DNA of 64,000 bases from assembly GCF_039691755.1 (NCBI RefSeq), contig NZ_CP137552.1, positions 124,001-188,000 of the forward strand, read 5' to 3'. Positions 1 to 64,000 of this stretch are shown one piece after another. The position numbers and the translations under genes are program-made. Position 1 is the first letter of the stretch, and each line of letters begins with the position of its first letter. This stretch comes from Halomonas sp. Bachu 37 (GTDB lineage: Bacteria; Pseudomonadota; Gammaproteobacteria; Pseudomonadales; Halomonadaceae). The notes below the pieces were generated by a model. The model saw only the letters and a program-made list of their open reading frames with translations, did not search any database and had not been told where the DNA came from.

Positions 1-1
1 G

Positions 2-298
2 AAGGACGCTATTACCGACCCGACCAAGAGCATCGCGGTAATCGTGCAGGGGGAGGGCCGTCGTTACGCCATGCTGGTGGACGAACTCGTCGGACAACAG
101 CAAGTCGTGGTCAAGAATCTTGAAGACAACTACCGCAAGGTGCCCGGCATTTCCGCCGCCACCATCCTCGGGGATGGCAGCGTCGCCCTGATTCTGGATA
201 TCTCGGGACTGCATCGCTTGAGCCGAGTCAAGAAAGAATCTCGAAAACCAGTCAATAATCAACCACTTTCATTTTACAAGGAGGCTGAGCCGTCATGA
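2..298 (+). CDS. cheA: Chemotaxis histidine kinase CheA, C-terminal fragment
   Basis: Only the last 98 codons lie in the window; the reading frame is open from base 2. The fragment is the end of the CheW-like regulatory domain (P5), recognisable from the block around [20 protein letters not shown] and the following [13 protein letters not shown] and VALILD strands. CheA is the cytoplasmic kinase that phosphorylates CheY and CheB; P5 docks it to CheW and the receptors. Its TGA overlaps the ATG of cheW (ATGA at 295-298), so the two are translationally coupled. The catalytic and phosphotransfer domains are off the left edge and cannot be assessed. P5 resembles CheW, but the downstream neighbour is a complete cheW, so this should be cheA. 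Confidence 0.9.
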
Positions 299-786
299 GC
301 CAAGTCCATAAAGAGGCGGTACTGGAAGCCGAAAACCGTGAGTTTCTGGTGTTCTCGTTGGGTGAGGAAGAGTACGCCATCGATATTCTCAAGGTGCAGG
401 AGATTCGCGGATACGAAAACGTCACTCGCATCGCCAATGCACCGGATTTCATCAAGGGCGTGACCAACCTGCGCGGCGTAATCGTGCCGATCGTCGACTT
501 GCGCATCAAGTTCCATCTGGACAGCGTCGAATACGGTGGCCAGACCGTGGTGATCGTGGTCAACGTCGCGGATCGCATCGTCGGTATCGTCGTGGATGGG
601 GTTTCGGACGTCATGATGCTTACACCGGAACAGATCAAGCCGGCACCGGAATTCGGCGTCACGCTGTCGTCGGACTTCCTCAGCGGCCTCGGCAGCCTGG
701 ACGATCGCATGCTGGTGCTGGTGGATATCGACAAGCTGCTGACCAGTGAAGAAATGGCGCTGGTCGATACCACCAGCAACCAGTAG
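295..786 (+). CDS. cheW: Chemotaxis coupling protein CheW
   Basis: 163 residues, normal CheW length, made of one CheW-like SH3-type double barrel. Typical blocks are [24 protein letters not shown] near residues 16-40, the [13 protein letters not shown] block near 60-72 and the [12 protein letters not shown] block near 96-107. It is the cytoplasmic adaptor linking receptors to CheA. The start is fixed by the ATGA overlap with cheA and by AAGGAGG at 278-284. The gene ends in Asn-Gln-TAG, and these last nine bases are the first part of the degenerate 15-base repeat that fills the following intergenic region. Confidence 0.96.
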
Positions 787-929
787 TACTGGAACCAGTA
801 GTACTGGAATCAAAAGCCGGGAATCAGCAGTACTGAAGAGTTTTTAGTAAAAACCAGTAGTACATGAAAACCAGTAGTACACGAAAACCCGAAGTACGAA
901 CTCAGCAGCACAGAAACCCGCAGCACATC
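778..929 (+). repeat. Degenerate short tandem repeat after cheW
   Basis: The unit AACCAGTAGTACTGG occurs perfectly at 778-792 and 793-807. It is followed by decayed copies starting near 808, 822, 852, 869 and 886 (the core AACCAGTAGTAC is exact again at 852-863 and 869-880). Later units drift to ACCCGAAGTACGA and CCCGCAGCAC. The first unit contains the last two codons and the stop of cheW, so the array appears to have grown out of the gene's 3' end. Each good unit carries a TAG in the cheW frame. The array precedes the first receptor gene and makes up most of the longest spacer in the chemotaxis operon. Confidence 0.75.
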
Positions 930-1056
930 AGGGTCAAACGGAAGTGGGCAGCCTGGGATGGCGCCGACGTTTTGTCATTCGGTTCACGCATTCTTCACCG
1001 CCAAGGATGGCGCCTCGAGTGCGCCAGTCTGCAAGGCCTGCATCGAGGAGCAATGT

Positions 1057-2376
1057 GTGACACAGCTAATACGGCAAATAATGAATAACATGACGGTACG
1101 TCTGAGTTGGGCATTGGTGCTGGCCACCTTTTCCTTTCTGGTAGTGCTTGCCAGTGGAATTGGTCTATATGCCCTGAATCATGGAGCGGAGATCGTCCAG
1201 GGAGCGTCGGGCAGTGGACTTGGCGATCAGCAGGCCGCCTTTATTCAGTTCAGCAGCTATGTGCGCTGGGCGCTGCTGGGCGTGATCCTCATGACGCTGG
1301 TGACGGTGGTCATCGTCATGTGGGGCGTGGCGGTGAACGTGCTGCGACCGCTCGATAACCTGGTGGGCTATTTCGAACGCATGGCCCAGGGCGACTTGAG
1401 CCAGCGTATCGTCTCGCCCGGCAATAACGAGATCGGTCGTTTATACATCGCCATGGCGCATATGCAGGAGGGGCTCTCCGAGACCGTCGGCGTGGTACGC
1501 CACAGCGGCGAGACCATTTTCCAGCGCGCGCAGCATATCGCTCACGGCAACAACGACCTCTCCTCGCGTACCGAGCAGCAGGCATCCTCGCTGGAAGAGA
1601 CGGCTTCCAGCATGGAGCAACTCGCCTCCACGGTAGGCCATAACGCCGAGAATGCCCGCCAGGCAACGCAGCTGGCCGCCGATGCCACGCGTACCGCACG
1701 GCGTAGCGGTGATGAAGTGAGCCAGATCGTCGATACCATGCAGGACATCAGCGCCAGTTCGCACCAGATGGCCGATATCATCAAGGTGATCGACAACATC
1801 GCTTTCCAGACCAACATCCTGGCGCTGAATGCCTCGGTGGAAGCCGCCCGTGCCGGTGAGCATGGACGGGGCTTCGCCGTGGTCGCCGAAGAAGTGCGCA
1901 GCCTGGCCAGCCGCAGCGCCAATGCCGCCCGCGAGATCCGCGATCTGATCGACGCCTCCGTGACCAGGGTGGATAGCGGTACCGAACGCGTCAATCAGGC
2001 CGGCCAGACCATGCAGAGCCTGGTGGCGGCGGTACAGCGTGTCAGCGACATCATGGACGAAATCGCGGCGGCGTCCGAAGAGCAGAGCAACGGCATCACC
2101 CAGGTAAACCAGGCGGTCGCCCAGATGGACCAGGTCACCCAGCAGAATGCCGAACTGGTACAGCAGGCGGCACGCAGCGCCAACGAACTGGAAGAAGAAG
2201 CAGGGCGCCTGCAGGAAGCGGTGGTCCGGTTCCAGCTGGATACCGCGCTGATGTCCTCGCCGACGGCGAGCCTCGTGCCGCCTTCCGTCGCCTCGCTTGC
2301 GACGTCCCAGAAGCCGGCTTCCCAGCCGCGTCATGTGCGTGAACGCGAGCTGGAAGAAGAGTGGGAAACCTTTTAA
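1057..2376 (+). CDS. Methyl-accepting chemotaxis protein with a minimal periplasmic loop
   Basis: 439 residues from a GTG start at 1057, chosen because GAGGAG at 1045-1050 sits six bases upstream; an in-frame ATG at 1081 is the alternative, and the ATG at 958 lies well upstream in the repeat-rich spacer. Transmembrane segments are near residues 17-40 and 71-93, leaving only about 30 periplasmic residues, far short of the usual 140-160 residue ligand domain. A HAMP domain follows, then the MA signalling hairpin with the conserved tip [20 protein letters not shown] near 249-268. The protein ends in EEEWETF, the pentapeptide-type tether that binds CheR and CheB in enteric Tar and Tsr. It lies between cheW and a second receptor, the enteric tar position. 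The ligand is unknown; it may sense through the membrane or a partner. Confidence 0.93.
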
Positions 2377-2427
2377 GACCGATACATTCGGCACTCCCCT
2401 GAACGATAAAAAAATAAAGGTATATGG

Positions 2428-4617
2428 ATGCGCAATAACCAGCCGATCACGCAGCGCGGCGTCGAGTTGCAGGAAAACGACTTTCTGGTTTCCCGGACCG
2501 ACCTCAAGGGGCGTATCACCTACGCCAATCCCGCTTTCATCAATATCAGCGGGTATACGAATGAAGAGCTGATCGGAGCAGCACATAACCTGGTTCGTCA
2601 TCCGGACATGCCCAGCGCGGCGTTTGCCAACCTGTGGCAGACGATTCAAGGGGGAGAGAGCTGGCGAGGTCTGGTCAAGAATCGCTGCAAGAACGGCGAT
2701 CACTACTGGGTGGACGCCAGCGTCACGCCAATCGTTGAAAACGACGAAGTGGTGGGCTATGCCTCGATGCGGATCAAGGCGTCGGCCGAGGCCATCGCCC
2801 AGGCGGAAACCGCTTACGCCGCCTTGCGCGAAGGGCAAGGCAAGAATCTCTACCTGGATCGCGGACGCTTATGCCGTCGAGGGCTCAAGAGCCGCCTGGC
2901 AAGGTTCAGCCTCGATAGCATTCGCGCGAAATTGACCGCCATGATCGTGGCCGGCGGCATGTTGCTGCTGGTAAGCGGCGGGCTGGGCCTCTATGGCTTG
3001 AATGTCGCCGGCGAGCGATTGAACCGCTTGAACCAGGATGGCTTGCGCGATGTGATCCGCCTGCAACAGATCGACCAGACCATTGCCCAGTCGCGCCAAG
3101 CGGTCATCGAGCCGGAGCGCATGGAGCTGATCAACCAACGCCACGAACTGGGGGCGAGTATCGCCGAGCAGGCCCGCGTCGTTGAAAGCGTCTGGGAGGA
3201 GTACCAGTCCAAGGCGGTGAATTCCTCACCCAGCGTCGCCGAGTTCGACCGTCATTTGCAGGCCTACCTGAGCGAAGGCATGCACGAAGCGGCGAGAGTA
3301 TTGCAAGCGGAAGATACTTTTGAAGCGTTCACCGGGCTCGATCGGGTGATCGGCGTCATGCAGAACGATGGCCGCGCCATGTCCGCCCAGGTGAACCAGC
3401 TGATCGATAACAAACAGCAAGTCGCGCAAGCGATGGCCGCCGATGCCGAGCAAGGGCAACACAAGATGTTGCTGGCCCAGTCCGTGGTATTGGGGGTCGG
3501 CTTGTTGCTGCTGATCGCGATCGGTGCAATGACGTTGCGAGCGATTGTTCGGCCACTGCGTGACGCCGGCCGATTCACCCTGCAGATTGCCGCAGGCAAC
3601 CTGGCGGCAAGGGTGCCTCCCCGCCGCCGTGATGAGGTGGGCTTTCTTCTGGACTCGCTGGATACCATGCGCCAAAGCCTGCGTAACATCATCGGCGAAG
3701 TGAAAGGGGGCATCGACGTGGTCACGCCGTCGGCGCGCGATATCGCCAACGGCAATGAAGAGCTGGCCGCCCGCACCGACCAGCAGGCCGCCTCGTTGCA
3801 ACAGACCGCTTCCAGCATGGAAGAGATGACCACGACGGTCCGCCAGAACAGTGACAATGCTCAGCATGCCAGGGACCTGGCCACCCATAACGCCAGCCGG
3901 GTTACCGATACCGGTGAGCTGATGACCCAATTGGTGGCGAACATGGAGCGTATTTCGCAAAGCTCTCACAAGATGGGCGAAATTATCGGCGTCATCGACT
4001 CGATTGCCTTCCAGACCAATATTCTCGCTCTCAATGCTTCGGTGGAAGCCGCTCGCGCCGGCGAGCATGGCAGAGGCTTTGCCGTGGTGGCTGAAGAGGT
4101 ACGCAAGCTGGCCGGCCGCAGTGCCGATGCCGCCCAGGAGATTCGCCAGCTGATCGACGGTTCCCATCGCGACGTGGGCGATGGCGCCGGCCTGGTGAAA
4201 AAGGCCGAGCAGGCGATCGCCGATGTCGCCGAAGCGGCCAACAACGTCACCCAGATCATGCAGGAGATCTCGGCGGCCTCCGAGGAGCAGAGTAGCGGTA
4301 TTGCCCAGGTCAACCAGGCTGTGTCGGAGATGGATCAGGCGACCCAGCAGAATTCGATCCGTGTTCAGCACACCGCCAACGCCGCTCTCGATCTTGAGCG
4401 TCAAGCGTCCTTGCTTTCTCTTTCCGTCGCCGCATTCCGGCTGCAAGGGGGCCGGATGCGTGCTCCGGCGTTGAGTGTCCCTGCGGGTGGCTCGGCTCAC
4501 CATGAACCAGTGTCATCCACTTCAGCCTCGCAAGCGTTACCAGGTTCCAAGCGTTCTCGGCCCGAAGCACTACCCGAGCGCCGGGTGCCTGTCGTCGAGG
4601 CATGGGAGGAATTTTGA
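2428..4617 (+). CDS. PAS-containing methyl-accepting chemotaxis protein (Aer-like with periplasmic domain)
   Basis: 729 residues. Residues about 17-125 are a PAS domain of the Aer type (DLKGRITYANPAFINISGY, then a GDHYWVDASVTPI block), which in Aer binds FAD and reports redox state or oxygen. Unlike classic Aer, which has one membrane anchor, there are two transmembrane segments near 170-192 and 347-371 enclosing about 155 periplasmic residues of helical, four-helix-bundle character. HAMP follows at about 371-425, and the MA hairpin tip lies near 526-545. The C-terminus is EAWEEF, a CheR/CheB tether-like tail. The ATG at 2428 is preceded by AAAGG at 2416-2420. Its stop overlaps the likely TTG start of cheR. 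Whether PAS binds FAD is inferred by family. Confidence 0.93.
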   Translation: MRNNQPITQRGVELQENDFLVSRTDLKGRITYANPAFINISGYTNEELIGAAHNLVRHPDMPSAAFANLWQTIQGGESWRGLVKNRCKNGDHYWVDASVTPIVENDEVVGYASMRIKASAEAIAQAETAYAALREGQGKNLYLDRGRLCRRGLKSRLARFSLDSIRAKLTAMIVAGGMLLLVSGGLGLYGLNVAGERLNRLNQDGLRDVIRLQQIDQTIAQSRQAVIEPERMELINQRHELGASIAEQARVVESVWEEYQSKAVNSSPSVAEFDRHLQAYLSEGMHEAARVLQAEDTFEAFTGLDRVIGVMQNDGRAMSAQVNQLIDNKQQVAQAMAADAEQGQHKMLLAQSVVLGVGLLLLIAIGAMTLRAIVRPLRDAGRFTLQIAAGNLAARVPPRRRDEVGFLLDSLDTMRQSLRNIIGEVKGGIDVVTPSARDIANGNEELAARTDQQAASLQQTASSMEEMTTTVRQNSDNAQHARDLATHNASRVTDTGELMTQLVANMERISQSSHKMGEIIGVIDSIAFQTNILALNASVEAARAGEHGRGFAVVAEEVRKLAGRSADAAQEIRQLIDGSHRDVGDGAGLVKKAEQAIADVAEAANNVTQIMQEISAASEEQSSGIAQVNQAVSEMDQATQQNSIRVQHTANAALDLERQASLLSLSVAAFRLQGGRMRAPALSVPAGGSAHHEPVSSTSASQALPGSKRSRPEALPERRVPVVEAWEEF

Positions 4618-5486
4618 CCCGACAAGTAGAAGGGTCGGCGGAAGCCGGCCAATGGGCTTCGGGCAACCAGATCGAGCGTGACTTGATTCTGACCGATGCC
4701 GATTTCTCCCGTATTCGCGAGCTGATTTATCAGCGTGCGGGAATCGTGCTGGCCGAGCACAAGCGCGAAATGGTGTATAGCCGGCTGGCGAAACGCCTGC
4801 GTCATCATGGAATGACGCACTTCGCCGCGTACTTGTCGCGTCTGGAGCGCCAGCCCGACGCCAAGGAGTGGGAGGCTTTCACCAATGCCTTGACCACCAA
4901 CCTCACGGCATTCTTTCGCGAGGCGCATCACTTCCCGCTGCTGGCGGATCACGTGCGCGCAAAGCAGGAGCCGGTCAAGATCTGGTGCGCGGCGGCCTCC
5001 ACCGGCGAGGAGCCCTGCTCCCTCGCCATGACCTTGCTGGAAACGCTGGGGCCACGGGCGGAACAGGCGCGTATCACCGCCACGGATATCGATACCGATG
5101 CCCTGAGCAAGGCGCGAGCGGGTATCTATCCCCAGGAGCAGGTACGCAAGCTGGATGAAGTACGGGTCAAGCGCTTCTTTCAGAAGGGCGCCGGCCGCCA
5201 TGAGGGGCTGGCGCGAGTACGCCCGGAAGTGTCGGCACTGATCGAATACATGCCATTGAACCTGCTGGCGCCCCAGTGGCCGGTCAAGGGGCCGTTCGAT
5301 GCGATTTTCTGCCGCAACATTATGATTTATTTCGACAAAACCACGCAGGCCAAGATCCTGGAACGTTTTGCGCCGCTGATGAAACCGGATGGCCTGCTGT
5401 TTGCCGGTCACTCGGAGAATTTCTCCTATATCAGCGATGCTTTCAAGCTGCGCGGTCAGACCGTTTATACCCTGGCCAAGAAATGA
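4614..5486 (+). CDS. cheR: Chemotaxis protein methyltransferase CheR
   Basis: About 290 residues. The N-terminal all-alpha domain (DFSRIRELIYQRAGIVLAEHK onward) is followed by the SAM-dependent methyltransferase fold with VKIWCAAASTGEEPCSLAM as the SAM-binding loop and FDAIFCRNIMIYFD. CheR methylates receptor glutamates in adaptation. I prefer the TTG at 4614, which overlaps the TGA of the preceding receptor and has GGGAGGA at 4604-4610; the in-frame ATG at 4602 would place the ribosome site inside the gene. The neighbouring receptors end in WE(T/E)F tails, the docking peptide of CheR beta-subdomains. A spacer of 94 bases separates it from cheB. Confidence 0.95.
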   Translation: MTRQVEGSAEAGQWASGNQIERDLILTDADFSRIRELIYQRAGIVLAEHKREMVYSRLAKRLRHHGMTHFAAYLSRLERQPDAKEWEAFTNALTTNLTAFFREAHHFPLLADHVRAKQEPVKIWCAAASTGEEPCSLAMTLLETLGPRAEQARITATDIDTDALSKARAGIYPQEQVRKLDEVRVKRFFQKGAGRHEGLARVRPEVSALIEYMPLNLLAPQWPVKGPFDAIFCRNIMIYFDKTTQAKILERFAPLMKPDGLLFAGHSENFSYISDAFKLRGQTVYTLAKK

Positions 5487-5580
5487 ATTGAATCACCTGG
5501 CATCGCCACGGTGGTCGAGCGCAGCGACCAACGGTGTGATGAGTTGGCGCAACATGCGCCCATAGCAAAGGAGGCGTGCT

Positions 5581-6642
5581 TTGAGCGCAGCCAAGATCAA
5601 GGTGCTCTGTGTCGACGACTCGGCATTGATACGTGACCTGTTGACGGAAATCATCAACTCGCAACCGGATATGGACGTGGTGGCCGTGGCTCCCGACCCC
5701 ATCGCCGCGCGAGACCTGATCAAACAGCATAATCCCGACGTCCTGACGCTGGATGTGGAGATGCCGCGCATGGACGGCCTGGACTTTCTCGAACGCTTGA
5801 TGCGTTTGCGCCCCATGCCGGTGTTGATGGTTTCCTCCTTGACCCAGAGCGGCTCGGAAATCACCCTGCGGGCGCTGGAGCTGGGGGCGCTGGATTTCGT
5901 AGCCAAGCCGACCCTGGGCATCCGTAACGGCATGCTCGAATACGCCAACGAGATTGCCGAGAAAATCCGTGCCGCCGCTCGCTCTCGCCCGCGTCAGGCC
6001 CGGCACAAGAACACCCCGGCCCCGGCGCAGCTCAAGGCCCCCATGGTGTCCAGCGAGAAGCTGATCATAATCGGCGCCTCCACCGGTGGAACCGAAGCGA
6101 TCCGCGCCGTGCTGGAGCCCTTGCCCGCCAACACGCCGGCCATCCTCATCACTCAGCATATGCCGGGTGGCTTCACCCGCTCCTTTGCCGAACGCCTCAA
6201 CCGGCTCTGTCGCATGACCGTTAAGGAAGCTTCCGACGGTGAGCGCATTCTTCCCGGCCACGCTTATATCGCCCCGGGAGACCAGCACCTGAAACTGGCG
6301 CGCAGTGGCGCCAACTACGTCGCACGCCTGGATGATGGTCCGCCGGTCAATCGCCATCGCCCTTCGGTGGACGTGCTGTTTCATTCGGCGGCTGAGTTCG
6401 CCGGACGCAACGCCATCGGCGTGATTTTGACCGGCATGGGCAAGGATGGCGCGGCGGGCCTGGTGGAAATGCGCCAGGCCGGAGCGCCGACCATCGCTCA
6501 GGACGAAGCGTCCTGCGTGGTGTTCGGCATGCCGCGGGAGGCGATCGCCCTGGGCGGCGCCGTGGAAGTGACCTCGCTGGATGAGATTCCAGCACGGTTA
6601 ATGGCCCTGGTAGCTGCCTCGGGCCGAGCGCAGAGAGTTTAG
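5581..6642 (+). CDS. cheB: Chemotaxis response regulator protein-glutamate methylesterase CheB
   Basis: 353 residues, TTG start at 5581 supported by AAAGGAGG at 5567-5574 with a six-base spacer. Residues 6-125 are a receiver domain with acidic pair Asp12/Asp13 and phospho-acceptor Asp58 in [12 protein letters not shown]. The C-terminal methylesterase carries the catalytic triad elements in [11 protein letters not shown] (Ser), ITQHMPGGF (His) and GMGKDGAAG (Asp). It removes methyl groups from receptors when phosphorylated by CheA, opposing CheR. All catalytic residues I can check are present. In enteric bacteria cheR-cheB are adjacent and followed by cheY; here a third receptor gene separates cheB from cheY. 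Confidence 0.96.
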
Positions 6643-6722
6643 ATTGGCAGGGTGGGAGTGCCATCCAGCTAATGGCGAGTAAACGTTTGATTCCTCATGG
6701 ACAAGAGCTAAGGAAACAGTGA

Positions 6723-8417
6723 ATGGTTCGTTTAATGCGCAATATCAGCATCCATGCGGCGGTGATTGCCGTTGTCGTCATAGTAGCTCTCCTTTTTAGC
6801 CTACTGATGATTCTAGCCACTCTGAACGATCGACAAGCTAGTCAGTCGCTGGCGCGTCTTGATTCGCTCAGTCGCCAGCAGCTGGCCGAGATTAATCGCG
6901 CTGATGCCCTGTTGAATTCAGCCCGGGTCAACCTGGAAATTGCCTCCAACGACATGATGTTGGGCAGCATGTCGGACGCCAATAACAGGTTCGCCGAAGC
7001 GTTCGATGCGCTTGAGCGCGCCGAGGTGCGTTTTAATAACTTCCAAACCGCCCCCAAGACCGGGCAAGGCCAGCGTCTGGCGGCAGACATGGAACAGGAC
7101 TTTCTGGCCGTGTCGGATATTGTGCGCCAGCAGTATGATGCACTTGATCAGCTCGATACCCCTGCATTCAATAGCCTGCGGCAATCGCTCACAGAACGCA
7201 GCGACATGCTTGAGGCTAGCATGACAAGTTATGTGCAGTACGCCATGCGCGCTGGTCAAGAAACTGTCCGGGGTTACGAGAGCCGGGCCGATCTCTTGCG
7301 TATGCTGGCTATTGCCGCGTTGGTATTAGTCTTTGGGACATTGTTGCTTATCTACCTGGGCTTGCGGCGTGTAGTGATTGCGCCGCTCAACGATGCGGTC
7401 CTGCGCCTGGATACCATCGCCGAGGCGGATCTGACCCAGCCGGTGCCCACCGCCGGGCGCAATGAGATAGGCCGATTGTTCGCCGCCATGGCCACCATGC
7501 AGCAAAATCTTACCGGTATCGTCTCGCGGGTACGTGCGGGCAGCGAAGAGATTCACCATGGCACGCGGGAAATCGCCGGCGGCAATGCCGATCTCTCCTC
7601 GCGTACCGAGCAGCAGGCGGCTTCGATCGAAGAAACCGCAGCCAGCATGGAACAGATGACGGCGACGGTGAAACAGAATGCGGATAATGCACGCCAGGCC
7701 AGCACGCTTGCCGGCGACGCGTCCAATACCGCCGAACGCGGTGGCGAAGTCGTCGAACGTGTGGTGCAGACCATGCACGGCATTTCCGACAGTTCCAAGC
7801 AGATTGCCGACATCACCGGCGTGATAGACTCCATCGCCTTCCAGACCAATATCCTTGCCCTCAACGCCTCCGTTGAAGCAGCGCGCGCCGGCGAGCAGGG
7901 CCGGGGGTTTGCGGTGGTTGCCGGTGAAGTGCGCAACCTGGCCAGCCGTAGCGCCGATGCCGCCAAGGAGATCAAGGGCTTGATCGACGGTTCGGTGGCT
8001 CAGGTCAAGGAGGGGTCCGAACTGGTGGCCCAGGCTGGCACTACCATGGCGGAAGTGGTCACGGCGGTGCGCCGGGTCACCGACATCATGGATGAGATTT
8101 CGGCGGCGTCCCAGGAGCAGAGCGACGGCATCGAGCAGGTCAGCCAGGCCGTGGGTCAGATGGACGAAGTCACTCAGCAGAACGCCGCGCTGGTGCAGCA
8201 GGCTTCCGCCGCGGCCGCTTCGCTTGAAGAGCAGGCCAAGCGTCTGGAAGAAGCCGTGGCGGTATTCCGCCTCGCCGGGGTGGGAAGCTCCCCGGCATTG
8301 CAGGCGCCGCGACCCGCCGTAAGCGGCGATGCAACACCCGATCGAGCCGCGCGTTCGGCCACGGTTCCCGCTCCCGTCCGGCCGCGCAGTGAAGAAGCGG
8401 CGTGGGAAGAATTCTGA
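6723..8417 (+). CDS. Methyl-accepting chemotaxis protein, 4HB type
   Basis: 564 residues with the standard Tar/Tsr layout: transmembrane segment about 8-33, periplasmic helical domain about 34-190 resembling the four-helix-bundle ligand domain, second transmembrane segment about 192-215, HAMP, then the MA signalling domain with its tip near 369-390. The tail EEAAWEEF is a tether-like C-terminus. ATG at 6723 follows AAGGAAACAGTGA. A sequence TAAACGTT at 6680-6687 resembles a sigma-28 -35 element, but the matching -10 region is poor, so I do not call a promoter. A terminator-like hairpin follows the stop. Ligand unknown. Confidence 0.94.
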
Positions 8418-8437
8418 GTAACCCCGAAAATCCCCTG

Positions 8438-8458
8438 ACCGGCCCGTTGGGCCGGTTT
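8438..8458 (+). terminator. Terminator-like hairpin between the third receptor gene and cheY
   Basis: ACCGGCCC at 8438-8445 pairs perfectly with GGGCCGGT at 8449-8456 around a GTT loop and runs into TTTAT. The T-tract is short, so termination may be partial. It would separate the receptor-rich upstream part of the operon from cheYZ-flhBA. Confidence 0.55.
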
Positions 8459-8486
8459 ATCCATGCCATGAACTGATAGAGGAAAC

Positions 8487-8879
8487 ATGATGGCAGACAA
8501 GAACATGAGCTTTCTGGTGGTCGACGACTTTCCTACCATGCGGCGTATCGTGCGTAGCCTGCTCAAGGAGTTGGGTTTCACCAATGTCGAGGAAGCGGAA
8601 GATGGCCAGGACGCACTGAACAAGCTACGTGGCGGTAGTTTCGAATTCGTCGTCTCCGACTGGAACATGCCCAACCTGGATGGCCTGGAAATGCTCAAGG
8701 AGATTCGCCAGGACGATGCCTTGAAGCACCTGCCGGTATTGATGGTGACGGCGGAAGCCAAGAAGGAAAATATCATTGCGGCGGCTCAAGCGGGGGCCAA
8801 CGGCTACGTGGTCAAGCCGTTCACCGCCGCCACGTTGGAAGAGAAGCTCAACAAGATTTTCGAGAAAATGGGCAAATGA
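8487..8879 (+). CDS. cheY: Chemotaxis response regulator CheY
   Basis: 130 residues, a stand-alone receiver domain. Key residues are visible: acidic pair Asp13/Asp14 in LVVDDF, phospho-acceptor Asp58 in [12 protein letters not shown], the conserved Thr in VLMVTAEAK and Lys in VVKPF. Phospho-CheY binds the flagellar motor switch (FliM). AGAGGA precedes tandem ATGs at 8487 and 8490; either could be used. The sequence is very close to enteric and pseudomonad CheY, and cheZ follows immediately, which fits a CheY whose signal is ended by phosphatase. Confidence 0.97.
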
Positions 8880-8921
8880 GTCGGCTGGGCGTAACCGCCT
8901 GGGCGTCGAGGAGACAACGCA

Positions 8922-9617
8922 ATGAGCCAGAATGAGCAGTCCAGCACTGCCCAGCTGTCCGAGGAAGCTGCCGAAGACCTGATCCATCGCATCGGCAAGT
9001 TGACGCGCATGTTGCGCGAAAACATGCGTGAACTGGGCCTGGACAAGGAAATCGAGAAAGCGGCGGAAGCGATTCCTGATGCGCGTGACCGCCTGCATTA
9101 TGTGGCGGCCATGACAGAGCAGGCGGCTGAGCGGGCGCTGAATGCCATTGACCGAGCTCAGCCCATGCAGGATCAGTTGACCGAGCGCGCCGAAGCGCTG
9201 GACAAGCGCTGGGCCGACTGGTTCGAGGAGCCCAAGGAGCTGGATGAGGCCAAGGCACTGGTCAAGGAAACTCGTGGTTACCTGGGTGACGTGCCGGTGA
9301 TGACGGCCGCTACCAACAAGGAGCTGCTCGAGATCATGATGGCCCAGGATTTCCAGGACCTGACCGGCCAGGTGATCAAGAAGATGATGGACGTCATCCG
9401 TGAGATCGAGCATCAACTGGTACAGGTACTGATCGACAGCGTTCCCGAGACCCAGGCCCGTGAGCACATGCAGCGCAAGGCCGAGGATCAATGGAAAAAC
9501 GATAGCGTGCGCCGTAACGAAGACCTGCTCAACGGACCGCAGATCAAGGACGATGCCCCGGATGTGGTAAGCGGACAGGACCAGGTTGACGATCTTCTGG
9601 ACCAGCTGGGTTTCTGA
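8922..9617 (+). CDS. cheZ: CheY-P phosphatase CheZ
   Basis: 231 residues, mostly helical. The active-site helix is clear in [17 protein letters not shown], which carries the Asp and Gln used by CheZ to dephosphorylate CheY. The C-terminus, [12 protein letters not shown], is the conserved CheY-binding peptide. GAGGAGAC at 8908-8915 sets the start at 8922. CheZ is typical of beta- and gammaproteobacteria. The next gene, flhB, lies 218 bases downstream. Confidence 0.95.
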
Positions 9618-9835
9618 CCGGGTGGATGCTGTCGCCTACTGGCCAGGTGCCAAAATAACTGGTTGAACCGATAATGGCTCGTCCGGGTAGCTAAGTCACC
9701 AAGTAGCTGTGTACTATCAGCCGCCGCCAGGCGGCTGAACACGTAAATGCGCTTGGCTCTGTGGCAGCGCATGACCATTTCGCGGCGGCGGGGTCGATGA
9801 TCCCGGCGTAGCCCTTTTCTCGGCCGAGTGGCAGC

Positions 9836-10999
9836 ATGGCGGATAACGACAGCGACCAGGAAAAGACCGAAGAGGCCACGCCCAGGCGCCAGGAAAAGGC
9901 GCGTGAAGAGGGGCAGGTTCCGCGTTCTCGCGAGCTGACCACCTTCTTGATGCTGTTGGGTGGCGTCATCGGCTTGTGGTCGATGGGCAAGATGCTCTAC
10001 GACCAGTTGGGCACGGTCATGGAACGAGCGTTTCTGTTCGACCGTCGCCAAGCCATGGAGCCTATTTCCATGCTGACTACCGCCCTGGAGCTGGGCGAGC
10101 GAACCCTGTACGCGATGTTGCCGCTGTTCTTGTTGCTGACGGTCATCGCCCTGGTGGCGCCGGCTCTGCTGGGGGGATGGTTGATTTCCGCCAAGTCGAT
10201 GCAGCCGAAGCTATCGAAACTTAACCCCGCCAAAGGCTTGAAGCGCATGTTTTCAAGCCAGGCGCTGGTGGAGCTGGCCAAGGCGCTGGCGAAATCGGTC
10301 CTGGTCGGTGGCGTCGGCGGTGCGTTTCTGTACTTCAATATCGGCAAGTTGCTGGGCCTGATGGATCAGCCGGTGCATCAGGCCCTGGCGTCGGCACTTA
10401 CCATGGCGGCGCAGGCGGCGGGCCTGATGGTGCTGACACTGCTGGTGGTGATTCTGATCGACGTTCCTTTCCAGATATGGAGCAATGCCAAGAAATTGCG
10501 CATGAGCAAGGAGGAGGTCAAGCGCGAGCACAAGGAGTCCGAAGGCGACCCCCACGTCAAGGCGCGCATTCGGCAACAGCAGCAGGCAATGGCGCGAGGG
10601 CGTATGATGAGCAAGGTGCCCGAAGCCGACGTCATCATCACCAACCCCACCCACTATGCCGTTGCGCTGTCCTATCAGGAAGGTCAGATGGGCGCGCCGC
10701 GGGTGGTGGCCAAGGGGGCCGATGCCGTTGCCGCCAGGATTCGCGAGATAGGCCATGAGGCCGGCGTGCCCCGGCTTGAAGCCGCGCCGTTGGCGCGGGC
10801 CCTGTATCATCATGTCGATCTGGATGCCGAAGTCCCGGCCGACCTATACACTGCGGTGGCGGAGGTCATGGCCTGGGCCTACCGTCTCAAACGCGTCGAT
10901 GAAGTAGGAGGAGAGGTGCCACCGAGACCCGACAACCTTCCGGTACCCCCGGAAATGGACGCTCCCCGAACTGGCGGCGCTAGCGAGGAGCAGCCATGA
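9836..10999 (+). CDS. flhB: Flagellar type III export apparatus protein FlhB
   Basis: 387 residues. The N-terminal cytoplasmic DNDSDQEKTEEATPRR block is the family signature; four membrane segments lie between about residues 30 and 215. The cytoplasmic domain contains the autocleavage motif NPTH (in VIITNPTHYAVAL), which switches export from rod/hook to filament substrates. It acts in the membrane export gate with FlhA and FliPQR. The ribosome site is weak. The TGA overlaps the ATG of flhA (ATGA at 10996-10999). The 218-base spacer before it contains an ACCGATAA at 9667-9674, which I do not accept as a sigma-28 promoter for lack of a -35. Confidence 0.96.
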   Translation: MADNDSDQEKTEEATPRRQEKAREEGQVPRSRELTTFLMLLGGVIGLWSMGKMLYDQLGTVMERAFLFDRRQAMEPISMLTTALELGERTLYAMLPLFLLLTVIALVAPALLGGWLISAKSMQPKLSKLNPAKGLKRMFSSQALVELAKALAKSVLVGGVGGAFLYFNIGKLLGLMDQPVHQALASALTMAAQAAGLMVLTLLVVILIDVPFQIWSNAKKLRMSKEEVKREHKESEGDPHVKARIRQQQQAMARGRMMSKVPEADVIITNPTHYAVALSYQEGQMGAPRVVAKGADAVAARIREIGHEAGVPRLEAAPLARALYHHVDLDAEVPADLYTAVAEVMAWAYRLKRVDEVGGEVPPRPDNLPVPPEMDAPRTGGASEEQP

Positions 11000-13080
11000 A
11001 AGGCTTGAGCCACTACCTGGGACGGCGTGACTGGGCGGGCGACGTGCCCATGAAGCTGCTCGCCGGCCCGCTGCTTATCCTGATGATCCTGGGCATGATG
11101 ATCCTGCCCTTGCCGCCGTTCGCCCTGGACCTGCTGTTCACCTTCAATATCGCACTGGCCGTCATGGTCTTGCTGGTCAGCATGTTCACTCAGAAGCCGC
11201 TGGATTTCGCCGCCTTCCCGGCGGTGTTGCTGTTTACTACCCTGTTGCGGCTATCGCTCAATGTGGCTTCCACCCGGGTGGTGCTGATGGAAGGGCACCA
11301 GGGTGGCGATGCGGCGGGCAAGGTCATCGAGGCTTTCGGTACCTTCCTGGTGGGCGGCAATTTTGCTGTCGGCCTGGTGGTGTTTCTGATCCTGGTGATC
11401 ATCAACTTCATGGTCATCACCAAGGGTGCCGGGCGTATCGCCGAAGTGGGTGCTCGCTTCATGCTCGACGCCATGCCCGGCAAGCAGATGGCCATCGATG
11501 CCGACCTCAACGCCGGTCTGATCGGCGAGGAGGACGCACGTACCCGCCGTGCCGAAGTCGCCCAGGAGGCGGACTTCTACGGCTCCATGGACGGTGCCAG
11601 CAAGTTTGTCCGCGGCGACGCCATGGCGGGCCTGGTGATCATGGTGGTCAACGTCATCGGTGGGCTGCTGATCGGCATGATGCAGCATGGCATGGGTTTC
11701 GGCGATGCGGCGCGTACCTATACGCTACTGACCATCGGCGACGGCCTGGTCGCCCAGATTCCGGCCCTGGTGATTTCCACCGCCGCTGGCGTGACGGTCT
11801 CCCGGGTGACCACCGACCAGGATGTCGGCCAGCAGATGATCGGACAGCTGTTCGTCAACCCGCAGGTCATGATCCTGTCCGCCATGGTCATGGGGTTGCT
11901 AGGGCTGGTGCCGGGGATGCCCAACCTGGTATTTCTGATCTTCACCGCTCTGCTGGCGGGTCTGGCCTGGTATCTCATGCGGCAGAAAGAGCAGGCGCTG
12001 GTGCAGCAGGAGATCGGCGCCGAACCGCCGCCGGTACAGGAAACGCCGGAGGCCAGCTGGGAGGATGTCCAACTGGTCGATACCCTCGGCCTGGAGGTCG
12101 GTCATCGCCTGATTCCGCTGGTCGACTCGCGCCAGCAGGGAGAGCTGCTGGGCAGGATCAAGAGCGTGCGCAAGAAGTTCGCCCAGGAGGTCGGTTTCCT
12201 GCCGCCGGTGGTGCATATCCGCGATAACCTCGAACTTTCGCCCAGCACTTACGTGCTGACCATGAAGGGTGCCGAGATCGGCCGCGCCGAGGCGTATCCC
12301 GGCAAGTGGCTGGCGATCGACCCCGGCCAGGTGTCGGGCGAGCTCCAGGGCACGCCCACCCAGGACCCGGCCTTCGGCTTGCCGGCGATCTGGATCGACG
12401 GCAATCAGCGCGAGCACGCCCAGGTATACGGCTATACCGTGGTGGATGCCAGCACCGTGGTGGCCACGCACCTGAATCACCTGCTGCATCGGCATTCGCC
12501 CGAGATGCTGGGCCGCCAGGAAGTGCAGAAGCTGCTCGACAAGCTGGGCGAAGATCAGAAATCCCTGGTGGAGGAAGTGGTACCCAAGGCGATCAGCCTG
12601 ACCGTGCTGCAGCGAATCCTGCAGAATCTGCTCGACGAGGACGTCTCGATCCGCGATATGCGGACTATCCTCGATACCCTGGCGGAATATGCCGGTCAGC
12701 AGCAGGACCCCAATGAACTGACTGCCCTGGTGCGCATTGCCCTGGGCCGAGCGATCACCCAGCAGTGGTTCGCCGGTCAGGAGATGCTGAACGTCATGGG
12801 GCTGGAAGCGCAGCTGGAGCAGGTTCTGTTGCAGGCGATGAACGGCAACGGCGCCATGGAACCGGGGCTTGCCGACACCCTGATGACCCAGGCCCAACAG
12901 GCACTGGAGCGGCACGAAGCCACGGGCGAGCCGCCGGTGCTGGTGGTCCAGCATTCGCTGCGCGCCGTGCTTTCGCGCTTCCTGCGGCGCCGGTTGCGGC
13001 ATCTGGTGGTGATGTCCCAGGCGGAGATTCCCGATGACCGGACACTGCGTGTCACCACGCTGGTGGGCGGACGTCAGTGA
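10996..13080 (+). CDS. flhA: Flagellar type III export apparatus protein FlhA
   Basis: 694 residues, normal length. About eight membrane segments occupy residues 20-330, including the conserved FHIPEP-family stretch (LRLSLNVASTRVVL) and the cytoplasmic loop with MPGKQMAIDADLNAG. The C-terminal cytoplasmic domain (about 350-694) forms the docking ring for export chaperones. It is the proton-linked core of the export gate. The start overlaps flhB. As in Pseudomonas and Vibrio, flhF follows. Confidence 0.97.
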   Translation: MKGLSHYLGRRDWAGDVPMKLLAGPLLILMILGMMILPLPPFALDLLFTFNIALAVMVLLVSMFTQKPLDFAAFPAVLLFTTLLRLSLNVASTRVVLMEGHQGGDAAGKVIEAFGTFLVGGNFAVGLVVFLILVIINFMVITKGAGRIAEVGARFMLDAMPGKQMAIDADLNAGLIGEEDARTRRAEVAQEADFYGSMDGASKFVRGDAMAGLVIMVVNVIGGLLIGMMQHGMGFGDAARTYTLLTIGDGLVAQIPALVISTAAGVTVSRVTTDQDVGQQMIGQLFVNPQVMILSAMVMGLLGLVPGMPNLVFLIFTALLAGLAWYLMRQKEQALVQQEIGAEPPPVQETPEASWEDVQLVDTLGLEVGHRLIPLVDSRQQGELLGRIKSVRKKFAQEVGFLPPVVHIRDNLELSPSTYVLTMKGAEIGRAEAYPGKWLAIDPGQVSGELQGTPTQDPAFGLPAIWIDGNQREHAQVYGYTVVDASTVVATHLNHLLHRHSPEMLGRQEVQKLLDKLGEDQKSLVEEVVPKAISLTVLQRILQNLLDEDVSIRDMRTILDTLAEYAGQQQDPNELTALVRIALGRAITQQWFAGQEMLNVMGLEAQLEQVLLQAMNGNGAMEPGLADTLMTQAQQALERHEATGEPPVLVVQHSLRAVLSRFLRRRLRHLVVMSQAEIPDDRTLRVTTLVGGRQ

Positions 13081-13135
13081 CCCGAGCGGAGAAAACGGCC
13101 ACCATGACAGGTATGACCAAGGCAAAAGGTGAAAT

Positions 13136-15361
13136 ATGAGCGTAAGACGTTTCGTTGGGGCAAATAGTCGGGATGTCATGCGCCAGGTACGCGAAGCGCT
13201 GGGGGACGATGCACTGATCCTGGCCAATCGCCGCACCGAGGACGGCGTGGAAATCCTGGCCATGGCCGACGAGGCGGTGGATCATTTCGACCCTACGCCC
13301 GAGTCGCCCCCCGTCGAGCCAAACGCCACTGAAGTGGCGCCGCCAGCCACCCCCCCTGTCGGGCGGGATGACCCGTTGCATGCCATGAGCGAAAGACTGC
13401 TCAAGGAAATGCAGGATATGCGCGAGCTCCTGGCCACGGAAAAGAGCCGCGTTGCCGCTACACCCGCCGGATGCCGTCAGCGCCTGCTGCAGGTCATGCG
13501 CGAAGTCGGTTTCAGCCATGAGCTGGCCGACGATATCCTGACCGGTCTGCCCGAAGAGTATGCCCTGCTCGACGAGACCAGCGAACAGCCGCTGGTCTGG
13601 CTGCGCCGGCAACTGGCCGACCGTCTGCATGTGCTCGACGCCGAAGCGCCGTTCTTCGACCAGACCGGTATCGTCGCGCTGGTCGGTCCTACCGGAGTGG
13701 GCAAGACCACCACCACGGCCAAGCTTGCGGCACGTTTCGTCATGCGCCACGGCACGCGCCCGGTAGCACTGGTGACCACCGACAGTTTCCGTATCGGTGC
13801 CCACGAGCAGCTACGTATCTATGCCCGCCTGCTGGATACGCCGATGTACGCTCTCGATGCCGAACAGCCGATCGACGATCTGCTGGGCCGGCTGCAGGGC
13901 AAGCAGTGGGTGATCATCGATACCGTCGGCATGAGCCAGCGCGACCAGCGGGTCATCGAGCAGATCGCTCACCTTCAGGGGGGCCGCTCGCGGGTGCGCC
14001 TGGTGCTGCTGCTGAATGCCGCCAGCCAGCCGGAGACGCTGGAGGAAGTGGTCATGCGTTACCGCCAGGCCGCCCGTGCCGCCGGCGCCGAACTCGATGA
14101 CTGCATCATCACCAAGCAGGATGAGGCGGGGCGCCTGGCGCCGGTGCTGGATATCGTCATGCGTCATGGTCTGCGCATCCTGTTCGGATCTCACGGTCAG
14201 CGCGTTCCCGAAGATATGGCGGTGGCGGATGCCGAGGGTCTGGTGGAACAGGCATTGACCACACGCACCCCCATGCCCGGCGCGGCGGAGAGTGCCCCCG
14301 CTTCTGCGGTCTCCCTGCCGAGCTGGTCGCGGGATGTGCTCGGTCAGGGGCGGCGGCTGTCCGCATTGATGACGGCGCTGCGCAAGCGTGTCGTCGGCTT
14401 TTCCGCGCTGGAAGCGCTATGGGACATGGCGGCACTGCCCATGGCGCTTCAGGACGAGCGGTTGTCGCAATTGCTGGAGGGTTACCCGCCGGCGGATAGC
14501 ATTCTAGGCATGGCCTGGTCGCCCCGACGCAACGAAAGGGGCTGTGACTGGGCGATGCCGGATATCGGTCTGGACGCCGATGGTGCCTGGGTGGCGCTGC
14601 CCTGGCTGCAGCATCGCCATCCCGCTGGCTGGCGCGAGCGGCTGGCGCAGGTTTCGCATGACGCCGGGGTTATCGTCCACCTGCTCCCCGGCTTGCCCGC
14701 TCCCGCGGCCTGGGTCTGGCTGGAAGAGCAACAGATGACCTGGGTCAGCCTCGTGCGCAGCAGTCAGCGGGTAGAATATGGCGCGCAACGCACCACGCTC
14801 GGACCCCTCCTGGAAGAGGCGCCACATTTTTCCCAGGTGTCGGTACGCTTTCGTGGCCAGGTCATGCAGCTGCATGTGGCGCGTGAAGCCGTCCAGGCCC
14901 CGGTCGATCCGCGTCGGGCAAGCGCAGGCGAGCGTGAGGACATGCTCGCCTGGCGCGGGGAAATCCGCGATCCCGAAAACGCCAAGGTGGTGGCCCGGCG
15001 CTACTGGTTGACGCCGGTGCGCCTGGGCGACGATGCGCTTTCACTATTATTGACGCACTTGCAGAGCGAAGGCTTGGCGGCATTGACCCGCCGCGCCTGG
15101 CAACAGCTCAAGGAAGCCGACGGCGGAGAGCTGAGCCCCGAAATCCGCCTGTTGATGGCCTCGGGTCTGGCCGCTGTGGCGGGTCACCTAGACGTTGCCG
15201 AGGACGAAGCGGCAGCGGCATTGCGGGCGAACGTGCTCGGCCTGGCGGGTAATCGCCGGCGTCGGCGCGACATCGCCATGCTCGATGGCCTGGCGTATGC
15301 CTTCATGGCGCGTGACGCCATTCGCCAATTCGGCTCGGCCGGCCTGGAGGGAATGTCGTGA
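13136..15361 (+). CDS. flhF: Flagellar GTPase FlhF with a long C-terminal extension
   Basis: 741 residues, whereas FlhF is usually about 400-500. Residues 1-50 are the conserved FlhF start (RRFVGANSRDVMRQVREALG). A Pro/Glu-rich linker follows, then the SRP-type NG domain with P-loop GPTGVGKTTTTAKL near 184-197, TTDSFRIGAHEQL, the DTVGMSQRD switch and TKQDEAGRL nucleotide specificity motif near 325. FlhF sets flagellar site and number and is membrane-associated. Residues about 385-741 match nothing I recognise: Trp-rich, with RYWLTPVRLGDDALSLLL and an Ala-rich C-terminus. The end overlaps the GTG of the next gene. I see no second start that would split off the extension. Confidence 0.92.
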   Translation: MSVRRFVGANSRDVMRQVREALGDDALILANRRTEDGVEILAMADEAVDHFDPTPESPPVEPNATEVAPPATPPVGRDDPLHAMSERLLKEMQDMRELLATEKSRVAATPAGCRQRLLQVMREVGFSHELADDILTGLPEEYALLDETSEQPLVWLRRQLADRLHVLDAEAPFFDQTGIVALVGPTGVGKTTTTAKLAARFVMRHGTRPVALVTTDSFRIGAHEQLRIYARLLDTPMYALDAEQPIDDLLGRLQGKQWVIIDTVGMSQRDQRVIEQIAHLQGGRSRVRLVLLLNAASQPETLEEVVMRYRQAARAAGAELDDCIITKQDEAGRLAPVLDIVMRHGLRILFGSHGQRVPEDMAVADAEGLVEQALTTRTPMPGAAESAPASAVSLPSWSRDVLGQGRRLSALMTALRKRVVGFSALEALWDMAALPMALQDERLSQLLEGYPPADSILGMAWSPRRNERGCDWAMPDIGLDADGAWVALPWLQHRHPAGWRERLAQVSHDAGVIVHLLPGLPAPAAWVWLEEQQMTWVSLVRSSQRVEYGAQRTTLGPLLEEAPHFSQVSVRFRGQVMQLHVAREAVQAPVDPRRASAGEREDMLAWRGEIRDPENAKVVARRYWLTPVRLGDDALSLLLTHLQSEGLAALTRRAWQQLKEADGGELSPEIRLLMASGLAAVAGHLDVAEDEAAAALRANVLGLAGNRRRRRDIAMLDGLAYAFMARDAIRQFGSAGLEGMS

Positions 15362-15936
15362 GCGAGAGCGACCAGGCCGCCGGGTTACGCAAGTGGGCCA
15401 ACCTGCAGCGCCAGCAGCAGGGCGTGGTGGATGCTCATGACGAGCAGAACATGGCGGATGACCGGGCCGCCTCGGTCGAGCTGCCCGTGGAGGCGCCCGC
15501 TACGCCGTCATCCGAGCCGCCCCCGGCTCACACCTCGGTGCGCCAGGCGCCGCGGCTGCCCCTGGTCGTGGTGGGGTTGGCGCAAGCCTCTCCCGCCCAG
15601 GTCGCCAAGGTGCGGGCCCGGCTGGGTCAATGGTCAGCGGAGGGACGGCGTTGGGCGGGCGCCCCGGAGGATTGGCAGATTCAGCTGGTTCCGCCTGGTG
15701 CCACCAACCTGACCGGCCTGGTACGCGAGCAGTCGCGTTGGGCACTATGGGTGGATAGCGATGCGGAGGCCTTCATGCGCGGTTTCCGTGCGCTGCACGC
15801 CATGCACCAGGCCGGCGGGCCTTCGCGATTGCTGGCGTTGCACGAGCCGGGCTTGCCTCGTCGGGGCCTGTTGGATAACTTGCAAGTAGCGGCGAATTAC
15901 TACTTGGGTATTGAGCTATTGGTACTGGCAAGATGA
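15358..15936 (+). CDS. Unrecognised 192-residue protein in the flhG position
   Basis: GTG start overlapping the flhF stop (GTGA at 15358-15361) and TGA overlapping the flhE ATG, so it is embedded in a tightly coupled flhF-orf-flhE run. Residues 1-65 are low-complexity and Ala/Pro/Glu-rich. Residues about 68-192 look globular, beginning LPLVVVGLAQ and ending NYYLGIELLVLAR. In pseudomonads and vibrios flhG/fleN (a MinD-type ATPase) follows flhF, but here there is no Walker A (no GKGGVGKT) and the protein is far shorter than FlhG. It could be a degenerate relative or an unrelated FlhF partner. No function is assigned. Confidence 0.85.
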   Translation: MSESDQAAGLRKWANLQRQQQGVVDAHDEQNMADDRAASVELPVEAPATPSSEPPPAHTSVRQAPRLPLVVVGLAQASPAQVAKVRARLGQWSAEGRRWAGAPEDWQIQLVPPGATNLTGLVREQSRWALWVDSDAEAFMRGFRALHAMHQAGGPSRLLALHEPGLPRRGLLDNLQVAANYYLGIELLVLAR

Positions 15937-16367
15937 AACGACTCGTCAGCATGATAAGCTGGATGAAGCAGCGGCAGTGGGTTCTGGTGGTCTCCGTCTG
16001 GATGCTCGGCTGGGCGCCGGCCGTGCTGGCCGCCCCGGGTAGCTGGACGGCAACCGCCCCGGGCTTCATGGTGGCCATGAGCGAGCGCACGGCCGATAGC
16101 GCTTCCATGACCCCGCCGGCCGGCATGACCGAGCCGGAGTCCCGGATCAGTGGGATCCAGTGGCGCTATCGCCAGCCGGTGGGCAGTCAGGTCAAGGCTT
16201 GGTTGTGTCACCCCAGCCGCTGTGTCGCGTTGACCGGCATGCGGGGGATGACCCAGGCACTGCAGGGAGCGACGGCTGAGGCCCCCTTGCAGTTTCGCTT
16301 CGCGTTGCCACCGGGACAAAGGCCGGTGAGGGTGCAAGGGCTGCAGGTCATCGTGAATTATCAGTAA
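15933..16367 (+). CDS. flhE: Flagellar protein FlhE (periplasmic)
   Basis: 144 residues. Residues 1-34 form a signal peptide (basic start, hydrophobic core, ending VLAAPGSW), so the mature protein is periplasmic. Family landmarks are ISGIQWRYRQPVG, VKAWLCHPSRCVALTG with its cysteine pair, PLQFRFALPPG, and the C-terminal VIVNYQ. FlhE is encoded after flhA in enterics and helps prevent proton leakage through the export gate. Its presence downstream of flhF, separated from flhA, is unusual. I recognise it by these motifs, not by a search. Confidence 0.85.
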   Translation: MKRLVSMISWMKQRQWVLVVSVWMLGWAPAVLAAPGSWTATAPGFMVAMSERTADSASMTPPAGMTEPESRISGIQWRYRQPVGSQVKAWLCHPSRCVALTGMRGMTQALQGATAEAPLQFRFALPPGQRPVRVQGLQVIVNYQ

Positions 16368-16394
16368 CGACCGTATCAGCCGCGAGGCACGAGG

Positions 16395-17096
16395 ATGTAT
16401 ACAGCACAAGGCAGGATCAACCAGAGTGAATTGCTGGCGCAATACATGCCGCTGGTCAGACGCCAGGCGCTGTCACTGCAGGTCAGATTGCCATCCTGCA
16501 TCGAGCTTGATGACCTGATTCAAGCCGGCATGGTGGGGTTGCTAGAGGCCTTGGGACGTTTCGATGCCAGCCAGGGGGCGAGCTTCGCCACCTTTGCCAG
16601 CCAGCGGATTCGCGGCGCCATGGTGGATGAATTGCGCACCCGTGACTGGCTGCCACGTAGCGTCAGGCGCTCGGCCAGGGCGATGGATGAAGCCGTGCGG
16701 CGTCTCGAACAGGTGCTGGGAAGGCCTCCAGAAGAGCACGAAATAGCCGCCGAGCTGGAGATGCCCCTGGAGGCCTACCGCCAACTCCTCAGCGATACCA
16801 ATAGCGGGCAGTTGTTGCCCTTTGAAGCGCTGGTGGAAGAAAGCGGAGAGCCGGCGGGAGACATCGCCGCGCACCTGCCCTTCGAAACGCTGCTGGATGG
16901 TCAGCAACGCCAGCGCCTGATCGAGGCGATCGAGCAGTTGCCGGAGCGGGAAAAACTGCTGATGGCGTTGTATTACCAGGAAGAGCTCAACCTCAAGGAA
17001 GTGGGGGCTGTGCTGGGGGTGACGGAATCGCGTGTCTCCCAGTTGCACAGCCAGGCTATCAGCCGTCTACGCGCGCGCCTTGGCGAGGCCGATTGA
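16395..17096 (+). CDS. fliA: Flagellar sigma factor FliA (sigma-28)
   Basis: 233 residues. Region 2 runs from PLVRRQALSLQVRLP through LDDLIQAGMVGLLEAL and TFASQRIRGAMVDELR. Region 3 is near residues 90-140. Region 4 has the helix-turn-helix LNLKEVGAVLGVTESRVSQL. FliA directs late flagellar, motor and chemotaxis genes and is held by FlgM, which is not in the window. ATG at 16395 follows CACGAGG. It lies in the run flhF-orf192-flhE-fliA-motAB, as in pseudomonads where flhF-fleN-fliA are adjacent. Confidence 0.96.
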   Translation: MYTAQGRINQSELLAQYMPLVRRQALSLQVRLPSCIELDDLIQAGMVGLLEALGRFDASQGASFATFASQRIRGAMVDELRTRDWLPRSVRRSARAMDEAVRRLEQVLGRPPEEHEIAAELEMPLEAYRQLLSDTNSGQLLPFEALVEESGEPAGDIAAHLPFETLLDGQQRQRLIEAIEQLPEREKLLMALYYQEELNLKEVGAVLGVTESRVSQLHSQAISRLRARLGEAD

Positions 17097-17175
17097 AGGC
17101 TGTCGTGAAAGCGACTATAACCACGTGCGCTATCGCACCCCTTTCCACTGACTTGTGACCGGCAAGGAGCCGTTG

Positions 17176-17982
17176 ATGAATCCTTCGACGCTGATAGGCA
17201 TGTTTGCCAGCATAGCGCTACTGGTGAGCGTCCTGTTCTTTACTGCGGAATCACCCGAAAGTTTTCTTAATCTTCCGGGGCTGGCGATCGTGCTCACCGG
17301 TACTCTGGCCGCCACTTTCATCAGTTATCCCCTGAGGGAAGTGCTGCATGTGGTGCGCCTGGTAGGCATCGTGTTTCGTCGCGAGAATACCTATGTGCGG
17401 GATGACATCAAGGAACTCGTCGACATGTCCCGGTTATGGTTCAAGGGTGACGTGCGGGCGGTGGAAGCGGCTCTGGAAGACACGCGCAATCCCTTTCTGC
17501 GCACCGGCATCCAGCTTGTCATTGCCAACACCAAGGAGGACGAGATATTCGATCTGATGCGCTGGCGTATCGCTCGACTGAAGGCCCGCGAACATGCCCA
17601 GGCGCAAGTGTTTCGTACCATGGCGACCTATGCGCCCGCCTTCGGCATGATCGGTACCCTGGTCGGTCTGGTGAACATGCTGGAAGTCATGGATGCCGGC
17701 GACCTGGAAGTCATCGGTCCGCGCATGGCCGTGGCGCTGCTGACCACTTTCTATGGCATCTTGCTGGCCAACCTGATTTTCAAGCCTATCGCGGTCAAGC
17801 TGGAACGGCGTACCGAAGACCGCCTGATTACCATGAACATGGTGATGGAAGGCATTTCGTTGATCACCAAGCGTCGTCTGCCTTCCTTTATCGAGGAAAC
17901 GCTCAATTCCTTCGTCGCCGACTTTCATGATGAAATTCGCGAGAGAAGGGTTCCCTCGAAACCCGCCACTGGCAAGGGGTAG
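17176..17982 (+). CDS. motA: Flagellar motor stator protein MotA/PomA
   Basis: 268 residues from the ATG at 17176, chosen for AAGGAG at 17164-17169; an in-frame GTG at 17155 lies upstream of that site. Four membrane segments: two near the N-terminus (IGMFASIALLVSVLFF, and LAIVLTGTLAATFISY) and two after a cytoplasmic loop (YAPAFGMIGTLVGLVNML, and MAVALLTTFYGILLANLIF). The short loop and PAFGMIGTLVGLV block are closer to PomA/MotC than to enteric MotA. It forms the stator ion channel with MotB. Ion specificity (proton or sodium) cannot be settled from sequence alone. Confidence 0.94.
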   Translation: MNPSTLIGMFASIALLVSVLFFTAESPESFLNLPGLAIVLTGTLAATFISYPLREVLHVVRLVGIVFRRENTYVRDDIKELVDMSRLWFKGDVRAVEAALEDTRNPFLRTGIQLVIANTKEDEIFDLMRWRIARLKAREHAQAQVFRTMATYAPAFGMIGTLVGLVNMLEVMDAGDLEVIGPRMAVALLTTFYGILLANLIFKPIAVKLERRTEDRLITMNMVMEGISLITKRRLPSFIEETLNSFVADFHDEIRERRVPSKPATGKG

Positions 17983-17990
17983 CGCCGCTC

Positions 17991-18656
17991 ATGCTGGATC
18001 ATGATACGCGGCAGACACTGGAACCCGTGGCGATGGGCGGTGACGATGAGAGCTGGCTGACCAGTTATCTCGATGTGCTCACCTTGCTGATTACCCTGTT
18101 CGTGCTTCTGCTGGCGCTGACACCGCCCGGAAGCGGCGATGCCAGCGAGAACCAGATGGCCTCGTCGTCAGCGGTTCCTTCGGCGTCGCGGATGGCGCAA
18201 TCGACGGGTATCCAGCCGGCGCATGACGGTATCCAGCCACGTTTTTCCGGCCTCAGCATTCCCGGCGTGAGTGTCGATGCAGGGAGTGAGGGAGTCACCT
18301 TGCGTATCGACGATAGTCTGCTGTTTTCCAGCGGCCAGGCCGAACTGACCGGTCAGGGCAGAACGCTGATCCAGAGCCTGGTGGAGGTGCTGGAGTCCTT
18401 TGACGGTCAGATTTCCGTGGAGGGCCATACCGACAGCATCCCCATTGCCACGGCACGTTTCCCCTCCAACTGGGAACTCTCCTCGGCACGGGCGATCGCC
18501 GTGGTACGCCATCTGGAAAGCGAAGGGGTGAAGATCGAGCGTATGCGTGCCGTGGGTTATGCCGATACCCAGCCGATGCAGAGCAATAATACCAGGGAAG
18601 GCCGGGCCGCCAATCGACGGGTGGAGTTGCTGTTGCGCCAGGGAGGACAAAGGTGA
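17991..18656 (+). CDS. motB: Flagellar motor stator protein MotB/PomB type
   Basis: 221 residues, short for the family. A single membrane helix near residues 24-43 (SYLDVLTLLITLFVLLLAL) carries the ion-binding Asp28. A linker of about 50 residues is followed by the OmpA/MotB peptidoglycan-binding domain (VEGHTDSIPI, SSARAIAVVRHLE, ANRRVELLL). Asp in SYLD is the conserved ion site; the surrounding residues resemble PomB/MotD. It starts 8 bases after motA, and its TGA overlaps the GTG of the next gene, so the cyclic-di-GMP enzyme is coupled to stator synthesis. Confidence 0.93.
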   Translation: MLDHDTRQTLEPVAMGGDDESWLTSYLDVLTLLITLFVLLLALTPPGSGDASENQMASSSAVPSASRMAQSTGIQPAHDGIQPRFSGLSIPGVSVDAGSEGVTLRIDDSLLFSSGQAELTGQGRTLIQSLVEVLESFDGQISVEGHTDSIPIATARFPSNWELSSARAIAVVRHLESEGVKIERMRAVGYADTQPMQSNNTREGRAANRRVELLLRQGGQR

Positions 18657-21391
18657 CGCACCGCTCCGACGCCAAACAGCAACAGAGGCGGTTGCCACCC
18701 AGGCAGGCGGCCTTTATCGGCTTGGCAACGGGAGTACTGTTACTGCTTCTGATCGGCTGGGAGATGAATGTCGCCCACGAGGAGGACGAACGGCTTGCCA
18801 GGGCGCGCACCGCCACCACGGCGGATATGATGAACGAATGGGTAAGCAGCCTGCTCGCCACATCCGAACACTCCCTGCGCGAGATACTCGGGCTATACCG
18901 ATTGAACCAGGCGGGCCAAATCGAGCCCTCTGTGTTGGTAGACCTGCTGAAACGACGGCGAGATAGCGTGGACATCTGGGAGGATGTGGCGTTAGTAGAT
19001 GCCCAAGGCTATGTTTTGGCATCGACCCGGCCCATGGAGGCGAGCCGCTTCGAGCTGGGGAGCAGTGCCTTTCTTGCTCCGTTGGTGCTGGAGTCCTCCT
19101 CAGCTGCTAGCCCTGCCGTTTCGACGCTTTACTGGTCAGAAGCTGTCGGTCAGCTACGTGTACTGCATGCACTGCGCATCGAAAGCCCCGAGGAAGGCGT
19201 GGAAGGCTTGGTGTTGGCGCGCCTGGACCCAGCTCTTTTCGAAGGGTTGATGGAGCGACTATCGCTAGGGCCGGGTACAAGCCTAGCACTGGTGGATAGC
19301 TCTCCCCGAGTCATCGCTCAGCGCGTTTTTGGTATCGATGGCAGTACCGCTGCGGCGCCAGGCGCTCACGTCGCGACGCCGCAACTGTTGGATTTCCTCG
19401 GCAGCGACGTCACCCGAGACAGTTGGGTGAGAAAGTCGCCGGTTGACGATAACCGACGCCTGTTCAGTGCGCGCAAGGTAACTGGAACCGATTGGGTGGT
19501 GCTGGCCGGTGAGGATACCACGCTCTATCTTGCCGACTGGTGGCGACGTTTCTGGGCGCTGGTGCTGGGCTGGGTGGCAATGGTGTTGATGGGGGCCGTG
19601 GCCCTGCGCCATTACCACCACTTGTATGCGGCGGAAAAGGAGCTGCGCCGTCATCGCAATCGACTCGCCACGGAGGTAGAGCAGCGCACGGAAGCACAGC
19701 GTGTCAGCGAGCTCGAAGCAGCACAGCTGAAAATCGCCGCCATGGCGTTCGAGACGCACCTGGGCATGTTCATCGCCGATGCCGACAACCGTATCGTGCA
19801 GGTGAATTCCACCTTCACCGCCATCACCGGCTACAGTGCCGAAGAAGTGCTGGGGTGCAATCCCAGCGTGCTGAATTCCGGACGTCATGATGCGGCCTTC
19901 TATCGCCATCTGTGGCACAGCCTGCAGGAAAACGGCACCTGGCAGGGCGAGGTATGGAACCAGCGCAAGAATGGTGAAATCTACCTCCAGTGGCTGACCA
20001 TCAGTGTGGTGCGTAACGATAAGGATGAGATCACCCACTATGTCGCCACGCTGAGCGATATCACCCAGCGCAAGGCCGCCGAACAGGAAATCCACCAGTT
20101 GGCGTTTTATGATGCCTTGACCGGCCTTCCCAATCGCCGTCTGCTGATCGACCGATTGGAAGCATCGCTCAAGGATACCCGGCGCGACAGCCAGTATACC
20201 GCGGTGATGTTCATCGACCTGGACAACTTCAAGACCATCAATGACAGCTTGGGACATTACCTGGGTGATGCGCTGCTGCAAGCGGTAGCGCAGCGCCTGG
20301 ATGACATTGTCCGCGACAGCGATACCGTCGCCCGGCTGGGGGGCGACGAGTTCGTCGTCATGCTGCATGAGCTGGGCAACGATTCCGAGCATGCCGTTCG
20401 CCATGCCGAATCCATCGCCAGCAAGCTGCTCGTCGCCCTGAGTCAGCCCATCCGGGTCCATGAACATACGCTTCAGGTCTCGGGAAGTATCGGTATCACG
20501 CTGTTTGGCTTCGGTGAAGTCAGCGTCAGCGATATCCTGCAGCAAGCGGATCTGGCCATGTACCAGGCCAAGGCGTCGGGGCGCAACGCCTTGCGCTTCT
20601 TCGATCCCGAGATGCAAGCGGTGGTGGTGGATCGTGCCCGCATGGAAGGCGACTTGCGCCAGGCCCTGCATAATGAGGAATTGCGCCTTTACTATCAGAG
20701 CCAGGTCAATGCCGACGGTTGCATCATCGGCGTCGAGGCGCTAGTGCGCTGGGAGCATCCTGCCCGGGGCATGGTCTCGCCAGCCGAATTCATTCCCTTG
20801 GCGGAAGAGAATAACCTGATCGGACCGATCGGTACCTGGGTGCTGGAAACCGCGTGTCGCCAACTGGCCCGGTGGGCGCAGTCAAGCACCACCGAGGCCC
20901 TGGATATCGCGGTCAATGTCAGCCCCAATCAGTTCCGCCAGGTAGGGTTTGTCGAGGAGGTACAGCAGATTCTGGAGCGTACCGGAGCCGACCCACGACG
21001 CTTGAAGCTGGAAGTGACCGAAACCCTGCTCATGGAGGAAGTCGAGGACGTGCGCTCCCGCATGGAAACGCTGCGCTGCATGGGAATTCGCTTCTCGCTG
21101 GATGATTTCGGTACCGGCTATTCGTCGCTGGCCTATCTGAAGCGTTTACCCCTGGATCAGCTCAAGATCGATCAGTCGTTCGTCCGTGATGTGCTGGAAG
21201 ATCCCGCCGATGCCGCGATCGTCAGGACGGTGATCTCCTTGGCGCACAGCCTGGAGCTGGATGTCATTGCCGAGGGGGTGGAAACCGAAGCCCACCGCCA
21301 GTGGCTGTTCCACCATGGCTGCGTCGCGTATCAGGGTTATCTGTTCTCCCGGCCTTGCCCCGTGGCGGAGCTGGCGCTGGACGCGCACTGA
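18653..21391 (+). CDS. Membrane PAS-GGDEF-EAL cyclic-di-GMP enzyme
   Basis: 912 residues, GTG start inside the motB stop. Domain order: transmembrane helix about 20-38; periplasmic sensor about 45-295 without a family I can name (Cache-like by size); second helix about 300-320; coiled linker; PAS about 365-480 (AFETHLGMFIADADNRIVQVN); GGDEF domain with intact RLGGDEF near residue 562; EAL domain with intact EALVRW near 692 and DDFGTGYSSL. Both active-site signatures look complete, so it could make or degrade cyclic-di-GMP, or one half could be regulatory. Coupling to motAB suggests a role in motile-to-sessile switching, which is inference. Its last 55 bases overlap the converging next gene. 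Confidence 0.93.
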   Translation: MTHRSDAKQQQRRLPPRQAAFIGLATGVLLLLLIGWEMNVAHEEDERLARARTATTADMMNEWVSSLLATSEHSLREILGLYRLNQAGQIEPSVLVDLLKRRRDSVDIWEDVALVDAQGYVLASTRPMEASRFELGSSAFLAPLVLESSSAASPAVSTLYWSEAVGQLRVLHALRIESPEEGVEGLVLARLDPALFEGLMERLSLGPGTSLALVDSSPRVIAQRVFGIDGSTAAAPGAHVATPQLLDFLGSDVTRDSWVRKSPVDDNRRLFSARKVTGTDWVVLAGEDTTLYLADWWRRFWALVLGWVAMVLMGAVALRHYHHLYAAEKELRRHRNRLATEVEQRTEAQRVSELEAAQLKIAAMAFETHLGMFIADADNRIVQVNSTFTAITGYSAEEVLGCNPSVLNSGRHDAAFYRHLWHSLQENGTWQGEVWNQRKNGEIYLQWLTISVVRNDKDEITHYVATLSDITQRKAAEQEIHQLAFYDALTGLPNRRLLIDRLEASLKDTRRDSQYTAVMFIDLDNFKTINDSLGHYLGDALLQAVAQRLDDIVRDSDTVARLGGDEFVVMLHELGNDSEHAVRHAESIASKLLVALSQPIRVHEHTLQVSGSIGITLFGFGEVSVSDILQQADLAMYQAKASGRNALRFFDPEMQAVVVDRARMEGDLRQALHNEELRLYYQSQVNADGCIIGVEALVRWEHPARGMVSPAEFIPLAEENNLIGPIGTWVLETACRQLARWAQSSTTEALDIAVNVSPNQFRQVGFVEEVQQILERTGADPRRLKLEVTETLLMEEVEDVRSRMETLRCMGIRFSLDDFGTGYSSLAYLKRLPLDQLKIDQSFVRDVLEDPADAAIVRTVISLAHSLELDVIAEGVETEAHRQWLFHHGCVAYQGYLFSRPCPVAELALDAH

Positions 21392-21918
21392 GCCTGCATG
21401 CGCTCGATGGCCATAGCCGCGCCCTCCAGGCTGAACGTCATGTACCAGGGCTCTCGCTCCTCCTGGTCGAACCCCAGGTAGATCGTCTCGCCGCTGTGCA
21501 TCTCGTCGAGCAGATCATCCAGCTCGTTCAGGTAGAAATGAACGTAGAAGCCGTTGTCGCCGCGCTCGGTGATGAATTCCGCCATGCCCTCGTGGCGGGT
21601 GGCCTCATCCACCCGCAAGCGTGTCGGCACGAGATTCACCGCTCGGCTCGCCTGCTGACGTTGGTCAAGCTCCACACGCATTTCCAGCCAGGGAAGATCG
21701 CAGACCCCCTGGGTGGTGTTGACGCTCAGCGTAGCATCGGCATAGCTGTGAGTTTCCACGGCGCGGAAGTGGCGCTCTTCCCCCAGGGTCAACACCAGCG
21801 ATTGCCAGTGCTGATGCTGCTCGGCGTGGCGGGTGTCGAAGGTGGCGGCGTAAGTGTTGGCGCTGAGAGAGCAAGCGCCGAGAAGCAGGAAAAGACGGGG
21901 CAAGGAGAAGTGCGGCAT
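21337..21918 (-). CDS. Hypothetical exported protein
   Basis: 193 residues. Residues 1-24 form a signal peptide (LPRLFLLLGACSLSANTYA), with possible cleavage after TYA. The mature part contains AEQHQHWQSLVLTLGEERHFRAVE, a cysteine in GVCDLPWLEM and a second near the C-terminus, consistent with one disulfide. It ends in a Ser/Ala/Gly-rich tail that is encoded opposite the last 18 codons of the cyclic-di-GMP gene. I do not recognise a family. Its overlap with a well-supported gene makes the exact end less certain, but the signal peptide and balanced composition argue for a real gene. Confidence 0.75.
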   Translation of the reverse strand: MPHFSLPRLFLLLGACSLSANTYAATFDTRHAEQHQHWQSLVLTLGEERHFRAVETHSYADATLSVNTTQGVCDLPWLEMRVELDQRQQASRAVNLVPTRLRVDEATRHEGMAEFITERGDNGFYVHFYLNELDDLLDEMHSGETIYLGFDQEEREPWYMTFSLEGAAMAIERMQAQCASSASSATGQGRENR

Positions 21919-22054
21919 GGGGAGTCAGTGTCGTCCAGGAAGTCTCGAACAAGCCTATAACGTGTTTGCTCATTACAAAAGAGTAATGCGCTGATTTTGC
22001 TATATATAGTAGAAATCAATTTTCAATCGGGCTCATCTAGTGCTATTTCAAGAC

Positions 22055-22082
22055 TGTACATGAACTGCCCAGGCCGTATAAT
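22055..22082 (+). promoter_or_regulatory. Candidate sigma-70 promoter for nrdJ
   Basis: A perfect TATAAT at 22077-22082 is preceded at 16 bases by TGTACA at 22055-22060, a weak -35. It lies about 53 bases upstream of the nrdJ ATG. A hairpin-forming CGCCG-TTTTTTC-CGGCG follows at about 22084-22100. I saw no B12-riboswitch box. Confidence 0.45.
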
Positions 22083-22134
22083 CGCCGTTTTTTCCGGCGT
22101 TCCAATTCACCGTGCTGCGAAGGAGATCCGCGAC

Positions 22135-24246
22135 ATGAGTACTTCGACCAAGGCTAGCAAGACCTCCCATGATGTGCCGCTCCAGGAGCCGTCCAGGGAG
22201 ATCTGGGATGCCAAGTATCGTCTCAAGGATCGTCATGGCCGCCCGGTCGACCAGGACCTGGGCGGCACCTTCGAGCGGGTGGCGCGAGCCCTGGCCGCCG
22301 TGGAGGGCGACAAGGCGGAGCAGTGGTTGCCCAAGTTTCGCTGGGCATTGGAAAACGGCGCGATTCCGGCCGGTCGGATTCTTTCCAATGCCGGCGCGGA
22401 AGACTACAAGCCGGCGGTGAGCCTGATCAACTGCACTGTCTCGCGCACCATTCGCGACTCCATGCGCGATATTCTGGATAGCGTGGTGGATGCGGGCATG
22501 ACGCTGAAGTCCGGCGCCGGTATCGGCTACGATTTCTCTACTCTGCGCCACAAGGGAGCGTTCGTGTTCGGGGCGGGCGCCGGCACCAACGGCCCCCTGG
22601 CGTTCATGGATATCTACGACAAGATGTGCTTCACGGTGGCTTCCGCCGGTGGCCGTCGCGGTGCGCAGATGGGCACCTTCGACGTCGGCCATCCCGATGT
22701 GCGCGAGTTCATCCAGGCCAAGCGGGAATCCGGGCGCCTGCGTCAGTTCAACCTCAGCCTGCTGATCACCGACGAGTTCATGGAAGCAGTGAAGAACAAC
22801 ACCGACTGGCCGCTGGCGTTCCCGCTGCATCCCGGCGAGAAGGAGGACGTGAAGCCGCAAGACCTGATCTACCGCGACTGGCCGGTGATCGAAGAGGGTT
22901 ACACGGTGGATGACGAAGGCCGCGTGGCATGCCGTGTCGTCGAGGTGATCAAGGCGCGCGAGCTGTGGGATACCATCATGAGCTCCACCTACGACTATGC
23001 CGAGCCGGGCTTCATCCTGATCGACCAGGTCAACCGCATGAACAACAACTGGTTCTGCGAGGATATTCGCGCCACCAATCCCTGCGGTGAGCAGCCGCTG
23101 CCGCCGGAGGGCGCTTGCCTGCTGGGATCGGTCAATCTCACCCAGTTCGTCATCGACCCGTTCGGCAAGGCGCCGCGTTTCGATTGGGAGCGCTACCGCC
23201 AGGTGGTGGCGATCTTCACCCGCATGCTGGACAACGTGGTGGAAATTGCCGCCTTGCCGTTGCCCCAGCAGCAGCGCGAAATCGAAGCCAAGCGCCGCCA
23301 CGGCATGGGCTTTCTGGGGCTGGGCTCGACCCTGACCATGCTCAAGATCCCCTACGGCTCGCCGGAGTCCCTGGCCTTTACCGAGGAAGTCAGCCGTAAC
23401 CTGGCCCTGGAAGGCTGGAGGCAGGCGCTGGAGCTGTCCCGGGAGAAAGGCATGGCGCCGGTTCTCGAAGAGGAGCACACCATCACCGCCAAGATGATGC
23501 GCGAGCGCCCCCAGCTGGCCAAGGACGGTTACGAGATCGGCGACAAGGTGCCGGGACGCATACTACACGCGCGCTACAGCCAGTACATGGCCAAGGTCGC
23601 CGAGATCGAGCCTGACCTGGTGGCGGCGCTCGCCGAGCAGGGCGCTCGTTTTACCCACCACAGCTCGATTGCGCCGACCGGAACCATCAGCCTGTCGATG
23701 GGCAACAATGCGTCCAACGGTATCGAGCCGTCGTTCTCGCATCGCTATTACCGCAATATCATCCAGTCGGGCAAGAAGACCAAGGAGCAGGTGGAAGTGG
23801 TCTCCTTCGAGCTGGCCGCCTACCGTCACTTCATCGCCGCCGATGCCGTGGAGAGTGACCTGCCGGAGTATTTCATTACCGCCGACAGCGTGAATCCGGA
23901 ACAGCACGTCGCGGTGCAGGCGGCCGCTCAGGCCTGGGTCGATTCCGCGATCTCCAAGACGGTCAACGTACCCACCGACTTTGCCTTCGAGCAGTTCCAG
24001 AACCTGTATCTGCAGGCCTACGAGAGCCGCTTGAAGGGCTGCACCACCTTCCGCTTCAACCCGGAGGCGTTCCAGGGTGTGCTGGTACGCGAGGACGACC
24101 TCAACAACACCACCTATGTGTTCGAGCTGGAGAATGGCGAGACGCTGGAACTCACCGGCAATGAGAAGGTGATCTATGACGGCGAGGAGCACAACGCGGC
24201 CAACCTGTTCGATGGGTTGAAGGAAGGCACCTATGGCAAGTGGTGA
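22135..24246 (+). CDS. nrdJ: Adenosylcobalamin-dependent ribonucleotide reductase, catalytic part (NrdJ/NrdJa)
   Basis: 703 residues from the ATG at 22135, preceded by AAGGAG at 22120-22125; the frame stays open upstream but without a better start. Class II features include the NPCGEQPLPPEGACLLGS block near residue 314, the substrate-site stretch LKSGAGIGYDFS and the SSIAPTGTISLSMGNNASNG finger-loop region. The enzyme reduces ribonucleotides with a B12 radical and works with or without oxygen. The gene ends before the redox-cysteine tail, which is encoded by the next gene, as in the NrdJa/NrdJb pairs of pseudomonads. Divergently neighboured by a hypothetical exported protein. Confidence 0.93.
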   Translation: MSTSTKASKTSHDVPLQEPSREIWDAKYRLKDRHGRPVDQDLGGTFERVARALAAVEGDKAEQWLPKFRWALENGAIPAGRILSNAGAEDYKPAVSLINCTVSRTIRDSMRDILDSVVDAGMTLKSGAGIGYDFSTLRHKGAFVFGAGAGTNGPLAFMDIYDKMCFTVASAGGRRGAQMGTFDVGHPDVREFIQAKRESGRLRQFNLSLLITDEFMEAVKNNTDWPLAFPLHPGEKEDVKPQDLIYRDWPVIEEGYTVDDEGRVACRVVEVIKARELWDTIMSSTYDYAEPGFILIDQVNRMNNNWFCEDIRATNPCGEQPLPPEGACLLGSVNLTQFVIDPFGKAPRFDWERYRQVVAIFTRMLDNVVEIAALPLPQQQREIEAKRRHGMGFLGLGSTLTMLKIPYGSPESLAFTEEVSRNLALEGWRQALELSREKGMAPVLEEEHTITAKMMRERPQLAKDGYEIGDKVPGRILHARYSQYMAKVAEIEPDLVAALAEQGARFTHHSSIAPTGTISLSMGNNASNGIEPSFSHRYYRNIIQSGKKTKEQVEVVSFELAAYRHFIAADAVESDLPEYFITADSVNPEQHVAVQAAAQAWVDSAISKTVNVPTDFAFEQFQNLYLQAYESRLKGCTTFRFNPEAFQGVLVREDDLNNTTYVFELENGETLELTGNEKVIYDGEEHNAANLFDGLKEGTYGKW

Positions 24247-24299
24247 GCATGACCACACCCAGGATGACAGGCGCACACTTTTGCTAACCGGAGAGACCG

Positions 24300-25070
24300 A
24301 TGGCCGTTGAAATAAAATCCAAGATCGTGGGCTACCGCATCAAGCAGGAGCAAGCTGCGCCGGTGCCGACCCTGCAGGACGAGAACCCGCTTACCGTGCG
24401 TATTCCCTCGCGCCCCGAGGGTACGCTGGAGGCGGTCTCCGAGAAGATCTCCTATGTCGGTGCCGAAGGGCGCAAGAAGGTCTATCTGCTGGTCTCCTTC
24501 ATGCCCGTAGAGGGCGTGGTGGAGGGCAAGCGAGTCGTCATCGAACGCCCGGTGGAGTTCTTCTTTCCCTCCGGCCAGCTATCCAGCGAGCACCAGTGGA
24601 TCACCGCCACCATGCGCAGCCTGTCCCTGGCGGCACGCGGCGGCTACGTCACCCAGGCGGTGGCGGATCTACGCAAGGTGGCCTGGGACAAGGGCCTGGT
24701 ACGTTGCGGCATGAATCGCTGGAACAAGCCGATGTTCCACGACTCCGAGGTGGCGGCGATCGCCTGGTCGATCCAGCAGATTCTGTATCGTCGTGGCTTT
24801 CTCGATGCCGACGGCAACCAGGTGCCGGTGGAGGAGCTGGTGGAGCGCCATGCGCGCCGTATCGCCCATGGTCACGCCTGGCAGCCGGAAGCTGGTGATA
24901 CTGCCGCGCCGGCGGTGACCGAGACGACAACGGACGCCGCACCGGAAAAAAAGCCTGAAGGCGGTGGCCCGGCGATAGTGGGTCATTGCCCCGAGTGCCG
25001 CGGCGAGCTGATCATGATGGATGGCTGCCCCACCTGTTACGCCGGTTGTGGCTGGTCGAAGTGTGGCTAG
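24300..25070 (+). CDS. nrdJb: Ribonucleotide reductase accessory/C-terminal protein NrdJb
   Basis: 256 residues beginning 53 bases after nrdJ. The first 200 residues resemble the C-terminal domain that is fused in single-chain class II reductases (TLEAVSEKISYVGAEGRKKVYLL, SLSLAARGGYV, VRCGMNRW). The last 30 residues hold six cysteines in two CxxC-like pairs plus a tail (HCPECRGEL, GCPTCYAGCGWSKCG), which fits a zinc- or redox-active end needed to re-reduce the NrdJ active site. A Pro/Ala/Glu linker separates the two. Identification is by motif and context with NrdJ. Confidence 0.85.
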   Translation: MAVEIKSKIVGYRIKQEQAAPVPTLQDENPLTVRIPSRPEGTLEAVSEKISYVGAEGRKKVYLLVSFMPVEGVVEGKRVVIERPVEFFFPSGQLSSEHQWITATMRSLSLAARGGYVTQAVADLRKVAWDKGLVRCGMNRWNKPMFHDSEVAAIAWSIQQILYRRGFLDADGNQVPVEELVERHARRIAHGHAWQPEAGDTAAPAVTETTTDAAPEKKPEGGGPAIVGHCPECRGELIMMDGCPTCYAGCGWSKCG

Positions 25071-25162
25071 AGACGCTCACGACAACCCCTTTGCTGAGGT
25101 GGATAAAGTACGAGACTGCTAACAAGCTGTTTCAGCACATTCAACGGTCGGAACAACCCTAT

Positions 25163-25225
25163 GCGGGGGCGCTATAGACCCATCCATGGGCGCTAAATTC
25201 GCCATCCATGGCGAATGACCCCCGC
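25163..25225. repeat. Three-helix palindromic element between convergent operons
   Basis: An outer helix GCGGGGG (25163-25169) with CCCCCGC (25219-25225) encloses two hairpins: CCCAT/ATGGG (25179-25183 with 25186-25190) and ATTCGCCA/TGGCGAAT (25197-25204 with 25209-25216). All helices are perfect. The CCATCCATGG core is duplicated inside. It sits between the ends of nrdJb and frdD, so a bidirectional terminator or a REP-like repetitive element are the two obvious readings; there is no T-tract. Confidence 0.6.
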
Positions 25226-25258
25226 TACGAGTTGATTCCGACCTTGTTACTCATTGCA

Positions 25259-25639
25259 TCAGAGAATCCCACGCAAAAACCCGTACAGAGCCAGGATACT
25301 GAGCAGGGCGGCCAAGCCGTAGGTGAATAGCTTGTTGATCGACTCGTTGCCCAGGGTCAGGTCGTGCAGGCCGTGACGAATGCGGTGCGCGGCATGGAAC
25401 AGCGGCAGACAGATCACTGCCCCGATGAAGATCAGACCGGGGAAGCTGAACAGTAACCCGCGTGTTCGTTCAAAGTTCAGTGCCGTCTCGGGAACGACTC
25501 CCAAGGGAATCAGGACGGCGATGAACAGGATGGCGGCGGGGACGAACACGGCGAAACAGACGCCGCCGGCACTGAACAGCGCCCACCACAACGGTTCATC
25601 GCTGCGCTTGGGCCGTTTGGCATCAGACGCTTCTCTCAT
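25259..25639 (-). CDS. frdD: Fumarate reductase membrane anchor FrdD
   Basis: 126 residues with three hydrophobic helices (WWALFSAGGVCFAVFVPAAIL; LLFSFPGLIFIGAVICLPLF; LFTYGLAALLSILALYGFL) and the RIRHGLHDL signature of FrdD. With FrdC it anchors FrdAB to the cytoplasmic membrane and forms the quinol site; this family is haem-free. The ATG overlaps the frdC stop (ATGA, 25636-25639 on the minus strand). Length and order A-B-C-D match the enteric quinol:fumarate reductase rather than succinate dehydrogenase, whose order is usually C-D-A-B. Confidence 0.9.
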   Translation of the reverse strand: MREASDAKRPKRSDEPLWWALFSAGGVCFAVFVPAAILFIAVLIPLGVVPETALNFERTRGLLFSFPGLIFIGAVICLPLFHAAHRIRHGLHDLTLGNESINKLFTYGLAALLSILALYGFLRGIL

Positions 25640-26031
25640 GATCCACTCCCCAATATCCAGGCAAACAGGGCGATGACCGCCACCACGCCAACCCACTGCC
25701 CCAATACGATGAAGCTTGCCGGGATGGTGCGGGTACCGACTCGCAACGGCATGACTCGCGGGAACAGCTCGAAGAACGTCCAGGCATGAAACAGGCTGGC
25801 GGCCAAGGCGAGGCAGTTGAGAAGGATCACCAGCGGATGCGCCATGAAGGCAAGCCAACCTGCCCAGCTTTCCGTCCCTTGCAGCAGGCTATATAGCCCG
25901 GCCAGCAGGCAGCCGATGAAGAATACCAGCGGCAGTACGGTGGCTTCGCGTGCCATGTAGAGTTTGAAATAGCGATGCTTCAACCACCAGGTACGCGTCA
26001 GCCGTGGAAGATAACTGCTCTGCTTTGCCAT
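25636..26031 (-). CDS. frdC: Fumarate reductase membrane anchor FrdC
   Basis: 131 residues, the same length as the enteric protein. Starts MAKQSSYLPRLTRTWWLK; three helices follow (ATVLPLVFFIGCLLAGLYSL, WLAFMAHPLVILLNCLALAASLFHAWTFF region, VVAVIALFAWILGS). The conserved RYFKLYMAREAT and FHAWTFFELFP blocks are FrdC features. I start at 26031; the open frame runs further upstream into frdB, but those codons overlap coding sequence and have no ribosome site. Five bases separate it from the frdB stop. Confidence 0.9.
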   Translation of the reverse strand: MAKQSSYLPRLTRTWWLKHRYFKLYMAREATVLPLVFFIGCLLAGLYSLLQGTESWAGWLAFMAHPLVILLNCLALAASLFHAWTFFELFPRVMPLRVGTRTIPASFIVLGQWVGVVAVIALFAWILGSGS

Positions 26032-26036
26032 GATCT

Positions 26037-26756
26037 CTACCCCTTGAACAGGCTTATCAGCATGTCTTTTGCCGATTCCACCTTGCCCTGGTTGACCGCC
26101 GCTGCCGGGTCGACGTTTTTCGGACAGACCTGCGAACAGAAGCCGACGAAGGTACAGCTCCACACACCTTCGTGACGGTTCAATTGCGGCATGCGCTGCT
26201 GCTTGCCTTGGTCGCGGCTATCCAGGTTATAACGGTGGGCCAGTGTTAGCGCGGCAGGCCCCAGGAACTCCTGATTGAGGCCGAACTGGGGGCAGGCGGA
26301 ATAGCACAGGCCGCAATTGATGCAGTCTGAGAACTGCTTGTATTTTTCCAGTTGCGCAGGCGTCTGGCGGTTGGGTTCGTCAGTCTCGGCGGCGTTGGTG
26401 ATCAGATAGGGCTGCACCGCGGCGAGATGGTCGAGAAACACCTCCATGTCGACGATAAGGTCCTTTTCCACCGGAAAGTGGGACAGTGCGCTTATCTTCA
26501 GCGTGTCGGGATAGTCACGCAGGAAGCTCTTGCAACCCAGCTTGGGAATCCCGTTCACCATGACGCCGCAGGAGCCACAGATCGCCATGCGGCACGACCA
26601 GCGGTAACTCAGCGTACCGTCGAGTTCCTCCTTGACGTAGTTCAGCGCGTCGAGAAGGGAGGTGCTGTCGTCGAAGGGAACCTCGAACTCCTGCCAGTAG
26701 GGGGTCGCTTCCTGCTCCGGCAGGTAGCGTTGAATGCTGAGCTTCTTGGTGCTCAT
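26037..26756 (-). CDS. frdB: Fumarate reductase iron-sulfur subunit FrdB
   Basis: 239 residues. The N-terminal ferredoxin domain carries the [2Fe-2S] ligands in [11 protein letters not shown] and the later GCKSFL. The C-terminal domain has the [4Fe-4S] motif [12 protein letters not shown] and the [3Fe-4S] motif in [13 protein letters not shown]. It passes electrons from the quinol site to the FrdA flavin. The ATG overlaps the frdA TGA, so A and B are coupled. Confidence 0.93.
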
Positions 26757-28537
26757 GTTTTCGCTCCTTTACCCGCATCGCCGTAGGCGCGTACAGCGGG
26801 GGCAGAAAAACGCGTGTCCACGGCCTGCCACTGCAGCTGGGCGGGTTCGTCGCCATTGAAATAGACCAGGCTGTGCTGCAGGTAGTCCACGTCGTTGCGT
26901 TCCTGCATGCCCTCGTCGAGCCGCTGATGCGCGCCCCGCGACTCCTTGCGATTCAAGGCCGAAAGGCATGACGCTTCGGCGATATCCAGACCGAAACCCA
27001 GTTCGAGGCAGAGCAGCAGTTCGGTGTTGTAGGCGTGGCTTTGATCCTGAAGCTGGATATCGTGATAGCGCTGTTTCAATTCTCGAATCTTGTCCAGCGA
27101 TGCCTGCATCCCATCGGCGGTGCGATAGATGCCGCAGCCGGTATCCATGCTCTGTACCATTTCACGCTTCAATTCGACCCAGCTTTCACTGCCCTTGGTC
27201 TGCTTTAGGCGTGTCAGCTTGTCGGCTTGCGCCTGGGCTTGCGGAGCCAATGCTTGCGGGTCGCTAAAGCCGGCGCCCGCGGCACGGCGGCTGGCTTGTT
27301 CTCCGGCCAGGCGACCGAATACCAAAAGCTCGGAAAGCGAATTGGAACCCAGGCGGTTGGCGCCGTGCAAACCGACCGAGGCGCACTCGCCAGCAGCATA
27401 GAGTCCCTTGATACTGGTTTCACAGTTGGCGTCGGTGTTGATTCCCCCCATGGTGTAGTGCAGTGCCGGCCGAATGGGAATGGGCTCGGTCACGGGGTCG
27501 ACATTCACGTACGCTTTCGCCAGCTCGCAGATAAAGGGCAGGCGCTCGTGGATGAAAGCCTTGCCTAGGTGGCGCAAGTCCAGATAAACCACGTCGCTGT
27601 CACCGTACTTGCCGGTGCGCCCCGCCTGCTGCTCCTGCCAGAACGCCTGCGACAGCTTGTCCCGCGGACCGAGCTCCATGTATTTGTTCTGCGGTTCGCC
27701 CAGCGGGGTTTCCGGCCCCAGGCCGTAATCCTGCAGATAGCGGTAACCGTCCTTGTTCAACAGTATGCCGCCTTCGCCACGACAGGCCTCGGTAATCAAC
27801 AGCCCCGAGCCCGGCAGACCGGTGGGGTGGAACTGGACGAACTCCATGTCGCGCAGGGCCACGCCGTGGCGATAGGCCATTGCCATGCCGTCGCCGGTGA
27901 CGATGCCGGCGTTGGTATTGAAACGGAAGAGTCGCCCCGCGCCACCCGTGGCCATGATGACCGACTTGGCGCGCAGCAAGGTCAATTCACCGGTTGCCAC
28001 CTGCAAGGCGATGACCCCGGCGATCTCGCCGTCGACCGTGGCGATGTCGAGTACGAAGTACTCATCCAGACGTTCGATTTCGGCATACTTCAACGATGTC
28101 TGGAACAATGTATGCAGCATGTGGAAGCCGGTCTTGTCCGCCGCGAACCAGGTGCGGGCGGTCTTCATTCCGCCGAAGCGGCGCACCTGAATCGAGCCAT
28201 CCGCCTGGCGGCTCCAGGGGCATCCCCAGTGCTCCATCTGCACCAGTTCGCGATAGGCATGGCGGACGAAATAGTCGACCACGCCCTGTTCGGCCAGCCA
28301 GTCGCCACCGGAAACGGTGTCGTCAAAGTGTGCTTCCAGCGTGTCGTCGGGACTGGTGACGCCGGCGGCCCCGCCTTCCGCCGCGACCGTGTGGGAGCGC
28401 ATCGGATACACCTTGGAGAGCAATACGATACGCTGTTGCAAACCCTCTTCGCGGGCATTTTCGGCAGCGGCAATGGCCGCACGTAGCCCGGCCCCTCCTC
28501 CACCCACGATAACGATGTCGAAGTCCTGTTGTTGCAT
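26753..28537 (-). CDS. frdA: Fumarate reductase flavoprotein subunit FrdA
   Basis: 594 residues. The N-terminal FAD-binding motif is [19 protein letters not shown]; the histidine for covalent FAD attachment is in [14 protein letters not shown] near residue 50. Active-site blocks include HPTGLPGSG and the HYTMGGI region; the C-terminal helical domain follows. The enzyme reduces fumarate to succinate using quinol in low-oxygen respiration. First gene of frdABCD, transcribed away from the DASS transporter across a 237-base regulatory region. Because order and anchor type match Frd, I prefer this to succinate dehydrogenase, but direction of catalysis in the cell is inferred. Confidence 0.92.
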
Positions 28538-28643
28538 GATATCTCTCGTCGGTTAGCTGCCGGCTAAGGGAAAGGAGCTTTAGCAAAGAGTGGCACAAGG
28601 CATCGTGCAACGACCATATGATGGTTGAAAAAATCAGGCTAAG

Positions 28644-28657
28644 TTGCTCTAGAGCAA
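28644..28657. promoter_or_regulatory. Candidate Crp/Fnr-family operator between frdA and the dicarboxylate transporter
   Basis: The sequence TTGCTCTAGAGCAA is a perfect 14-base palindrome with the TTGnT-N4-AnCAA layout of Fnr/Anr/Dnr sites (Fnr consensus TTGAT-N4-ATCAA). It lies about 107 bases before frdA and 118 bases before the transporter. A second dyad, TTGCGAG (28674-28680) with CTCGCAA (28697-28703), lies nearer the transporter. A Crp/Fnr regulator gene is about 5.5 kb away. Confidence 0.5.
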
Positions 28658-28774
28658 GCTTCCAGTCTGTTGTTTGCGAGGCCCTTTACTTTCTTTCTCG
28701 CAACTTTCTAGGATGGTATGCAGCGGTTGTAATGCGAACCATGCGTTCACTGTAGCTTTGAACTGGAAACTGCC

Positions 28775-30226
28775 ATGACCTCCCGACTTAAATTGCTTGC
28801 GCCGTTGATCGTCGCCCTCTGTGTGGCGCTCTTTCCCACGCCAGCGGGTCTCGACCCTCATGCCTGGTATTTCTTTGCCATCTTCCTGGGTGTCGTCGTC
28901 GGCTTGATCTTTGAACCTCTGCCGGGGGCGGTAATCGGCCTGATCGGTGTCGCCGTCGCTGCACTGCTGGCTCCATGGGTGCTTTTCTCCCCGGAGCAAC
29001 TGGCTGTGCCCGGATTCAATTCAGCCTCCAGCGCCTTTACCTGGGCGGTATCGGGTTTCACCAATTCGGTGGTGTGGTTGATCTTCGGCGCCTTCATGTT
29101 TGCCCTGGGGTACGAAAAGACCGGACTGGGCCGGCGCATTGCCCTGTGGCTGGTCAAGACGATGGGGCGGCGGACGCTGACCCTGGGGTATGCGGTAATG
29201 CTCGCCGACCTGGTGCTGGCACCGTTTACGCCATCCAATACCGCGCGTAGCGGCGGCACCATCTATCCGGTGGTGCGCAACCTGCCCGATCTCTACGACT
29301 CGCACCCGAACGACCCCAGCATGAAGCGCATGGGGAGCTTCCTGATGTGGACGGCGATCGTCTCGACCTGCATCACCAGTTCGCTTTTCCTGACCGCGCT
29401 GGCGCCCAATCTGCTGGCCGTCGCCTTGACCGAAAGCGCGACGAGTATCCGCATCGGCTGGGGCGAGTGGTTCATAGCGGTGGCACCAGTGGGCATACTG
29501 CTGCTCTTGCTGGCGCCACTGTTGTGCTACTGGCTGTGTCCGCCGGAAGTCAAATCGGGAAGTGCGGTATCCGACTGGGCAGCCGAGGAGCTCAAGAAAC
29601 TCGGCGGCCTGACCCGTAACGAAGTCATTCTGCTGTGCCTGGTGCTCATCGCGCTGGCCTTGTGGATATTCGCTGGCGACATGATCTCCTCGTCGTTGGT
29701 GGGGATACTCGTCATCTGTGTCATGCTGATTCTGGGAATTCTCAACTGGGACGACATTCTTTCCAACAAGGCGGCATGGAACACTTTCTTCTGGTTCGCG
29801 ACGCTGGTCGCCCTGGCCGGCGGGCTCAACCAGGTCGGTTTCGTGGGGTGGTTCGGCAATATGGTCGGTGGCCGTATCAGCCACTTCGACCCGCTGGTGG
29901 CGATGATAGCGCTGACGGCCATCTTCTATCTGCTGCACTACTTCTTTGCCAGTGTCACTGCCCACACCACTGCGCTACTGCCGGTCATGTTGGCGGCGGC
30001 ATCCGGTATTCCCGGTATCGACATGCACATGTTCGTACTGATGCTGCTACCGACACTGGGGATCATGGGGATTCTTACGCCGTACGGTACAGGGCCGAGT
30101 CCCGTCTACTACGGCAGTGGTTATTTACCCGGCCCGCTATGGTGGCGGCTCGGGGCGATCTTCGGCTTGCTGTTCCTGGTCGCCTGGCTTGCCATCGGGG
30201 TTCCCTGGCTGGCTCTGATTCTATAA
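28775..30226 (+). CDS. DASS-family dicarboxylate transporter (fumarate/succinate or tartrate/succinate exchanger type)
   Basis: 483 residues, about twelve membrane segments, very close in length to the enteric CitT/TtdT exchangers. Family blocks are FTPSNTARSGGTIYPVVRNLP with the SNT substrate/sodium motif near residue 153 and the second repeat SVTAHTTALLPVM plus GILTPYGTGPSPVYYGSGY. Divergent from frdABCD, it probably brings in fumarate, malate or a related dicarboxylate and expels the succinate formed, an inference from context. A near-perfect match to CitT would instead mean citrate/succinate exchange; sequence alone does not decide. Confidence 0.87.
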   Translation: MTSRLKLLAPLIVALCVALFPTPAGLDPHAWYFFAIFLGVVVGLIFEPLPGAVIGLIGVAVAALLAPWVLFSPEQLAVPGFNSASSAFTWAVSGFTNSVVWLIFGAFMFALGYEKTGLGRRIALWLVKTMGRRTLTLGYAVMLADLVLAPFTPSNTARSGGTIYPVVRNLPDLYDSHPNDPSMKRMGSFLMWTAIVSTCITSSLFLTALAPNLLAVALTESATSIRIGWGEWFIAVAPVGILLLLLAPLLCYWLCPPEVKSGSAVSDWAAEELKKLGGLTRNEVILLCLVLIALALWIFAGDMISSSLVGILVICVMLILGILNWDDILSNKAAWNTFFWFATLVALAGGLNQVGFVGWFGNMVGGRISHFDPLVAMIALTAIFYLLHYFFASVTAHTTALLPVMLAAASGIPGIDMHMFVLMLLPTLGIMGILTPYGTGPSPVYYGSGYLPGPLWWRLGAIFGLLFLVAWLAIGVPWLALIL

Positions 30227-30253
30227 TCACTGTTCGTTCCTCTCGCGTTATGC

Positions 30254-30288
30254 CATCAAGCACGGCTCTGTATGAGCCGTGCTTGATG
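30254..30288 (+). terminator. Perfect 15-bp hairpin after the dicarboxylate transporter
   Basis: CATCAAGCACGGCTC (30254-30268) pairs perfectly with GAGCCGTGCTTGATG (30274-30288) around TGTAT. There is no T-tract, so it may be an RNA-stabilising or Rho-assisted structure or a repeated palindrome. It lies 28 bases after the stop and 66 bases before ubiT. Confidence 0.55.
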
Positions 30289-30353
30289 CACGTCAGCGTG
30301 TCGTCCTGTCCCGGCGGTTAGCATGCGATGACTTGTTCTCAGGAGTCACCATC

Positions 30354-30827
30354 ATGCTTACCGCCTTGCCTTTACCCCCACCGCCGGCCGCCTTGCTGCG
30401 TAGAATCGATGCGCAAGTCCCGTTGACGTTCAAGCGCCGCCTGCTACTGCCGTTGCTCAACCGTGTATTTGCCGAACCCTTGGCGGAAGGGGAGTTCGAT
30501 GCCCTTGAGGACCGGCGTGTCTCGCTGATGGTGGAGGATCTGGGAATTCGTCTGACGCTCACGTTGCAAGATGCGCAATTCCAGTTCACCGCCCAGCCAG
30601 GAGAGGCCACGATTCGGGGCGGATGGCGCGAGTTCCTGTGTCTGGCGACACGCCGGGAGGACCCGGACGGCCTGTTTTTCCAGCGCCGCCTGTCGATCGA
30701 GGGCGATACGGAGTTGGGTTTGCAGGTGAAGAATCTGCTGGACGCACAAGAAGCGGATCTCACCCAGGGCCTGCCCGGCCAGTTGTTGCTCAAGCTGGAT
30801 GCCTGGGCACAGCAGCGCCAACGATAG
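30354..30827 (+). CDS. ubiT: SCP2-domain protein UbiT (oxygen-independent ubiquinone synthesis)
   Basis: 157 residues from the ATG at 30354, with AGGAG at 30341-30345; the frame is open upstream without a better start. One SCP2 lipid-binding domain. The block ATRREDPDGLFFQRRLSIEG followed by DTELGLQVKNLLDA is essentially that of enteric YhbT/UbiT. UbiT works with UbiU and UbiV in oxygen-independent ubiquinone synthesis, probably carrying the quinone precursor. ubiU and ubiV are not in this window. Its company (fumarate reductase, moeA-moaA, Crp/Fnr regulator) fits an anaerobic role. Confidence 0.88.
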   Translation: MLTALPLPPPPAALLRRIDAQVPLTFKRRLLLPLLNRVFAEPLAEGEFDALEDRRVSLMVEDLGIRLTLTLQDAQFQFTAQPGEATIRGGWREFLCLATRREDPDGLFFQRRLSIEGDTELGLQVKNLLDAQEADLTQGLPGQLLLKLDAWAQQRQR

Positions 30828-30874
30828 CCATGTCATATATAGTGGCTGCGACAAGTTGGTTCTAGGAGAAGCCC

Positions 30875-32122
30875 ATGCAACATATCTGTGACCAGACCGC
30901 GCGGGGCATGCTGGATATTTTCGAGGCTCGCCGTCGCATGACTGCGGCGGCCAGGGCGCTCCAGGAATTCGAGATCGTGCCACTGGAAGCGGCTCTGGGG
31001 CGAGTCCTGGGCGAAGCGGTAAGCGCCGAGCACGACTCGCCCGGGGTGGATAACAGCGCCATGGACGGTTATGCCCTGCGCCTGGCCGACATGACCCCGG
31101 CGGGGCTGCCGGTAGTGCAGCGCATTCCTGCAGGCGCTGACGTGACCGCCTTGCCGCCGGGCGGGGCGGCGCGCATTTTCACCGGCGCTCCGTTACCCCA
31201 AGGGGCGGACTGTGTCGTTGCCCAGGAACAGGCATGGCTGGATGAGAAAGAACGGCTGCATCTCGACGCGGAACTGGCCAAGGGCGCCAATATTCGCCGC
31301 CGGGGAGAAGAGATCCGCCGGGGAGAGCCGTTATTGCCTGCGGGTAAAGTGCTCACACCTGCGGTCACCGCACTTCTTGCCGCGCAAGGTATCGCTCAAG
31401 TATGCGTGACCCGGCGCTTGAAGGTGGCGCTGTTTTCGACCGGCGACGAGCTGATCGAGCCGGGTGAGCCGTGTCGTCCTGGGCAGGTCTACAACAGTAA
31501 CGCCGCAATGCTGCAGGCGCTTCTCGCCGAGCAGCACTGCGAGGTGGTCGCTCGAGAGAAGCTGGTCGATAACCCTGATGCCGTGGATGACGCTTTCGCC
31601 CGGGCGCGTGAACAAGCCGATCTGGTGGTATGCAGCGGCGGGGTTTCGGTGGGTGAAGAGGACCATGTACGCGGTGCCATCGAGCGACAGGGCGGTATCG
31701 TCTTCCATGGCGTGGCGATGAAACCCGGCAAGCCCTTTGCGTTCGGCTGGCTGGGGGAGTCGCTGGAACGCGGCACCGCGCTGATCGGCCTGCCCGGGAA
31801 TCCGGTGGGGGCGCTGGTGGGGTGGCAACTGCTCGCCCTGCCTTTCGTCCATGGCTGCCAGGGGCGTATTCCCGACGAGCTGATGCATTTCAGCGTGGAG
31901 TCAGGGTTCGAGACGAAGGCCAACAAGGCGCGCCGTGAACTATTGCGGGTGCGCCTGGACTGGTCGCAAGGCAAGCCGGTGGCGTACCCGACCGGAGGGC
32001 AGGGGTCGCATATGCTAGGCGCGGCGGCAGCAGCGGATGGCTATTTGCTGATGGAGGTTGAAGAACCGATAAAGAAAGGCCATGGTTATGAGTACATTCC
32101 TCTTAGCCAGTTCTCATCATGA
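30875..32122 (+). CDS. moeA: Molybdopterin molybdenumtransferase MoeA
   Basis: 415 residues. Blocks: [16 protein letters not shown] near residue 55, [13 protein letters not shown], the MoCF domain [11 protein letters not shown] and [12 protein letters not shown], and [13 protein letters not shown]. MoeA inserts molybdate into adenylylated molybdopterin in the cytoplasm. GGAGAAGCC precedes the ATG. It overlaps moaA by four bases. The product would be used by the molybdenum aldehyde oxidase encoded 10 kb downstream, among other enzymes. Confidence 0.95.
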
Positions 32123-33105
32123 AACTTGTCGATGGTTTCGGCCGTACGATTCGCTATGTTCGGCTATCGGTCACCGACCGCTGCGATTTTCGCTGTGTGT
32201 ACTGCATGGCGGAGGACATGACCTTTCTGCCGCGGGCGCAAGTACTGACGCTGGAAGAGATCGCAACCTTGTCGCAGGCGTTCATCGATCTGGGGGTCGA
32301 AAAGATACGCCTTACCGGAGGCGAACCGCTGGTGCGCAGCGGCATTGGCAGCCTGGTCGAACAGATCGGCCAGATGGATGGGCTGCGCGATTTCGCCATG
32401 ACCACCAACGGCGCGGGGCTGGACAAGCACGCCCAACGCCTGCGCGATGGCGGCCTGCAGCGTCTCAATATCAGTCTCGATACACTGGTGCCGGAGCGAT
32501 TCCGCCGCCTGACTCGTACTGGCGAGCTGGAAAAGGTGCTGACTGGAATACGCGCCGCCCAGTCAGCCGGGTTCGAACGCATCAAGTTGAATGCGGTCAT
32601 TCTCCAGGGGCGCAACGACGATGAGGTGCTGGATCTGGTCGAATTCGCCCGCCGCGAACACCTCGATATCAGTTTCATCGAGGAGATGCCCCTGGGCCAG
32701 GATATCGAGCACAATCGCGCCGAAACGTTCTGTTCCAGCGATACGGTGCGCGAGATCGTGGAGTCGCGTCATGCGCTGCTGCCTACCACGGAAAGCACAC
32801 TAGGCCCGTCGCGCTATTATCGAATGAACGATAGCGACACGCGCATCGGCTTCATTTCGCCGCATAGCCACAATTTTTGCGATGCCTGCAATCGCGTGCG
32901 AGTGACGGTGGAAGGTCGTTTGCTGCTGTGCCTGGGAAATGAACACTCCGTCGACCTGCGTGCGGTGATGCGCCGCCACCCCGGCGATCAGGGGCGTCTG
33001 CAACAGGCCATCATCGATGCCATGGCACTCAAGCCGGAGCGGCACCACTTTACTACTGACGGTGAAGAGCAAGTGGTGCGATTCATGAACATGACGGGTG
33101 GTTGA
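32119..33105 (+). CDS. moaA: GTP 3',8-cyclase MoaA
   Basis: 328 residues, radical-SAM enzyme that starts molybdopterin synthesis from GTP. The N-terminal cluster motif is CDFRCVYC near residue 24-31, and the C-terminal cluster cysteines are in [13 protein letters not shown] plus LLLCLG. The last residues are MTGG, the conserved Gly-Gly tail needed for activity. ATGA overlap with moeA. moaC/B/D/E are not in the window. Confidence 0.96.
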
Positions 33106-33150
33106 CCACCGGCCCGCTTATCCCTTTCCGAGCTCTGGTGGAGGCGAGGC

Positions 33151-33918
33151 ATGAGCCTTTTGGCCTTTCTGCAAGGCCTGTCGCCGCTGGAAGGATGGCT
33201 GAACGGCGCATTGATTGTGCTTTCCATCCTGACCTCGGGAATGAGTGCCGCCGTCGGGATCGGAGGCGGCACGCTGCTTATCATCACCATGGCACAAGTC
33301 ATGCCGGCTGCGGCGTTGATCCCCGTCCACGGCATGGTACAACTTGGTTCCAATGTCGGGCGGGCTACACTGACCTGGCGTCATGTAGATTGGGCGTTGA
33401 TGTCGGCGTTTCTGCCGGGTGTGGTGATCGGGGCACTGGTGGCGGCGTGGCTGATGGTGCGCTTGCCCGCCGGTGTGCTTGAGCTGTGTATTGCCGCTTT
33501 CGTGCTGCTGTCGTGTTGGGGGCCTGCGCTTCCGCACAAGGCGCTGGGCTGGGGAACCACCCTGATGGCCGGCGCCGCCACGACACTTATCTCCAGCCTG
33601 GTGGGGGCAAGCGGCCCGGTGGTGGCGGCTTTCGTCAAGCACAGCCAGACTACCCGGCTGGCGCGTGTCGCCACCTTTTCCGCCTGCATGAGCTTCCAGC
33701 ACCTGACCAAGGCGTTTGTATTCGGCGTCGCCGGGTTTGTCTTTCACGAGTGGCTGGGGCTGATGGTGGCGATGGTACTGGCCGGCCTCGTCGGCACCTG
33801 GCTGGGCCTCAAGCTTCTGCGGCGCTTGAGCGAACAGCGCTTCGATGCGCTGTTCAAATGGGTGCTCACGCTGCTGGCTCTGCGCCTGGGGTGGCTGGGT
33901 ATCGAGCGTCTGGGCTAG
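33151..33918 (+). CDS. TSUP (TauE/SafE) family membrane permease
   Basis: 255 residues, about seven to eight membrane segments in two repeats. The first repeat has SAAVGIGGGTLLIITMAQVMP and the second has ATTLISSLVGASGPVVAAFVKH, both typical of the family that exports or imports sulfite, sulfonates and related anions. GGAGG precedes the ATG. It follows moaA by 45 bases and may be in the same transcript. Substrate unknown. Its TAG stop lies in the CTAG at the left end of the hairpin element at 33915. Confidence 0.88.
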   Translation: MSLLAFLQGLSPLEGWLNGALIVLSILTSGMSAAVGIGGGTLLIITMAQVMPAAALIPVHGMVQLGSNVGRATLTWRHVDWALMSAFLPGVVIGALVAAWLMVRLPAGVLELCIAAFVLLSCWGPALPHKALGWGTTLMAGAATTLISSLVGASGPVVAAFVKHSQTTRLARVATFSACMSFQHLTKAFVFGVAGFVFHEWLGLMVAMVLAGLVGTWLGLKLLRRLSEQRFDALFKWVLTLLALRLGWLGIERLG

Positions 33919-34059
33919 GCTTTGTACGAAAACTGCCTGCGCTCGACAATACGGCGTTAAAAATCAACTCAAAATGCTCATTTACACCCGTAAACTCCGC
34001 TTTCTCATTGATTTTTGCCTTGTCTAGTCTTCGCTCGCCGACTTTTCGTACAAAGCTAG
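33915..34059. repeat. Long-hairpin element with terminal inverted repeats, flanked by CTAG
   Basis: CTTTGTACGAAAA (33920-33932) and TTTTCGTACAAAG (34043-34055) are a perfect 13-base inverted pair. Inside, AAAAATCAA (33959-33967) pairs with TTGATTTTT (34008-34016), and TTTAC (33981-33985) with GTAAA (33990-33994) closes an ACCC loop. The whole 136-base stretch can therefore fold on itself with interruptions. CTAG is present just outside both ends (33915-33918 and 34056-34059) and supplies the TAG stops of both convergent genes. It looks like a MITE-like or REP-like dispersed element and may act as a bidirectional terminator. Confidence 0.65.
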
Positions 34060-34823
34060 TCCTCGCAAATAGCGACGTCCTGGTTATAAGGGGAGAAGAG
34101 AGGACGCATGCTGTCGGTCAGGTAGCAATCGCTGAACTCACCCTCGCAGGCCAGGGCGTCAAGGTCGGGAATGACGATCTGGTGACGTTCGCGATGTATC
34201 AGGTTGTCTTCACCCAACGACGTAAATGTCCTGCTGATGTGTACCGGGCTCAACCCGAGGATATCCGCCAACTGCTCCTGGGAAAGCGGCAGGCGGAACT
34301 CCGAAGTGTCGTCTGCGTTAGTCTGGCGCAGACGCAGGAAGGTCTCATGCAGAAAATGCGCCAGTTTCTGCCGTGCGCTACGTCTTGCCAGGGTTACCAG
34401 ACGTTCGGTGAGCAGCGCTTGCTGTCGGCTGGAAATGGCGAACATCACCGAGGTCAACTTGAGCGAATCGCGGAAAAGGTCGAGCATGTGCTGGTGAGGA
34501 AAATGGCATACCACGCCATCCTCGATCATCTTGACGTTATCCATCCGCTTGGAGAAGGCGAACTCGCGCAAGCCGATGATATCGCCGGGCAAGTAGACTT
34601 CGAGTATCTGTCGGTTGCCGTTTTCCAGGTGACGATAGGAGTAGGCCCAACCGCTGCGCAAGGTGCAGAACTCATTGGCTTCGTCGCCTTCCTCCCACAA
34701 TGTTTGGCCGGCCTTGCATTTGGTCGGACTTCGTTCAAGCGAGCTCAGCAATTTCTTCTCTTCATCCGTCAGCACACAATAATGGCTGAAGTGACGAATG
34801 ATACAGCTCTCTTCCTGGCTCAT
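34056..34823 (-). CDS. Crp/Fnr-family transcriptional regulator
   Basis: 255 residues from the ATG at 34823, with GGGGAGG upstream; a TTG at 34868 would add 15 residues but has no ribosome site. N-terminal cyclic-nucleotide-type beta-barrel (AGQTLWEEGDEANEFCTLRSG, YLPGDIIGL), long dimer helix, and C-terminal winged helix-turn-helix LSQEQLADILGLSPVHISRTF. Cysteines near the N-terminus (ESCIIRHFSHYC) do not match the four-cysteine Fnr cluster pattern, so oxygen sensing is unproven. Convergent with the TSUP gene. It could control the neighbouring low-oxygen genes; this is inference. Confidence 0.9.
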   Translation of the reverse strand: MSQEESCIIRHFSHYCVLTDEEKKLLSSLERSPTKCKAGQTLWEEGDEANEFCTLRSGWAYSYRHLENGNRQILEVYLPGDIIGLREFAFSKRMDNVKMIEDGVVCHFPHQHMLDLFRDSLKLTSVMFAISSRQQALLTERLVTLARRSARQKLAHFLHETFLRLRQTNADDTSEFRLPLSQEQLADILGLSPVHISRTFTSLGEDNLIHRERHQIVIPDLDALACEGEFSDCYLTDSMRPLFSPYNQDVAICED

Positions 34824-34891
34824 GCTCTTCGCCGCCTCCCCGAAAAGGTCATTGCCGAACCGGCACAAATCTCTGAAACGGTTGAAAAACC

Positions 34892-34920
34892 ATTATCCAA
34901 GGTAATATCGGCGATGTCAG
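34892..34920 (-). promoter_or_regulatory. Sigma-70-type promoter for the Crp/Fnr regulator
   Basis: On the minus strand CTGACA (34915-34920) and GATAAT (34892-34897) are separated by exactly 17 bases. The expected start of transcription is near 34884, about 60 bases before the regulator's ATG. Confidence 0.6.
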
Positions 34921-34978
34921 CTGTTTATTAGCTCCTGAAATGGCGCGGAGCGGGCCGGTATGGACCACCGCGGACAAG

Positions 34979-37819
<2,841 letters not shown>

Positions 37820-37849
37820 CAATACCTCGTAACGCACGGCAAAAGATCG

Positions 37850-37879
37850 ATTATACGTGTCTAAGGGGGTGGGCGGCAA
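37850..37879 (-). promoter_or_regulatory. Candidate uvrA promoter
   Basis: The minus strand has a perfect TATAAT (37850-37855) with TTGCCG (37874-37879) 18 bases upstream. It lies about 30 bases before the uvrA start codon. Confidence 0.5.
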
Positions 37880-38027
37880 AGCGAGCCCCGCCGCGGTATG
37901 ACGCCGCGGGCGTTCCTTGTTAAGCGTCAAACCGCTAGAATGAGGGGTTAATTCCACGGCTTTCGGTCATGAATTACCGCCAAGGCCATTCGTGGCTTTT
38001 CCCCCTTCCAACCAGAAATAGGGTGAT

Positions 38028-39422
38028 ATGCGCAAGGTTTCCGCACTGCTGCTGGCATCTGAACGCCGGGCCATAAGCGGCCTGGCGGGGTTGTATGCAA
38101 CCCGCATGCTGGGCCTGTTCATGGTGTTGCCGGTATTGGCGCTGTATGCCGGCGACCTGGCGGGCGCCACCCCGCTGCTTGTCGGTGTCGCCCTGGGGAT
38201 CTACGGCTTGACCCAGGCGCTGTTCCAGATTCCTTTCGGCGTGCTTTCTGACCGTCTGGGGCGCAAGCGAGTGATTGCGGCTGGGCTGGTGATCTTTGCC
38301 CTGGGCAGCGTGGTGGCGGCCGGCGCCGAGACGATCGGCGGAGTGATTCTCGGCCGAGCGCTGCAGGGCAGCGGGGCGGTGGCGGCGGCCATCATGGCGC
38401 TGCTGGCGGACCAGACCCGCGAGCAGGTGCGTACCGCCGCCATGGCGACGATCGGTCTTTCCATTGGTGTTGCTTTCGCCGTCGCCATGGTGCTGGGGCC
38501 GTGGCTGGCCGCCTGGGCGGGGCTGGGCGGCGTATTCTGGTTTACCGCGGGGCTTACCGGGGTCGGGCTTCTGGTGTTGTGGAGGTGGGTGCCGACGGCA
38601 CCGCGCCGGTTGCGCCATCGCGATGTCAGCATGGATCGGCGCCAGTTCAAGAAAATTATCAGCCGCCCGGACCTGTGGCGCCTGGATCTCTCCATCTTCG
38701 CCCTGCATCTGGTGTTGATGGCGATTTTCGTCGCCATTCCCTTCCGTCTGCTGGAGGCGGGGGTGGCGCTTGAATATCATGGCCTGGCCTATCTCGGCAT
38801 CATGGCAGTCGCGTTCGTGGCCATGGTGCCGCTGGTGATCGTGGCGGAGAAAAAGCAGCGAATGAAGGCGATGTGCCTGCTGGCGATCGCCGCCATCACC
38901 CTGAGCCTGTTCGGCCTCGGTGGCCTGGCCGGGGCGCCGTGGCTGATGTTCGTCTGGTTATGGATCTTCTTTACCGGCTTCAATCTGCTCGAAGCGACGC
39001 TTCCTTCCATGCTGAGCAAGCTGGCCCCTGCCGGTGCCAAGGGCACGGCGATGGGGGTCTACTCCACCAGCCAGTTCCTGGGGGCTTTCCTGGGCGGTAC
39101 CCTGGGCGGCACTCTGGCGAACTTTCTTGGCCTCGAAGCGGTGTTTATCGGTTGTGCCGTGCTTGCCGGGCTGTGGTGGTTGGCCATGCTGGGAATGCCC
39201 TCGCCGCCGCCGCTTTCCAGCGAGGTAGTGGCACTCGACGATAGCCATCATGGCGATGCGCTCGATGCCTTGATGCTGCGGCTTGCCGAGGTGGCTGGCG
39301 TGGAAGACGTCATGGTGGTGCCCGAAGAGCGCCTGGCCTATCTCAAGGTAAATCGCAAGAACCTGGACGAGGCGGCACTCTCCCATGTGTTCACGCCATC
39401 ATCGAGCGAAAAAAAGCCTTAA
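38028..39422 (+). CDS. YajR-type major facilitator transporter
   Basis: 464 residues: twelve membrane helices (about 15-395) then a cytoplasmic ferredoxin-like YAM domain (about 400-455, with VAGVEDVMVVPEERLAYLKV). MFS motif A is visible as GVLSDRLGRKRVI near residue 70. YajR proteins are proton-driven antiporters of uncertain substrate. The order uvrA (divergent)-MFS-ssb is widespread in gammaproteobacteria, which supports the assignment. Substrate is unknown. Confidence 0.9.
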   Translation: MRKVSALLLASERRAISGLAGLYATRMLGLFMVLPVLALYAGDLAGATPLLVGVALGIYGLTQALFQIPFGVLSDRLGRKRVIAAGLVIFALGSVVAAGAETIGGVILGRALQGSGAVAAAIMALLADQTREQVRTAAMATIGLSIGVAFAVAMVLGPWLAAWAGLGGVFWFTAGLTGVGLLVLWRWVPTAPRRLRHRDVSMDRRQFKKIISRPDLWRLDLSIFALHLVLMAIFVAIPFRLLEAGVALEYHGLAYLGIMAVAFVAMVPLVIVAEKKQRMKAMCLLAIAAITLSLFGLGGLAGAPWLMFVWLWIFFTGFNLLEATLPSMLSKLAPAGAKGTAMGVYSTSQFLGAFLGGTLGGTLANFLGLEAVFIGCAVLAGLWWLAMLGMPSPPPLSSEVVALDDSHHGDALDALMLRLAEVAGVEDVMVVPEERLAYLKVNRKNLDEAALSHVFTPSSSEKKP

Positions 39423-39558
39423 AAGCTATCCTCCGCTGCGGCATCATGGAGCCAGGCTGACGTTCCATGGCGGTGCTTGAGCCGTTCTGGTTTCTTACGT
39501 TTTTCATGCAACGGTTGCCACAGCCGTTGCCACATCATGTTTACACAAGGAGTCTGTC

Positions 39559-40158
39559 ATGGCCCGCGGCATCAACAAGGTCATCCTGATCGGTAACCTC
39601 GGCCAAGATCCCGAGGTGCGTTTCACCCCCTCCGGCACGGCGGTGGCCAACCTGAACCTGGCGACTTCCGATACCTGGATGGATCGCCAGAGCGGACAGC
39701 GCCAGGAGCGCACCGAATGGCACCGGGTGGTGATGTTCAACAAGACGGCGGAAATCGCCCAGCAGTACCTGAAGAAGGGCTCCAAGGTCTATATCGAAGG
39801 GCGCCTGCAGACGCGTAAATGGCAGGACCAGAACGGCCAGGATCGCTACAGCACCGAAATCGTCGCCAATGACATGCAGATGCTCGATGGCCGTGGCGGA
39901 GAGGGCGGCGGGCAGCAGGGCGGTTATGCCAACGCTCCCCAGGGCAATAACTATAATGCCAACAACAATAACGCCAACCAGTACAATCAGGGAGGCAATC
40001 AGTACAACCAGGGCGGCAATGCCGGCAACGCGCCATCGCGTCCCGCTCAGCCTGCACCGCAGCCGCCTCAGCAGGGCGCACCGAATCAACAGAACGGCAA
40101 TTACGGCGCGCCGGATCCCGGCAATTTCGACGATTTCGACGACGAGATCCCGTTCTAG
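39559..40158 (+). CDS. ssb: Single-stranded DNA-binding protein
   Basis: 199 residues. The OB fold occupies residues 1-112 ([64 protein letters not shown] in two stretches). Residues about 115-180 are a Gly/Asn/Gln-rich disordered linker with NNN and YNQGGN repeats. The C-terminal acidic tip [10 protein letters not shown] is the site that recruits repair and replication partners. AAGGAG precedes the ATG. No clear SOS box. Confidence 0.97.
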
Positions 40159-40208
40159 CGCATGGTGACATGTATCCGCCATCTTCCTATGGATAGCCAG
40201 GCGAGCTG

Positions 40209-41216
40209 ATGCCCATGCAGAGTCTGGATTATCAGGTGGTGGAACGGGCTATCGAGTGGCAGGCCGCTGGTAGAACGGTCTGGTTTTGCACGGTTCTGTC
40301 CACCTTCGGCTCGTCGCCCAGAGAGCCGGGCTCGCTAATGGTCGCCACCTCCGAAGGGGAGCATGTCGGGTCGCTTTCGGGCGGGTGCGTCGAGGAGGAC
40401 TTTCTGGCGCGCCTGGCGGCGGGGGAGTACGAGCTGTCTGCCGCTATCGTGCGCTATGGCGCCCAGGACGATGACCCGGAAAGCTCCCCTATCCGCCTGC
40501 CTTGCGGTGGCATCCTCGAAGTCCTGGTGGAGCGAATGTTTGCGACGCCCGAGAATCAGGCTCACCTTGAGCAGGTCAAGGAGGCTTTGTCGGGTGAGAA
40601 GACGGGCCAGGAGGATCTCGCACGGCACATCCGGCTGACCGACGGTAAATGCTGGCTGGACGCCATCGAGCCGACCGGGCCGCGCGTGGTGCGGCAGAAA
40701 GGAGACGAGGTCGCCAAGGTTCGCGTGGGTCCCGTCGCCAAGCTGATCCTTGCGGGCTACTCAACGGTTGCCGCAGCCTGTGCCAACTTTGCCATCAGCC
40801 TGGGGTATCAGGTCGTGCTCTGCGACCCCCGGGAGGAGGTAGCCCGTAATCTCGACTTACCTGAGGGCGCGGAATTCATTGCCCAGCTGCCTTCACTCTA
40901 CATCGCGTCGCCCGGCGCCTGCACGCCGTCCACGGCAGTGGTTGCCGCCACCCATGATCCCCGTATTGACGACCTGGCCATGATGGAAGCCGTCAAAACC
41001 TCCGCCGGCTATATCGGCGTGATGGGCTCAAGACGGACGACCCGGCTTCGGGCCGAGCGGCTACGTCGTACGGGCGGGCTGAGCGAGGCCGAGATCGAAC
41101 GAATTCACATGCCCATCGGCCTCGATCTTGGCAGCAAGACTCCAGCTGAAATTGCCCTGGCAATTGTGGCGGATATCGTTCGGGTAAGGCGCGGACGCGC
41201 GCTCGCTGATTTATGA
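40209..41216 (+). CDS. XdhC/PaoD-family molybdenum-enzyme maturation protein
   Basis: 335 residues. N-terminal XdhC block (VLSTFGSSPREPGSLM, GSLSGGCVEEDFLARL, IRLPCGGILEVLVE) and a C-terminal Rossmann-like domain (KLILAGYSTVAAACANFAISLG, YIGVMGSRRTTRLR, GLDLGSKTPAEIALAI). XdhC proteins bind molybdenum cofactor, help add the terminal sulfur and insert it in apo-enzymes of the xanthine oxidase family. Its stop overlaps mocA and both converge on paoABC, so PaoABC is the likely client (as PaoD in Escherichia coli). Confidence 0.9.
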   Translation: MPMQSLDYQVVERAIEWQAAGRTVWFCTVLSTFGSSPREPGSLMVATSEGEHVGSLSGGCVEEDFLARLAAGEYELSAAIVRYGAQDDDPESSPIRLPCGGILEVLVERMFATPENQAHLEQVKEALSGEKTGQEDLARHIRLTDGKCWLDAIEPTGPRVVRQKGDEVAKVRVGPVAKLILAGYSTVAAACANFAISLGYQVVLCDPREEVARNLDLPEGAEFIAQLPSLYIASPGACTPSTAVVAATHDPRIDDLAMMEAVKTSAGYIGVMGSRRTTRLRAERLRRTGGLSEAEIERIHMPIGLDLGSKTPAEIALAIVADIVRVRRGRALADL

Positions 41217-41800
41217 GTAGGATGGCTGCGCTGGTAATGGCGGCTGGGGCGAGTTCACGCTTTGGTGGATGCAAGCTGCTGGCGAATATCAACGGACGGG
41301 CCTTACTGCAACACAGCATCGATACGGCATCGGGATTATTGCCCGATGATGTCTACGTGGTCACCGGCGCCTGGCATCGGGAACTAATGGAAGCAAGACG
41401 GCAAGGGCGGCTATCCGGGGCTTCCTTCATTCATGCCGATGCCTGGTCGGAAGGCCTGTCGGCATCCTTGATAGCCGGCATCGACTACCTGGAGCGCGAT
41501 TACGACGCTGTTCTCGTGCTGCTCGCGGATCAGGTCGCCCTCGACTGCAGTGATCTGGCGCAATTGCTGGCCGCCTTCGACGGCAACAATATCGTCTGCA
41601 GTTTCTATGCGGGTAGACGTGGCGTACCGGCCGTGTTCGGCAAACAGAGTTTCTCCCGACTCAAGCAGCTCAGGGGGGATCAAGGCGCAAAAGCGGTTCT
41701 GTATGAATCGACCCTCCCCGTGCGTGTCTGCCCGATTCCCAGTGCCAGCCTGGACATCGATACCCCCGATCAGTTGATACCCCTGGTCAGGGGTCCATAG
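41213..41800 (+). CDS. mocA: Molybdenum cofactor cytidylyltransferase MocA-type
   Basis: 195 residues, MobA/MocA nucleotidyltransferase fold. The nucleotide-binding loop is LVMAAGASSRFGGCKLL near residues 7-23; VLVLLADQVALDC carries the metal-binding Asp, and DIDTPDQL is near the C-terminus. MocA adds CMP to molybdopterin for enzymes of the xanthine oxidase family. ATGA overlap with the XdhC gene. A GTP-using MobA cannot be excluded by eye, but the context with PaoABC favours MocA. Confidence 0.82.
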   Translation: MSRMAALVMAAGASSRFGGCKLLANINGRALLQHSIDTASGLLPDDVYVVTGAWHRELMEARRQGRLSGASFIHADAWSEGLSASLIAGIDYLERDYDAVLVLLADQVALDCSDLAQLLAAFDGNNIVCSFYAGRRGVPAVFGKQSFSRLKQLRGDQGAKAVLYESTLPVRVCPIPSASLDIDTPDQLIPLVRGP

Positions 41801-41811
41801 CGCCCCCGCCA

Positions 41812-41880
41812 AGGGTTGTTCGGGTCTAGCCGCCTCTTCCGAGACGGCTTGCCTGTCTTTGCTACGTCTGAATCAACCCT
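41812..41880. terminator. Hairpins between convergent mocA and paoC
   Basis: AGCCG-C-CTC (41828-41836) pairs with GAG-A-CGGCT (41841-41849) around TTCC, one mismatch. AGGGTTG (41812-41818) can pair with CAACCCT (41874-41880) outside it. The right arm overlaps the paoC stop. Suitable as a bidirectional terminator. Confidence 0.4.
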
Positions 41881-44104
41881 GCTGCGCCTGCGGCACGTCA
41901 TCCATCAGTTTGTCGAGGGTGATCGGCAGTTCGCGGATGCGCTTGCCGGTGGCATGGTGGACGGCATTGGCGATGGCGGCGGTCACCCCGGTGATGCCGA
42001 TCTCGCCGATGCCGCGGGCGCCGAACTCGTTGAACTTGTAGTCCGGATAATCGAGCAGAATGACGTCGATCTCGGGCTGGTCGGCATGCACCGGCACCAG
42101 ATACTCGGCGTAGTTGTTGTTGACCGGACGCGCATTGCGGTGGTCGTACTCGGTCTGCTCGAACAGCGCCATGCCGATGCCCATGACGATGGCCCCCTCG
42201 ACTTGGCTGCGCGAGGTCAGCGCGTTGATGGCACGGCCCACGTCGATGGCGCTGACCACCCGTGAGATGCGCAGGTTGGAGATGCCAGGGTCCCAGCGCA
42301 CCTCGACGAAATGTGCGCCGAACGAGCGAAAGGAGTACTGGTCGGTGGGTGCCGTGCCGGAATGCGCTTCGCCGTCGGCGCTGGCCAGCTTGCGGGCCTT
42401 TAGCACATCGGCGAAGGTGACCGTCCTGCCATCCGCGTTCGCGAGCTGGCCATCGGAAAAGGATATATCCTCCTTTTTAGCGCCGGCGAATACCCCGCTT
42501 TCCGAAATCGCATAACCCTTGAGTTGGTCGAGGGCAGCGCGAGCTGCCTCGGCAATGGCCGGCAGCGTCGTCGCCGTCGCCCACGAGCCGCCCGAGATGG
42601 GCCCCGACGGGTAGGACGAGTCGCCCAGTTCGACCTCGATCTTCTCCAGCGGTAGGCCGGTGATCTCACTGACCGCCTGGGCGACGATGGTGTAGGTGCC
42701 GGTGCCGATGTCCTGGGTAGCGCAGGAGGCATACGCCGTGCCGTCCGAACGTAGCGAGACTCGCGCATCGCACTCGCGGCGGATCGCCTCCCAGTTGCAG
42801 GCCGCCATCCCCCAGCCGATGATCTCGTTGCCCTCGCGCATCGAGCCGATCTCGGGGTTGCGCTTGTCCCAACCGAATTTCTCGGCAGCCTGGTCATAGG
42901 CCTCGCGGAGCTGATTGCTCGACCACGGTAGCTCCTTGCTCTGGTCCGTGTCGGAGTAGTTGCGACGGCGGAACTCGAGCGGATCGATGCCGGCCGCGTG
43001 CGCCATCTCGTCCATCGCCGACTCCAGCGCGAACATGCCCGGCGCCGCGCCGGGTGCGCGCATCGAGGTGGGCGTGCCGCGATTGTTGCGAATGATCGAA
43101 TGGGTGACCTGGGTGTTCTCGCACGCGTAGAGGGCCTTGGTCATCTGACCGCACGACTCGACGAACACCGTGTCCTGATCGAGATTCGACATGGTCGAGA
43201 TCGAGTCGTGGCGCAGCGATACCAGTCTGCCGTCGTCATCGGTCGCCAGGCGCAGGCGCTGACGGGTTTCGGGGCGGTGCCCGGTGGTGGTGAACATCGC
43301 CTGACGGGGCACGACCAGTTGCACCGGCCGACCGATTTCGCGGGCGGCGGCAGCGGCGGCAATCGCGTGCGGCCATGGCCACAGCTTGCCGCCGAAGCCC
43401 GAGCCCAGGAAGGGCGTCAGTACCTCGACGCGATCCGGCGAAAGTCCGAACACCTTGGCATAGACGTTACGCGCGTTGACCACCCCCTGAGTAGTGTCGT
43501 ACATGGTCAGCTTGCCATCGTGCCAGGCGGCAACCGTGGCGTGCATCTCCATGGGGTTGTGAGTTTCCACCGGCGTGGAGTAGGTGTAGTCGATCCGGTG
43601 GGCGGCGTTCTCGAAGGCCGGTTCGGGCTCGCCGCGTGAGTGGCCAGCACCCTCCTGCAGTTCGGGCTCGCCCTGCGCCATCGCCTGGGCGAGATTGGCG
43701 ATTGCCGCCGACTCGTGGTAGTCGGCCTTGACCTTGTAGGCCGCGGCGCGGGCGTTCTCGAAGCTGTCGGCGACGACCAGGGCGACGAACTGCCCGGCAT
43801 AATGGATCTTGTTGTCCTCGAATGGCAGCCGCTCTTCATCGACCTTGTTCTGCTGTTCCATGCTGCTGGGAGTACGAAACAGGCGGGGAAAATGATCGTG
43901 GTGGAAAATGTCGATCACGCCCGGCGACTGCTTCGCCGCGCTGAGATCGAGATTGGTGATCTCGCCGCTGGCGATGGAACTGAATACACCGTAGGCATAG
44001 ACCATGCCGTCGAGATGGTTGTCGGAAGAGTAGAGCGCGCGGCCGGTCAGCTTCAACGGGCCCTCGATGCGCGGCTTCGCGGCGCCGATAATGTTGTCAC
44101 TCAT
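41873..44104 (-). CDS. paoC: Aldehyde oxidase molybdopterin-binding subunit PaoC
   Basis: 743 residues, xanthine oxidase-family large subunit. Visible blocks are FLGSGFGGKLWPWPH, MRAPGAAPGMFALESAMDE, TQDIGTGTYTIVAQ, and near the C-terminus EFGARGIGEIGITG with the catalytic Glu in GIGE. It binds the molybdenum cofactor (cytosine dinucleotide form) and oxidises aldehydes to acids in the periplasm, without its own signal, by co-export with PaoA. Last gene of paoABC on the minus strand; 25 bases after paoB. Substrate range is unknown; a xanthine dehydrogenase is unlikely given length and the fused [4Fe-4S] PaoB. Confidence 0.87.
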   Translation of the reverse strand: MSDNIIGAAKPRIEGPLKLTGRALYSSDNHLDGMVYAYGVFSSIASGEITNLDLSAAKQSPGVIDIFHHDHFPRLFRTPSSMEQQNKVDEERLPFEDNKIHYAGQFVALVVADSFENARAAAYKVKADYHESAAIANLAQAMAQGEPELQEGAGHSRGEPEPAFENAAHRIDYTYSTPVETHNPMEMHATVAAWHDGKLTMYDTTQGVVNARNVYAKVFGLSPDRVEVLTPFLGSGFGGKLWPWPHAIAAAAAAREIGRPVQLVVPRQAMFTTTGHRPETRQRLRLATDDDGRLVSLRHDSISTMSNLDQDTVFVESCGQMTKALYACENTQVTHSIIRNNRGTPTSMRAPGAAPGMFALESAMDEMAHAAGIDPLEFRRRNYSDTDQSKELPWSSNQLREAYDQAAEKFGWDKRNPEIGSMREGNEIIGWGMAACNWEAIRRECDARVSLRSDGTAYASCATQDIGTGTYTIVAQAVSEITGLPLEKIEVELGDSSYPSGPISGGSWATATTLPAIAEAARAALDQLKGYAISESGVFAGAKKEDISFSDGQLANADGRTVTFADVLKARKLASADGEAHSGTAPTDQYSFRSFGAHFVEVRWDPGISNLRISRVVSAIDVGRAINALTSRSQVEGAIVMGIGMALFEQTEYDHRNARPVNNNYAEYLVPVHADQPEIDVILLDYPDYKFNEFGARGIGEIGITGVTAAIANAVHHATGKRIRELPITLDKLMDDVPQAQQG

Positions 44105-44129
44105 CGCAATGTCCTCGTTCGGGATGCTT

Positions 44130-45119
44130 TCAGGCGGTCAGGGTGGTCAGGTTGCGGACGATTGCCTGCCGGCCGAGCGGGATCTTGAACGCGTTATGCT
44201 TGTAGCCCTTGGCATCCTGCATCGCGATCTGCGCGGCACGCGCGAAGGTCTGCTCGGTAGCGGGCTGGCCCTTGAGCGCATTCTCCGCCTCCTTGGCGCG
44301 CCATGGCTTGGTCGCAACCCCGCCCATCGCCAGACGGGCATCGCGAATGGTATTGCCGTCCAGCGCCACGATCACCGCGCTGGAGGCGAGCGCGAACTGG
44401 TACGAGGAGCGGTCGCGCAGCTTGAGATAGGCCGATCGGGCGCCTTGAATGGGTGCATCGAGGGCCACGTGAGTGATCAGTTCGTCATCTTTCAGCGCGA
44501 ACTCTTCCCAGGGCTTGTCGCCCGGCAGCAGGTGAAAATCGAGAAAATCGATCTCGCGTGAGCCCTCGGGGCCGGTGACGCTGACCGTCGCGCCAACCGC
44601 CGCCATCGCCACGCTCATGTCCGAAGGATAGGTCGCGATGCACTTGTCGCTGGTGCCCAGCACCGCATGCACCGAGCGATTGTAGCCGTCGATGGCCGCA
44701 CAGCCCGAGCCCGGGTCACGCTTGTTGCAGGCCGATACGCCGTCACGGAAATAGGGGCAACGCACGCGCTGCATCATGTTGCCGCCGGTGGTGGCCTTGT
44801 TGCGCAGCTGGGTCGAAGCGCCGGACAGCAGTGCCTCGGAGAGCACCGCATAGCCCGGCTGGGATGTGACTTCGAAATGGTGGGCCAGTACCGAGTTGGT
44901 GACCAGCGTGCCGATTCTGAGGCGCCCGTCGTCGAGTTTTTCGATCTCGTCGAGCCCCAGCCGATTGACGTCGACCATCAGCTCGGGGCGCATGATATCG
45001 ATCTTGACCATGTCGAGCAGGTTGGTGCCGCCGGCTAGAAATGCGGCCGCCTCGGCCTGACTGTAGGTCGCCACCGCCTGATCGACGCTCTCGGCGCGGC
45101 TGTAATCGAAGTGACGCAT
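44130..45119 (-). CDS. paoB: Aldehyde oxidase FAD-binding subunit PaoB
   Basis: 329 residues. FAD site in AAAFLAGGTNLLDMVK and TTGGNMMQRVRCPYF. The cysteines in VRCPYFRDGVSACNKRDPGSG-C match the extra [4Fe-4S] cluster known in PaoB, absent from most FAD subunits. It moves electrons from the molybdenum centre through iron-sulfur clusters to FAD and an acceptor. Twelve bases follow paoA. This cluster supports the Pao name over a generic carbon-monoxide-dehydrogenase-like subunit. Confidence 0.88.
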   Translation of the reverse strand: MRHFDYSRAESVDQAVATYSQAEAAAFLAGGTNLLDMVKIDIMRPELMVDVNRLGLDEIEKLDDGRLRIGTLVTNSVLAHHFEVTSQPGYAVLSEALLSGASTQLRNKATTGGNMMQRVRCPYFRDGVSACNKRDPGSGCAAIDGYNRSVHAVLGTSDKCIATYPSDMSVAMAAVGATVSVTGPEGSREIDFLDFHLLPGDKPWEEFALKDDELITHVALDAPIQGARSAYLKLRDRSSYQFALASSAVIVALDGNTIRDARLAMGGVATKPWRAKEAENALKGQPATEQTFARAAQIAMQDAKGYKHNAFKIPLGRQAIVRNLTTLTA

Positions 45120-45131
45120 ATTGAATCTCCT

Positions 45132-45851
45132 TTATCCCATCTGCTTCCGTGCCGTCTGGATTGCGCCGAGAATATTGTTGTAGGCCCCGCAGCGGCAGAT
45201 ATTGCCGCTCATCGCCTCGCGTACCGAGGCGTCATCACTGCCAACGCTGGCGTCGTTGAGTATCGCCACGGCGGACATCATCTGCCCCGGCGTGCAGTAG
45301 CCGCATTGGTAGGCGTCATGCTCGAGAAATGCCTGCTGGATGGGGTGCAACTGACCATTCTTCTCCAACCCTTCGACGGTGGTGATCTCGTCGCCGTCGT
45401 GCATGATCGCCAGGCTCAGGCAGGAGTTGATCGCCACGCCGTTGACATGCACGGTGCAGGCGCCGCACTGGCCGAGATCGCAGCCCTTCTTGGTGCCGGT
45501 CAGTTCTAACTGATGACGCAGCACATCGAGCAACGCCATGTTGGGTGCGACATCGAGGGTGCGCTGCTGGCCATTGACGGTAAGCGTGATGCGTTGCCTG
45601 CCTTCGACCGGCCCCGCTTCGGCATCACTGGGCCGATCCGCAGGTGCTTGCTGGGCATGATTGGCGTAGTCGACCCTTGCCAGGGCCGGTGCGGTGGTAG
45701 CTGCCAGGCTGGTGGCGCCTACCGACTTGAGAAAGTGACGCCGGGAGGGCGAATGCCCCGACGCCGTTGCGGGATTATACGTTCCCACGCCGCTGGCGCG
45801 TTCGCCGTTCCGACCGGCTTGGTCGGGAAACTTGCTGTCCTTGTCTGCCAT
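45132..45851 (-). CDS. paoA: Aldehyde oxidase [2Fe-2S] subunit PaoA with Tat signal
   Basis: 239 residues. The N-terminus holds a twin-arginine signal, SRRHFLKSVG, after a long polar n-region, followed by a hydrophobic AATTAPALA stretch, so the whole PaoABC complex is probably exported folded to the periplasm. The two clusters are seen in CDLGQCGACTVHVNG/NSC and CGYCTPGQMM/ICRCGAY. ATG at 45851 follows GAGGTTGACCC. Upstream lies a palindrome and three 18-base repeats. Confidence 0.9.
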   Translation of the reverse strand: MADKDSKFPDQAGRNGERASGVGTYNPATASGHSPSRRHFLKSVGATSLAATTAPALARVDYANHAQQAPADRPSDAEAGPVEGRQRITLTVNGQQRTLDVAPNMALLDVLRHQLELTGTKKGCDLGQCGACTVHVNGVAINSCLSLAIMHDGDEITTVEGLEKNGQLHPIQQAFLEHDAYQCGYCTPGQMMSAVAILNDASVGSDDASVREAMSGNICRCGAYNNILGAIQTARKQMG

Positions 45852-45917
45852 GGGTCAACCTCATCGCTTCGCTGTCTACCAAGAGCGGGCAGCGTAGTTA
45901 CGGTATGAATGGACTAT

Positions 45918-45934
45918 CCAGTCAGCCTGACTGG
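45918..45934. promoter_or_regulatory. Palindrome upstream of paoA
   Basis: CCAGTCAG (45918-45925) and CTGACTGG (45927-45934) are perfect arms around one C. It lies 67 bases before the paoA ATG and abuts the 18-base direct repeats, so it may be a repressor or activator site overlapping the promoter. Confidence 0.5.
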
Positions 45935-45935
45935 G

Positions 45936-45989
45936 ATTGTCGTTATCAGCGTAATTGTCGTTATCAGCGTAATTGTAGTTATCAATGTA
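45936..45989. repeat. Three tandem 18-bp repeats upstream of paoA
   Basis: The unit ATTGTCGTTATCAGCGTA occurs at 45936-45953 and exactly again at 45954-45971; a third copy with three changes is at 45972-45989. An 18-base period is close to two DNA turns, which would place bound protein on one face. Too short and unspaced for a CRISPR. Confidence 0.8.
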
Positions 45990-46023
45990 AGAGACGTTTT
46001 CCGGCCCGGCCACCGTGGATAAC

Positions 46024-46050
46024 ACAAAGCCCGCTGAGGGCGGGCTTTGT
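46024..46050 (-). terminator. Terminator of the giant mosaic gene
   Basis: ACAAAGCCCGC (46024-46034) pairs perfectly with GCGGGCTTTGT (46040-46050) around a five-base loop, the AAAGCCCGC/GCGGGCTTT form common in intrinsic terminators. It lies 35 bases past the stop of the giant gene and could also serve reading from the other side. Confidence 0.75.
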
Positions 46051-46084
46051 GGCTTGCTTGTCGTGCTCTTGCCTGGCGTGTTGT

Positions 46085-49000
46085 TTACACAAGCTGCTCG
46101 GTGAAGACGCTCTCCTGAACTCCCATGGCTCCCAGGGCGTAGCCGACCGCCACTGAGTTTTCCTCAGGCGCTATGTCGAGAGACGGTTGGGAGAAGCTGG
46201 TGAAGGATTGGAAGGCATTCTGCTGCGGCTGGATCATCAACGATTGCAGGTCCATCGACCCGCCATTGAAGGTCAGGCGCACCACCTGCTCACCTTCCTG
46301 CAAGTCGAGAGTCACCTCGCTGCTTTGCACGTAGTTGCCCCAGGCACCGCTATTGGTAATGCTGACCGGCGCGGACTCCTCGTAGAAGACGCCGTCCTGC
46401 TCGGCCGCCACGGTGATGCTGCGACCATTGTGAGGCGTCGAGGCAATAAAGGAGAAGGTGTGCGCCCCCGCCTCGGCGACATCGACGGTGTACTCCACCC
46501 ATTCGCCATCCTCGATCCAGCCGATTGCCTCACCGTCACCGAGAATATCCACGCCTTCGCCGCGCACGTCGGGATTACCCAGCTGCACTTCGCTGCCATC
46601 GCTGTAGGCGATTCCCGCACCGCCCTGGTCGTAGTCGACGGCGTCGATCAGCAGCCCTGCGTCGTCGATCAGCCAGGGCGCGCCGTTCTCGGTGAAGGGT
46701 TGCTGAGGATTTTCCACCACCTCCTCGCGTGCCAGCGAGAGCGACTGAAGATCCATCGAGCCACCATTGAAGGTCAGCCGAACGACCTGTTCGCCTGCCT
46801 GCAGGTCGAGCGCCAGCGCCTGCGTCTGCACATAGTTGCCCCAGGCGCCGGAGTTGGGTACCGGCAGCGGTGAGGATTGCTCGTAGAAGGTCCCGTTTTG
46901 CTCGACCGACGCGGTGATGCTGCGCCCGTTATGCGGCGTCGAGGTCACGAACGAAAGCCCGTAGGTACCGGCCTGCTCGACATTGATGGTGTACTCCACC
47001 CATTCACCGTCTTCGATCCAGCCGATGGCGTCGCCATCGCCGACGATATCCACCCCTTCGCCGCGGTAGTTGCTGCCCTTCTGGCTTTCGCTGCCGTCAT
47101 TGTATGCCACCCCGGGGCCACCGGCATCGTAGTGGGCCGCTTCGAGCGTCAAGCCGTCATCGCCTACCAGCCAGGGTGTTTTGCTGGCGTTGAACGGTGT
47201 CTGGCCGTCATCGTCGTCCGGCGCTTCGCCCACGTTCAGGGTGAAGCCGCTTTCGACACTGGCGCTGCCGTCCGAGGCGGTGACCAGGATATCGAAGCTG
47301 CCCGCTGCGGTCGGTGTGCCCGAGATGACGCCCGCTGCCGAAATCGCAAGCCCCGCGGGCAAGCCGCTGGCGGTGTAGCTCAGGCTGTCACCATCGGCAT
47401 CGCTGAAGGCATCCGTGGGGATCGTGTAGCTGAAGGACTCATCTTGGGTCGCTTCAAGGTCCACAAGCCCACTGCCCACCACCGGTGCCGTGTTGCTGGG
47501 CGCCACGGGGGACAGGGTGAAAGAGGCCAGATCCTGGGAGCCGCCGTTGAAGGTCAGGCGCACCACCTGCTCGCCGGCCTGGAGATCTACCTGGACGCTT
47601 TCGGTCTGTTCGAAGTTGGTCCAGCTACCGCTGTAGTCGACCGCTACCGCCGCGGCGGTCTCGTAGACGCTGTCGCCCTGGGCGAACGACGCGGTAATCG
47701 AGCGAGAGGAACCGTTAGTGGAGCCCATTGACGACAGGAACGACAGCTCGTAACTGCCCGCCTGAGCGACATTGATGGTGTACTCGACCCACTCGCCGTT
47801 TACCACCCAGCCGATGGCGGTGCCGTTGCCGACGATATCCACGCCTTCGCCGCGGTAGTTGCTGCCTTCCTGGTTCTCGCTGCTGTCGACGTAGGCCACC
47901 CCCGGGCCGCCGGCGTCGTAGTGGGCGGCCACGAGTGTCAGGCCGTCATCGTCCACCAACCAGGGGGTTTCATCGGCGTTGTAGGGCGTCTGCACAACCG
48001 GCTCATCCGGCACGTCGGGCATGTCGCCGTCCAAGAAGTTGGGCACGCCGTCACCGTCGTCGTCATCATAGAGATCGACGCGGCCGTTGCCGTCGGCATC
48101 TTCTACCCCGGTGGGGTCGTAGGGCTTAACGTTCTCGACCAGGAAGATGTTGTCGTTGTAGTCGTAATTCACCCCCGCGTAGTCCTGGATCACGACATAG
48201 GTGTGGGGAATGACATTACCGGCGCCATCCTTGGCTACGTAGACGCGAATCAGGTGGCCGTCGTTCTCATCCCAGTTGAGGTTGGTTCCGGGGCTGCCGA
48301 TCTCGTCAACGGTATCCTCATAGAGGTTGGCGTCGGGGTCGGACCAGGAAATATAGCCCTGGCGCCCGGTGATGTCGGCAAAGAAGCCGAAGGGGTCGTC
48401 ACGATCGAGGGTAGCCATGGCCAGCTGGTCGCCGCTATCGAGCGCCCGGGGCAGCAGCGTCTGACCGTCCTGCTCGTCATGGGCGATCACCTCGTCGATA
48501 TCGCGACTGTCGACATCATGAATGTACAGCCGCGCCACATCGCCCTGGGTGTGATACGCCGCCAGCTGGGTGATCTTGATCGGGGAGCCACCGTCGGCAC
48601 GCTGGAAGTACGGCGACAGGATCTCGTCACCGTTGGCCTCCACCAGGCCGCCCTTGTTCATTTCACTCTCGGCGACATTGGTCGAGAAACCGAAGGCGTC
48701 GATGATTTCCTGAACCAACGGCTCCCTGCCTTTTTCCGATTCTCCCTGGGCAAGGCCCGCCAGCTGGATGACCTTCTGCCCTTGATTGGCGTCATTGGAA
48801 TTGATGAGCAACGATGTCTCGTACAGCGTTGCATCGTCGAAATCCTCGGCGATAAAGCGAACCGTCACGTTCAGGGTGCCGCCCGGAGGGATGATGAGGT
48901 TTTCTGTCGCTCCCACGATTTCGAACAGCGTCGGGTCGGCGATCTCCAGGCTGCTTATCTCCAGATTAGCGAAGCCGTCGTTGGTGATGGTGAAGGTGGA

Positions 49001-52000
49001 TTCGTCGTGGAACACCTGACTGTCGCTGGCCGGGTCTTCAATCCGACTCATCACCAGGCGCTCGTTCGACGGAACCCCATCCAGGTTGGTGATCGATATC
49101 TCGCCGCCGGAGACTGGTGATATCCCTTCGATGACAAACATGTTGTCGTTGTAGTCGTAGTTGATGCCGGTGTAATCCATGATGCCCAGGTAGGTATTGG
49201 GAATCACGTTGCCGCTGGCATCCAGCGCCTGGAACATGCGCACCGTGTAGCCGCGCTCGATACCCGCGGCATCCTCCGGCACCGTGCCGCCGCCCGTTGG
49301 GTTGAGCGAAGGATCGGTGGAGAGGTTGGCGACCTCAATGCCGAAGATATCGTTACCGATCCAGCCGTCAGGGATCTGGTCGCGGGTAAATGTCGCGGTG
49401 GCGAACTGGCCGTTGGACTTGATCGGCAGCAGCGACTGGTTGTTGTCGCTGGCATGGTTGGAGAGGGTAATATCCTGGCCCTTGTTGCCGGGATTATGAA
49501 TGCCCAGTGTGGCACCGCCGCTGCCATGGTAGGCCGCCAGCTGCGTGATCTTGGCCGACTCGAAACCCTCGGCGATCTTCCAGTAGCGAGACATCACCTC
49601 GTCATCGTTGATCGGTCGATAGAGATCGAAGTCGTTGAGTACCGAGTTCTCGCCGCCCCGCCGGGTGGACAAGCCGTCGATCACGTTACCGAAGCCGAAT
49701 ACCTCCCAGACCTCGTTGACGTTGGGTTCCCAGCCGCCTTCGTCGCGGGCCTGCCAGAAACCGGCCAGGTGAACTTCGGCCACGGGCGTATCGGCGTCGT
49801 TGGTCACCAGACGCAGCTTGCCCTCGAAAACACCGTCGCCGGCATCGTTGGTGGGCGGGATATAGGCTGGTCGATCAAACAGCACTTCCACTGCGATCGA
49901 TTCGCCCGCCGCCAGGGTCAGACCGTTGAAGATACCCGGGTCGGCAAGGATGAACGGGCCGTCGAGATCGACGTCGATGAAGGTCAGCTCATTGGTACCG
50001 GTATTGCTGATGGTGACCGTGGCGTCCTCCTTGTAGTCACGGTTCGGGCTGGAGGCGCTGTTGTTCTCCAGATAGCTGAAGTGCAGGCGGTCCGAGAAGT
50101 AGGCCGCATCGTTGCTCTGAATGGCGATATCCGCATCCGGGTCGCCCGGGGCCGAAGACACATCCAGATAGTCGATCTCGTTGGCGCCGTCCGCCGTAGA
50201 AATGACACGCAGGTTGTAGGACACCCCCGCTTGCAGTTCGACATAAGCGGACTGCTCACCGGCATCGCCCACCCCGGGGAAGGCCATCTTGTCGATCTGC
50301 TGGCCGTTGAGCAACAGGGTCAGCTGCCCGCCATTGGGAGAGCCGCTGTTGGCCGCCAGGTCGAGCTTATAGGCGCCGTCTTCGTTGACCGTGAAGTAGA
50401 AGTCGGCGGTGCGTTCGTTGACAGCCCGAGCGCTATCGCCGCTTTCCAGCTCGATGCGGCCACTGCCGTCGATATCGGCATAGCTGGGCTCGAAGGAATC
50501 GAGCGGGGTATCCGAGACGCGCAGCAAGTCGATGTTGGGGCCGTTGGCATCCGGTGCGGTTACGGTAATGGTATTGCTGCCTGCCCCCAGCGTTACCGAG
50601 GTGCTCTGGAAGAACCAGTTATCTTCGGCGGCGTTGCTTTGGCCGGGGAAGTTAAGGATTCCAAAGGCGATGCCGTTGATCGCAACGGCCATCGGTCGGT
50701 CGGCCTTGGTGGCCGCCAGGGCATAGCGGAAGCCGACCTCGTAGGTGCCCGCTTCCGCCACCTCGACCGTCCAGGTGATGCTCTGGTCACTATTGCCGGT
50801 GAAATCGACGAAGCCCTCGCCGGAGGCGTTGTGGTCATCTTGATCGGCGCTGATGACCACCGGGCCGTCGAGCTGGGCGTCTTCGGCCTCGTAGTCGATA
50901 TAGCCCGGTGTGGCGTCTGCCGGCTCCTGCAGAATCTCCAGCTGGTCGATATTGGGACCGGTATTGGCGACGGACTGGAAGCGCACCGTGTTGAGCCCTG
51001 ATACCAGCTCGGCAGGGATATCCAGCGTCAGCCACTCGTTCCAGGCATCGTCGCCGGTAACGCTCGTTGGCGGACTGAAAGCGAAGGTGCCCACGCTGAC
51101 GTTATTGACGAATACCTCCAGCGGCCGGTCGGAGGTCGCACCGTTGGCGTAGCGAACCCGCAATACCGACTCGCCGGCATCGGCCCCCGAAAGCTCGAAA
51201 TTGAAGGTCAGGAAGTCGGCGTTGGTGCTGCCGAAATCGGCATACCCCCCCAGTACGCCATCATCGTCATTGTTGTTGCCATCCAGGCCATAAGCTCCGG
51301 GCCGAACGCCGGTAGGCTGGTTGGCTTCAGGGTTATCGGTGGTACGGATCTGGATCTCTGCGCCATTGACTTGGGCAATCGAGACGCTGGTACCGTCGTC
51401 GGGAGTATTGTCCTCGGCCTGGATAATCAGCAGCGAAGCCAGACCGTCGCTGGGCTCTTGAGGATCGACCGGATCGGGTAATTCGCCGCCGGGTGCCGGA
51501 TCCAGGCGCACTATCTGGCTCTGGCCGTTGTTGCGGTTCAGCGTCAGCAGGTAAAGTTGGCCGGTGGCCGGGTTCTCGATGATGTCCAGCGGGTCGATAT
51601 AGGTGATGACGTTGCCGTTGACATCCCGCAGTACTTCGTCGCCGGTGATGTTGCCGTTGGCGTCGAAGGTAATGGAGCGAATGTCGTCGCCGCCGGAATA
51701 CTCGGTGAATAGCACGCTGCCCTGGAGGTTGCCGCCGAATACGCCACTGGTGTACTCGGTCACGCCGTTGGGAGAGCGGTTTTCACCCAGGGAGTAGACG
51801 CCGTCCATGTCATAGTTGGGGTCGGGCTGCTGACCGACAGGGTACTTGTTCACCTGGTGGGGATCGCTGCCCGAGGTCGGGTTGCCGCCATTGAGAATGA
51901 ACTCGTCGCGCAGCGGGTTGGGGTGGCCGTAATAACCGCCTTTCTCGACCGTGAACAGGTAGTCGTCCTGTTTTTCGACGTTGCTCTGGTACTCGTTTTC

Positions 52001-55000
52001 CGGCGTCGAGGGGTCGTCCGGTACGTTGCCGCCGGCCGCCGAGCCGTTGGTCGGTATGTAGAGCTTGCCATCGGAGTGCCACACCAGGTCGTAGGCATTG
52101 CGGATGCCGGTGGCGAAAATCTTGACCACGGCGTCTTCCGCGAAGGGGTCGTAGTAACTCTCGATCGTATCGCCGTTGGAATTCTCCACCGTCGCGGTAC
52201 CGTTGGGCGCGAACACCAGGAAGCGGTCGTTGCCCATGGCGATCGGATCGGCCTTGAAATCGACGCCGTCATCGTCGGTGTAACGGCGGTTTAAGCCGTC
52301 TTCGGGCAGGGGCTCGGTCGTGACGTCAAAGCCGCCTGCCGGTGCGTCACGCGTCGGATCGATTTCCATGACGGCGGCATTGAGCAGACGCTCGGGGCGG
52401 TTACCCCAGGCGCTGTCCGGTGCCCCCATCGCCGTATTGGACCCCTGGATCAGGTACAGTAGATGCGTCGGCACGTCCGGATTGGTCGCGGCGTCGTACG
52501 CCGGATTGGCCCGGAATTCGAGGCTGTTGGTGACATGGTCGCCGTTGGAGCGCGGCAAGCCGGTGATATAGGGCTCGGCCGTTGCGCTGAACTCCTCGCC
52601 CGCATCCAAGGTAATCTTCAGGATGCGACCGCTGAAGTCCGGTACGCCATTGTCACGCCCGGTAAGCGGGATCGGATAGTTGTCGGTCACCCACAGGACG
52701 TTGGGGTCGGTGGGGTCGAACGTCAGGCCAATGATGCCGCGCGTTCCCGCCGAATCACCCTGGAAGATGTCCAGCGACAGAACCTGCTCGTTGGACAGCG
52801 CTCCGGTCTGGGGGTCGATATCGTAACGCTTGATTTGCCCCATCATGTTCGTGATGTACATCTTGCTGCCGTCAGGCGAAATTTCCAGCGAGGTGAACTG
52901 GAAGGCGTTGTCCTCGGCACCGTTCAATTCGACCGTATGGCTGAAGGCCACTTCCCGAGGCACGACTTCCTGTGCTTCGCCGGTAACGAAGGTGTTGGTG
53001 AATTTCTGGAACATCCGGGTCGGTGCATCGGGATTGTCGTTTTCGCCACGATCCTGGAAGCCGTCGATCACCAGGGTATAGCTGGTATGCTCCTTGAGCA
53101 TGCTGTTAGGCGAGATAGTCAGGGAATCGAAGCCACCGGTGGTGTTGACGTTGAGGCTCACTTCTTCGCCGCTGACGGTCTCGAACAGCCTTACGGACCC
53201 ATCATCAAGGCTTTCGAGCAGGGCGCCGCCACGACCGTCGACCACGGAAATGCCCACGAAGATGTCCGAACCGGGATCGACATTCACCGGTACGCTGCCA
53301 TCTTCCGGGTCGAGTTCGACCCGGCTCACGCTGGCGCCGACACCGGCAATGGCCCTGGGGTCATTGAAGAACGCATAGTCCTCAGGCGCTTTCCGATCGT
53401 CATCAGGGCTCAGGTCGGGCAGCGACTGGATCTCGATGTACTGGATTTCGGTATTGTCACCCAGCCCGATCGAGTCGAGTGTCAAGCGGCCATCGGTGAC
53501 ATGCACCACCCGGGTCACCAGGTCTGAACGGAAGCCGTCGGTATCGTCGCCGGGGTTGTTGTCCTCCGGGAAGTCGTCCGGGCGGAAGGGGGTAAACGGA
53601 TCGTTGAACAGCTCACCCTCGGCATTGATGGCATTGACGCTGTCGTAGGGGCCGGAGGTGTTGCCGATGGCGATGGTCACCTCGTAGAAGCCGTCGTCCA
53701 GCTCCATTTCCCAGCCTGCGCGCACGTAATTGGCGGCGGGCTGGTCAAAGTGGGCATAGGTGCCCTGGCGCGGGTCGAGTCCGGCGATGTCGTCGGTGCG
53801 GTCGTTGACCGCCACGCTGGTGAGGTCGGCAATGGCCAGAGGGATGGTGCCGTTGTCGGTGCCATCGGCAATCGAAGCTTCGGTGACCCAGCCGTACTGG
53901 TAGCTCTTGCCGCCAATCTCGACCGACCGGTCGCCGAATGCCAGGCCGGTATCCGCCACATAGCCATCCGGCGTGGCGAATCCCTCGGGCTCGAAGTTGA
54001 TCTTGACCGAGAAACGCTCGCCCGGCTCGACGAACGGCGGCTCTTCGGGTTCTTCGACAATGCCACGGCTGACACTCAGGCTATCGATGTTGGGTCCGGC
54101 GTTGCCGGCGTTCTCCAGGCGAATCGTGTTGCTGCCTGCCTCGAGTTCGACCTCGATGGTCGCCTTGCCCCAGCTCAGCCAGCCCTCGTTGCCCACGCCG
54201 GTGATCGGGAACGCCATTTCCCCCTGGGACTCGCCGCCGACGATGATATTCATCGGCCGGCCGGCGCCGCTGCCATCACCGTTGGCATAACGCACCGCCA
54301 GGGTATAGGTGCCGGCTTCCTCGACTTCCACGTCAAAGAAGGCCGCATCACCGGCTTCGTTACCCATATCGAGATAACCACTGCCGGTGTAGCCGTCCCA
54401 TAGCCCACCGGGGCCGGCAGCTTCGTTGGTTTCCGGGTTGCTGGCGTCGCGAATCACGGTATCGGGGGTCGGCTCGTCGTCATCGATGGCCAGCGCCTCG
54501 CCTTGGATCTCGAACAGGAACGGCTCTTCTACAGGCATTTTGTCGATGCTAAGAGTGGTGGAAGCGTTCGCCTGGTTGCCGGCGGTATCGGTGACGTAGA
54601 CGATGGCCGTGACCGCACCAGTGAACGCACTGAGATCCGCCGTGAAGTTTCCGTTTGCCTCCGGCGTGATGGGCGTACGTGTCGCGCCGCCATCGAAGCT
54701 GACCTCGACGGTCTGGATATCGTCGTCGATACCCGTGACGGTGAAGCCCGCTGTGGCGGCCTCCTCGGGGTCGAGAGTGGCATCAGCGGCCATCAGGGCC
54801 AGATTGCCATCCTCGTCGGCGGAGGTGTCTTCTTCGATCGGCCCGCTATCCGTCTCGGTGATTTCGATGCGGTCGATGTTGGGGCCGGTATTGGCGCCTT
54901 CGGGAATCGCCAATGACAGCATATTACTGCCGGCCGCAAGCTCGACCGTGACGGTCTCGAATGCCCAGTGGTCGAAGCCTGCTTCCGGGCCGGAGCCGTC

Positions 55001-58000
55001 CGGGTCGGTAGTGGTAAATGGCAGCTGGGTGACGCTGCCATTGACGCTCAGATCCAAGGGGCGATCGGTGTTGGTGGCGTAGCGGATACTGAGATCGTAG
55101 GTGCCGGCCACAGCGACAGTGACATCGAACGTCACCGCATCGCCGGCGGTATCGCCGAAATCGACGTAACCGGTACCCGAATAATCCGGACGAAGGCCAC
55201 TGAAGCTATTACCTGCCTCGGGATTGTCCGCATCGCGGACGGTGGTGACGGTGGCATTGCTGCCATTGTCGAGTATGGTCAGTTCGCCGTCTTCCGCCTG
55301 AAGCACGATGGCAACGGGGTCCGGCTCGGGCTCCGGTTCAACGCCGCTGGTAGGCACGAATTCGATATAGTCGAAGCGCGCATATTCCAAAGCCTCCGAG
55401 TTGGCACTGAGCGACAGGGTCGCGTTGTCACCGACCACGACATCCTCGAAGGTCATGGTGCGCAGGTTCTGCGCCTGGGTGCCGTTGCCGCTGTCGGCGT
55501 CATCGTCGAAGGTCCAGCTACCACTGAAGCTCTCGCCCTCGGCGTTGCCGATGCTCAGCCGGGCGGTGCTCTCGCCGTCGTTCTCGTCGAAGTAACCGAC
55601 CACCACGGTATAGGTACCGGCGGCTACCTTGCCGTCGAGGTTGTAGCCGGCCGTGCCTTCGCTGTTGCCGGGCAGGCGAATGCCCTGACCGCCGTCCGCA
55701 ACGGTAATATTCTCGACGGTGAAAGTGCTGGCGCTGTCAAAGTCCTCCGCCTGCAGGCGAATCGATTCGACGGGCTCCACTGGTGCTTCGTCGTCTTCGC
55801 TTACGCTACCGGTGGCGGTCGCCGCTTCCGGATCGATGACGAAGTCATCACCTTGCGCGTCGGTCAGGGTCACGCTGACCGTCTCGGTGCCGTTGTCCTC
55901 GTCGTCGTTGGGTACCGCAACCGTCAGGATGGCCACACCGTCGGTGAAGCTCACCGTGCGCGTCTCGGCGACGCCGTCGATGGTCAGTTCGAGGGTGATA
56001 TCCCCGCTGAAATCATCCGAGGCGGAGAGGCCGAAGCTCAGGTTGGTCACGCCGTCATCGCCGCTTTCGACCATGTCCGACGTGTTGGCAATGGCCACAA
56101 CTGTGGCGGGCTGCGGCTCGACCGGATCGTCCGCGTCGATGGGTTCGAACTCGATGTAATCGATACGCGCATATTCCAGTGCCGTCGAGTTGGCACTGAG
56201 CGACAGGGTCGCACTGTCACCGACCACGACATTCTCGAAGGTCATGGTGCGCAGGTTCTGCGCCTGGGTGCCGTTGCCGCTGTCGGCGTCGTCATCGAAG
56301 GTCCAGCTACCGCTGAAGCTCTCGCCCTCGGCATTGGCGATGCTCAGCTGGGCGGTGCTTTCGCCGTCGTTTTCATCAAAGTAAGCCACCGTCACGCGGT
56401 AGGTGCCGGCCGCCACCTTGTCGGCCAGTGCATAGCTGGCGGTGCCTTCGGTGCTCGCCGGCAGGCGCAGGCTCTGGCCGCCGTCCGCCGCCGAGACGTT
56501 CTCGACGGTGAATGCCGTGGCCGCGTCGAAGTCTTCCGCCTGCAGGCGGATGGGGTCGACCGGAACGGGGGGAGGAGTTGTTTCGTCATCGACGTCTCCG
56601 ACGGCAATCACGAATGTCTCGGTAACACTCGCACCCGCCGGGTCAGTGGCGGTGACTTCGACACTGACTTGCGTTTCCGTTTCGAAGTCGAGGCTGGTTT
56701 CGCTTTTCAGACGCAATAGCCCGTTGGCATCCACCTCGAAGCGCTCATCGCTGACGGTGAAACTATGGGAGTCGCCATCTTTGTCTTCCACGGTGAGGTG
56801 GCCGATGGCGGCACCTTCCTGGTTCTCCAGCACGCCGTCGTTGTCCAGCTGAATAGCCGTTGGCGTCGTGGGCTCTGCCGCCACCAATGCCATTTCGATT
56901 TTATCGATATTGGGTCCATTGGCACGCCCGCCCAGCCTGAGCAGGTTCTCGCCGGCGGCTAGCGTGAATTCGATTGTCTCCGTGGTCCATCCTTCCCACT
57001 CCGACGCTGCGGGATTCCCGGAGCGGTTGGTCCCCACCTTCACCTCACTGGGCAGGTCGGAAAGATCATCAGGCATGTAACCGGGCGATGTCGTGGTCGA
57101 GAACGCGAAGGTGCCAAGGGCGGTCGTTTCACCGCCTGCGACCAGTGAGAGGTCCAATGGCCTGTCGCTGCTAGAGGCGTAAGTGACGGTCATGGAATAG
57201 GTGCCGGCGGTTGGCGCCTGATAGGTAAATTCGCCGTAGGCCTCGGCATTGCCGTATGCCCAATCCAGATAACTGGACTCCTCGGCGCCGACCCGGAAGG
57301 TATCGTCGAGATCGACGATATTGGCGCTGGTGATCGGGCGGTTGGTGTCGTTGCCCTGGGGAGTCAAAACCGCTGCCGGTGACAAGATCAGATCTTCACC
57401 CTGAATGACCTGGCTGCCTGGGGCGGGCTTTCGAATCTCGAGGTAGTCCACATTGGGGCCACTGGCGCCATTCGAGGTGAAGCTGATGGTGTTTGACCCC
57501 GCCTGCAGCGAAACGGTGACGGTGCGCTCGGCGAAAGTGGTGAAGTCGCTCGAATCATCGTTACCTTCGGCACTGGTGCTGCGCAGATCGAACATGCGAT
57601 CGACAAGCTGGTCGTTGACGTCCAGACGCAGAGGGCGGTTACGTTCACCCGCGTCATTGTCGCGACTCAGGGCATAGCTCAGTGCCAGTTCATACTCGCC
57701 AGCCTCGGGCATATCGACACTGAAAGTCAGCGTTTCACCGCTTGGAGCGCCAAAGTCGGCGTAAGCGTTGCCGTCGGCATTGATACCGTTTGGGTCGCCT
57801 TCGACGGCGGTAATCCCACCCTCGAGAGTGGCGAAGTTGCCATCGCCATCGGCGTTTTCGATGTCTTCCGCCTGGATACGGATAGGCTCGAACTCAGAGG
57901 GGGGCGAGGTGGTTTCGGTAAGCTCGAAATCCACGGTGTCGCTTGCATCCTCAATGACGTTGCCTTTGCTATCGAGAGCATTGATGAGCAGTTGGACACT

Positions 58001-58255
58001 TCCACTGGCGAAATCGGGAAGGTCATTGAATATGAAGGGGGGCGAGGACTTGGCTAGCGTCTGGGTCTGACCGTTACCGTAGGCGATGACCAGTTCGATT
58101 TCCTCGGTCTGCTGCAAAGGGTCAAGGGGGCCGGTGATCTTGGGAATGATGCGTATGGCGCTGTCGCTTACTTCGTCCAGCGTAATCGTCTGTAAATTAT
58201 TCAGGCCGCGCTGAAATTCTTGGCTGGTTGCATTGATCCAGGAAATCGAAAACAT
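46085..58255 (-). CDS. Giant mosaic protein with many carbohydrate-binding-like modules and a sugar-dehydrogenase-type propeller
   Basis: 4056 residues, acidic. Approximate modules by residue: N-terminal region 1-115; CBM-like modules (AED near the start, GPNxDxxE(I/L) at the end) near 120-265, 275-450, 570-700, 830-968, 978-1137, 1245-1397, 2272-2443, 2448-2582 and a divergent one at 2590-2700; cadherin-like 468-555; Calx-beta-like 717-822; Ig-like 1152-1243; malectin-like 1415-1612; SbsA/Ig-like 1632-1762; six-blade glucose/sorbosone-dehydrogenase-type propeller 1768-2253 (TRGIIGLTFDP, GIRNAYDLVWHSDGKLYIP); two ASH-like domains, 2738-2862 and 3075-3198, each followed by a module ending near NYDYNDN; Asp-rich calcium-binding-like 3382-3415; three CBM6-like modules 3423-3582, 3685-3840 and 3852-4010 with a putative-Ig domain 3585-3675. 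No Sec signal peptide and no RTX nonapeptides seen, so secretion is unclear. Likely a surface or released polysaccharide-binding protein; activity of the propeller is unknown. GGGGTG precedes the ATG. Confidence 0.9.
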   Translation of the reverse strand: MFSISWINATSQEFQRGLNNLQTITLDEVSDSAIRIIPKITGPLDPLQQTEEIELVIAYGNGQTQTLAKSSPPFIFNDLPDFASGSVQLLINALDSKGNVIEDASDTVDFELTETTSPPSEFEPIRIQAEDIENADGDGNFATLEGGITAVEGDPNGINADGNAYADFGAPSGETLTFSVDMPEAGEYELALSYALSRDNDAGERNRPLRLDVNDQLVDRMFDLRSTSAEGNDDSSDFTTFAERTVTVSLQAGSNTISFTSNGASGPNVDYLEIRKPAPGSQVIQGEDLILSPAAVLTPQGNDTNRPITSANIVDLDDTFRVGAEESSYLDWAYGNAEAYGEFTYQAPTAGTYSMTVTYASSSDRPLDLSLVAGGETTALGTFAFSTTTSPGYMPDDLSDLPSEVKVGTNRSGNPAASEWEGWTTETIEFTLAAGENLLRLGGRANGPNIDKIEMALVAAEPTTPTAIQLDNDGVLENQEGAAIGHLTVEDKDGDSHSFTVSDERFEVDANGLLRLKSETSLDFETETQVSVEVTATDPAGASVTETFVIAVGDVDDETTPPPVPVDPIRLQAEDFDAATAFTVENVSAADGGQSLRLPASTEGTASYALADKVAAGTYRVTVAYFDENDGESTAQLSIANAEGESFSGSWTFDDDADSGNGTQAQNLRTMTFENVVVGDSATLSLSANSTALEYARIDYIEFEPIDADDPVEPQPATVVAIANTSDMVESGDDGVTNLSFGLSASDDFSGDITLELTIDGVAETRTVSFTDGVAILTVAVPNDDEDNGTETVSVTLTDAQGDDFVIDPEAATATGSVSEDDEAPVEPVESIRLQAEDFDSASTFTVENITVADGGQGIRLPGNSEGTAGYNLDGKVAAGTYTVVVGYFDENDGESTARLSIGNAEGESFSGSWTFDDDADSGNGTQAQNLRTMTFEDVVVGDNATLSLSANSEALEYARFDYIEFVPTSGVEPEPEPDPVAIVLQAEDGELTILDNGSNATVTTVRDADNPEAGNSFSGLRPDYSGTGYVDFGDTAGDAVTFDVTVAVAGTYDLSIRYATNTDRPLDLSVNGSVTQLPFTTTDPDGSGPEAGFDHWAFETVTVELAAGSNMLSLAIPEGANTGPNIDRIEITETDSGPIEEDTSADEDGNLALMAADATLDPEEAATAGFTVTGIDDDIQTVEVSFDGGATRTPITPEANGNFTADLSAFTGAVTAIVYVTDTAGNQANASTTLSIDKMPVEEPFLFEIQGEALAIDDDEPTPDTVIRDASNPETNEAAGPGGLWDGYTGSGYLDMGNEAGDAAFFDVEVEEAGTYTLAVRYANGDGSGAGRPMNIIVGGESQGEMAFPITGVGNEGWLSWGKATIEVELEAGSNTIRLENAGNAGPNIDSLSVSRGIVEEPEEPPFVEPGERFSVKINFEPEGFATPDGYVADTGLAFGDRSVEIGGKSYQYGWVTEASIADGTDNGTIPLAIADLTSVAVNDRTDDIAGLDPRQGTYAHFDQPAANYVRAGWEMELDDGFYEVTIAIGNTSGPYDSVNAINAEGELFNDPFTPFRPDDFPEDNNPGDDTDGFRSDLVTRVVHVTDGRLTLDSIGLGDNTEIQYIEIQSLPDLSPDDDRKAPEDYAFFNDPRAIAGVGASVSRVELDPEDGSVPVNVDPGSDIFVGISVVDGRGGALLESLDDGSVRLFETVSGEEVSLNVNTTGGFDSLTISPNSMLKEHTSYTLVIDGFQDRGENDNPDAPTRMFQKFTNTFVTGEAQEVVPREVAFSHTVELNGAEDNAFQFTSLEISPDGSKMYITNMMGQIKRYDIDPQTGALSNEQVLSLDIFQGDSAGTRGIIGLTFDPTDPNVLWVTDNYPIPLTGRDNGVPDFSGRILKITLDAGEEFSATAEPYITGLPRSNGDHVTNSLEFRANPAYDAATNPDVPTHLLYLIQGSNTAMGAPDSAWGNRPERLLNAAVMEIDPTRDAPAGGFDVTTEPLPEDGLNRRYTDDDGVDFKADPIAMGNDRFLVFAPNGTATVENSNGDTIESYYDPFAEDAVVKIFATGIRNAYDLVWHSDGKLYIPTNGSAAGGNVPDDPSTPENEYQSNVEKQDDYLFTVEKGGYYGHPNPLRDEFILNGGNPTSGSDPHQVNKYPVGQQPDPNYDMDGVYSLGENRSPNGVTEYTSGVFGGNLQGSVLFTEYSGGDDIRSITFDANGNITGDEVLRDVNGNVITYIDPLDIIENPATGQLYLLTLNRNNGQSQIVRLDPAPGGELPDPVDPQEPSDGLASLLIIQAEDNTPDDGTSVSIAQVNGAEIQIRTTDNPEANQPTGVRPGAYGLDGNNNDDDGVLGGYADFGSTNADFLTFNFELSGADAGESVLRVRYANGATSDRPLEVFVNNVSVGTFAFSPPTSVTGDDAWNEWLTLDIPAELVSGLNTVRFQSVANTGPNIDQLEILQEPADATPGYIDYEAEDAQLDGPVVISADQDDHNASGEGFVDFTGNSDQSITWTVEVAEAGTYEVGFRYALAATKADRPMAVAINGIAFGILNFPGQSNAAEDNWFFQSTSVTLGAGSNTITVTAPDANGPNIDLLRVSDTPLDSFEPSYADIDGSGRIELESGDSARAVNERTADFYFTVNEDGAYKLDLAANSGSPNGGQLTLLLNGQQIDKMAFPGVGDAGEQSAYVELQAGVSYNLRVISTADGANEIDYLDVSSAPGDPDADIAIQSNDAAYFSDRLHFSYLENNSASSPNRDYKEDATVTISNTGTNELTFIDVDLDGPFILADPGIFNGLTLAAGESIAVEVLFDRPAYIPPTNDAGDGVFEGKLRLVTNDADTPVAEVHLAGFWQARDEGGWEPNVNEVWEVFGFGNVIDGLSTRRGGENSVLNDFDLYRPINDDEVMSRYWKIAEGFESAKITQLAAYHGSGGATLGIHNPGNKGQDITLSNHASDNNQSLLPIKSNGQFATATFTRDQIPDGWIGNDIFGIEVANLSTDPSLNPTGGGTVPEDAAGIERGYTVRMFQALDASGNVIPNTYLGIMDYTGINYDYNDNMFVIEGISPVSGGEISITNLDGVPSNERLVMSRIEDPASDSQVFHDESTFTITNDGFANLEISSLEIADPTLFEIVGATENLIIPPGGTLNVTVRFIAEDFDDATLYETSLLINSNDANQGQKVIQLAGLAQGESEKGREPLVQEIIDAFGFSTNVAESEMNKGGLVEANGDEILSPYFQRADGGSPIKITQLAAYHTQGDVARLYIHDVDSRDIDEVIAHDEQDGQTLLPRALDSGDQLAMATLDRDDPFGFFADITGRQGYISWSDPDANLYEDTVDEIGSPGTNLNWDENDGHLIRVYVAKDGAGNVIPHTYVVIQDYAGVNYDYNDNIFLVENVKPYDPTGVEDADGNGRVDLYDDDDGDGVPNFLDGDMPDVPDEPVVQTPYNADETPWLVDDDGLTLVAAHYDAGGPGVAYVDSSENQEGSNYRGEGVDIVGNGTAIGWVVNGEWVEYTINVAQAGSYELSFLSSMGSTNGSSRSITASFAQGDSVYETAAAVAVDYSGSWTNFEQTESVQVDLQAGEQVVRLTFNGGSQDLASFTLSPVAPSNTAPVVGSGLVDLEATQDESFSYTIPTDAFSDADGDSLSYTASGLPAGLAISAAGVISGTPTAAGSFDILVTASDGSASVESGFTLNVGEAPDDDDGQTPFNASKTPWLVGDDGLTLEAAHYDAGGPGVAYNDGSESQKGSNYRGEGVDIVGDGDAIGWIEDGEWVEYTINVEQAGTYGLSFVTSTPHNGRSITASVEQNGTFYEQSSPLPVPNSGAWGNYVQTQALALDLQAGEQVVRLTFNGGSMDLQSLSLAREEVVENPQQPFTENGAPWLIDDAGLLIDAVDYDQGGAGIAYSDGSEVQLGNPDVRGEGVDILGDGEAIGWIEDGEWVEYTVDVAEAGAHTFSFIASTPHNGRSITVAAEQDGVFYEESAPVSITNSGAWGNYVQSSEVTLDLQEGEQVVRLTFNGGSMDLQSLMIQPQQNAFQSFTSFSQPSLDIAPEENSVAVGYALGAMGVQESVFTEQLV
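55363..56440 (-). repeat. Near-identical duplicated module inside the giant gene
   Basis: The DNA encoding the CBM-like modules at residues about 570-700 and 830-968 is repeated at a spacing of 789 bases (for example 55381 aligns with 56170). The best conserved part, around 55430-55580 versus 56220-56370, differs at only a few bases, many of them in third codon positions. The repeat brackets the Calx-beta-like domain, so the duplicated block is one CBM plus one linker domain. It is the clearest recent expansion in the gene. Confidence 0.75.
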
Positions 58256-58278
58256 TTGGACACCCCAATGATGTGATT

Positions 58279-58319
58279 TCTAATCGCATGGCCAAACCGG
58301 TGGATTAGATATTTTTTAC
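58279..58319. promoter_or_regulatory. Inverted repeat upstream of the giant gene
   Basis: TCTAATC (58279-58285) and GATTAGA (58313-58319) are perfect arms 27 bases apart, between the giant gene's start and the IS5-family element. It could be an operator or part of a lost promoter. No clear -35/-10 pair was seen reading into the giant gene within the remaining 73 bases. Confidence 0.3.
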
Positions 58320-58328
58320 TTTTGTTAA

Positions 58329-59554
58329 GGAAACGCTGCACAAATCCCACCGCAGCTGCCTGATTGGTACCGGCGGGGTATAATCTGACCTTCCTGCCAC
58401 CGTCTGACAGAGCCACCCGATGAAGCAGATCTCGTTTGCCCAAGCCGAGCACCAGAACAAGAAAAAAGTCACCCGCCGCGAGCGGTTCCTGGCCCAGATG
58501 GAGGCGCTAGTGCCTTGGCAACGGCTGATCGATGCACTGTCGCCGTCCTACTTTCCCAACGCGGCAGGCAAGCGCGGCCGGCCCCCCATCGGCCTGGAGC
58601 GCATGCTGCGGATCTACTTCCTGCAGCAGTGGTACGCGCTTGCCGATGAGGCGCTCGAAGATGCCATCTACGATAGCCAGGCCATGCGTGACTTCATTGG
58701 TATCGACCTGGCCATCGAGAGTGTGCCGGACGCGACCACGCTGCTGCGTTTCCGCCACTTGTTGGAGAAGCATGCGCTGACCCAGCGGATCTTCGAGGAA
58801 ATCAATGCCCATCTGACCGAGAAGGGCCTGTTCATGCGCGAGGGCACCATTGTCGATGCCACCATCGTGGCGGCGGCGCCTTCCACCAAGAACAAGGCCA
58901 AGCAACGCGATCCGGAGATGAAGCAGACCAGGAAGGGCAAGCAGTATTACTTTGGCATGAAGGCTCATATCGGCGTTGATGCCGTCACCGGGCTGGCTCA
59001 CAGTGTCACTGCCACCTCGGCCAATGTCGCCGATGTCACCATGGTGAACCAGCTGGTCCGAGACGATGACAAGCAGGTATACGGCGACGCGGGTTACACC
59101 GGCATGTGGAAGTATCTGGACGAAGAGAAGGATGCCCCGGCCTCCCGCTGCTGTGTTGCCGCCAAGCGCAGCCCCATCAAGAAGATGGAAGACAGCCCCA
59201 TGAAAACGCTGCTGCTGGCAATCGAGAAGGCCAAGGCCAGCATCCGCTCCAAGGTCGAGCATCCGTTTCATGTCATCAAGAACCTCTTCGGCTACCGCAA
59301 GGTGCGCTACAAGGGGTTGGCCAAGAACCAAGCGCAGCTATTCAGCCTGTTCGGACTGGCCAATTTGGTACTGGCGACACGATGCGAAGGCCGAGTTGAC
59401 GGGGCCAGTGCGCCTTGAATCTGCCCTGTCAGCCGGATAGTCCGGCTGGCAGGAAAAACAGACCACCTAAGGTGGTTAGAAAATGATCGCTGACTCGGTG
59501 ATTTTGCTACTCTGAGTCCTTCAGTCGCTCAGAGGCTAATTGATCAGCGGTTCC
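58329..59554 (+). mobile_element. IS5-family insertion sequence, about 1.23 kb
   Basis: The left end GGAAACGCTGCACAAA (from 58329) is an imperfect inverted match to ATTGATCAGCGGTTCC (to 59554), with the transposase gene between. Left flank is TTAA and right flank CTAG; both fit the YTAR target preference of the IS5 group, but they are not identical as a simple target duplication would be. Two hairpins lie after the transposase stop (59425-59453 and 59462-59476). The element is complete enough to be active. Confidence 0.75.
58420..59418 (+). CDS. IS5-family transposase
   Basis: 332 residues. The N-terminal domain has the pattern ALVPWQRLIDALSPSYFPN and MLRIYFLQQWYALAD of IS5 transposases; the DDE catalytic domain includes EGTIVDATIVAA (first Asp), QVYGDAGYTG (second Asp) and VEHPFHVIKNLFGYRKVRYKG (Glu and the Y-2-R-3-E-6-K-like helix). 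It carries its own promoter-like TATAAT at 58379-58384. No frameshift is needed. Confidence 0.95.
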   Translation: MKQISFAQAEHQNKKKVTRRERFLAQMEALVPWQRLIDALSPSYFPNAAGKRGRPPIGLERMLRIYFLQQWYALADEALEDAIYDSQAMRDFIGIDLAIESVPDATTLLRFRHLLEKHALTQRIFEEINAHLTEKGLFMREGTIVDATIVAAAPSTKNKAKQRDPEMKQTRKGKQYYFGMKAHIGVDAVTGLAHSVTATSANVADVTMVNQLVRDDDKQVYGDAGYTGMWKYLDEEKDAPASRCCVAAKRSPIKKMEDSPMKTLLLAIEKAKASIRSKVEHPFHVIKNLFGYRKVRYKGLAKNQAQLFSLFGLANLVLATRCEGRVDGASAP

Positions 59555-59605
59555 CTAGGGTTGGTACGCACACGGAATACATGATTTTGGTGGAGGCTGT
59601 AGTGG

Positions 59606-63677
<4,072 letters not shown>

Positions 63678-63739
63678 ATCCGCGCAACACATGACGTGAA
63701 GGTGTGCTGGCCGGTATCATTCTGGCAAACGAATCAACA

Positions 63740-63769
63740 GGGGCTGAGCTTGGCGCTCAGCCCCGTTTT
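63740..63769 (+). terminator. Intrinsic terminator after the helicase gene
   Basis: GGGGCTGAGC (63740-63749) pairs perfectly with GCTCAGCCCC (63755-63764) around TTGGC, followed by GTTTT. It lies between two genes that would be expected to share a transcript. Confidence 0.75.
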
Positions 63770-63795
63770 GCGCATATCGCATTGATTTTTAAAAT
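63768..63795 (+). promoter_or_regulatory. Candidate promoter for the methyltransferase gene
   Basis: TTGCGC (63768-63773) and TAAAAT (63790-63795) are 16 bases apart, directly after the terminator and about 28 bases before the ATG at 63823. The AT-rich ATTTTTAAAAT region contrasts with its surroundings. Confidence 0.45.
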
Positions 63796-63822
63796 CTTTG
63801 CAAGGGATGATGGGATTGCCCA

Positions 63823-64000
63823 ATGAATGTAGCAACAGTCGACGGTAATAAGGAACGCTTCATCAAGCTGCTCCATGAGCTGTTCCAGCTCGACAAGCCG
63901 GAGCTGGACTTCGGGCTTTATCGCATCATGCACGCCAAGAGCGACCAGCTCTCCCGGTTCATCCGCGAGGACCTGGCCCAGGCCATTGAAGAGGCGTTTG
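63823..64000 (+). CDS. Probable site-specific DNA methyltransferase (Mod-like), N-terminal fragment
   Basis: The first 59 codons; the gene runs off the window. ATG at 63823 with AAGGGATG upstream. The start includes FIKLLHELFQLDKPELDFG followed by LYRIMHAKSDQLSRFI, a pattern I associate with large adenine-specific methyltransferases of type III-like or DISARM-like loci, which lie next to SNF2 helicases. No catalytic motif (DPPY) lies in this fragment, so the call rests on the N-terminal pattern and the neighbour. Confidence 0.6.
   Translation, partial: MNVATVDGNKERFIKLLHELFQLDKPELDFGLYRIMHAKSDQLSRFIREDLAQAIEEAF

Follow-up and report, generated by a model that had tools for sequence, protein, structure and literature searches.

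A 4056-residue carbohydrate-binding mosaic protein of Halomonas sp. Bachu 37 with a partly altered dehydrogenase-type propeller and a genomic link to type I secretion in its relatives

Results

The giant gene and its surroundings

The window, i.e., the whole 64,000-nucleotide stretch of Halomonas sp. Bachu 37 DNA analyzed here (C1:124001-188000), carries on its minus strand a 12-kb gene for a mosaic protein, which we refer to as the giant. The gene, the modules of its product and an insertion element are located as follows:

46085..58255, minus strand: giant gene P0001, 4056 residues, intact frame
57884..58255, minus strand: N-terminal domain, residues 1-124, with no hydrophobic stretch of the Sec type (hydropathy of any 12 residues at most 0.74)
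56876..57883, minus strand: two CBM6/35-like modules, residues 125-460, below the Pfam cut-off
54836..55312, minus strand: CBM35 module, residues 982-1140 (41.5 bits against a cut-off of 28)
54050..54514, minus strand: CBM35/CBM6 module, residues 1248-1402 (CBM_35, 36.5 bits against 28)
53390..54025, minus strand: malectin-like domain, residues 1411-1622, at which the conserved core begins
52964..53389, minus strand: Big_5-type Ig domain, residues 1623-1764 (20.5 bits against 23.6)
51452..52963, minus strand: glucose/sorbosone-dehydrogenase-type propeller, residues 1765-2268
50501..51433, minus strand: module without Pfam match and CBM35 module (35.7 bits against 28), residues 2275-2585
49106..50143, minus strand: ASH domain and DYND domain, copy 1, residues 2705-3050 (model pLDDT 91.7)
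48101..49105, minus strand: ASH and DYND, copy 2, residues 3051-3385, assigned by similarity
46232..47983, minus strand: three CBM6 modules, the first and second separated by one He_PIG Ig domain, residues 3425-4008
46088..46231, minus strand: C-terminal tail, putative type I secretion signal, residues 4009-4056
58384..59462, plus strand: IS5-type element, 16-base ends matching at 13 positions, transposase at 58420-59418

The single unbroken frame described in an earlier sequence-only reading, which had not noted the strand, was recovered intact by ORF listing and translation; only 8 in-frame codons precede its ATG, and the product contains no cysteine and has a net charge of -526. Global alignment with the V. 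titanicae orthologue gave 78% identical residues, and dN/dS in four blocks was 0.06-0.16, which are rough values because dS is high (1.1-1.8). As judged from these substitution rates, the giant gene is under purifying selection. An origin of the frame as a chance or antisense artefact was rejected. Long plus-strand ORFs inside the gene (among others 49454-51001 and 54968-56719, i.e., 515 and 583 aa) are probably shadows of the GC-rich coding strand. A search of the gene for a tandem-repeat array found none, and a tandem-repeat origin was discarded on that ground. The promoter and terminator scan upstream of the gene gave nothing above shuffled sequences.

The IS5 element ends approx. 130 bp upstream of the start of the giant, on the side on which most Halomonadaceae relatives carry a divergent transporter operon. 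Relatives of its transposase occur on many plasmids, and the best among the matches listed (77%) is found in Halopseudomonas. Beyond the element lies a gene for an SNF2-type helicase (60828-63677), and a single 62-base stretch is all that the DNA on this side of the giant has in common with the relatives compared. Directly downstream are molybdenum hydroxylase genes (40209-45851) for 2Fe-2S (with a weak Tat motif), FAD and molybdopterin subunits, with an XdhC-type gene beside them on the other strand. With these neighbors on its two sides, the giant has no ABC or HlyD genes next to it in its own genome.

Modules and family

The sequence-only reading had proposed about a dozen CBM-like modules; in single-module scans six CBM6/CBM35 modules score above curated cut-offs and about half of the CBM-like modules score below, so that the count holds in part, and the profile matches support a carbohydrate-binding mosaic. 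In the same scans the He_PIG Ig domain was recognised, several other modules matched weakly or not at all, and the whole-protein scan added Big_13 and, summed, the HYDIN/ASH family; Ig-like domains, also proposed earlier, were accordingly matched by He_PIG and Big_13. The other proposed domain types fared less evenly in these whole-protein and single-module Pfam scans. Calx-beta was not recovered, malectin was not recovered in the giant itself but PF11721 is listed for some homologues, and Cadherin gave only a sub-threshold match (21.3 bits against 28.8). The NCBIfam scan gave weak matches only (choice-of-anchor D; one at E 0.14). The ASH-like pairs of the earlier reading proved to have the ASH fold, in two copies, each forming with a DYND half a unit that the reading had missed. 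In a structural search of the ASH and DYND unit almost no match reached the DYND half, and we therefore make no claim of a new fold. Within the two units (48101-50143), the DYND halves share 44-66% identity with those of two alphaproteobacteria. In a cyanobacterium (L104), the open frame that encodes the propeller (at 10805-12115) does not include an ASH/DYND-like stretch (14707-15810), and the two may be separate genes there.

With E ≤ 1e-3 as the limit, a region search found 296 proteins (1749 scored; 120 listed). Most named homologues among the matches listed are already called 'carbohydrate-binding protein', a database family that the sequence-only reading had not connected with the giant. 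Among the homologues listed, the constant part is the block from the malectin-like domain to the propeller (approx. 845 residues). By per-domain identity, the core and the ASH/DYND units are most conserved and the arms are variable in most comparisons; ASH/DYND copy 2 is weak in the Salinicola example. Shorter propeller proteins are common (914 at E ≤ 1e-3; 7996 scored; best 120 listed). Among the matches listed, they include proteins of cyanobacteria, Chitinophagaceae and Myxococcaceae, and in most with listed domains Big_5 is joined to the propeller. Judged by these homology searches, several other bacterial groups also have relatives of the giant. The distribution of the gene inside the genus is patchy, with 6 of 25 genomes, our own included, carrying it. 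In Halomonas litopenaei SYSU ZJ2214, two genes of the giant family (L048 and L066) lie a short distance apart on the same contig, and one encodes a short form of 2045 aa. A literature search confined to open-licence papers found no study of this protein family and no characterised protein of such architecture, in agreement with the earlier reading.

The propeller and its partly altered cofactor site

Profile alignment bore out the six-blade propeller of the sequence-only reading, as the giant contains the six-blade fold of sGDH, Asd and AA12. The Pfam family GSDH (PF07995) itself was not listed up to E 1 for the whole giant, and with the cut-out propeller it scored 15.4 bits against a cut-off of 25; GSDH matches at E up to 1 were found in 35 of 39 alignment members. 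A single-sequence phmmer search of the PDB with a 567-residue propeller piece returned 11 chains, all on the module behind the propeller, which indicates that a profile is needed for the fold match. Residues were compared with sGDH across 80 aligned family propellers from several phyla, and the following sites were located in the giant:

52535..52537, minus strand: His1907, equivalent of the sGDH catalytic base His144 (80/80 propellers)
52097..52102, minus strand: Arg2052-Asn2053, equivalents of sGDH Arg228/Asn229 (80/80 and 78/80)
52040..52048, minus strand: Asn2070-Gly2071-Ser2072, aligned with the sGDH calcium loop Gln246-Gly247-Pro248
51584..51595, minus strand: Asp2221-Pro-Leu-Asp2224, replacing the Arg406-x-Arg408-Asp motif of sGDH

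A check of the PQQ and calcium ligands against sGDH, suggested with the earlier reading, thus gave a divided result. The Gly of the predicted calcium loop (position of the sGDH Gly247 carbonyl) is present in 79 of 80 propellers, but the C-terminal PQQ-binding pair Arg406/Arg408 is missing at the aligned place in all 80, which have D/N-P-L/I-D instead. Four propellers (L039, L053, L065 and L068) have an Arg a few residues before this place, and Arg1839 and Arg1902 are near-invariant in the family. AA12 is without Lys377, and the sGDH alignment of the window propeller does not reach the Lys377 region. As far as the alignment can tell, the propeller is one that retains a sugar-dehydrogenase-like active centre with part of the usual cofactor site missing. 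It may oxidise sugar with a differently held quinone or may only bind saccharide.

Linkage of giant carriers to PQQ synthesis had been expected and was not borne out. With pqqE as the sole pqq gene searched, 7 of 38 genomes gave matches over the cut-off. Of these, 6 are from the remaining 19 of the genus and one is a further genome of the order (G035); none is among the 6 giant carriers, which include our own genome. In a wider set of named records, 29 of 50 giant-bearing genomes carry pqqE (14 of 28 Halomonadaceae-type, 15 of 22 alphaproteobacterial). Together, these counts indicate that the giant does not track PQQ synthesis.

A propeller that does no catalysis but acts as a structural or lectin-like hub, comparable to that of the structural relative HHIP, which binds heparin, is quite plausible, if short of an even chance. 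The equivalents of His144, Arg228 and Asn229 speak against it, as 78-80 of the 80 propellers, from several phyla, retain them, which exceeds what a scaffold would need. We regard as possible, and hold tentatively, that the giant is an extracellular oxidoreductase whose propeller is an active sugar dehydrogenase, dependent on PQQ and Ca or on another cofactor, brought to polysaccharide by the CBM arms. The same kept residues favor this alternative, and it is weakened by the D/N-P-L/I-D motif at the Arg406/Arg408 places in all 80 propellers and by CcPDH, which itself retains an Arg (Arg621) common to sGDH and Asd. It is further weakened by the absence of pqqE from the carriers among the 38 genomes, by the window propeller scoring under the GSDH cut-off, by the lack of a recognised electron acceptor domain in the whole-protein scan and by HHIP, a relative of the propeller fold that binds glycosaminoglycan. 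If sugar is oxidised, Arg1839 and Arg1902 perhaps take over for the Arg pair replaced by D-P-L-D. The earlier suggestion that the protein may oxidise sugars in place is thus not established. Both readings of the propeller are compatible with type I export.

Secretion signals and transporter linkage

The window protein has no Sec signal by a simple hydropathy criterion, which is not a trained predictor, and the RTX motif GG.G.D is absent from it. RTX Pfam matches occur in 6 of the best 120 listed homologues, and one locus (L098) has 15. The tail of the window protein shares only GVQE with some relatives; a C-terminal motif expression that it does not fit was found in 25 of 33 Halomonadaceae-type and 14 of 30 other proteins (Salinicola L094 being among the 30).

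We compared 79 loci, i.e., 65 proteobacterial (35 Halomonadaceae-type, with Salinicola L094 counted here, and 30 alphaproteobacterial) and 14 distant ones; L063, L071 and L074 look frame-broken and were kept in the counts. A T1SS gene was defined as an ABC match (E<1e-40 over 400 aa) or an MFP match (E<1e-15 over 250 aa) within 6.5 kb. By this definition, 53 of the 65 proteobacterial loci have a T1SS gene (31/35 Halomonadaceae-type, 22/30 alphaproteobacterial) and 49 have both ABC and MFP in the locus (28 and 21, respectively); the distant group has an ABC match in 1 of 14 loci. The operon lies upstream of the giant and divergent from it in Halomonadaceae, and downstream on the same strand in 20 of 22 alphaproteobacterial cases. 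A third gene, clustered across 17 loci and scanned in two members, encodes an outer-membrane efflux protein. MFPs of at least 86% identity occur in 4 of 24 same-genus genomes, beside the giant in all 4, one being the query's own genome. LuxR-type genes recur near giant loci (10 loci; one scanned), as do EAL or GGDEF-EAL genes (7 loci; two scanned).

Some of the 12 proteobacterial loci with no T1SS gene within 6.5 kb are explained by contig ends. No transporter was in reach at L071, L075, L083, L086, L087, L093, L098 and L100, and the alphaproteobacterial L071, L083 and L086 have more than 7 kb on each side. In H. halmophila and Cobetia the giant lies near a contig end and a 75-76% MFP is found elsewhere in the genome. 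The operon is absent at the giant locus in the window, V. titanicae BH1 and NRS2HaP1, whose genomes hold only an MFP of approx. 60% and more distant ones.

All three operon-less genomes hold a related transporter. Transporter genes of this type are rare, with three MFP matches in the 3.49 Mb of our own genome, and the closest transporter (ABC 67%, MFP 62%) is at C1:1706784-1710085, far from the window; behind it lie an outer-membrane efflux gene and, further on, Bac_transf, ManC, glycosyltransferase and Wzm/Wzt-type genes. V. titanicae has a matching block, in which 9 of 13 queried genes lie within 20 kb and the transporter adjoins six genes of the exopolysaccharide cluster. In NRS2HaP1, the 20 kb around the related transporter hold three T1SS genes and no exopolysaccharide genes. 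Beside a second ABC/HlyD set in our own genome lies the gene for a 1608-aa protein (L026/L027, C1:1721880-1732688), the start of which is presumably similar to the retention module of LapA-type proteins.

A classical LapA/Bap-type surface adhesin, directed at a foreign surface (alga, plant or mineral) and not at the producer's own exopolysaccharide, would also fit the giant size, the Ig-like domains, the linkage to T1SS genes and the GGDEF/EAL genes near some loci. A propeller-bearing biofilm adhesin, BapP, is indeed described beside putative T1SS genes in the part of the source available (PMC12153261). We consider this explanation somewhat unlikely, as a search of the giant gene gave no tandem repeats and the closest transporter sits in an exopolysaccharide cluster. 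The 1608-aa protein beside the second T1SS would be a more LapA-like candidate than the giant. That the giant is a decaying, unexported remnant, as the missing operon and the nearby IS5 element might suggest, is very improbable given the intact 12-kb frame, the related transporter in all three operon-less genomes and the low dN/dS against V. titanicae, even though dS is high and V. titanicae is also operon-less.

Discussion

The giant is probably a type I secretion substrate of the exopolysaccharide-linked kind, the CBM modules of which would hold exopolysaccharide and thereby cross-link or anchor the matrix. The architecture, the fold, the residue conservation and the linkage in relatives are observations; from them we infer export, ligand and matrix role. 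A cysteine-free, acidic chain without a Sec signal would be made in the cytoplasm, leave through an ABC/HlyD/TolC channel by means of a C-terminal signal and fold outside the cell. There, CBM6/CBM35-type modules would grip exopolysaccharide at several points. In this view, the conserved part that does the work is the core of malectin-like, Ig, propeller and ASH-DYND domains, and the CBM arms can be exchanged. In our own genome, in which the dedicated transporter is missing at the locus, export would use the related transporter in the exopolysaccharide cluster.

The surface-held or released protein proposed earlier is consistent with these data, since the N-terminus without Sec-like features and the T1SS linkage in relatives point to a protein that is probably extracellular. 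The sequence-only reading had missed the type I route and the exopolysaccharide link; overall, its observation was largely right and its interpretation half right. The link to secretion is genomic rather than experimental in nature. The closest precedent with experimental support is that of the RapA lectins, which, according to the available part of the source, leave the cell through PrsDE, attach to the exopolysaccharide of their producer and have a role in shaping the matrix (PMC5061743), with RapD as a further entry beside them in what is available of a second source (PMC9298526).

The type I, exopolysaccharide-linked reading and the two readings of the propeller are not mutually exclusive. 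A bolder combination, i.e., a matrix-embedded oxidoreductase in a widespread, unnamed family of type-I-exported giants, whose propeller would oxidise the ends of CBM-held polysaccharide chains and so change charge or cross-linking of the biofilm matrix, seems unlikely to us. What is new is that a broad family shows a link to type I secretion and has a dehydrogenase site that is altered in part. A large 'carbohydrate-binding protein' family would thereby be tied to a dedicated export system and, in the two genomes looked at, to exopolysaccharide genes, with one conserved core singled out as the part to study. With an active propeller, the giant would be a type of secreted matrix enzyme for which the papers found give no description; an inactive one would be another sugar-dehydrogenase fold turned glycan-binding hub.

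Comparison with known systems

Several described systems share part of this architecture. Megaproteins of Saccharophagus degradans are likewise very large, acidic and multidomain, but a secretion signal is described for them and a propeller core is not, in the available part of the source (PMC2386152). BapP of Pseudoalteromonas tunicata resembles the giant in combining a propeller with beta-sandwich modules next to putative T1SS genes; unlike the giant, it has 1600 aa, a five-blade N-terminal propeller, a predicted Sec signal and Calx-beta/Big_9 repeats, and the part of its description at hand names no CBM mosaic (PMC12153261). HHIP-C shares the fold class, and HHIP, described in the accessible part of its source as a ligand-binding antagonist, binds glycosaminoglycan (PMC8660895). 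HHIP is, however, an animal protein with EGF repeats and approx. 14% identity in the aligned part.

sGDH, E. coli-type Asd and fungal AA12 share with the giant the propeller and the equivalents of His144, Arg228/Asn229 and the calcium loop, and the giant differs from them in the absent Arg406/Arg408 pair, the 4056-aa mosaic and an N-terminus that is not Sec-like. The Rap proteins, which are far smaller, carry Ra/cadherin-like domains, whereas the giant has CBM6/35 arms and a sugar-dehydrogenase propeller, with Cadherin below the cut-off. In the portion of the source available, the Rap proteins of Rhizobium leguminosarum (PrsDE; RapA2 lectin) are type I substrates that bind their own exopolysaccharide, and several of their genes lie far from the transporter genes, as we propose for the giant (PMC5061743).
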